From Actinomycetota bacterium (GTDB taxonomy: Bacteria > Actinomycetota > Acidimicrobiia > IMCC26256 > JAENVU01): DNA of 35,087 bases. Position 1 is the first letter of the stretch. Each line of letters starts with the position of its first letter. The position numbers and the translations under genes are program-made. The notes below the pieces were generated by a model. The model searched no databases. It was not told the DNA's origin and saw only the letters and a program-made list of their open reading frames with translations. The DNA lies in contig VGBT01000027.1 of NCBI GenBank assembly GCA_016870395.1, positions 1 through 35,087 on the forward strand, in the 5' to 3' direction. Of this stretch, positions 1-35,087 are shown piece by piece.

Positions 1-843
1 CGGCTGCGCCGGCTCGGCCGGCGCGCCGGCGCGCGCGTGGGCGTGCTCGCGGTGCTCGTCGCGGCGGCCCACGGAGCTCCGTCGCCAGCCACGGCGGCGC
101 CGGTGAACCATGCGACCGTGGTGGTCGACACCGGTCAGGGTGTGATCACGCGCACCATCGAGTTCACGTCGTCGTCGGTCACCGGGCTCCAGGCCCTCGA
201 CCTCGCCGGTGCCGACCCGGTGGTCTGGAGCTACTCGGGACAGGGCGGCGCGGTGTGTCGCCTGTTCGGCGTCGGCAGGGACGCGGGCCCCGGATGTCTG
301 GGCGGGGAAGGTGGCGACGCGCGCTACTGGGCGTACTACCAAGCGACAAACGGCGCGACGAAGTTCGGCTACTCGCCGGTCGGGGCCGGGTCGACCTCCG
401 TGCGCGACGGCGACGTCGAAGGGTGGCGCTTCGGCCTCGGGGGCGCGCCGCCGTTCCCGGCGGCCACACCGCCGAGCAGCGCAGTTCCCGTGACCGACCC
501 ACCGGCGAGCGCCCCTCCGGGTCCGGCGGTGACCGCGGGTGGCTCGGGTGGTGGTGGCGCAGCGGTGCTCGGGGACGGATCGCCGGAGCGCACGGCACCC
601 ACCGCAGCTCCGACCGCTTCGACCCTCCCGGGCACGGGTGGTGCGAGTGCGGCTCGGCGCGAAGGCGGTGATCGCGGCACCGCGGTGCTCGCGTCCGGAC
701 GACGGGAGCTGGGCTCCGCGGTCGGAGCGGATTCGGGCACCGGCTCGGATGGCCCGACGTCGCTGTTGCTGTTCGGGGTGCTGCTCGCGGCGTTGGTCGT
801 GGCGATCGTCCTCGTCCGGCGCCGGCGCCGACCGGCACGGTAG
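1..843 (+). CDS. Partial secreted, membrane-anchored protein with DUF4430-like region
   Basis: The frame is open from base 1, so the true start probably lies before the window; a GTG at 37 is the first internal option. An arginine-rich segment followed by a short hydrophobic run (VGVLAVLVAAA) reads as a signal peptide. The next ~120 residues contain an aromatic, glycine-rich stretch (RYWAYYQATNG, then WRFG) that resembles DUF4430/transcobalamin-C-like surface domains, seen by pattern only. A long Pro/Ala/Gly/Ser/Thr-rich linker follows, then one membrane segment (LLLFGVLLAALVVAIVLV) and a basic tail RRRRRPAR. This is an exported domain on a stalk with a C-terminal membrane anchor. The substrate is unknown. 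The downstream neighbour is a thiol-redox transporter, which may or may not be related. Confidence 0.6.
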   Translation, partial: RLRRLGRRAGARVGVLAVLVAAAHGAPSPATAAPVNHATVVVDTGQGVITRTIEFTSSSVTGLQALDLAGADPVVWSYSGQGGAVCRLFGVGRDAGPGCLGGEGGDARYWAYYQATNGATKFGYSPVGAGSTSVRDGDVEGWRFGLGGAPPFPAATPPSSAVPVTDPPASAPPGPAVTAGGSGGGGAAVLGDGSPERTAPTAAPTASTLPGTGGASAARREGGDRGTAVLASGRRELGSAVGADSGTGSDGPTSLLLFGVLLAALVVAIVLVRRRRRPAR

Positions 844-917
844 TCAGATGCCTCTGCGGCGCCGGGCCGTTAGTCCCGAGCGGTCCCGCCGACCCGTGGA
901 TCCCTCGGTCTCGGTCC

Positions 918-923
918 TAGCCT
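918..923 (+). promoter_or_regulatory. -10 box of ccdA-like gene, leaderless layout
   Basis: TAGCCT lies 7 nt before the GTG start at 931. It matches the TANNNT actinobacterial -10 consensus at a distance that would place the transcription start at or next to the start codon. No Shine-Dalgarno sequence is present. Confidence 0.5.
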
Positions 924-930
924 GCACACC

Positions 931-1692
931 GTGCTGGCCGAGATCTCGTCGTCCAACGTCAGCGTTCTCGTGGCGTTCGGCGGGGGTGTCGTCTCGATTC
1001 TGTCGCCGTGCGTGCTGCCGATGGTGCCCGGGTACCTGAGCCTCGTCACCGGCCTCTCGGTCACCGAGCTGCGCGAGGGGGAACGCAAGCACCTCTGGCG
1101 GATCGCGGCGATGACCGGACTGTTCACCCTCGGGTTCGGGTCGGTGTTCACGCTGCTCGGGCTGGCCGCGTCGGGCATCGGCAACGCGCTCTTCGAGAAC
1201 CAGGAGACTTTGACGCGGATCTCCGGCGTCGTGGTGATCGTGATGGCCGTGTACCTCGCGGGCTCGCAGCTCGTCATCGCCCCGCGCCTCTACCCGGAGA
1301 TGCGGTTCCACGTCACCGACAAGTTCGGGATGCTGACCGCGCCGATCGCGGGCGCCGCTTTCGGCTTCGGCTGGTCGCCGTGCCTCGGCCCGGTGATCGC
1401 CGCGATCTTCGGGGTAGCCGCGACGCAGACCACTGCCCGCGCGGTCGCGCTGCTCGCGTCGTACTCGATCGGGATGGGGGTCTCGTTCCTCGCGGTGGGG
1501 CTCGCGTTCGGCCACTGGGCCGCGCCGCTCGACTTCGTGAAGCAACACCTCAAGACCATCACGCTCGTGTCGGCCGCGGTGCTGGCGCTGTTCGGGGTGC
1601 TACTGGTGATGGACAAGCTGTGGTGGCTGACCCGTCAGCTGACCGACTTCCTCGACTCGCTCGGTCTCACCAAGCTCGTCGAGCTCGGCTGA
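931..1692 (+). CDS. ccdA: CcdA-type cytochrome c biogenesis / thiol-disulfide transporter
   Basis: This is a 253-residue integral membrane protein of the CcdA/DsbD transmembrane family, which carries reducing equivalents from cytoplasmic thioredoxin to extracytoplasmic thiols, for example for cytochrome c maturation. About six hydrophobic segments are visible. The two family cysteines sit in SPCVLPMVPGYLS near residue 29 and SPCLGPVIAAIFG near residue 151, in the conserved Pro-Cys context of helices 1 and 4. Length is typical for single-domain CcdA. The GTG start is favoured by the -10 box 7 nt upstream. No cytochrome c synthesis genes (resB/resC) are next to it, so the exact target is open. 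Confidence 0.88.
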   Translation: MLAEISSSNVSVLVAFGGGVVSILSPCVLPMVPGYLSLVTGLSVTELREGERKHLWRIAAMTGLFTLGFGSVFTLLGLAASGIGNALFENQETLTRISGVVVIVMAVYLAGSQLVIAPRLYPEMRFHVTDKFGMLTAPIAGAAFGFGWSPCLGPVIAAIFGVAATQTTARAVALLASYSIGMGVSFLAVGLAFGHWAAPLDFVKQHLKTITLVSAAVLALFGVLLVMDKLWWLTRQLTDFLDSLGLTKLVELG

Positions 1693-1857
1693 CCTGACCG
1701 CACCCGGCGCGCCCGTACCCGGATTCCACAGCCGGAAACCGTCGCGGCTCTCTCGTGCTGTAACGTGAGATACACGCGACATTTTTCGAGCGAAGGTGCC
1801 GATGGGGAGCGCTGGGCGCTGCCAGAGTCCATCGGCGGCGGTGGCGGACACGGGAGC

Positions 1858-3510
1858 ATGGCGGGAACGACAACCGGAGCGGCGTCGGGTGACATCGTCA
1901 ACACCCCCGAGTGGGCGGCGCTGGCCGCCCATCACCGCGCGATCCGTGGCGCCCACCTGCGCGACCTCTTCGCCGCCGATCCCGATCGCGGCACGTCGAT
2001 GGTGCTCGAGGTCGGCGACCTCTACCTCGACTACTCCAAGAACCGTCTGACCCCCGAGACCGTCACGCTGCTCGCGGCTCTCGCCCGCCGGGCGGGGGTC
2101 GAACGCCTGCGCGACGCGATGCTCGCCGGCGAGAAGATCAACGTCACCGAGGACCGCGCCGTGCTGCACGTGGCGCTACGGACCCCCCGGTCCTGCCAGA
2201 TCCTGGTCGACGGTGTCGACGTGGTGCCCGATGTGCACCGGGTGCTCGACCGGATGGCCGACTTCTCCCGCCGCGTGCGCAGCGGTGCCTGGACCGGCCA
2301 CACCGGTCGGCGGATTCGTAACGTCGTCAACATCGGCATCGGCGGGAGCGACCTCGGCCCCCGAATGGCCACGACCGCGCTCGCCGCCTACTCGGAGCGG
2401 TCGATGACCTCCCGCTTCGTCTCGAACGTCGACGGCACAGACTTCTACGAGACGACCCGAGACCTCGACCCGGCCGAGACCCTCTTCATCGTCGCGTCGA
2501 AGACGTTCACCACGCTCGAGACGATGACCAACGCGCGCACGGCGCGCGACTGGGCCCTCGCGACCCTGGACGACGACGCCGCCGTCGCAAAGCACTTCGT
2601 CGCCGTGTCCACGAACGCTGCCGAGGTGGCCGCGTTCGGCATCGACACCGACAACATGTTCGAGTTCTGGGACTGGGTGGGCGGTCGCTACTCGTACGAG
2701 TCCGCGATCGGCCTCTCGCTGATGCTCGCGATCGGCCCGGAGCACTTCGCCGACATGCTTGCCGGGTTCCACGCGATGGACGAGCACTTTCGCACCGCGC
2801 CGGTCGAGTCCAACCTGCCGATGCTGCTTGGGCTCATCGGCTGCTGGTACGACAACTTCTTCGGTGCGGAGACCGTCGCCGTCCTGCCGTACAGCCAGTA
2901 CCTCGCCCACCTGCCCGCCTACCTCCAGCAGCTCGACATGGAGAGCGACGGCAAGTCGGTCACCCGCGAGGGCGAAGGGGTCGCCTGGCAGACCGGGCCG
3001 ATCGTGTGGGGCCAGCCCGGCACCAACGGGCAGCACGCGTACTACCAGCTCATCCACCAGGGGACGAAGCTGATCCCCTGCGACTTCATCGGGTTCGCTC
3101 GAGCCAACCACCCGGTCGGTGATCACCAGGACCTGCTGGTGGCGAACCTGCTCGCGCAGCCCGAGGCGCTCGCGTTCGGCAAGACTCGCGCCGAGGTGGA
3201 GGCGGAGGGGGTCCCAGCGCACCAGGTGTCCCACCGCGTCTTCGAGGGCAACCACCCGACGAACGTGATCATGGCCACCGAGCTCACGCCGCACACCCTC
3301 GGCCAGCTCGTCGCCTGCTACGAGCACAAGGTGTTCACCCAGGGTGCGATCTGGAACATCAACAGCTTCGACCAGTGGGGTGTGGAGCTGGGCAAGAAGC
3401 TCGCGCAGAACATCATCCCGGAGCTGCAGGCGCCCGCAGAGCCGGCGCTCGCGCACGACTCGTCCACGAACGCGCTGATCCGCCGGTACCGGCGGCTGCG
3501 ATTGTCCTGA
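1858..3510 (+). CDS. pgi: Glucose-6-phosphate isomerase
   Basis: This enzyme interconverts glucose-6-phosphate and fructose-6-phosphate in the cytoplasm. The ATG at 1858 gives 550 residues, close to the 549 of the E. coli enzyme. The frame is open to an upstream GTG at 1765, but that would add a glycine-rich 31-residue tail not seen in the family. Signatures are DYSKNR near the N-terminus, [23 protein letters not shown], the sugar-binding ESDGKSV (Glu362), [15 protein letters not shown] (His393) and [11 protein letters not shown] (Lys513), which match the catalytic Glu/His/Lys set. It heads a co-oriented block with gnd, zwf and rpiA, so it can recycle fructose-6-phosphate back into the oxidative pentose phosphate pathway. 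A 22-nt gap separates it from gnd. Confidence 0.97.
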
Positions 3511-3532
3511 CCCGGATCTGAGAGGAGCACGA

Positions 3533-4552
3533 ATGCAGCTAGGCATGGTGGGTCTCGGGCGGATGGGTGCCAACCTCGTCCGCCGTCTCATGGACGACGG
3601 CCACGAGTGCGTCGTCTACGACGTGAGCGCCGACGCGGTGCAGGCACTCGTCGGCGAGGGTGCGACGGGTGCCACGACGCTCGAGGACTTCGTCGCGAAG
3701 CTGACGACGCCGCGGGCTGCCTGGGTGATGGTGCCCGCGGCGTTCACCGGCGAGATGGTGGCGAAGCTCGCCGACCTCATGGAGCCCGGCGACATCGTGA
3801 TCGACGGCGGCAACTCGTACTACCGCGACGACGTCGACCGGGCCGCCGCACTCGCGCAGCAGCAGATCCATTACGTCGACTGCGGGACCAGCGGTGGCGT
3901 CTTCGGACTCGAGCGCGGCTTCTGCCTCATGATCGGGGGCGAGGACGAGGTCGTCGCGCACCTCGACCCGATCTTCGCCACGATCGCACCGGGGATCGAC
4001 GCCGCCCCGCGCACCGAGGGGCTCACTGGTGCACCGTCCACGGCGGAGCGCGGCTACCTGCACTGCGGTCCCAACGGCGCGGGGCACTTCGTGAAGATGG
4101 TCCACAACGGGATCGAGTACGGGATCATGGCCGCGTACGCCGAGGGGCTCAACGTGCTGAAGCACGCGAACGCCGGAACGCAGCAGCGCGACGCGGATGC
4201 GGAGACCACGCCCCTGCGCGACCCGCAGTACTACCGGTACGACCTCGACATCCCCGCCGTCGCGGAGGTGTGGCGGCGCGGCAGCGTGGTGTCGTCGTGG
4301 CTGCTCGACCTCACGGCCCACGCGCTGTCGGTGTCGCCCGACCTGTCGGACTTCGCGGGCCGGGTCTCCGACTCGGGCGAGGGGCGCTGGACCATCCATG
4401 CCGCGGTCGACGAGGGGGTACCGGTGCACGTGCTCTCCGCCGCGCTGTTCGACCGGTTCGAGAGTCGGGCCGAGTCGGAGTTCGCCAACCGGCTGCTCTC
4501 GGCGATGCGCAAGGAGTTCGGCGGTCACGACGAGAAGTCGGGGGGTTCCTGA
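3533..4552 (+). CDS. gnd: 6-phosphogluconate dehydrogenase, decarboxylating, short type
   Basis: Oxidises and decarboxylates 6-phosphogluconate to ribulose-5-phosphate. At 339 residues it belongs to the short (about 300-340) class, not the 470-residue E. coli type. The Rossmann motif GLGRMG is at 7-12. The second strand ends in VVYD with Asp30, where NADP-specific enzymes usually have Asn-Arg, so NAD preference is inferred. [21 protein letters not shown] and [21 protein letters not shown] with catalytic Lys188 are intact. A good ribosome site, AGAGGAG, precedes the ATG. The zwf start codon follows its stop after 1 nt, so the two are almost certainly co-translated. Confidence 0.95.
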
Positions 4553-4553
4553 G

Positions 4554-5963
4554 GTGCCGCGGCGGAAGCGGGGGAGCGCCGACGCGCTGTGCTGGTTCGG
4601 CTGCACCGGTGATCTCGGGTACAAGATGACCTTCCCGGCGTTGTACGGGATGGCCCGTCACGGGACGCTTACGCGGCCGATCATCGGCATCGCCCGGGCC
4701 GGCTCGACGCTCGACGACCTCAAAGACCGCGCGCGCGACTCGATCGAGCAATATGGCGGGGGGATCACCGATGCCAAGGCGTTCGACCACCTTGTGCGCG
4801 CGCTGCACTACGTCGACGGCGACTACACGGAGCCCGCCACGTTCGCGGCGCTGAAGCAGCAGCTCGACCGGGTCGGAGCGACCCGCCCGGCGCACTACCT
4901 GGCGATCCCTCCGAGCCTCTTCGGCACGGTGATCGAGGCGCTCGGGACCAGCGGCGCGGCAGAGAACGCGCGCGTCATCGTGGAGAAGCCCTTCGGGCGT
5001 GACCTCGCGTCAGCGCAGGATCTCAACCGGATCGTGCACTCGGTCTTTCCCGAGGACGCGGTCTACCGGATCGACCACTTCCTCGGGAAGGAGGAGGTGC
5101 AGAACCTCCTCTACTTCCGCTTCGCGAACTCGTTCCTTGAGCCGATCTGGAACCGCAACTACGTCTCGAGCGTGCAGATCACGATGGCCGAGGACTTCGG
5201 CGTGCAAGGGCGTGGCCGCTTCTACGAGGAGGTCGGCGCGCTGCGCGACGTGGTGCAGAACCACCTCTTCCAGATGGTCGCGCTGCTCGCCATGGAGCCG
5301 CCCCAGGGCATGGGGGAGCAGGCGCTGCGCGACGCGAAGGAGCGGGTGTTCGGCTCCGTCGAGACCATGCGCGAGCAGGACCTCACCCGCGGCCAGTTCG
5401 AGGGGTACCGCAACGAACCCGGCGTCGCCGCCGAATCCGACGTCGAGACGTACGCCGCTGTCCGGCTGCACGTCGACTCGTGGCGCTGGAACGGCGTCCC
5501 TTGGTACATCCGCGCCGGCAAGGAGCTGCCAGTGCACGCGACCGAGGTGGTCGTGGAGCTGAAGGGAGCTCCCCAGCGGGTGTTCTCCGACTCGGAGCCC
5601 GAGCTCGAGCAGAGCAACTACGTCCGCTTCCGCTTCAACCCCGAGATCGCGATCGCGATCGGGGCGCGGGCCAAGGTGCCCGGTGAGGCGATGGTGGGCG
5701 AGCAGCGCGAGCTCTACCTCTGCAACCAGTTCCCCGACGAGATGTCGCCCTACGAGCGTCTGCTGGGCGACGCGATGAACGGAGAGGCGCTGCTCTTCGC
5801 CCGCGAAGACGGCGTGGAGCAGGCGTGGCGGGTCGTCGACCGGGTCCTGACCCGTCACCATGCGGCGCATCCGTATGCCAAGGGAAGCTGGGGGCCGTGG
5901 GAGGCGAACCGCTTCGTGGAGGCGGTGGGCGGGTGGCGTGACATCGTAGTGTCCACGGTGTGA
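4554..5963 (+). CDS. zwf: Glucose-6-phosphate 1-dehydrogenase
   Basis: Catalyses the first oxidative step of the pentose phosphate pathway, glucose-6-phosphate to 6-phosphogluconolactone. The GTG at 4554, directly after the gnd stop, gives 469 residues, slightly short for the family. The coenzyme loop reads [18 protein letters not shown] (14-31), a variant of the usual GASGDLA-RKL. The active site [10 protein letters not shown] (171-180; Asp174, His175, Lys179) and the catalytic-base region [14 protein letters not shown] with His237 are intact and align with the Asp177/His240 dyad of the Leuconostoc enzyme. Its stop overlaps the rpiA start by 4 nt (GTGTGA). No lactonase gene (pgl) is seen in the cluster, so hydrolysis may be spontaneous or encoded elsewhere. 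Confidence 0.96.
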
Positions 5964-6652
5964 CGGATCGCGACGCGCTGAAGCAGGCCGCCGGCGTGCA
6001 GGCGGCAGAGTGGGTCGACTCGGGGATGGTCGTCGGCCTCGGAACCGGCAGCACGGCGATCCACGCCATCACCGCGGTCGGCGTACGGATCGCCGAGGGG
6101 TCGCTCACGGGCGTCGTTGCGATCCCCACGTCGAAGGCGAGCGCTGACGCGGCCGAGGAGCTCGGGATCCCGCTCGGGTCCCTCGCCGACCACCCCGTCA
6201 TCGATCTCACGATCGACGGTGCCGACGAGGTCGATCCCGACCTGCGTCTGATCAAGGGCGGAGGCGCCGCGCTGCTGCACGAGAAGGTCGTCGCCCAGGC
6301 CAGCCTGCGCGAGGTGATCGTCGTCGACGACGCGAAGTGCTCGGAGCGGCTGGGAACGCGCTGCGCGCTCCCGGTGGAGGTGCTCGCCTTCGGATGGCGA
6401 CCGGAGTCGGAGTACCTCGACGACCTCGGCGCCGACGTCACCCTGCGGCGCGGGCCCTACGACGAGCCGCTCGTCACCGAGGAAGGCAACTGGATCCTCG
6501 ATGCGGCGTTCGGCCCGATCGCGGATCCGGAGCGCCTCGCCGCGCTGCTCGACCGGCGCGCGGGCGTCGTGGCACACGGGCTCTTCCTCGGCCTCGCGAC
6601 GGACCTGCTTGTCGCCGGCGCCGACGGCGTCGAGCACCGACCCGCGCTGTGA
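5960..6652 (+). CDS. rpiA: Ribose-5-phosphate isomerase A
   Basis: Interconverts ribulose-5-phosphate and ribose-5-phosphate, the step after gnd. It has 230 residues, the usual RpiA size. Family motifs in order are VGLGTGSTA (phosphate loop), [12 protein letters not shown] with the catalytic acidic residues, [13 protein letters not shown], and [12 protein letters not shown]. The start is GTG inside the zwf stop (4-nt overlap), which argues for translational coupling. A second, unrelated RpiB-family gene lies at 19288-19722 but lacks key residues, so this is probably the true ribose-phosphate isomerase of the cell. Confidence 0.95.
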
Positions 6653-7230
6653 TGGAAGGATCGCCGCCGGACGTCTGGGTCGTCCGGCACGGCGCGACCG
6701 CATGGAGCGACGCCGGCCGTCATACCGGGCGCACCGACGTGCCGCTCACGCCGGAGGGGCAACAGCAGGCCGCGGCACTGGTGAAGGCGCTCGACCGGCA
6801 GCGCTACGCGCGTGTGCTGGTGAGCCCGCTCGGACGCGCGCGTGAGACCGCGCGCCTCGCCGGGTTCGCCGACGCGACCATCGACGACGACCTGCTCGAG
6901 TGGGACTACGGCGAGTACGAGGGGTTGACGATCGCCGAGATCCGCGAGCACGACCCGGGCTGGACGATCTGGACCGGATCCGTACCGGGCGGGGAGTCGG
7001 TCGGCGACGTCGCGGCGCGCGCCCGACGGGTGCTGGCGCGCACGAGCGACGCCGACGGCCGGGTCCTGTGCTTCGCCCACGGCCACGTGCTGCGCGTGCT
7101 CACGGCCTGCTGCCTCGGGCTCCCGCCGGAAGCTGGCGCGCAGCTCGCGCTCGAAACGGCCGGGATCGGCGTGATCGGCCACGAGCACGACTACCGCACC
7201 CTGCGCCACTGGAACCTCCCGAGGGCGTAG
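6652..7230 (+). CDS. Histidine phosphatase (phosphoglycerate mutase-like) family protein
   Basis: The ATG at 6652 overlaps the rpiA stop by one base (TGATG) and gives 192 residues. VVRHGATAWSDAGRHTGRTDVPL near the N-terminus carries the phospho-accepting RHG histidine. SPLGRARETA and EWDYGEYEGLTI follow, and LCFAHGHVLRVL supplies the second active-site histidine. This is the branch containing phosphatases of sugar phosphates and small metabolites, not the large gluconeogenic mutase. As the last gene of the pentose-phosphate operon it may dephosphorylate a pathway intermediate or damaged side product. The substrate cannot be read from the sequence. Confidence 0.88.
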   Translation: MEGSPPDVWVVRHGATAWSDAGRHTGRTDVPLTPEGQQQAAALVKALDRQRYARVLVSPLGRARETARLAGFADATIDDDLLEWDYGEYEGLTIAEIREHDPGWTIWTGSVPGGESVGDVAARARRVLARTSDADGRVLCFAHGHVLRVLTACCLGLPPEAGAQLALETAGIGVIGHEHDYRTLRHWNLPRA

Positions 7231-7277
7231 CCATCGGGTCGCCTGCGGTGGCCTCGGGGCCGGACAAGACTTGCCGG

Positions 7278-8066
7278 ATGGAGGAACAGGAGCTCGCCGG
7301 AGGCGTCGCGAACGCGGGAAGCGTGGTCCGGGTCGGTGAACAGGTGCTTCGACCTTCGAACCCGCAGTCTCGAGTCATCCATCGCTTTCTGCGTGCACTC
7401 CGTGAGGAGGGTTTCGAAGGCGCCTCGTTGCCGGTCGGCATCGACGAGAGCGGCCGGGAGCGGCTCGTGTTCATCGAGGGCGATGTCGCGGTGCCGCCGT
7501 ATCCGGACTGGGCGCAGTCGGACGCGGCCCTGAGCTCGATTGCGGTACTCATGGCGGCTTTTCATGAAGCGTCGCGTGCCTTCGATCCGAGTGGTCTGAC
7601 CTGGAGTGCCGAGATGGCAGATCCGGTCGGTGGCCCGATCGTGTGCCACAACGACGTCTGCCTGGAGAACGTGGTCTTTCGGGAGGGTGTCGCAGTGGGT
7701 CTTGTGGACTTCGACTTCGCTGCCCCCGGTCGCCCCGTGTACGACCTCGCTGCGTTCGCACGGATGTGCGTGCCGATCGACGACGACGTCAGCGCCGCCC
7801 GGTTGGGTTGGCATCCGGCGGACCGACCGGCACGGCTCAGGCTGATCGCGGACGCGTACGGACTCGACGCACCGGGGCGAGTCCAGCTCGGGGAAGCGCT
7901 GGCTGACTCCATTGCTCGCGGTGGTGAGTTCGTGCGCCTCAGGGTGGAGGCCGGCGATCCGAACTTCTTGGCGATGTGGAACGACATGGGTGGCATGGAG
8001 CGGTTCGATCGCCGGCGCCGCTGGTGGGCCGAGCACGAAGACCGCTTTGCCAACGCACTCCGCTGA
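7278..8066 (+). CDS. Aminoglycoside/choline-kinase-like phosphotransferase
   Basis: This 262-residue protein has the C-lobe of the APH/choline kinase fold. Its catalytic loop is VCHNDVCLENVVF (HxDxxxxN) and its metal-binding segment is GLVDFDFAAPGRPVYDLA (DFD in place of DFG). The N-lobe is short and divergent. The ATG at 7278 was chosen because it opens the conserved reading frame; AAGACT six bases before it could be a weak -10 box. It lies 47 nt after the phosphatase gene and may have its own promoter. The substrate is unknown; such genes are often annotated as antibiotic kinases without proof. Its third-position GC looks somewhat lower than that of the preceding operon, which might indicate transfer. 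Confidence 0.8.
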   Translation: MEEQELAGGVANAGSVVRVGEQVLRPSNPQSRVIHRFLRALREEGFEGASLPVGIDESGRERLVFIEGDVAVPPYPDWAQSDAALSSIAVLMAAFHEASRAFDPSGLTWSAEMADPVGGPIVCHNDVCLENVVFREGVAVGLVDFDFAAPGRPVYDLAAFARMCVPIDDDVSAARLGWHPADRPARLRLIADAYGLDAPGRVQLGEALADSIARGGEFVRLRVEAGDPNFLAMWNDMGGMERFDRRRRWWAEHEDRFANALR

Positions 8067-8191
8067 GGTGTGGTTCTGTCACCCGGGTTCCGCAAAACCG
8101 CCCGCCGAAGTGTCGCCGGAGCAGCAGCCACGGCCGGGCGTGCCGGATGGGCGCTCCGGTTCGGGCCCGAGATCACGACCCAGGAGGCTGA

Positions 8192-8228
8192 GGTGCTCGC
8201 CACTGGCGAGACCGGCATGGCGAGCACC
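8192..8228. repeat. 11-bp inverted repeat hairpin in intergenic gap
   Basis: GGTGCTCGCCA (8192-8202) and TGGCGAGCACC (8218-8228) are perfect inverted repeats around a 15-nt loop. They lie in the 191-nt gap between the kinase-like gene and the TIGR03086 gene. No T-run follows, so it is not a classical intrinsic terminator. It could be a terminator-like or operator structure. Nothing else recognisable lies in the gap except the AGGAGG ribosome site of the next gene. Confidence 0.5.
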
Positions 8229-8257
8229 GGAGCCGACCATCGAAGCAGGAGGACCCC

Positions 8258-8752
8258 ATGAGCACCGAGCAGCTCCAGCAGGCGTTCGCGAGCACCCGAG
8301 GGGTGTTGGCGCAGGTCACGGCCGCGCAGCTCGACCTCCCCACGCCTTGCCAGTCGTGGGACGTCCGCGGGCTGGTCAACCACATCGTCGGTGGGAGTCG
8401 GTGGTTCGGCGCCTCGGTCGAGGCCGGGAAGTCGGTCGACGAATTTGCGGCCGGCGAATGGGCCGACGGTGACTTCGTCGCCAGCTTCGACGAGGGTGTC
8501 GAGCGCACCGTCGCCGCCTTCGGTGCTCCGGGCGCGCAGGAGAAGATGATCGAGCTGCCCTTCGGCACCTTCCCGGGCGCGGTCTTCATGGGCCTCGCGA
8601 CCAGCGACACCTTCACCCACGGATGGGATCTCGCCCGCGCCACCGGGCAGTCGACCGATCTCGACCCTGCACTCGCCGACGCCCTTCTCGCGCAAGCGCG
8701 GATGTCGATCCCGGAGGCGTTCCGGGGAGCGGACGGCGTGGCGCCGTTCGGC
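8258..8752 (+). pseudogene. TIGR03086 (mycothiol-dependent maleylpyruvate isomerase-like) protein, 3' end lost
   Basis: A strong AGGAGG ribosome site precedes the ATG. The first ~165 residues match the actinobacterial TIGR03086/DinB-like family, in which a helical bundle uses histidines for metal and thiol transfer. Examples are PTPCQSWDVRGLVNHIVGG and TFTHGWDLARATGQ, ending with RMSIPEAFRGADGVAPFG. Immediately after this the family's usual final ~20 residues are absent. The frame instead runs on to 8920 through Ser/Arg/Cys-rich nonsense that overlaps an oxygenase-like sequence in another frame. This is read as a deletion joining two genes at about 8750. It may still be translated as a 220-residue chimera. 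Confidence 0.75.
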
Positions 8753-9132
8753 AGGGACTGCTCGATGCCGCGCGCCGGGTGCACGGAAGACCGATCGTCG
8801 AGCCGCAGATCGCGTTCGTCAACCTGCTCGTCCCCGGCCAGGAGCTCGCAGTGCACACCGACGTTCCCGAATTCCGTGGCGCGAACCGCAAGGTGGTGCC
8901 GCAGTGGCTGCTCGTGGTGATGCACCACTCCGGGTGCTTCGACGCTTGGCGGATGCCGATCGCCACGGGGATCTCGTACTTCTCCGACGACGTGGGCGGC
9001 GCTCTGCTGTATTGGCCCGAAGGCCCCGACGGGCCGCCGGCGCGCCACGCGATCCGCTCCGACACCGCGCTCGTGCTCGACACCGACTCGGTGTTCCACG
9101 GCGTGGACCGCGTCGACGGCGCCGAGGCGGGG
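8752..9132 (+). pseudogene. Fragment of a 2OG-Fe(II) oxygenase-like gene
   Basis: From about 8752 a second frame becomes coding-like without a proper start. It contains EPQIAFVNLLVPGQELAVHTDVPEF, then QWLLVVMHHSGCFDAWRMPIATGISYF, GGALLYWPEGP and ALVLDTDSVFHGVDRV. The HTD motif and the distal HGVDR look like the HxD...H iron site and the adjacent Arg of 2-oxoglutarate/Fe(II) oxygenases. The family assignment is by motif only. Both the N-terminus (expected before GLLDAARRVHGRP) and the C-terminus after HGVDRV are missing. The frame stays open, without a stop, straight into the radical SAM gene, so a fusion product is conceivable but looks accidental. Confidence 0.65.
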
Positions 9133-9210
9133 CCTTCCGGATCGGGACGTTCGACCCGGAGCAGCGCCGGCGGGAATGCCCCGAGGGGCTGGAACCGTTC
9201 GCATGCGCAG

Positions 9211-10304
<1,094 letters not shown>

Positions 10305-10308
<4 letters not shown>

Positions 10309-11714
10309 CCGCCGCCGATCGCCACGTCCGCCCTTCCGCGGTGGCGGGTGCGTTCTACCCGCGTGAGCCCGGCGCCCTGCGCGCCGAGGTCGACGGGCTG
10401 CTGGCCGATGCCCGAGCCCGGGGACTGGAGCTCGCGTCGGTGCCGAGGGCGCTCGTCGTCCCGCACGCCGGCTACGTCTACTCGGGCCCCGTTGCCGCCA
10501 GCGCGTACGCGACCGTCGCGGATGCTGCGGCCGGTATCCGTCGCGTAGTGCTGCTCGGTCCGGCCCACCGGGTCCCGCTGCGCGGCATGGCTGTCCCCTC
10601 GGTGGCCTTGCTGCTGACCCCGCTTGGCGCGGTCGAGGTCGCCGACGACGCGCGCGCGCGGCTCGTCATGCTTGGCCTCGCGATCGTGGACGACGACGCC
10701 CACGCGCTCGAGCACAGTTTCGAGGTGCAGCTCCCGTTCCTGCAGCGTGTTTTTCCCGGTGTGCCGGTCCTGCCGGTCGCGGTGGGCGCTGCGGCCGCGT
10801 CCGACGTCGAGCGCGCGATCGACGCCCTGTGGGACGACGGCACCCTGGTCGTCGTGTCGACCGACCTGAGCCACTACGACACCTACGAGTCGGCGCGCCG
10901 CCACGACGCGCAGACTGCAGATGCGATCCTCCGGCGGGACGGCGACCTGCTGACCGGCACCGACGCCTGCGGCGTCCATGCCTTGCGCGGCCTGCTGCGC
11001 GCGGCGTTGGCGCGCGACCTCGCTGTCCGCGCGCTCGACCTGCGTTCGTCGGGCGACACCGCGGGTCCGCGCGACCAGGTGGTGGGGTACGGCGCCTTCG
11101 TGATCGTCGAGTCGAGCAGCCTCGACGCCGACGACCGTCAGGCGCTGCTGGGCTGCGCGATCGAGCCGGTGGGTGCAGTCCTCCGAGGCGAGGTGCCACG
11201 GCTCCCCGAGCTCGGCCTGCTCCCGCCCCGCCTCCGGTGTCCGGGTGCGGCGTTCACCACCCTGGAGCGTGAGGGCGCGCTGCTCGGTTGCATCGGCACG
11301 CTGCGGGCGGAGGAGCCGTTGGGGCAGGCCGTCGCCCGCCACTCGCTGTCGGCCGCGTTCGCGGATCCTCGACTGCCACCGATCACGGTGGCCGACTTCG
11401 AGGCGATGTCGGTGAAGGTGTCGGTGCTGTCGCCGATGGTGCCCGTGGCCGCGGGCTCGCACGCCGAGCTCGCGGCGGCGCTCGTCCCCGGCGTCGACGG
11501 GCTGCTGGTCGAAGCTCCGCCGGGCGGCGCGACCTTCCTCCCGTCGGTCTGGACGAGCCTGCCGGGGCCGGAGGATTTCCTGGCCGCGCTGTGGCGCAAG
11601 GCCGGCTGGCAGGTGGGGCATTGGCCGCGGGGACTGCGCGCACACCGGTACCGGGCCGCCGAGGTGCACCAATCCGGACCGCGCTCACTCGGGCGGGGCG
11701 CGCGCTCAGCGTGA
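10305..11714 (+). CDS. Memo-AMMECR1 fusion protein (AmmeMemoRadiSam proteins B and A)
   Basis: The GTG at 10305 sits in the overlap GTGA with the radical SAM gene and gives 469 residues. Residues ~8-265 are a Memo domain, related to extradiol-type dioxygenases. The putative metal ligands are conserved: His54 (VPHAGYVYSG), His88 (LLGPAHRVPL) and Cys222 (GTDACGVHAL), matching His49/His81/Cys244 of human MEMO1. Residues ~275-460 are an AMMECR1 domain, with DPRLPPIT and FLPSVWTSLPGPEDFLAALWRKAGW. The most conserved AMMECR1 motif, normally RGCIG, reads LLGCIGTL, so its arginine is replaced by leucine. Fusion plus overlap with the radical SAM gene implies a fixed three-component stoichiometry. The biochemical role is unknown; modification of a protein or small molecule has been speculated for the family. 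Confidence 0.92.
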
Positions 11715-11765
11715 GATGACCTTCGACCGAAGCGTCGGTCGTGGTTCGGTGAGAGAATCAGCCCG

Positions 11766-12218
11766 GTGAGCGACGACGTTCTTCCCGAGCAGCCCCTGGC
11801 GCGGGCGCAACGACGAGGGCTCCTCGTCGCGTTGGCCGCGCTCGACGAAGCGGTGCAGGCCCCCATGGAGGGCCAGAAGCGCTGGCAGGCCGAGGTTCTC
11901 GCGGCGCTCGAAGGCGTGCGGGCGGCGCTGGTGCGGCACGCGCAGTTCACGGAGGCGCCCGACGGGCTCTTCGCCGAAGTCGTCGAGCATGCGCCGCGGC
12001 TCGCCAACGCGGTGAAGCACCTCCACGCGGAGCACGACGAGCTGAGCCGTCAGATCGACGTCTGCGAGGCCGCGGTGCGGGCCCTCGGGCCCGACGACTC
12101 CGTGGAGGGCGTCGCGGCCGACGCGGCCGACCTGCGCCGGTGGTTCGACCGCCACCGCGACCGGGGCGCGGAGCTGGTCTACGACGCGTACAACGTGGAC
12201 ATCAGCGAAGCCGACTGA
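11766..12218 (+). CDS. Hemerythrin-like (HHE) domain protein
   Basis: This 150-residue all-helical protein has spaced histidines and acids typical of hemerythrin-like bundles: His58 (LVRHAQF), HLHAEHDEL (His85, His87, His90, Glu92) and WFDRHRDRGAELVYDAYNVDI near residues 127-147. Such proteins bind a diiron site and sense or store O2, NO or iron, but ligand assignment here is by pattern. The GTG start at 11766 follows a weak GAGAAT -10-like box. It lies 51 nt after the Memo-AMMECR1 gene on the same strand and ends 12 nt before the convergent DUF2237 gene. Functional linkage to the radical SAM system is only positional. Confidence 0.72.
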   Translation: MSDDVLPEQPLARAQRRGLLVALAALDEAVQAPMEGQKRWQAEVLAALEGVRAALVRHAQFTEAPDGLFAEVVEHAPRLANAVKHLHAEHDELSRQIDVCEAAVRALGPDDSVEGVAADAADLRRWFDRHRDRGAELVYDAYNVDISEAD

Positions 12219-12230
12219 GCCCAGGCGCGG

Positions 12231-12581
12231 TCAGAGCGCGTGGCGGCGGAGGTCGTCGAGGGTGACCCACTCGAGCGCCTGCAGGTGTGTGGCCTCGAGG
12301 ATGACCGGAGGGGCCACGCCGGCGTCGAGCGCTTCCGCCCAGCGTGACGCGCACAGGCACCAGCGGTCACCGGGCCTGAGCCCGGCGAAGCCTGGCTGGG
12401 GGGTGGTGAGGTCGTTGCCGGCCTGCTGGGAGAAAGCGAGGAACTCCTCGGTGACCTGGGTGCACACGACGTGGACGCCCGCGTCGTCGGCCCCGGTGTT
12501 GCAGCAGCCGTCACGGTAGAAGCCGGTGAGCGGCTCGATGCCGCAGTGCTCGAGGTCACCGCCGAGGACGTTGCGCGCCAT
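12231..12581 (-). CDS. DUF2237 family protein
   Basis: This 116-residue cytoplasmic protein matches DUF2237 over its whole length: MARNVLGG at the N-terminus, LTGFYRDGCCNTG, HVVCTQVTEEFLAFS, GNDLTTPQP, GLRPGDRWCLCASRWAEAL and VILEATH. The conserved cysteines (CC, CTQV, CLC) are all present. The family is widespread in bacteria and has no established function. It is the last gene of a minus-strand run after a methyltransferase, separated from it by a 92-nt gap containing nothing recognisable. Confidence 0.9.
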   Translation of the reverse strand: MARNVLGGDLEHCGIEPLTGFYRDGCCNTGADDAGVHVVCTQVTEEFLAFSQQAGNDLTTPQPGFAGLRPGDRWCLCASRWAEALDAGVAPPVILEATHLQALEWVTLDDLRRHAL

Positions 12582-12673
12582 GACGAGGAGTCCAGCACAC
12601 CGCGCCTCCCCACGTTGGTGATCGAGCCGGTCGTGGCGACGGTGTGGACCACCAACCGGTCGGGGTGATGTCG

Positions 12674-13474
12674 TCAGGCGCGGGCGAGGACCTCCCAGTG
12701 CAGCACCGCGATGCAGGCGTCGGGATGTGTGGCCCACTCCCGCCACGCGGCCGCGAGCGTCTCCAACTCGGCCCGGTCGGACAGGCCGTACGCGAGCGCC
12801 TGCTCGGCCAGCCCCGAGTGCAGGCAGCGGTCGGCCCACAGCTCCCCCCACCATGCACGCGACTCGGGTTCGGCGAACGTCCACGTGGAGCTCGAGACCG
12901 CGACGTCCGAGAACCCGGCGCGCCGCACCCACCCGAGCAGGTAGCGGCCAGCGTCGGCCTCGGCCCCGTTGCGCGCGGTCACGTGGTGGTACAGCTCGTT
13001 CCAGCGGTCGAGGCGCGGGTCGTCGGGCGCCCACGCGAACGCGGCATAGTCGCTGTCGCGCACCGCGAGCAGTCCACCGTCGCGCAGCACTCGGCGCGTC
13101 TCCCCGAGCGCGGCCACCGGATCGGTGAGGTGCTGGAGCACCTGGTGCGCGTGCACGACGTCGAAGCGGTCGTCGTCGAAGTCGAGCGCGTACACGTCGC
13201 CGACCGCGAACGCGACGTTGTCGGTGTGTGCGGCGGCTGCCGCCTGGGCGGCCTGGGCCACCACCTCTGCGGCGCGGTCGATACCGGTGACGGTGCCGGG
13301 GGTGACCAGCGCGGCGAGGTCGAGGGTGATCGTGCCGGGACCGCAGCCCACGTCGAGCACGTGCTGGCCGGGCTCGAGGTGGGGGAGCAGATACGCGGCG
13401 GAGTTCTTCGCGGTGCGCCAGGTGTGCGAGCGCAGCACCGACGCGTGATGCCCGTGCGTGTAGGTGTCTTCCAT
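12674..13474 (-). CDS. Class I SAM-dependent methyltransferase
   Basis: This 266-residue protein has the Rossmann methyltransferase fold. Motif I is HVLDVGCGPGTITLDLA (~37-53), the acidic end of strand 2 is VTGIDRA, motif II lies in VGDVYALDFDDDRFDVVHAHQVLQHL, and motif III is RVLRDGGLLAVRDSDYAAF. This arrangement belongs to the UbiE/methyltransferase-11 group acting on small molecules. The C-terminal ~90 residues (WGELWADRCLHSGLAEQALAYG and following) probably shape the acceptor site. The acceptor is unknown. The ATG at 13474 lies 77 nt downstream of the nadA stop on the same strand, so transcription with nadA is possible. Confidence 0.85.
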   Translation of the reverse strand: MEDTYTHGHHASVLRSHTWRTAKNSAAYLLPHLEPGQHVLDVGCGPGTITLDLAALVTPGTVTGIDRAAEVVAQAAQAAAAAHTDNVAFAVGDVYALDFDDDRFDVVHAHQVLQHLTDPVAALGETRRVLRDGGLLAVRDSDYAAFAWAPDDPRLDRWNELYHHVTARNGAEADAGRYLLGWVRRAGFSDVAVSSSTWTFAEPESRAWWGELWADRCLHSGLAEQALAYGLSDRAELETLAAAWREWATHPDACIAVLHWEVLARA

Positions 13475-13551
13475 TGGTGCATCGTGACCGGTCGCGCCCT
13501 CCGGGTCGAGCGAAGAGGCAGAGTGATCCGATTCGCACCCTTCGTCAATCA

Positions 13552-14533
13552 TCAGTTGGCGACCATCCGCTCGATCACCAGCCGGGCGCGGTCGGCAACA
13601 GGTTCGGGGACTGTCACTGCTTCGACGTCGTCGCGCAACGACGGGTAGAGCTTGGGCAGTGTGATCGTCTTCATGTACTCGCAGACGGCATCGGCATCGA
13701 GCGGGACGAAACTTTTGCCAGGGGCTTCGGTGCGCAATCGGTGGAGCATCCCGACCTCGGTGCCGACGAGGTCGACGGGAGCGGTGCACTCCCGAGCGTT
13801 CCTCACCATCCCGCCGGTGCTCAGGACGAAGGTACGGTCGGCCGGCAGCTGGCGTTCCGAGGGTGCGAACATGCACTGGCTGATGCATCGGCACTCGGGA
13901 TGGAGCAGGAGCTCGGCGTCGGAGTGGGCGTCCATGAGCGAAGTGACGTCCTCGGTGCGGATCCCGGCGTGCACGTGGCACTCGCCGAGCCACAGGTGCA
14001 GCTTTCGGCCCGCGCGGCGCTCGATGTAGAGGCCGAGGAACATGTCGGGCGAGAACAAGATTTCGCGGTCTTCGGGGATCGACTGCACGATCTGCGCCGC
14101 GCTCGTCGATGTGCAGCAGTAATCGGCCTCGGTGTTGACCTCGGCGTCGGTGCTGACGTACGCGACGACGACTGCGCCGGGACGCTCGGCCTTCGATGCC
14201 CGCATTTGGTCGACCGGGGAAGTCGCGGCGAGAGAGCAGCCGGCTTCCTGGTCCGGGATGAGGACACGCTTGTCGGGGCAGAGCACGGCCGCGGTCTCGG
14301 CCATGAACTGCACCCCGCAGAACAGGATCAGCGATTTGGGGGTGGCGCCGGCCTGCTGCGAGAGCTGCAGCGAGTCGGAGACGCTCGATGCCGGCAAGCA
14401 CGTCGGCCTCGGACAGAGACCGGATTTCGGCTTCCGCCTCGACCGCGTGATCTGCTGCCGTCGAGACGACCGAAGGCCGCGCACGTACCGGCGGCCGATG
14501 GTCGCCGATACGTGCGCACTGGATGTCGGGCAC
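13552..14533 (-). pseudogene. nadA: Quinolinate synthase NadA, apparently disrupted by a frameshifting deletion
   Basis: NadA condenses iminoaspartate with dihydroxyacetone phosphate in NAD biosynthesis. From about 14382 down to 13552 the protein is well conserved: FCGVQFMAETAAVL, IPDQEAGCSLA, ADYCCTSTSA, GECHVHAGI, HPECRC, LSTGGM, GTEVGMLHRLR and VCEYMKTI. The three Fe-S cysteines are retained. Upstream, a GTG at 14533 with an excellent GAGGAGGT site opens a different frame (ending AEIRSLSEADVLA) resembling the NadA N-terminus. The segment expected between them, containing AHNYQ with the catalytic His and Tyr, is missing. The jump is between about 14382 and 14393, and the total length is not a multiple of three. 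The copy is either a real null allele or an assembly error. Confidence 0.82.
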
Positions 14534-14626
14534 CCTGACCTCCTCGCTGCCGAGCATGCGAGCGTCGGTCCGCCGCGCCCTACGACCGTAGGACTCTCCG
14601 ACCCGGGCGGGGCTCCGGTGTCCTGA

Positions 14627-14632
14627 TATCCT
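14627..14632 (+). promoter_or_regulatory. -10 box of the tRNA-fMet gene
   Basis: TATCCT lies 11 nt before the first base of the mature tRNA, a suitable position for a short 5' leader. No clear -35 element is visible in the GC-rich sequence upstream. The nadA gene is transcribed away from here on the other strand. Confidence 0.45.
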
Positions 14633-14643
14633 CACTCGCACGC

Positions 14644-14720
<77 letters not shown>

Positions 14721-14736
14721 TCGAGAATGCAGGTCA

Positions 14737-14759
14737 GGGCCCCGCCGAGTGCGGGGTCC
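14737..14759 (+). terminator. Terminator after tRNA-fMet
   Basis: GGGCCCCGC (14737-14745) and GCGGGGTCC (14751-14759) form a nine-pair hairpin (one G-U) with a 5-nt loop. It begins 17 nt after the tRNA and is followed by a modest TTCTGCGTT stretch. The hairpin is strong but the U-tract is weak. Confidence 0.7.
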
Positions 14760-14879
14760 TTCTGCGTTCCGGGGGCCTCGTCAAACGTACGTCAAACGCA
14801 TCGAGCCGGACCTCGCAGCAACCCGATCCGGCAGCTGCACCACCGGAGAGGTTCTGGAAGTTATGAGAGGCCAAAAAAG

Positions 14880-14942
14880 GGATGTAAACGCTCATCAAAA
14901 ACCGATCAGGAGTGCTCCCGTTTTCGATGAGCGTTTACATCC
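14880..14942. repeat. 63-bp near-perfect palindrome
   Basis: GGATGTAAACGCTCATC (14880-14896) and GATGAGCGTTTACATCC (14926-14942) are perfect 17-bp inverted repeats. Pairing continues inward through AAAAC/GTTTT after one mismatch and again through GGAG/CTCC around a two-base turn. The stem is AT-richer than its surroundings, so it looks foreign. It shares CGTTTAC with the right end of the nearby IS3 element. Confidence 0.8.
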
Positions 14943-15018
14943 AAGCGAGCCGGGAGCGGATCGTGCGCATCAGCGCCGCCGGGAAGATGCTGGGCTGGGA
15001 ACGACTCGACCGTTAGGT

Positions 15019-15068
15019 GGGAGCGCCCTCCATGCCTGCGGGCAGGCGTCAGGGAGGAAGACGCTCCC
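15019..15068. repeat. Three-tier nested hairpin
   Basis: GGGAGCG/CGCTCCC (15019-15025, 15062-15068) encloses CCCTCC/GGGAGG (15026-15031, 15052-15057), which encloses GCCTGC/GCAGGC (15034-15039, 15042-15047). The three stems can stack into one long, slightly bulged hairpin. No T-run follows. Confidence 0.7.
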
Positions 15069-15085
15069 GACGACGGAACGGCTCA

Positions 15086-15116
15086 CGTGACCCGAGCGTC
15101 ACCGCCTCGGGTCACG
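15086..15116. repeat. 11-bp inverted repeat
   Basis: CGTGACCCGAG (15086-15096) and CTCGGGTCACG (15106-15116) are perfect inverted repeats with a 9-nt loop, immediately following the nested hairpin at 15019-15068. Confidence 0.7.
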
Positions 15117-15118
15117 AT

Positions 15119-15132
15119 CCCCAGAGTTGGGG
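15119..15132. repeat. Small hairpin CCCCA/TGGGG
   Basis: CCCCA and TGGGG around the loop GAGT form a compact hairpin three bases after the preceding inverted repeat. It is the last hairpin before the IS3 left end. Confidence 0.5.
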
Positions 15133-15299
15133 TTGGGGAGTGAGTGAGGTACGTCAATACCCCGATTGACGGTCTTTCACCATTCGTGCATTCTTGGGCG
15201 TTCGGGCCGGCGGGAGGGCGCTGACGGTGGTCGGGGTGAGCGTCTGATGTGGTTGGTGAGGGGTCTGCTGCAGGTTCAGTTGACGGTGGTTGAGACTGA

Positions 15300-16178
15300 T
15301 CATGCCGCGTGAGCGGCGGGTTGGGTGAAGGCGAGTTCGAACTCGACCGGGGTGAGTCTGCCGAGGCCGCGTTGGCGGCGCCGGTGGTTGTAGGTGTGCT
15401 CGATCCAGGTGACGATCGCGTAGCGGAGCTCGGAACGGGTCGCCCAACGCTGCTGGTCGAGCACGTTCTTCTGCAGCAGCGAGAAGAACGACTCCATCGC
15501 CGCGTTGTCACCCGCTGACGCGACCCGTCCCATCGACCCGGTGAGCCCCGCAGCACCGAGAACCGATCGGAATGCCCGTGAGCGGAACTGGCTGCCGCGG
15601 TCGCTGTGAACCACGACCGTGCCCGTCGGGGCCCGTCGTGCGACGGCGGAACGTAGCGCCGTGACGGCGAGCTGGGCGGTCATGCGTTCATCGATCGAGT
15701 AGCCGACGATCCGGTTCGAGAACACGTCCTTGATCGCACACACGTAGAGCTTCCCTTCGGACGTGGGGTGCTCGGTGATGTCGGTCAACCACACGGTGTC
15801 GGGTGCATCAGCTCGGAACTGACGCTTGACCAAGTCGTCATGGACCGCAGGCCCGGGTCGGCCCTTGCCGTTACGGCGTCCCTTGCGGGTCGTGGTCGAC
15901 CACAACCGTTGATCGCGGCACAGCCGCCACACACGCCGCTCACTGAGCTGGTGGCCTGCGGTCTCGAGTTCATCGAAGAGGAGCCGGTACCCGAACTCGG
16001 GGTCCTCGCCGTTGAGGTCGACGAGCGCGTTCGTGACGTAGGCGTCGTCGAGGTCACGGTCCGAGCACGGCTTCGATCGCCACTTGTAGAACGCCTGCGG
16101 GGAGAATCCGAGCACCCCGCACGTCAACCGGATCGGCACACCGTCGGCGGCGAGATCCGCGACGAGCGGGAACATCAT
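15300..16178 (-). CDS. IS3-family transposase OrfB (DDE integrase core)
   Basis: The catalytic half of the IS3 transposase, 292 residues from the ATG at 16178. An HTH_21-like N-terminal part (EDPEFGYRLLFDELE, RRVWRLCRDQRLWS) precedes the rve core. The core's acidic triad is visible as WLTDITEHPTSEGKLY, VVVHSDRGSQFRSRAFR and GDNAAMESFFSLLQKNVL, followed by WIEHTYNHRRRQRGLGRLTPVEFE. Its ATG overlaps the orfA stop (AAAATGATG). The active protein is probably the OrfAB fusion made by -1 frameshifting, with OrfB alone also possible. No disabling mutation was seen. Confidence 0.93.
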   Translation of the reverse strand: MMFPLVADLAADGVPIRLTCGVLGFSPQAFYKWRSKPCSDRDLDDAYVTNALVDLNGEDPEFGYRLLFDELETAGHQLSERRVWRLCRDQRLWSTTTRKGRRNGKGRPGPAVHDDLVKRQFRADAPDTVWLTDITEHPTSEGKLYVCAIKDVFSNRIVGYSIDERMTAQLAVTALRSAVARRAPTGTVVVHSDRGSQFRSRAFRSVLGAAGLTGSMGRVASAGDNAAMESFFSLLQKNVLDQQRWATRSELRYAIVTWIEHTYNHRRRQRGLGRLTPVEFELAFTQPAAHAA

Positions 16179-16468
16179 TTTGGGGCTGCGTCCTTCGCGA
16201 AGTACGCGGTTGCCCGCCGCAGGATCTCGACCTCCTGCTCGAGACGACGCTTGTCGCGACGGAGCTGCACGAGCTCGGACTGCTCCGACGTGGTGAGCCC
16301 ATCGCTGACACCGTCGTCGATGTCGGCCTGGCGCACCCAACGGCGCACCGACTCGACCGACACATCGAAGTCGTGAGCGACCTCGGCAAGAGTCAGCTCA
16401 CCGCGACGTGCGACGTTCGCGACGTCACGCTTGAACTCTTCGGGGAACTTCTTCGGCATGGGAAACAT
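16175..16468 (-). CDS. IS3-family transposase OrfA (HTH)
   Basis: This 97-residue DNA-binding half starts MFPMPKKFPEEFKRDVANVARRG. The helix-turn-helix TLAEVAHDFDVSVESVRRWVRQ (26-47) is followed by a leucine-zipper-like coiled coil, SELVQLRRDKRRLEQEVEILRRATAYF, used for dimerisation. It ends KDAAPK, where the slippery heptamer lies. MPKKF at 16459 is an alternative start. Confidence 0.92.
   Translation of the reverse strand: MFPMPKKFPEEFKRDVANVARRGELTLAEVAHDFDVSVESVRRWVRQADIDDGVSDGLTTSEQSELVQLRRDKRRLEQEVEILRRATAYFAKDAAPK
16178..16184 (-). promoter_or_regulatory. -1 programmed frameshift heptamer C CCA AAA
   Basis: Read on the minus strand in the orfA frame, the sequence is GCC CCA AAA TGA. 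The heptamer C CCA AAA fits X-XXY-YYZ, and slipping back one base gives CCC AAA ATG, which is the orfB frame. The orfA stop codon follows the heptamer directly. Confidence 0.75.
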
Positions 16469-16542
16469 CCTTCCCGCCCGGACACCGGGGCGTAAACGAT
16501 GTCAACCAAACCGACAGCAGACCCTGCTGTATCCGTAGTGTT

Positions 16543-16956
16543 TCATTGTTGTTCTCCTTTGTGTTGGGCTTGCATGGGATCTGGCTGGGCTCGCTCGATC
16601 ACGAGGAGCACCGTGGCGCCGGGGTTCCAGGGGCTCGCCCCGTGGATCGAGAACACGAGCCCGAGCTCGATCGCGCACACGAGGAGGGCGGCGAGGTCGT
16701 CGCTCGTCACGTCGTAGGGCTCGGCGCTGAGAACCCGTCGCCCGTCAGCGCGGAGCCAGACCCGCGCGTGGTCGAGCACTCGATCGAGCGCCTGGCAGGC
16801 GCACGGGGCAGCGCTTCGCCAAGCGGTGCAGCGGAGGCCGGCGACGACTCGGGGACAACGCTGCGCCTGCGATGGGCGGAGGCCGATGGCGCGCGCCCAC
16901 CGTTCGTACCTGGCCTCGGTCTCCCGGACGGCGCGGGACAGGTCGCGGGCGGTCAC
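16543..16956 (-). CDS. Hypothetical protein of the accessory island
   Basis: This 137-residue protein has a basic, helical N-terminal third (SRAVRETEARYERWARAIGL) and a cysteine group CPRVVAGLRCTAW...CACQ that could bind a metal. An alpha/beta C-terminal half follows (ARVWLRADGRRV, DDLAALLVCAIELGLVFSIHG, TVLLVIERAQ). The GTG start at 16956 overlaps the stop of an upstream fragment (GTGA), the usual coupling of phage or integrative-element genes. I do not recognise the family. The style and setting, next to an IS element in an island by a tRNA, suggest an integrated element. An ACAGCAG/CTGCTGT hairpin (16514-16530) lies just beyond its 3' end. Confidence 0.6.
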   Translation of the reverse strand: MTARDLSRAVRETEARYERWARAIGLRPSQAQRCPRVVAGLRCTAWRSAAPCACQALDRVLDHARVWLRADGRRVLSAEPYDVTSDDLAALLVCAIELGLVFSIHGASPWNPGATVLLVIERAQPDPMQAQHKGEQQ

Positions 16957-17126
16957 CAGTCGACCTCCTCAGCGTCGAAGTCGCGGACGATCCGCTCGAC
17001 CTCGCGGCGGGTGCGGACCTCGGCGGCGCGCTCGGCTGCGAAGGTGAGACCGTCGAATCCGGGCTCCTGGCCCTGGGTGGGCGGTACCTGCGGTACCTCC
17101 GGTACGGTCCCTCGCCTCCGGCGGCC
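16953..17126 (-). pseudogene. 3' remnant of an upstream gene, no start codon
   Basis: The minus-strand frame ending in TGA at 16953 reads GTVPEVPQVPPTQ near its beginning, then GFDGLTFAAERAAEVRTRREVERIVRDF and EEVDW: 57 codons that look protein-coding (acidic/basic helix, good third-position GC). The frame is bounded upstream by the TAG stop of the phosphoesterase gene, and no ATG, GTG or TTG occurs in it. GTACCG repeats three times at 9-nt spacing (17083-17107), encoding the VPE/VPQ/VPP run. This is best read as the tail of a larger element gene whose front was lost when the island's right edge joined the chromosome. Confidence 0.6.
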
Positions 17127-18566
17127 CTATGCGACGCCGAGGCGGTCCAGGTAGACCGCCCACTGGGCCTCGTCGAACGCCTGGTCCGCCGCGCCCGGCG
17201 CTCCTCTTGCGGCGGACAATCCGCCGGTGGTCCCACCGGCGCACAAGGTCGAGACCTGGCCGACGTCGAGCGCGGCCGGGTCGAACCACAGGTCGGGTGA
17301 GAACGGTTGGGCCATGAGGCTGGCACCGATGTTGTTCGCGTGCTGGTCGCGCTGGGTGAGGAACCATCCGGCGCCGGGGCCCCCGGGGCCTTCGGGCGGC
17401 GCGCCGAGGAAGCGCCACTCGAGGAAGCGCAGGATCGACGTGTGGTCGTACACGCGCCGGTCGACGAAGCCGGGGCGCGCGAACGGCGACGCCATCACCG
17501 TGGGCACCCGGAACCCCGCCTGCGAGAAGTCGTCCTGGTCGTTCGTGCTCGTGCGGTCGTCGGCGAGGTGCGGCGGGGCGACGTGGTCGAAGAAGCCGCC
17601 CCACTCGTCGTAGGTGACGAGGAACACGCCCCGCTCCCACTGCGGCGACTGCGCGAACGCCTGGAACACATCGCGCATGAAGCCCTGGCCGGCGCGGACG
17701 TCGGCGAGCGGGTGGTCGTCGGTGCGGTTCTCGCCCACGAACGACGGGTCGAGGAACACCACGTTGGGCAGCGTGCCTGCCGCGCAGTCCGCGTAGAACT
17801 CCGCGATCGGGCGGTTGAACGGGTTCAGGCGCTCACCCCACAGGAAGGTGACCGGCAGGTCCGAGTAGTAGTACCGGGCCGGCACCCCGGCGGCGCCGAG
17901 CCGGTCCCAGATCGTCGGCCAGCTGAACCCACCTTCGGCGATCGGCAGGTAGTTGCTCTTCACGCCGCCCGACTGCGCCGAGTGCAGGTACTCGCGGTTC
18001 GGATTGGTCGGACCGAGCACCGAGCAGTGGTAGCTGTCGAAGGTGGTGAAGCGCTTGGTCAGCCGGGCGCTGAAGGCCAGGTCGGGGGCGTTGTAGTAGC
18101 CGAGCGCGAACTCGTCGTTGCCCGATCCCGGCGCGAGGAAGCCTTGGTCGCGCTGGACCCGACCCGTGGTCCACGAGTGGCCCGGGTCCCCGAAGTCGCA
18201 GCCGCGCCAGGGGTTGGTGATCTGGTCCCAGGCGAACAGGTAGCGGGTGTCGACGGGCCCGTCCGGGCCGGCGTAGGTCTGGTGCTGGTTGCCATCGACG
18301 CCGAACAGCGCGCCGTAGCGGCTGCGGCCCGCTTCGAGGTACTGCTGGTCAGACGCGAGCCAGCCGAGCCAGTGGTCGAAGGAGCGGTTTTCCATCATCA
18401 GGACGACGACGGTGTCGACCGGGCAGTCCGACGCGAGGCCGTCGAGCAGCGACTGTCCGGGCTCGAAGCCCGGTGGGTACAGCCACCGGCAGCCCGGGAT
18501 CGCGGTGCTCGCCGCAAGCGCACCGCCGACGAGGCCCGCGCGCTTGAGGAACGTCCGACGATCCAT
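17127..18566 (-). CDS. Tat-exported phosphoesterase (phospholipase C/acid phosphatase family)
   Basis: This 479-residue protein starts MDRRTFLKRAGLVGGALAAS, a clear twin-arginine signal (RRTFLK), with a following cysteine (IPGCRW) that may make it a lipoprotein. The body matches the PF04185 phosphoesterase family of bacterial phospholipases C and acid phosphatases. Examples are VVVLMMENRSFDHWLGWL (catalytic-region ENRSFDH), GPTNPNREY, FLDPSFVGENRTDDHP, FLVTYDEWGGFFDHVAPP and RVPTVMASPFARPG. It acts outside the membrane and probably releases phosphate from phospholipids or other esters. The ATG at 18566 is preceded by GGGAGG; a start 30 nt upstream would only lengthen the signal n-region. Its stop codon is immediately followed by the truncated island gene. 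Confidence 0.92.
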   Translation of the reverse strand: MDRRTFLKRAGLVGGALAASTAIPGCRWLYPPGFEPGQSLLDGLASDCPVDTVVVLMMENRSFDHWLGWLASDQQYLEAGRSRYGALFGVDGNQHQTYAGPDGPVDTRYLFAWDQITNPWRGCDFGDPGHSWTTGRVQRDQGFLAPGSGNDEFALGYYNAPDLAFSARLTKRFTTFDSYHCSVLGPTNPNREYLHSAQSGGVKSNYLPIAEGGFSWPTIWDRLGAAGVPARYYYSDLPVTFLWGERLNPFNRPIAEFYADCAAGTLPNVVFLDPSFVGENRTDDHPLADVRAGQGFMRDVFQAFAQSPQWERGVFLVTYDEWGGFFDHVAPPHLADDRTSTNDQDDFSQAGFRVPTVMASPFARPGFVDRRVYDHTSILRFLEWRFLGAPPEGPGGPGAGWFLTQRDQHANNIGASLMAQPFSPDLWFDPAALDVGQVSTLCAGGTTGGLSAARGAPGAADQAFDEAQWAVYLDRLGVA

Positions 18567-18619
18567 CGCCCCCCGCCTCCCAGCCGAATCACGCATTGTT
18601 GCTGGAATCGGACGGGCTT

Positions 18620-18649
18620 GTCACGAGTTGCGGCCGATACCCTCGTGAC
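18620..18649. promoter_or_regulatory. Inverted-repeat operator overlapping the HAD-gene promoter
   Basis: GTCACGAG (18620-18627) and CTCGTGAC (18642-18649) are perfect inverted repeats 14 nt apart. The right arm overlaps the TACCCT -10 box (18638-18643) and ends directly before the GTG at 18650. Binding there would block a leaderless promoter. The regulator is unknown. Confidence 0.5.
18638..18643 (+). promoter_or_regulatory. -10 box, leaderless layout
   Basis: TACCCT lies 6 nt before the GTG start of the HAD phosphatase, with no ribosome site in between. Confidence 0.5.
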
Positions 18650-19288
18650 GTGCCCGTTCCCGACCTCGCCGCGGCCTCCGTGTTCCTCGATTTCGACGGC
18701 ACCATCAGCACCACCGACGTGGGCCTGCACCTCCTCGAGCGTCTGGCCCCGCCGGAGTGGAAGGCGATCGACGCCGAGTACGACGCGGGCGAGACCGGCA
18801 GCCGGGTCTGCCTCCTCGACGAGTGGGACCTGCTCCCGCACGACGCCGACCTCCTGCGCTCGGTGGCCTTCGAGGTGCCGATCGACCCCGATCTCGAAGC
18901 CCTTGTTGCTGGGCTGCTCGCCGCCGGCTCCGAGGTGGTCGTGCTGTCCGACGGCTTCGGCTTCTATGCGCACGACGTGTGCGACGGGCTCGGAATCCCG
19001 GTGCTCACCAACGCGGTCGACTGGGGCACGGGGGCGTTGACGTTCCCGCACGAGGACCGGTGCTGCGCGTGCTCGAGCTGCGGCACCTGCAAGCAAGCTC
19101 CGGTCAAGGAGGCCGCGCGGCGTGGCCGAACCACCGTCGTGGTCGGCGACGGCACCAGCGACCGCAAGGCCGCGCTCCTCGCCGACGTGGTGTTCGCCAA
19201 GGGCTCGCTCGCGGCCTGGTGCGCGGCGAACGGAGTCGTCCACCACCGCTTCGAGTGCCTGGCCGATGTCGGTGAGGCACTGCTTTGA
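18650..19288 (+). CDS. MtnX-like HAD-family phosphatase
   Basis: This 212-residue HAD hydrolase has motif I FLDFDGTI (Asp14 nucleophile, Asp16), motif II VVVLSDGFG and motif III/IV VVVGDGTSDRKAALLADVVFAKG. A cysteine-dense insert, C138-C139-A-C141-S-S-C144-G-T-C147-K, aligns with the CxCC-type segment of Bacillus MtnX (methionine salvage phosphatase) and may bind zinc. The GTG at 18650 is chosen for its fit to the promoter layout. It overlaps the next gene, an RpiB-family protein, by one base (TGATG). The pair probably acts on one sugar phosphate. No other methionine-salvage genes are present, so an MtnX role is not implied. Confidence 0.82.
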   Translation: MPVPDLAAASVFLDFDGTISTTDVGLHLLERLAPPEWKAIDAEYDAGETGSRVCLLDEWDLLPHDADLLRSVAFEVPIDPDLEALVAGLLAAGSEVVVLSDGFGFYAHDVCDGLGIPVLTNAVDWGTGALTFPHEDRCCACSSCGTCKQAPVKEAARRGRTTVVVGDGTSDRKAALLADVVFAKGSLAAWCAANGVVHHRFECLADVGEALL

Positions 19289-19722
19289 TGAGGGTGGTGA
19301 TGGGCTCGGACGAGCGGACGCCGCTCACCGACGCGGTGGCCGAGGACCTGCGCGGTCGAGGATGCGAGGTGCTCCTCGTCGGGCCGGTGGCGAGGACGCC
19401 CGCCGACGACGCGAAGCAGTGGGCGCAGGTCGGTCGCGAGGTCGGCGAGGCGGTCGCCACCGGCGCGGCGGAGACCGGAGTGCTGTTCTGCTGGACGGGC
19501 ACCGGCGCGTCGATCGCGGCGAACAAGGTGGCCGGCGTTCGGGCCGCGCTGTGTACCGACGCGGCCACCGCCGCCGGCGCGCGCCGCTGGAACGATGCCA
19601 ACGTGCTGGTGATGAGTTTGCGGCTGACGACGCCGGAGCTCGCCCGCGAGATGCTCACCGTGTGGTTCGACACCGAGCCCGACCCCGGCGAGGCTGAGAA
19701 CGTGGCCCGACTCGAGGGCTAA
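19288..19722 (+). CDS. RpiB/LacAB-family sugar-phosphate isomerase-like protein, atypical
   Basis: This 144-residue member of the RpiB/LacA/LacB fold contains GVLFCWTGTGASIAANKVAGVRAAL, equivalent to the CGTG-SIAANK active-site loop, with Cys68 retained. The N-terminal DH pair of RpiB is Asp8-Glu9 here. The catalytic histidine of the RQHNDTNVL segment (His99 in E. coli RpiB) is Trp101 (ARRWNDANVL). The fold and thiol are kept, but two histidines used by ribose-phosphate isomerase are gone. Since rpiA is present at 5960, this protein likely handles a different substrate. It is translationally coupled to the MtnX-like phosphatase. Confidence 0.85.
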   Translation: MRVVMGSDERTPLTDAVAEDLRGRGCEVLLVGPVARTPADDAKQWAQVGREVGEAVATGAAETGVLFCWTGTGASIAANKVAGVRAALCTDAATAAGARRWNDANVLVMSLRLTTPELAREMLTVWFDTEPDPGEAENVARLEG

Positions 19723-19725
19723 CCT
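19720..19725 (+). promoter_or_regulatory. -10 box of the GYD gene, leaderless layout
   Basis: TAACCT, overlapping the stop codon of the RpiB-like gene, lies 8 nt before the GTG at 19734. Confidence 0.4.
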
Positions 19726-19733
19726 GAACGGTC

Positions 19734-20024
19734 GTGGCGACCTACGCGATGCTCTCGACGCTTGGCCCCGGCGGGTGGGCGACGCTGCGGGAGAAGCCGG
19801 AGCGCATGCACGAGGTGACCCGTGAGGTCGAGGCGATGGGCCTCAAGGTGATCGCCCAGTACGCCCTGCTCGGCCAGTGGGACTTCCTCAACATCATCGA
19901 GGCTCCCGACGAGAAGGCCATGGCCCGCTGCGCGACGGCGCTCGCGGCGCGAGGCACGATGCGCACCACGACGCTCCAGGCCATCCCCATCGACGAGCTG
20001 GTCGCCGCGTTGGAGGACGGTTAG
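19734..20024 (+). CDS. GYD domain-containing protein
   Basis: This 96-residue alpha/beta protein of the GYD family (ferredoxin-like small domains) reads YAMLSTLGPGGWATLREKPERM, EVEAMGLKVIAQYALLGQWDFLNIIEAPD and TMRTTTLQAIPIDEL. The family motif that is usually GxYD is LGQWDF here. The function of the family is not known. Its stop TAG (20022-20024) interlocks with the stop TAA of the opposite-strand gene in the shared sequence TTAG. Confidence 0.85.
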   Translation: MATYAMLSTLGPGGWATLREKPERMHEVTREVEAMGLKVIAQYALLGQWDFLNIIEAPDEKAMARCATALAARGTMRTTTLQAIPIDELVAALEDG

Positions 20025-20224
20025 ATCCACCACATGTCGTTCTTGCCGCGCTCCTCGCGGACGTCGCCGTCGGCGAAGAGGGCGGGCAGCACCGAGCCGT
20101 CGGAGCGGCGTCGGACCCGGAACGCGGCGCCGCCGTTTTGTTCCATGACCTCGACGATCTCGAAGCCACGCGCCCAGGAGCCCTCGAACCTCGAGCGCAC
20201 CTCGACGCGGGTACCGGGCATCAC
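20021..20224 (-). CDS. Small conserved-looking protein (67 aa)
   Basis: The minus-strand gene encodes VMPGTRVEVRSRFEGSWARG, then FEIVEVMEQNGGAAFRVRRRSDGSVLP, ending EERGKNDMWWI: a compact beta-rich, charged protein like an SH3/KOW-type barrel (PGTRVEVRSRFEGSWARGFEI), by impression only. The GTG at 20224 is preferred over the ATG at 20221 because a TACGAT box lies exactly 6 nt before it. It converges on the GYD gene. I do not know a function. Confidence 0.65.
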   Translation of the reverse strand: MMPGTRVEVRSRFEGSWARGFEIVEVMEQNGGAAFRVRRRSDGSVLPALFADGDVREERGKNDMWWI

Positions 20225-20230
20225 CACCCG

Positions 20231-20236
20231 ATCGTA
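20231..20236 (-). promoter_or_regulatory. -10 box of the 67-aa gene
   Basis: TACGAT on the minus strand, 6 nt before the GTG at 20224; no ribosome site is present. Confidence 0.4.
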
Positions 20237-20295
20237 AACCGGGGGGGCAAGCGCGTCCCCACGGTTGCATGCTGGGATCGCGCGATGGTGAGGGC

Positions 20296-20301
20296 TACCG
20301 T
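20296..20301 (+). promoter_or_regulatory. -10 box of rnhB, leaderless layout
   Basis: TACCGT lies 8 nt before the GTG at 20310 with no ribosome site between them. Confidence 0.4.
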
Positions 20302-20309
20302 CGACGTCC

Positions 20310-20975
20310 GTGACCGCGGTGGTGCCTCGACCCACGCTCCGGCTGGAGCGGAAGTGCTGGAGGGCCGGTGAGCGGCTGGTGTGCGGCATCGACGAGGTCG
20401 GCCGCGGCGCGTGGGCCGGCCCGGTCACGGTCGCCGCGGTGATCCCCGCCCCGGAGCACCTGCGCGGGGTGCGCGACTCGAAGCTGCTCGCCCCCGAAGA
20501 GCGGGAGCGGGCGGCCGCGGCCGTGCAGGAGTGGGCCCAGGCCTTCGCCGTCGGCCACGCGAGCCACGAGGAGTGCGACACCCTTGGGATGACCGCGGCA
20601 CTGCGCCTCGCGGGTCGGCGGGCCCTGGCCGACCTCGCGGCGCAGGGCTACGAGCCCGACCGGGTGATCCTCGACGGCAACCACGACTACCTGCGCATCG
20701 GCGCTCGGGTCACGACGGTCGTGAAGGGCGACACCACCTCGCTCGCGGTCGCCGCGGCGTCGTGCGTGGCCAAGGTCACCCGTGACGCGCTCATGCGCGA
20801 GGAGGCGGAGCACTTCCCGGCCTTCGGGTTCGAGTCGAACAAGGGCTATCCCGCCCCCGCGCACAAGGCCGCGTTGGGCGCGTGGGGGCCGACGACGATC
20901 CATCGCCGCTCCTGGGTCTTCATGGAGGGCCTGCCCTGGGGCGGGCTCGCCCCCGCGCCCGGCCGTCTCTTCTGA
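20310..20975 (+). CDS. rnhB: Ribonuclease HII
   Basis: This enzyme cleaves RNA in RNA-DNA hybrids and removes misincorporated ribonucleotides from DNA. It has 221 residues, the usual length. The catalytic motif CGIDEVGRGAWAGPV carries the two N-terminal acidic residues (DE of DEVGRG). The others are in VRDSKLL, VILDGNHDYL and VAAASCVAKVTRD. The family C-terminal GYPAPAHKAAL and HRRSW are present. It is followed 39 nt later by a small Nfu-N-like gene with its own -10 box. Confidence 0.96.
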   Translation: MTAVVPRPTLRLERKCWRAGERLVCGIDEVGRGAWAGPVTVAAVIPAPEHLRGVRDSKLLAPEERERAAAAVQEWAQAFAVGHASHEECDTLGMTAALRLAGRRALADLAAQGYEPDRVILDGNHDYLRIGARVTTVVKGDTTSLAVAAASCVAKVTRDALMREEAEHFPAFGFESNKGYPAPAHKAALGAWGPTTIHRRSWVFMEGLPWGGLAPAPGRLF

Positions 20976-21000
20976 TCACGAGCTCTGGCGCGCCGGGAGG

Positions 21001-21006
21001 TACCCT
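21001..21006 (+). promoter_or_regulatory. -10 box, leaderless layout
   Basis: TACCCT lies 8 nt before the ATG at 21015. Confidence 0.4.
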
Positions 21007-21014
21007 CTGCGCCC

Positions 21015-21371
21015 ATGGGCCAGCCGATCAGCGTGACCGCGCGTCCGGGCGCGTCGCCCGCGGTGCGCATCTTCGAGTGCAACCGCTCCCTCACGGGCAT
21101 GGCGATCGAGCGCTACTCCTCGGTGGCCGAGGACGAGGCGCGCGGTGGCCGTCCCCCCGACGTGCTGGCTGCCCGCATCCTCGCCGCGGGCGCGACGCGG
21201 GTCACCGTGTACGGCAACGTCATCACCGTCGAGGCGTCACCCGACGGCTGGGCCGAGCTGGAGCCGAAGGCGATGCATCTCGTCGCCCACCTCTTCGAGT
21301 ACTACGGCGACGATGCCGGCTGGTCCTACGAGGCCCGCGGCCTCGAGGCACCGGCGCCCGCGGTGCAGTAG
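21015..21371 (+). CDS. Small protein with Nfu N-terminal-like pattern
   Basis: This 118-residue protein resembles the N-terminal domain of Nfu/NifU-type Fe-S scaffold proteins by pattern. VRIFECNRSLTGMAIERY is in place of the usual substrate strand. ILAAGATRVTVYGNVITVEASPDGWAELEPKAMHLVAHLFEYY follows, where the family has a GV-x-VFFG-x-FITV...W-L-P block. The C-terminal Fe-S-binding CxxC domain of Nfu is absent. It might assist Fe-S assembly or be an unrelated fold. The match is not strong enough for a firm name. It ends 29 nt before the LexA box of the mutasome. Confidence 0.5.
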   Translation: MGQPISVTARPGASPAVRIFECNRSLTGMAIERYSSVAEDEARGGRPPDVLAARILAAGATRVTVYGNVITVEASPDGWAELEPKAMHLVAHLFEYYGDDAGWSYEARGLEAPAPAVQ

Positions 21372-21399
21372 CCCGCTCCTCGGGCCGGCCCCTGGCCTC

Positions 21400-21415
21400 T
21401 CGAACAGATGTTCGA
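21400..21415. promoter_or_regulatory. LexA (SOS) box of imuA'
   Basis: TCGAACAGATGTTCGA is a perfect 16-bp palindrome matching the actinobacterial/Gram-positive LexA consensus CGAAC-N4-GTTCG. It is directly followed by TAGGGT (21416-21421), a -10 box 6 nt before the GTG at 21428, so bound LexA would block RNA polymerase. Confidence 0.9.
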
Positions 21416-21421
21416 TAGGGT
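21416..21421 (+). promoter_or_regulatory. -10 box of imuA'-imuB, abutting the LexA box
   Basis: TAGGGT begins at the base after the palindrome and stands 6 nt before the GTG. The GGAGG sequence touching the start codon is too close to act as a ribosome site, so a leaderless mRNA is likely. Confidence 0.6.
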
Positions 21422-21427
21422 GCGGAG

Positions 21428-22075
21428 GTGGCGACGGCCGGGGCTTCCCCTGACGTTCCGAGGGTCGCTGCCCGCGCGCGCCTGCGGGAGGTGGCACGGG
21501 CGGGGGCGCCGGTGGTGTTGGCCCGTGAACGGTGCCTGGAGGTGCCCGGCCCGCTCGGCGAGGTGGTGCCCGGGCTCCGGCGTGGTGCGGTGGTGGCGGT
21601 GGAGGGCCCACCCTCCGCGGGTGCGACCTCGCTCGCGCTCGGGCTGGTTGCCGCGGCGAGCGCGGCCCGGGAGTGGGCGGCCGCGGTCGATGGCTCGGGC
21701 ACGCTCGGGGGGCTCGCGGCAATCGCGGCCGGTGTGGACCTCGCGCGCTTCGCCGTGGTCCGCGACGTGCCGGGTGACCGGTGGGCGGCGGTGGTCGCCG
21801 CGCTGCTCGACGGGATGAGCGTGGTGCTCGCCGAGGTGCCGCGCGGGGTACGGGTGGCCGACGCGCGTCGGCTGGTCGCCCGCGCGCGCGAGCGGGACAC
21901 GGTGCTCGTCACGTTGGGGGCGTGGCCGGCCGCGGCCACGTTGCGCCTGCACGCGGAGGGCGGCGTGTGGACGGGGCTCGGTGCCGGTGACGGTGTGCTC
22001 ACCGCGCGCGAGCTCGCCGTGCGGGTCGAAGGACCGGGGGCGCCCGTTCGCGGTCACGTCGCGATCGCGGTCTAG
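21428..22075 (+). CDS. imuA: ImuA' RecA-like mutasome accessory protein
   Basis: This 215-residue protein sits in the ImuA' position of the LexA-controlled imuA'-imuB-dnaE2 cassette. It has a RecA-fold core: VVPGLRRGAVVAVEGPPSAGATSLALGL (a Walker-A-like loop that lacks the Lys), then VDLARFAVVRDVPGDRWAAVVAALLDGMSVVLAEVP (Walker-B-like strand) and DTVLVTLGAWP. ImuA' proteins bind ImuB and are needed for damage-induced mutagenesis by DnaE2. The sequence is highly Ala/Val/Arg-biased and diverged, so identity leans on context. Six nucleotides separate its stop from imuB. Confidence 0.8.
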   Translation: MATAGASPDVPRVAARARLREVARAGAPVVLARERCLEVPGPLGEVVPGLRRGAVVAVEGPPSAGATSLALGLVAAASAAREWAAAVDGSGTLGGLAAIAAGVDLARFAVVRDVPGDRWAAVVAALLDGMSVVLAEVPRGVRVADARRLVARARERDTVLVTLGAWPAAATLRLHAEGGVWTGLGAGDGVLTARELAVRVEGPGAPVRGHVAIAV

Positions 22076-22080
22076 CAAGG

Positions 22081-23643
22081 ATGGCCGCGCGCACGCTCTG
22101 CCTGTGGTGTCCGGACTGGCCGGTGGTCGCGGCCCGTCTGCGCGGCGACGGCCCGACCGACGCGCCGGTCGTCGTGCTGGCGCAGGGACGCGTGCTCGCG
22201 TGCTCGGCGGAGGCGCGAGCACACGACGTGACGATCGGCCTGCGCCGCCGTGAGGTCGAGGTCCGGGCCCCGGGCGTGGTGGTGCTCGAGGTCGATCCGG
22301 CCGGCGACGCGCGCGCGTTCGAGCCGGTCGCGCGCGCGGTGGAGGCACTCGCGCCGCGCCTCGCGCTGGAGCGGCCCGGTCTGCTGTCGTTCCCGACGCG
22401 TGGCCCGTCGCGCTACTTCGGTGGCGACGAGGCACTCGTGGCGCGCGTGCTCGACGTGGTGCGTGACACGGCGGTGCCGGATGCCCGGGTGGGCGTTGCC
22501 GACGGGGTGTTCGCGGCCCGCCTCGCGGCCCGCCGCGGGGTGCTCGTGCCCGTGGACGCCACGCCGACGTTCCTCGCGCCGTGGCCCGTCGGCGCGCTGG
22601 GCGACGAGGACCTCGCGTCGTTGCTGTGCCGCCTCGGCCTGCGCACCCTCGGGGATTTCGCGGCGCTGCCGCCGGGGGCGGTGCTCGCCCGGTTCGGGGC
22701 GAGGGGGCTCGGGGTGCATCGCCTGGCCCGCGGGGAGGACGAGCACCCGCCTGCGCTCACCACCCCGCCGCCCGACCTGGTGGAGGTCTGCGAGCTGGAT
22801 CCGCCCGCGGCGCGGGTGGATGCCGCCGCGTTCGTGGCGAAGGCGCTCGCCGACCGCCTGCTCGAGCGGCTCGCGGCCGTGGGCCTCGCGTGCACGCACG
22901 TGGTGGTGGAGGCCGAGACCGAGCACGGCGAGCACCTGGCGCGCGGCTGGCGCCACGAAGGGGCGTTGACCGCGGCCACGCTGGCCGAGCGGGTGCGCTG
23001 GCAGCTCGACGGGTGGCTGACTGAGACCGGTGGGCTCACCGGTGGCCTCGCGCTCTTGCGTCTGGTGCCCGAGCAGGTGATCCCGGCGACCGGTCGCCAG
23101 CTCGGGTTCTGGGGCGGCGACGCGGCCGCCGCCGACCGCGCCGCGCGCGTGCTGGCGCGGGTGCAGGGCATCCTCGGGCCCGAGCACGTGGTCACCGCGG
23201 TGCCCCAGGGCGGGCGGACCCCGCTCGAGCGGGTGCGCTGGGTGCCATGGGGTGAGCCGCGTGAGGCGCAGCGACCGGTCGATGCGGTCGCGGGGCCGGT
23301 GAGCACGGAGACCCCCGACTGGCCGGGGACGGTCCCGGGCCCGTCGCCGGCGCGGGTGTTCGCGGTCGCTCCCCGCGCGGTGTTGCTCGACGCCGCCGGG
23401 GAGGCGGTCACCGTCTCGAGCCGGGGGGAGCCGAGCGCGCCACCGGCGCGGCTGGTGAGCCCGGTGCTGCCGGGTGGTGGCGGCGAGGTCGGCGCGTGGG
23501 CGGGGCCGTGGGCCCAGGACGTGCGCTGGTGGGACCGCCGGGCGCGGGCGCGCCGCAGCTACTGGCAGGTGGTGGTGGGGGAGACCGCGTGCCTGGTGCG
23601 GGTCGAGCGCGGCGAAGCCGCGATCGAGGCCCTCTACGACTGA
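22081..23643 (+). CDS. imuB: ImuB, catalytically inactive Y-family polymerase homologue
   Basis: This 520-residue adaptor tethers DnaE2 to the sliding clamp during SOS mutagenesis. It has the Y-family layout, but the first metal-binding motif reads LCLWCPDW where active polymerases have DMD, and no SxDE motif is seen, consistent with inactivity. The family signature RGPSRYFGGDEAL and the finger/little-finger parts (GALGDEDLASLLCRLGLRTLGDFAALP) are present. QLGFWGG at 340-346 is a good beta-clamp-binding motif. The C-terminal tail (DVRWWDRRARARRSYWQVV) is typical of ImuB. AAGG precedes the ATG. It is co-transcribed with imuA'. Confidence 0.95.
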   Translation: MAARTLCLWCPDWPVVAARLRGDGPTDAPVVVLAQGRVLACSAEARAHDVTIGLRRREVEVRAPGVVVLEVDPAGDARAFEPVARAVEALAPRLALERPGLLSFPTRGPSRYFGGDEALVARVLDVVRDTAVPDARVGVADGVFAARLAARRGVLVPVDATPTFLAPWPVGALGDEDLASLLCRLGLRTLGDFAALPPGAVLARFGARGLGVHRLARGEDEHPPALTTPPPDLVEVCELDPPAARVDAAAFVAKALADRLLERLAAVGLACTHVVVEAETEHGEHLARGWRHEGALTAATLAERVRWQLDGWLTETGGLTGGLALLRLVPEQVIPATGRQLGFWGGDAAAADRAARVLARVQGILGPEHVVTAVPQGGRTPLERVRWVPWGEPREAQRPVDAVAGPVSTETPDWPGTVPGPSPARVFAVAPRAVLLDAAGEAVTVSSRGEPSAPPARLVSPVLPGGGGEVGAWAGPWAQDVRWWDRRARARRSYWQVVVGETACLVRVERGEAAIEALYD

Positions 23644-23649
23644 CCACCG

Positions 23650-23704
23650 CCCGATCTCGGCACGCTGGAGGCCCCATAGGGGCCTGAATCGTTCCGAGAT
23701 CGGG
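23650..23704. repeat. Nested palindrome between imuB and dnaE2
   Basis: CCCGATCTCGG (23650-23660) and CCGAGATCGGG (23694-23704) enclose a second hairpin AGGCCCC-ATA-GGGGCCT (23669-23685). Lying 6 nt after imuB and 31 nt before the dnaE2 LexA box, it probably insulates the two transcription units, although it has no T-tract. Confidence 0.7.
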
Positions 23705-23735
23705 GCTCGGGTGACCGCCCGCCAGGCCATTGCGG

Positions 23736-23755
23736 TACCGAACAGGTGTTCGGTA
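23736..23755. promoter_or_regulatory. LexA (SOS) box of dnaE2
   Basis: TACCGAACAGGTGTTCGGTA is a perfect 20-bp palindrome around CGAAC-AGGT-GTTCG. Its last two bases are the first two of the TAGGGT -10 box (23754-23759), which stands 7 nt before the GTG at 23767. The layout mirrors that of imuA'. Confidence 0.9.
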
Positions 23756-23759
23756 GGGT
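23754..23759 (+). promoter_or_regulatory. -10 box of dnaE2 overlapping the LexA box
   Basis: TAGGGT lies 7 nt before the GTG at 23767; no ribosome site follows, so a leaderless mRNA is expected. Confidence 0.6.
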
Positions 23760-23766
23760 CCCGCTC

Positions 23767-26700
23767 GTGGGTGCGTATGCGGAGCTGCACTGCCACACCA
23801 ACTTCTCCTTCCTCGACGGCGCGAGCCACGCCGAGGAGCTGGCCGAGGAGGCCCACCGGCTCGGGCTCGCGGCCCTCGCGGTCACCGACCACGACGGTCT
23901 CTACGGCGTCGTGCGCTTCGCCGAGGCCGCCCGCCCGCTCGCGCTCCCCACCGTGTTCGGCGCGGAGCTCACGCTCGGGGCGACGAGGCCGTCGAACGGC
24001 ATGGCCGATCCGTCGGGGGAGCACGTGCTCGTCCTCGCCGAGGGCCCGGCCGGCTACGCCGCGCTCGCGCGGGCCATCAGCGAGGCCCAGCTGCGCGGCG
24101 AGAAGGGCAGCCCGGACCTCACGTTGGAGCAACTGGCCGAGGTGCGGCCACGGCCGGTGCGGAGCGGCGGCCGGAGCAGCCCGCAGGGTGCGCAGGCCGC
24201 TCGCAGGAGCAGCGAGCTTGCGAGCGCGACCGGTAGCTGGTTCGTCCTCACCGGATGCCGCAAGGGTGCGGTGCCGCGCGCGCTCGTACGCGACGGCCCG
24301 TCGGCGGCCGAGCAGGAGCTCGCGCGCCTGGTGCACGCGTTCGGCCGCGACCGCGTGCTCGTCGAGCTGTGGGACCACGGCGACCCGCTCGACCGACCGC
24401 GCAACGACGCGCTGGCGCGCCTCGCGGCACGCGCCGACGTCGAGGTGATCGCGACGAACAACGTGCACTACGCGACGCCCGCGCAGCACCGGCTCGCCAC
24501 CGCCCTCGCCGCGATCCGCAGCCGGCGCAGCCTCGACGAGATGGACGGCTGGCTCCCGGCCACACCGTTCGCGCACCTGCGCAGCCCGGCCGAGCAGGCC
24601 CGTCGCTTTGCCCGCTACCCCGGCGCGGTGGAGCGGACCGTGGAGGTCGCGGCCGCATGCGCCTTCGACCTGAAGGTCGCGGTGCCGGATCTGCCCGACT
24701 ACCCGGTGCCCGAGGGTCACACCGACGCGAGCTGGCTCCGGGAGCTCACCCGCCGCGGCGCGTCGGCGTACTACCCGATCACCCACCCGCACCACGAGCA
24801 GGCGATGCGCCAGATCGACCACGAGCTCGGGGTGATCGAGCACCTCGGCTTCCCGGGCTACTTTCTCCTGCTGCACGACATCGTCGAGTTCTGCCGCACC
24901 CACGACATCTACTGCCAGGGCCGGGGGAGCGCGGCGAACAGCGCGGTCTGCTACGCGCTCGGGGTCACCAAGGCCGACGCGGTCGCGCTCGGCCTGCTCT
25001 TCGAGCGCTTCCTCTCCCCCGAGCGTGATGGTCCCCCCGACATCGATCTCGACATCGAGCACCAGCGCCGCGAGGAGGTGATCCAGTACGTGTACGACCG
25101 CTACGGGCGGGATCGTGCCGCGCAGGTCGCGAACGTGGTCACGTACCGGCCGCGCTCGGCGCTGCGCGAGATGGCGAAGGTCGCGGGGCTCTCACCCGGT
25201 CATGCCGACGCCCTCACCCGCTGGATCGACCGCTGGGCATCTCGTGAGGACCCGTACGCGGAGCTCCGGACGGAAGCGGCGGCGGGCGCAGGCGGAGCCC
25301 CCTCGCAGCGAGCGCGCCCAGCAGAGGAGGGCGCGCCTCCGGTCCCGGAGCTCGTGCTGGAGCTCGCGGAGGCGGTGCAGGACTTCCCCCGGCACCTCGG
25401 CATCCACTCGGGCGGGATGGTGATGGCCGATCGGCCGCTCGTGGAGTGCTGTCCGGTGGAGTGGGCCCGCATGGAGGGCCGATCGGTCCTCCAGTGGGAC
25501 AAGGACGACTGCGCGGCTGCGGGGCTGGTGAAGTTCGACCTGCTCGGGCTCGGGATGCTCACGATGCTGCACCTCGCCGTCGACCTGATCCGGGAGCACG
25601 AGGGCCTCGAGGTCGACCTCGCCACCATCCCCCAGGAGCCGGAGGTCTACGCGCTCCTGAGCGCGGCCGACACCGTCGGCGTGTTCCAGGTGGAGAGCCG
25701 CGCGCAGATGGCGACGCTGCCCCGGCTCCGACCCGAGCACTTCTACGACCTGGTGGTGGAGGTGGCCCTCATCCGCCCCGGCCCGATCCAGGGCGGCTCC
25801 GTGCATCCCTACCTCCGTCGGCGCAACGGCGAGGAGGAGGTCACCTACCCCCACCCGCTCGTGGAGCCGTGCCTGCGCAAGACCCTCGGCGTGCCGCTGT
25901 TCCAGGAGCAGCTGATGCAGATGGCGATCGACGCCGCTGGCTTCAGCCCCGGCGAGGCCGACCAGCTGCGCCAGGCGATGGGCTCGAAGCGCTCGAAAGC
26001 CCGCATGGCGCGCATGCACGACCGGCTCATGGAAGGCATGGCTGCACGGGGTATCACCTCCGAGGTGGCCGCGGAGATCGCGCACAAGCTCGAGGCGTTC
26101 GCGAGCTTCGGGTTCCCCGAGAGTCACTCGGTGAGCTTCGCCTACCTCGTGTACGCGAGCGCCTGGGTGAAGCTGCACCACCCGGCCGAGTTCGTGGCTG
26201 CGCTGTGCAACGCGCAGCCGATGGGCTTCTACTCGCCGCACACGCTGGTGCGCGACGCGCGCCGGCACGGGGTGGAGATCCTGAGTCCGTGCGTGGCGCA
26301 GTCGCGTCGAGACTGCACGCTCGAGCCTCGTTCGGGCGCCGCGGGACCGATCGGTCGACCGCTGCCCGGATGGCACGCGTACCCGTCGGTGCACGCGGTG
26401 CGCATCGGGCTGCGCTACGTCCGGGGTCTTTCGGGCTCACTGCTCGATCGCATCGACGCCGAACGCGACGTCGGTCCGTTCCACGACCTCGAAGACTTCG
26501 CCCGACGCACGGAGGCACCGGTCGACGCGCTGGAGGCGCTGGCCACTGCCGGCGCGTTCGCGTGCTTCGGGGTGGATCGTCGCGCCGGGCTCTGGGCCGC
26601 GGGTGCGTTGCGCGACGCGCGTCCGGGTCGCAGCGCGGGCACCGTGGCGCCGCGGCTGCCGGGCACCGCGGTGGGGGTGGAGGCTCCGGCGCTGCCGGGG

Positions 26701-27183
26701 ATGAGCGAGGTGGAGGAGACGGCGGCCGACCTGTGGTCGACCGGCATGGCGCCCGGGGTGCACCCCATCGAGCACGTGCGCGCCGAGCTCGATGCGCGCG
26801 GGGTGTTCACCGCGGCTCGGCTGCGGGAGGCCACGCCCCGGCAGGTGGTGGAGGTGGCGGGGGTCGTCACCCACCGCCAGCAGCCCGAAACCGCGAAGGG
26901 GACGGTGTTCGTCAACCTCGAGGACGAGACCGGGTTGGTGAACGTGATCTGCCCGCCCGGGGTGTGGAAGCGCTACCGCAAGGTTGCCCGGATCGCCCCC
27001 GCGCTGTATGTCCGCGGGGTGCTCGAGCGCCACCAGGGGGTGGTCAACGTCCTCGCGCACCGCATCGAAGCGCTGCCCCTGCACGCGCTCCTCCGCGCTC
27101 GCACCTACGGGGCGGGGGGATCCGGCGGGGCGGGGGGATCCGGCACCCACGCCGAGGCGCTGCCTTCACGGGACTTCCGCTGA
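23767..27183 (+). CDS. dnaE2: Error-prone DNA polymerase III alpha subunit DnaE2 (ImuC)
   Basis: This 1138-residue C-family polymerase does translesion synthesis under SOS control. Order of parts: PHP domain (ELHCHTNFSFLDGAS from residue 6; HDGLYGVVRFAEA), palm with GRGSAANSAVCYALG and the acidic motif PDIDLDIEH (425-429), fingers with RQAMGSKRSKARMARM and FGFPESHSVSFAYLVYAS, HhH region, and a C-terminal OB fold (VVTHRQQPETAKGTVFVNLEDETGLVNVICPP). It ends SRDFR, as DnaE2 proteins typically do. Compared with the family it has two low-complexity inserts (about residues 129-153 and 502-526) and a tandem Gly/Ser linker near the end. The GTG at 23767 was chosen for the LexA/-10 spacing and the family N-terminus. 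Confidence 0.95.
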   Translation: MGAYAELHCHTNFSFLDGASHAEELAEEAHRLGLAALAVTDHDGLYGVVRFAEAARPLALPTVFGAELTLGATRPSNGMADPSGEHVLVLAEGPAGYAALARAISEAQLRGEKGSPDLTLEQLAEVRPRPVRSGGRSSPQGAQAARRSSELASATGSWFVLTGCRKGAVPRALVRDGPSAAEQELARLVHAFGRDRVLVELWDHGDPLDRPRNDALARLAARADVEVIATNNVHYATPAQHRLATALAAIRSRRSLDEMDGWLPATPFAHLRSPAEQARRFARYPGAVERTVEVAAACAFDLKVAVPDLPDYPVPEGHTDASWLRELTRRGASAYYPITHPHHEQAMRQIDHELGVIEHLGFPGYFLLLHDIVEFCRTHDIYCQGRGSAANSAVCYALGVTKADAVALGLLFERFLSPERDGPPDIDLDIEHQRREEVIQYVYDRYGRDRAAQVANVVTYRPRSALREMAKVAGLSPGHADALTRWIDRWASREDPYAELRTEAAAGAGGAPSQRARPAEEGAPPVPELVLELAEAVQDFPRHLGIHSGGMVMADRPLVECCPVEWARMEGRSVLQWDKDDCAAAGLVKFDLLGLGMLTMLHLAVDLIREHEGLEVDLATIPQEPEVYALLSAADTVGVFQVESRAQMATLPRLRPEHFYDLVVEVALIRPGPIQGGSVHPYLRRRNGEEEVTYPHPLVEPCLRKTLGVPLFQEQLMQMAIDAAGFSPGEADQLRQAMGSKRSKARMARMHDRLMEGMAARGITSEVAAEIAHKLEAFASFGFPESHSVSFAYLVYASAWVKLHHPAEFVAALCNAQPMGFYSPHTLVRDARRHGVEILSPCVAQSRRDCTLEPRSGAAGPIGRPLPGWHAYPSVHAVRIGLRYVRGLSGSLLDRIDAERDVGPFHDLEDFARRTEAPVDALEALATAGAFACFGVDRRAGLWAAGALRDARPGRSAGTVAPRLPGTAVGVEAPALPGMSEVEETAADLWSTGMAPGVHPIEHVRAELDARGVFTAARLREATPRQVVEVAGVVTHRQQPETAKGTVFVNLEDETGLVNVICPPGVWKRYRKVARIAPALYVRGVLERHQGVVNVLAHRIEALPLHALLRARTYGAGGSGGAGGSGTHAEALPSRDFR
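24150..24235. repeat. Palindrome-rich in-frame insert in dnaE2 (first)
   Basis: This segment encodes RSGGRSSPQGAQAARRSSEL and flanking residues, which family members lack. It contains GCTCGCA...TGCGAGC inverted repeats and a GCAGCGAGC 9-mer also found in the second insert but read in another frame. Boundaries are approximate. Confidence 0.5.
25266..25345. repeat. Palindrome-rich in-frame insert in dnaE2 (second)
   Basis: It encodes the Ala/Gly/Pro/Arg-rich stretch after AELRTE and before PVPELV. GCGCGCCC (25312-25319) and GGGCGCGC (25329-25336) are perfect inverted repeats; GCAGCGAGC is shared with the first insert. Boundaries are approximate. Confidence 0.5.
27109..27144. repeat. 18-bp tandem duplication near the dnaE2 3' end
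   Basis: Two exact consecutive copies of GGGGCGGGGGGATCCGGC encode a doubled GAGGSG linker between the OB fold and the terminal SRDFR. It probably arose by slippage; copy number may vary. Confidence 0.85.
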
Positions 27184-27543
27184 GTGGGCGAACAGCTCGT
27201 AGCGGCCGCGGCCTTGCTGGTCGTCCTGCACCGTGAAGGCGACCTCGGGTTCGTCGCTGCCCCGCCTGCGATCGAAGCGCGCGACGGCGACGATGTCGTC
27301 GCCGAGCTCGGCGACGAGGGCGAAGCGCTTCTTGTAGTCCACGGCGCTGAGCCGTTCGAGCTGTTGCGCGGTCGGGCGTGACACCGGTGAGAAGAAGCGC
27401 AGGTAGATCGACTCGTCGGAGAGGCGCTCGTACAGGCCGAGCAGCCCGGTGTCGTCGGAGCGGCGGATCGGGCCGAGGTGAACGGTGCCGCCGTCGGCGA
27501 GGACGACGTCGGACTCCCACTGGCCCGGGTACCGCTCGTCCAC
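27166..27543 (-). pseudogene. Truncated GNAT acetyltransferase gene
   Basis: 125 codons from a GTG at 27543. The protein begins MDERYPGQWESDVVLADGG and continues VHLGPIRRSDDTGLLGLYERLSDESIYLRFFSP, RFALVAELGDDIVAVARFDR and EVAFTVQDDQQGRG. This is the front of a GNAT domain of the type found in Pat-like protein acetyltransferases. At the acetyl-CoA loop (QGRG, normally followed by LG-x-LL) it switches to RYELFAHSAEVP and stops. The rest of the GNAT fold is missing, and the end overlaps dnaE2 tail-to-tail by 18 nt. This looks like a deletion that fused the gene to the dnaE2 3' end. Confidence 0.75.
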
Positions 27544-27550
27544 GACCGCG

Positions 27551-27556
27551 AGCGTA
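27551..27556 (-). promoter_or_regulatory. -10 box of the GNAT fragment
   Basis: TACGCT on the minus strand lies 7 nt before the GTG at 27543. Only 7 nt separate it from the plus-strand -10 box of the ATPase gene, so the two divergent promoters share one short region. Confidence 0.4.
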
Positions 27557-27563
27557 GGCCGGG

Positions 27564-27569
27564 TAGCGT
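27564..27569 (+). promoter_or_regulatory. -10 box of the CtpE-like ATPase gene
   Basis: TAGCGT lies 6 nt before the GTG at 27576, leaderless layout. Confidence 0.45.
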
Positions 27570-27575
27570 CGATGC

Positions 27576-30020
27576 GTGACCGAGACGCCTCCCCCTCGGA
27601 CGGTCGGCTCCGGCGCCGGTCATGGCCAGACTCGTCCTGGCGGGGCGCCTCCGCCTCCTCCGGACGCGGTCGCGGCGCCCGCGCCCCGCACCGTGACCGG
27701 TGCCGACGGCCTCACGGCCGTGGCGGTGGCCGAGCGGGTGGAGCGCGGCGAGGTCAACGGGGTCGGCGAGCGGACGAGCCGGACCTTCGGTGAGATCGCT
27801 CGGGCCAACCTCCTGACCCGCTTCAACGCGATCCTCGGATCGATGTTCGTGCTGATCCTCGTGTTCGGCTCCCCACTGGACGGGCTCTTCGGCATCGTGC
27901 TGGTCGCCAACGCGTTGATCGGGATCGTCCAGGAGCTGCGGGCCAAGCGCACGCTCGACGCGCTCGCGGTGCTCAACGCGCCGGTGGCCCGCGTGGTGCG
28001 CGACGGGGCGCTTGCGGAGATCGCGGTGGAAGACGTGGTGCTCGACGACCTGCTCGAGCTCCGGGCCGGCGACCAGGTGCCGGCCGACCTCGTGGTGCGC
28101 GCCGCCGACGGTCTGGAGGTCGACGAGTCGCTGCTCACCGGCGAGTCCGACGCGGTCGGCAAGCATCCCGGCGACTCGTTGCTGTCGGGCAGCATCGTGG
28201 TCGCCGGCGTCGGCCGGGCCCAGGCCACCGCGGTCGGTGAGGCGGCCTACGCGCGCCGGCTCGCGGCCGAGGCCCGGCAATTCACGGTGGTGAGCTCCGA
28301 TCTGATCAGCGGCATCAACCGGATCCTGCGGCTCGTGACCTGGGTGCTGGTGACGGTGGGCCCGCTGCTCTTCTGGCGCCAGCTCGACGACGAGGACTTC
28401 TCGCACGCGGTGACGGGTGCGGTGGCGGGCGTCGTGGGGATGGTGCCTGAAGGGCTGGTGCTGCTCACGAGCATCGCTTTCGGGGTCGCCGCGGTCACAC
28501 TGGCGCGTCGCCATGTCCTCGTGCGGGAGCTCCCGGCGGTCGAAGGCCTGGCCCGCGTGGACGTGGTGTGCCTGGACAAGACCGGGACGCTCACAGAGGG
28601 CATCGTCGAGCTGGACCGGGTGGTCCCCGTCGACACGCCCGAACCCGACACACTCGCGGCTGCGCTCGGGGCGCTCGCCGACGACGAGAACGCGAACGCC
28701 ACGATGGCAGCCATCCGCGACGCGTATCCCGCGCCCTCGGGCTGGGCGCGGACCGCGACGGTACCGTTCTCGTCGGCGCGCAAGTGGAGCGCGGCCAGCT
28801 TCGCCGGCCACGGGACCTGGGTGCTGGGCGGCCCGGAGATGGTCTGGGTCGACGCCGCCGCGCCGGTCCGGCGCCTGGCCGACGACCTCGCGGCTGCGGG
28901 CAGCCGGGTGCTCCTGCTCACCCACAGCGCGGAGGGGCTCGACGGCGAGGCGCTGCCTTCGAGCATGGCGCCGATCGCGCTGGTACTGCTCGAGGAGAAG
29001 GTGCGGCCCGACGCGGCGGAGACGCTCGACTACTTCCGTCGTCAGGGTGTCGCCCTCAAGGTCATCTCGGGCGACAACCCGCGCACGGTCGGCGCCGTCG
29101 CGCAGCGGGTGTCGTTGCCCGAGGCCGGTGCGCCGATCGACGCGCGCGAGCTGCCCGAGGACGAAGCCGCGCTGGCCGAGGTGCTCGAGACCCACTCGGT
29201 GTTCGGCCGGGTCACGCCGCACCAGAAGCGGGCGATGGTCAAGGCGCTCCAGGCGCGTGGCCACGTGGTCGCCATGACCGGCGACGGGGTGAACGACGCG
29301 CTCGCGCTGAAGGACGCCGACATCGGCGTCGCCATGGGCTCCGGTGCGCCCGCGACCCGGGCGGTCGCGCAGCTCGTGCTCCTCGACGGCCGCTTCGCGA
29401 CCCTGCCCGGGGTGGTGGCGGAGGGCCGGCGGGTGACGGCCAACATCGAGCGGGTCGCGAACCTGTTCCTCACCAAGACCACCTACGCCGCGCTCCTCGC
29501 GATCGCGATCGCGGTCACCGGCTGGCCGTTCCCGTTCCTGCCGCGGCACTTCACGGTGATCAGCACGCTCACGATCGGCGTGCCCGCGTTCTTCCTCGCG
29601 CTCGCCCCGAACACGCGCCGCTACCTGCCCGGCTTCGTCGATCGCGTGCTGCGCTTCGCGATCCCGGCGGGCACGATCGCGGCCGCGTGCGTCTTCGCGA
29701 CCTACGCCCTCGGCCGCCAGCAAGGTCTGTCGACCCGAGAGGCCAGGACCGCCGCGACCATCGTCCTGATGGTCATCGGCCTCTGGGTGCTCGTCATCCT
29801 GGCTCGGCCCTTCACCGTGTACCGCTACGCGCTGGTCGCCGCGATGACCGGTGCCTTCGTGGTCGCGGTGATGTTCGAGCCGCTGCGCGACCTGCTCCGC
29901 TTCGCGCTTCCCCCGGGCGACGTCGTCATCGGGGGGCTTCTCATCGCAGTGGCCGGCTGCGCGTTGATCGAGGCCTGGTATCGGCTCGCCCAACGGCGAG
30001 CCGGTACCACCGCCGGGTGA
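27576..30020 (+). CDS. P-type cation-transporting ATPase, CtpE-like
   Basis: An 814-residue P-type ATPase with ten or so membrane segments. The order is a proline-rich cytoplasmic N-tail, actuator domain with VDESLLTGESDAV (TGES), TM4 with MVPEGLVLLTS (Pro291-Glu-Gly-Leu), phosphorylation site VCLDKTGTLT (Asp334), nucleotide domain (a KWSAASF-type patch) and the hinge MTGDGVNDALALKDADIGVAMGSG. The PEGL ion site and overall order match the actinobacterial CtpE group; mycobacterial CtpE is linked to calcium uptake. No N-terminal heavy-metal CxxC domain is present, arguing against copper or zinc export. It converges on the multicopper oxidase gene with only one base between the stops. Confidence 0.9.
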   Translation: MTETPPPRTVGSGAGHGQTRPGGAPPPPPDAVAAPAPRTVTGADGLTAVAVAERVERGEVNGVGERTSRTFGEIARANLLTRFNAILGSMFVLILVFGSPLDGLFGIVLVANALIGIVQELRAKRTLDALAVLNAPVARVVRDGALAEIAVEDVVLDDLLELRAGDQVPADLVVRAADGLEVDESLLTGESDAVGKHPGDSLLSGSIVVAGVGRAQATAVGEAAYARRLAAEARQFTVVSSDLISGINRILRLVTWVLVTVGPLLFWRQLDDEDFSHAVTGAVAGVVGMVPEGLVLLTSIAFGVAAVTLARRHVLVRELPAVEGLARVDVVCLDKTGTLTEGIVELDRVVPVDTPEPDTLAAALGALADDENANATMAAIRDAYPAPSGWARTATVPFSSARKWSAASFAGHGTWVLGGPEMVWVDAAAPVRRLADDLAAAGSRVLLLTHSAEGLDGEALPSSMAPIALVLLEEKVRPDAAETLDYFRRQGVALKVISGDNPRTVGAVAQRVSLPEAGAPIDARELPEDEAALAEVLETHSVFGRVTPHQKRAMVKALQARGHVVAMTGDGVNDALALKDADIGVAMGSGAPATRAVAQLVLLDGRFATLPGVVAEGRRVTANIERVANLFLTKTTYAALLAIAIAVTGWPFPFLPRHFTVISTLTIGVPAFFLALAPNTRRYLPGFVDRVLRFAIPAGTIAAACVFATYALGRQQGLSTREARTAATIVLMVIGLWVLVILARPFTVYRYALVAAMTGAFVVAVMFEPLRDLLRFALPPGDVVIGGLLIAVAGCALIEAWYRLAQRRAGTTAG

Positions 30021-30021
30021 G

Positions 30022-31392
30022 CTACTGCACGATCACCGTCGTCACCATGCCGAACATCCCGTCGGCGCGCTCGGCATGCGTGAGGATGTGGCAGTGGGAC
30101 GCCCACACGCCGGCCTGGTCGGCCCGGGGGGTGACGAGCACAGACCAGCGCTCGCCGGGAGCCACGTTGAGCGTGTCGAGCTCGTAGGGGGCGACCGGGT
30201 AGCCGTCCTTGGCGACGACGGTCTGGGTGATGCCGTGCAGGTGCATCGGGTGGATCTGCAGGCCCTCGTTGTAGTAGTCGATCCGGATCGTCTCCCCGGG
30301 CTTGGCCATGATCGGCAGCGTTGCGGGGAACGACTTGCCGTTGAGGGTGAGCCCGATCACGCCGGCGTCGTTGAGCACCATGGGCTCGACCCGGGCCGGG
30401 GTCGGCAGGCCGTCGGGGATCGGGATGTCGCCGACGAGGAACACTCCGAGCTGGCCGTCCGGCACCTGGTGCTCGGCGTGGTGGTGCGAGTGGTACATGC
30501 TCACCTGGGAGCGAACCGCGGTGAACTCGTAGACGAAGGTCTTGCCGGGCAGGATCGGGTCCTGGGTGACGAAGGGGACGCCGTCCATCGAGTTCGGCAG
30601 CTCCATGCCGTGGAAGTGCACACCGGTGGACTGCGGCAGCTTGTTCGTGAACACGAACCGCACCTTGTCGCCCACGTCCACCTTGAGCAGCGGTCCGGGC
30701 ACGGTGAACTCCTCGTCCTTGCCGCCGGTGGGTCCGTACGCCCAGGCCTTGACCGTCTGACCCGGCGAGACCTCCCAGTCGACGACCTTGCCCGTGATGC
30801 GGAACTCCTTGGTGCCGTCGGGCAGAACGGTCGGGGGAAGTGGCTGGTTGCCGATGCCCTTGGTGTTGGGACCGTCCTGGAGCTGGGCGACGTAGTCGAG
30901 AACCGGCTTCTTCATGGTCTCGTCGTCGGTCTTGTTGCTGCGAAGCAGCTGTTGCGCGCTCGCGCCCGAGGAGCCCGACTCCTCGGTGGCGGGCACGGCC
31001 TCACCGGCGTAGAGGTGGCCGCTCATGCCGGCGGCCTCGTGACCGGGGATGGAGCAGAAGATCGTGTAGTGGCCGGCCTTCAGACCGCCGAGGTCGATCG
31101 CGTCGCTCTCTCCGGGCTGGAGGGCCTTGGTCTTCTTGTCGGTGTTCTTCAGCACGAGGTCGTGCTCGACGGTGCCGTCGTTCGACACTGCGACGGTGCC
31201 GTCCTTCTCGACGTTCAGGGTTCCCGGTGTGATCGCGAACTCGGTGAGGCTCGCCTTCGCGCCGGTCCCGCCGCTCGCGGCGGCCTGCTCCGCGTCCTCG
31301 CTCTTGTTCATCGCGCTGCCCGCGACCCAGAGGGCGCCGAACGCGAGCAGCACCGCGAACAGGGCGAAGACCCATGCGCCGAGACCGAACAC
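30022..31392 (-). CDS. Membrane-anchored multicopper oxidase with extra N-terminal cupredoxin domain
   Basis: 456 residues. A membrane anchor (VFALFAVLLAFGALWVAG) is followed by a blue-copper domain with HDLVLKN and FCSIPGHEAAGMSG (His/Cys/His/Met type-1 site). A laccase/nitrite-reductase-like part then carries all four copper motifs: GVHFHGME, MYHSHHHAEHQ, IHPMHLHG and SHCHILTHAERADGMFGMV. It should oxidise a reduced donor (metal ion, phenol or nitrite-type chemistry) outside the membrane using a T1 and a trinuclear site, with the extra cupredoxin as a possible electron relay. The GTG at 31392 has GAGGA 8 nt upstream; no better upstream start is in frame. A palindromic operator-like sequence lies 120 nt upstream. 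Confidence 0.88.
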   Translation of the reverse strand: MFGLGAWVFALFAVLLAFGALWVAGSAMNKSEDAEQAAASGGTGAKASLTEFAITPGTLNVEKDGTVAVSNDGTVEHDLVLKNTDKKTKALQPGESDAIDLGGLKAGHYTIFCSIPGHEAAGMSGHLYAGEAVPATEESGSSGASAQQLLRSNKTDDETMKKPVLDYVAQLQDGPNTKGIGNQPLPPTVLPDGTKEFRITGKVVDWEVSPGQTVKAWAYGPTGGKDEEFTVPGPLLKVDVGDKVRFVFTNKLPQSTGVHFHGMELPNSMDGVPFVTQDPILPGKTFVYEFTAVRSQVSMYHSHHHAEHQVPDGQLGVFLVGDIPIPDGLPTPARVEPMVLNDAGVIGLTLNGKSFPATLPIMAKPGETIRIDYYNEGLQIHPMHLHGITQTVVAKDGYPVAPYELDTLNVAPGERWSVLVTPRADQAGVWASHCHILTHAERADGMFGMVTTVIVQ

Positions 31393-31511
31393 CTTCTTGT
31401 CCTCACCCGTCAGCTTCGCAGCACGCCCTCTCCAGCGCTCGGCGACGAAATCCCGCCCATCCTCCTGGCGCCTGCCGGGCCATCCCAGGGCCGAAGGTCC
31501 CGGGTGCTGGT

Positions 31512-31530
31512 ACCGATCGGACCGATCGGT
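31512..31530. promoter_or_regulatory. Palindromic operator-like site upstream of the multicopper oxidase
   Basis: ACCGATCGG-A-CCGATCGGT is a 19-bp perfect palindrome made of two overlapping copies of CCGATCGG. The pattern GACCGATCGGTC inside it resembles TetR-family operators. It lies between corA (3' end) and the oxidase (5' end); no TetR gene is in the window. Confidence 0.55.
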
Positions 31531-31561
31531 CAGTGCGATGGTGGACCTCGCGCCGACCGGC

Positions 31562-32551
31562 TCAGAGCCATTGGTGGCGACGGAAGAACGCGTAGAGCCC
31601 GAAGCTCACCGTGGCCATCAACGCGAGCACGGCCGGGTAGCCGAACGACACCTCCTGCAAGGCCATGTTGTGGAAGTTCATGCCGTAGATGCCGGCGATC
31701 AACGACGGGACGAGGATCAGCGCCCCCCAGCTGGACATCTTCTTCATCACGTCGTTCATGTAGTTCGAGACGATCGCGAGGTGGCCCTCGAGCAGTGCGG
31801 TCAGCAGATCGCGTTGCGAGTCGAGGGTGTCGGCGATCCGCATCGCTTGGTCCCACACGTCGTTCATCCGCGCCGCCGACTCGGAGCCGATCCATGGCAC
31901 CTCCCGCCGCGACAGCGCGTGCGCGACCTCGCGCACCGGCAGCGCGGCCCGACGGAAGCGCACGAGGTCGCGCCGGACCTCGAAGATGTCCCTCGGGATC
32001 GCATCCCGGGCGTCGCCGTCGAACACGACGTCCTCGATCGCGTCGAGCCGGTCGTCCATCCATTCCGCCACCACGAAGTAGCCGTCCACGATCGTGTCGA
32101 GCACGCTCCAGAGCAGCGTGCCGAGGTCGTCGTCGGTCTGTGCGCGGGCGAGCTCGAAGCGATGCAGGGAGGGCTCCAGGGGTGTCGGCTGCTCACCCGG
32201 TGCGGCCTGGCGGACCGTGAGCAGCCAGTCCCGGGCGAACACGACGTCGACCTTTTGCACCTGCAGCCGCTCATCGACGGGAGCGAGCACGTAGACGGCG
32301 ACGTGCCAGTGGTCGCCGAATTGCTCGAGCTTCGTGCGCTGGTTCGCGCTCCGGAGGTCGTCGAGGGTCAAGGGGTGCAGGGGAAGCGTGGCCGCGAGCG
32401 CGTCGAGGTCCGCGGCTGACGGCGCGGCGACGTCGATCCGCAGGAGCGAACACCTCTCGGCCCGGGATCGCTCGAGCGCAGAGCTCAACGTGTTTGCATC
32501 GACCGGCTCGGCCTGCTCGACCCCTTGCCGGTACCGCCACGCCTGGATCAT
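31562..32551 (-). CDS. corA: CorA-family magnesium/divalent-metal transporter
   Basis: This 329-residue protein has a large cytoplasmic alpha/beta N-terminal domain (PLHPLTLDDLRSANQRTKLEQFGDH) and a long stalk helix with ARMNDVWDQAMRIADTLDSQRDLLTALLEGHLAIVSNYMNDVMKKMS. Two C-terminal membrane helices follow, with the selectivity motif YGMNF (Gly290-Met-Asn292) at the end of the first. It ends FFRRHQWL. It forms a pentameric channel for Mg2+ or other divalent ions. The ATG at 32551 stands 7 nt after a TAGGCT box. The frame runs on upstream into the CBS gene region, but those codons belong to that gene in another frame. Confidence 0.93.
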   Translation of the reverse strand: MIQAWRYRQGVEQAEPVDANTLSSALERSRAERCSLLRIDVAAPSAADLDALAATLPLHPLTLDDLRSANQRTKLEQFGDHWHVAVYVLAPVDERLQVQKVDVVFARDWLLTVRQAAPGEQPTPLEPSLHRFELARAQTDDDLGTLLWSVLDTIVDGYFVVAEWMDDRLDAIEDVVFDGDARDAIPRDIFEVRRDLVRFRRAALPVREVAHALSRREVPWIGSESAARMNDVWDQAMRIADTLDSQRDLLTALLEGHLAIVSNYMNDVMKKMSSWGALILVPSLIAGIYGMNFHNMALQEVSFGYPAVLALMATVSFGLYAFFRRHQWL

Positions 32552-32558
32552 CCCTGCG

Positions 32559-32564
32559 AGCCTA
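32559..32564 (-). promoter_or_regulatory. -10 box of corA
   Basis: TAGGCT on the minus strand, 7 nt before the ATG at 32551, lies between corA and the stop of the CBS gene. Confidence 0.45.
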
Positions 32565-32577
32565 GAGAGGCCGTGGG

Positions 32578-33037
32578 TCAGTCGAGGGTGATCTCCAGGT
32601 GCAGCGCCATTCGCAGCGCCGGAAGCCACGACGGGACGTCGGTGCGGCCGAGGAGCGCAGCGGCGGCTGCGGCCAACGTGAGCAGGCCGACGGCCCGTCC
32701 CGCGGGGTCGACCACCACGAGGGCACGGTGCCCGCGGCGCAGCATCAGGGCGAGTGCCTCGAGGACCGATGCCTGCTCCGTGAACGTTCGGGGGCTCGGC
32801 CTGTCCGGCGAGGATGGCGGGAGCCACCGGCGACTGGCCGCGCGCCATCGCCTCGACGACGTCGCGCTCGGTGACGATCGTGGCGGAGCCACCGAGCAGC
32901 TCCGCGGGCGCACTGGTGCGGATCATGGCCTGGGCGACCTGTTGCAGGGTGGCGTCGCTGCTGAAGGTGGGCAGCGGCGCCAGCTCCAGCTCGGCGAGGA
33001 TCGCTGCCGTCCTCAGCTCGCTCGGGGGACCGGACAA
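32578..33037 (-). pseudogene. CBS-domain protein with a +1 frameshift in a G-run
   Basis: A TTG start at 33037 with AGGAG nearby opens a first CBS repeat (PLPTFSSDATLQQVAQAMIRTSA, ATIVTERDVVEAMARGQ). The second repeat (EQASVLEALALMLRRGHRALVVVDPAGRAVGLLTLAA) lies in a different frame and ends at 32578. Removing one base from the five-base G-run at 32790-32794 rejoins them as AILAGQAEPRTFTEQASVLEALA, giving a normal 152-residue two-CBS protein. CBS pairs bind adenosine nucleotides and often regulate transporters; here the neighbour is corA. The shift is either a sequencing error or a recent inactivating mutation. Confidence 0.8.
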
Positions 33038-33062
33038 CGGAGGCTCCTCTCGTCGCGGGTGG

Positions 33063-33638
33063 TCAGAGGAACTGGCGTCGTGGCGTGGGTTGCGGCGGCC
33101 CCCCGGCGCGCTCCAGCCGACGCGCCAGGGAGACGAGGAATTCCCGGACCAGGGCCTCGGTGGACCGTCGGTCCCGTTGCTCGTCGAGCCGCCGGGCCAG
33201 CTCGCGCCGAGCGGGGCGGTAGTTGGCGCTGAGGCTGAGGTGGCTGAGCCCCGGCCCGAGGGGAGCGAGCTCCAGATCGCCCTCCAGGAGCCCCACCGAT
33301 TGCAGCGGCTCGCCCCACGCGAGGGTGACTACCACGGCCTCCTCGCGCTCGCGTGGCGGCCCGACGTCGACGCGGACCACCGGGTTCCCTCGATCGCCGG
33401 CCGTCGCGGCCCGGATGGCCTCGGCGACGACGCCACCGGGATCGGCCGCGAGCACCTCGCGCGCCGCGGCGAACGGCTGGGCCACCGGGGTGAAGTCGTA
33501 GACGAACATGGCTCCGCCGAGCGTCGCGGCTGGCGCCCCGGGCGGTACAGGGCCGAAGGTCACGGCAACCAGAGACTTCAGCACCCTGATCAGGCTCTCG
33601 CTGAGCATCCCGGACGTCGCGCCGGCTAGGTCGAACAC
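33063..33638 (-). CDS. SRPBCC-like hypothetical protein
   Basis: 191 residues, GTG start at 33638; an in-frame ATG at 33608 (MLSESLIRVLKSL) is an alternative. The middle has alternating strands ending VVVTLAWGEP, GDLELAPLGPGLSHLSLSANYRPA, which resembles SRPBCC/polyketide-cyclase-type proteins where strands line a hydrophobic pocket. A C-terminal helix (RRSTEALVREFLVSLARRLE) closes the protein. This is pattern recognition only, and no ligand is implied. It lies between the sensor kinase and the CBS gene on the same strand, with 25-nt and 39-nt gaps, so it probably belongs to one transcription unit with them. Confidence 0.65.
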   Translation of the reverse strand: MFDLAGATSGMLSESLIRVLKSLVAVTFGPVPPGAPAATLGGAMFVYDFTPVAQPFAAAREVLAADPGGVVAEAIRAATAGDRGNPVVRVDVGPPREREEAVVVTLAWGEPLQSVGLLEGDLELAPLGPGLSHLSLSANYRPARRELARRLDEQRDRRSTEALVREFLVSLARRLERAGGPPQPTPRRQFL

Positions 33639-33677
33639 CGGTAAGCGTTGGCCCTGCGGGACCGTCGTCGAAGCTGC

Positions 33678-35087
<1,410 letters not shown>

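What the first reader, a model, noticed from the sequence alone, without database searches (positions are those of the whole stretch)
18650..19722. Coupled MtnX-like phosphatase and RpiB-like protein lacking catalytic histidines
The RpiB-like protein keeps the active-site Cys68 and SIAANK loop but has Asp-Glu for Asp-His at 8-9 and Trp101 for the catalytic His99 equivalent. It overlaps by one base a HAD phosphatase with a CC-x-C-x2-C-x2-C insert. With rpiA elsewhere, the pair may form an undescribed sugar-phosphate isomerase/phosphatase route or a damage-repair pair.
Basis: partly seen in the sequence, partly recalled or inferred. Interest (0 to 1): 0.6.

Follow-up and report, generated by a model that had tools for sequence, protein, structure and literature searches.

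The report
Unnamed RpiB-family sugar isomerase variant
The gene encodes a member of a widespread, unnamed group of sugar isomerases, found in bacteria and archaea, that has swapped the usual substrate-handling histidines for a tryptophan and an acidic or other non-histidine residue and so probably acts on a different small sugar; the phosphatase gene next to it is a local neighbour rather than a fixed partner.

Summary
The sequence observation is right. An MtnX-like HAD phosphatase (18650-19288) and an RpiB-fold protein (19288-19722) overlap by one base. The second keeps Asp8, Cys68, Thr70 and Asn102 but has Glu9 and Trp101 where canonical RpiB has His. This is not a one-off. It belongs to a clade (SH-aLRT 100) found in Actinomycetota, Chloroflexota, Vulcanimicrobiota, Bacteroidota and Thermoproteota. 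In 109 members position 9 is never His, 45 is always Trp, 101 is Trp in 108 (Tyr in one), and the phosphate-binding Arg-His-x-x-Arg tail is replaced by an acidic one. No curated equivalog model claims it. The pairing is not supported. In the order, the two genes are adjacent in all 14 genomes that have both, but 14 genomes have only the HAD and 10 only the RpiB variant (Fisher p = 0.29). None of 80 loci from named genomes has the HAD nearby. The HAD's cysteine cluster aligns with that of MtnX. Losing both histidines has a precedent: rhizobial erythrose-4-phosphate isomerases lost them too. Best reading: a genuine aldose-ketose isomerase for a small open-chain, or not 5-phosphorylated, substrate. 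The substrate is unknown. It is a new variant of a known kind.

The parts
18650..19288 (+). MtnX-like HAD-IB phosphatase, 212 aa, catalytic motifs intact, CC-x-C-x2-C-x2-C insert
   Evidence: insert conserved in 27 homologues
19288..19722 (+). RpiB-fold isomerase variant (RpiB'), 144 aa: D8-E9, W45, C68-W69-T70, W101
   Evidence: AlphaFold2 model pLDDT 97.8 matching RpiB structures
19734..20024 (+). GYD-domain protein, directly downstream; commonest neighbour of RpiB' (24 loci)
   Evidence: PF08734, 87.7 bits
20310..20975 (+). RNase HII (rnhB), anchor of the syntenic block
   Evidence: synteny
17127..18596 (-). divergent phosphoesterase-family gene upstream
   Evidence: PF04185, 229.9 bits; synteny in the family and one other genome
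5960..6652 (+). rpiA, the ordinary ribose-5-phosphate isomerase of this genome
   Evidence: NF001924 238.7 bits, above cut-off

Best explanation
RpiB' is a working aldose-ketose isomerase of the RpiB fold that has changed substrate. Cys68 takes the proton and Thr70, the Gly71-Gly73 loop, Asp8 and Asn102 hold the enediol, as in RpiB. The ring-opening His (99/102 in characterised enzymes) is a Trp, the Asp-His pair is Asp-nonHis, and the phosphate-clamping Arg-His-x-x-Arg tail is acidic. So the substrate is most likely open-chain (C4 or smaller, or unable to form a furanose) and not held by a terminal 5-phosphate. RpiA supplies the normal R5P isomerase activity. Shown: the conserved clade, the substitutions, purifying selection, the fold, and the independent gain and loss relative to the HAD. 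Inferred: that it is catalytic, and the substrate class. The HAD is an independent MtnX-superfamily phosphatase, not methionine-salvage MtnX, because mtnA is absent; sharing a transcript with RpiB' in this lineage is possible but not an obligate pathway.
For: Catalytic set D8, C68, G71, T72, G73, N79 invariant, and T70 and N102 near-invariant (>=90%), in 61 diverse members. In 109 members: position 9 E67 M23 D12 S3 L2, no His; W45 109/109; C68 109/109; W101 108/109; acid at 135 in 105/109, against Y45, H9, H101 and H135/R138 in 18 canonical paralogues; mean net charge of the tail -2.9 against +1.2; Arg112 retained in 102. Clade support 100. Published roles: His102 ring opening, Cys69 base, His11/Arg137/Arg141 phosphate (PMC4783025; PMC3755991). 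The Rhizobium erythritol-locus EryI homologue has Ser at both His positions, and EryI acts on D-erythrose-4-P (PMC5992420). RpiB-family DhuI acts on a non-phosphorylated uronate (PMC12838403). mtnA absent.
Against: No activity or ligand is known. H99N in E. coli RpiB only slows kcat 26-fold, so weak R5P activity is possible. Arg112, equivalent to a phosphate-contacting Arg113, is kept. Operon partners differ between lineages, so none points firmly to one substrate. A regulatory, non-catalytic sugar-binding role is not excluded.
Confidence: 0.6

Rival explanations
1. RpiB' is a tetrose-4-phosphate isomerase working like EryI/DerI (D-erythrose-4-P to D-erythrulose-4-P), salvaging or balancing stray tetrose phosphate. 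(A narrower form of the best explanation.)
For: EryI/DerI-group members show the same double His loss (S/D at 9, S at 101) and lack the Arg-His tail; their substrate is a C4 phosphate in a pathway ending at erythrose-4-P. Arg112 retained in both.
Against: RpiB' does not branch within the EryI/DerI group. It scores 88 bits on the DerI model against a 240-bit cut-off. Its tail carries an acid where DerI has Ser. No erythritol or dihydroxyacetone-kinase genes were recognised next to it in the loci inspected.
Confidence: 0.2
2. RpiB' isomerises an unphosphorylated sugar or keto-acid, as DhuI does; the Trp45/69/101 set and the acidic tail hold a neutral or amino sugar. (Another narrower form of the best explanation.)
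For: Charge reversal of the tail and conserved aromatic residues. An AraA-like isomerase gene lies 5-16 nt upstream in four Thermoproteia genomes; within Thermoproteia the two families co-occur (27 observed, 13 expected; p = 5e-7). A GH38 mannosidase gene is divergent upstream in about 16 loci. DhuI precedent.
Against: The co-occurrence is not corrected for phylogeny. The neighbours differ by lineage. Arg112 is kept.
Confidence: 0.35
3. HAD and RpiB' form a dedicated isomerase-phosphatase route or damage-repair pair.
For: One-base overlap; adjacent in 14 of 14 genomes of the order that have both.
Against: No excess co-occurrence in the order (p = 0.29); HAD kept without RpiB' in 14 genomes, two of the same genus, with the block otherwise intact; never adjacent outside the order.
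Confidence: 0.1
4. RpiB' is an ordinary R5P isomerase tolerant of the substitutions.
For: The H99N mutant of E. coli RpiB retains some activity (PMC3755991); same fold.
Against: H102N of Leishmania RpiB is dead (PMC4783025); the phosphate-binding tail is also lost; rpiA is present; a second RpiB match coexists in 16 carriers.
Confidence: 0.08

Closest known systems
Canonical RpiB (ribose-5-phosphate isomerase B; C. thermocellum 3HE8, E. coli 2VVR)
   Same: Fold (TM 0.87-0.89), catalytic Cys, Asp8, anion-hole glycines, SIAANK, Asn-Asp-Ala-Asn
   Different: No His at 9 or 101, Trp45 for Tyr, Trp/Tyr69 for Gly, no Arg-His-x-x-Arg tail
EryI/DerI D-erythrulose-4-phosphate isomerases (NF051858)
   Same: Lack both histidines and the Arg-His tail; keep Cys, Thr, Arg112
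   Different: Ser at 101, Tyr45, Gly69; separate branch; 88 bits against a cut-off of 240
Coccidioides immitis RpiB (3QD5/3SDW)
   Same: Ring-opening His replaced (by Ser), acidic residue at the second His, few phosphate contacts; authors suspect shorter-chain substrates (PMC3212906)
   Different: Only 24% identity; Ser, not Trp; a single Lys retained for phosphate
DhuI (4U8F), RpiB-family uronate ketol-isomerase
   Same: RpiB fold acting on a non-phosphorylated substrate
   Different: About 18-20% identity, about 70 residues longer
MtnX / MtnX-like HAD-IB phosphatases (TIGR01489, 2FEA)
   Same: For the HAD partner: fold, catalytic motifs, Cys-rich stretch before the conserved CK
   Different: Below family cut-offs; no mtnA in the genome

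Membership tests
LacAB_rpiB (PF02502) superfamily | Profile score above gathering cut-off; RpiB fold | tested here: met
   116.8 bits against 24.7; TM 0.89 to 3HE8
RpiB (NCBIfam TIGR01120 / NF004051) | Score above curated cut-off | tested here: not met
   90.9 against 138.65; 103.6 against 135
RpiB | Ring-opening His (99/102) and Asp-His pair | tested here: not met
   W101 in 108/109 members; no His at 9
RpiB | Catalytic Cys (or the Glu/Ser alternative of the actinobacterial type) | tested here: met
   C68 in 109/109
RpiB | R5P isomerase activity | not testable with these tools
   needs an assay
EryI/DerI (NF051858) | Score above equivalog cut-off | tested here: not met
   88 against 240 bits
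EryI/DerI (NF051858) | Groups with EryI/DerI in a tree | tested here: not met
   RpiB' clade separate with support 100 (quick tree, few columns)
MtnX (TIGR03333), for the HAD | Score above cut-off | tested here: not met
   68.1 against 303.2
MtnX (TIGR03333), for the HAD | Methionine salvage context (mtnA) | tested here: not met
   no mtnA in the genome; controls positive
Conserved HAD-RpiB' two-gene system | Co-occurrence beyond chance and conserved adjacency | tested here: not met
   p = 0.29 in the order; 0/80 named loci

The most novel reading that the evidence does not exclude
RpiB' is an unrecognised enzyme family shared by Bacteria and Archaea, with an activity not yet assigned to the RpiB fold: isomerisation of an unphosphorylated or amino-bearing open-chain sugar in a Trp-lined, acidic pocket.
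Probability: 0.3. Interest if true: 0.6.

Novelty: new variant of a known kind. Interest (0 to 1): 0.4.

Why it matters
NCBIfam gives this subfamily only the generic RpiB/LacA/LacB name, or ribose 5-phosphate isomerase, in many bacteria and archaea, and that name probably misstates its substrate. It occurs in about 10% of sampled Actinomycetota genomes and 26% of sampled Thermoproteia genomes, so one assay would correct annotation in many genomes. It would also show how an isomerase fold drops ring opening and phosphate binding, as EryI/DerI enzymes appear to have done separately.

Tried and rejected
HAD as MtnX of methionine salvage: rejected, no mtnA. HAD Cys cluster as a new metal site: not needed, it aligns with the Cys stretch of 2FEA; metal binding untested. 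A conserved partner of RpiB' through neighbours of 109 loci: only GYD/RNase HII/GH38 in the window's class and an AraA-like gene in four archaeal genomes recur; nothing universal. A published description: searches for RpiB subfamilies and similarity networks found none, though only open-licence papers are held. The AraA-like protein in viral contigs: none.

Full report
What is there. Two genes on the + strand, an MtnX-like HAD phosphatase (18650-19288) and an RpiB-fold protein (19288-19722), share one base in TGATG. Pfam places the second in LacAB_rpiB (116.8 bits). NCBIfam gives it only the generic RpiB/LacA/LacB subfamily (91.3 bits against 88.3), and every equivalog (RpiB, DerI, LacA, LacB, actinobacterial RPI) stays far below its cut-off. 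The genome has rpiA at 5960-6652 and no other RpiB. Nearest named relatives suggest an Acidimicrobiia-like actinobacterium (inference).

A conserved subfamily. Among 100 relatives, 29 genomes including the window's carry a close homologue (57-82% identity), and 16 of these also carry a second, weaker match. Paralogues fetched from such genomes mostly keep DHAG, HNDANV and GGRHxRR. A scan of named genomes found further members in Streptomyces, Nocardia, Actinoplanes, Solirubrobacterales, Chloroflexota, Eremiobacterota, Bacteroidota and Thermoproteota. In a tree with canonical RpiB the group is one side of a branch with SH-aLRT 100, and stays so when EryI/DerI-type proteins are added. These are quick trees on about 150 columns, so inner order is unsure. 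dN/dS is about 0.2.

What changed. Across 109 members against 18 canonical paralogues: position 9 is E, M, D, S or L, never His; Tyr45 became Trp (109/109); Gly69 became Trp or Tyr; His101 became Trp (108/109, Tyr in one); the tail His135 and Arg138 became acid (105/109) and mostly Asn; mean net charge of the tail goes from +1.2 to -2.9. What stays: Asp8, Cys68, Thr70, Gly71/73, Asn102, Arg112. In characterised enzymes Cys69 is the base, His102 opens the furanose ring, and His11, Arg137 and Arg141 hold phosphate (PMC4783025; PMC3755991). Catalysis therefore looks intact, while ring opening and 5-phosphate binding look lost. AlphaFold2 gives a confident RpiB fold (pLDDT 97.8; TM 0.89 to 3HE8).

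Precedents. Loss of these histidines is not unique. The Rhizobium erythritol-locus EryI homologue and its relatives have Ser or Asp at 9 and Ser at 101; EryI isomerises D-erythrose-4-phosphate (PMC5992420), which cannot form a furanose because O4 is phosphorylated (general chemistry). C. immitis RpiB has Ser for the ring-opening His and Asp at the other, and its authors suspected a shorter substrate (PMC3212906). DhuI, of the same family, acts on a non-phosphorylated uronate (PMC12838403). These support a changed, acyclic or unphosphorylated substrate; they do not say which.

The pair. Within the order (58 genomes) both genes occur in 14, HAD alone in 14, RpiB' alone in 10, neither in 20 (p = 0.29). 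Where both exist they are adjacent. Several HAD-only genomes show the same block with RpiB', GYD or both missing between HAD and RNase HII. Two same-genus genomes read HAD then RNase HII directly. Loci with and without the HAD share the divergent GH38 gene upstream. Outside the order the eight sampled genomes with both have them on separate contigs or far apart, and none of 80 named loci holds the HAD. The widest test (100 relatives) gives p = 0.006, and the phylum sample p = 0.025, but both mix in lineages lacking either gene.

The HAD. Catalytic motifs are intact, and C139, C141, C144 and C147 are invariant in 27 homologues. The region aligns with the Cys-rich stretch of the solved MtnX 2FEA. 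mtnA is absent, so it is not methionine-salvage MtnX. Its substrate is unknown.

Other leads. A GYD-domain gene follows RpiB' in 24 loci. In four Thermoproteia genomes an AraA-like gene lies 5-16 nt upstream, and the families co-occur there (27 against 13 expected), uncorrected for phylogeny.

Verdict. A real, unnamed RpiB subfamily with a remodelled active site: a new variant of a known kind. The coupled-pathway idea is not supported.

Noticed in passing
window 19734-20024: GYD-domain gene is the commonest neighbour of RpiB' (24 loci), yet it and RpiB' are lost independently in some relatives.
   Followed up: partly
L070:6713-7984, L090:1547-2818: AraA-like isomerase gene directly upstream of RpiB' in four Thermoproteia genomes; the two families co-occur in that class without phylogenetic correction.
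   Followed up: partly
L013:2049-3416 and about 15 other loci: A GH38 alpha-mannosidase gene is divergent upstream of the HAD/RpiB' block in many relatives; the window has a phosphoesterase-family gene there instead.
   Followed up: partly
L144 (G091), L083, L104, L109: A sub-branch of RpiB' in Micromonosporaceae, Pseudonocardiaceae and others has Ala for Cys89 and GTAIAANK; L083 has a tyrosine-phosphatase-family gene just upstream.
   Followed up: no
window 8623-11714: Radical SAM gene followed by a fused Memo-AMMECR1 gene (AmmeMemoRadiSam system B and A in one protein).
   Followed up: partly
window 22081-27183: ImuB-like Y-family polymerase gene followed by a DnaE2-like DNA polymerase III alpha gene; the upstream ORF 21428-22075 may be ImuA but had no Pfam match.
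   Followed up: partly
window 1765-6652: Pentose-phosphate cluster pgi, gnd-like, zwf, rpiA.
   Followed up: partly
window 15300-16468: IS3-type transposase (rve domain) with a likely upstream helper ORF on the - strand, not far upstream of the finding.
   Followed up: no
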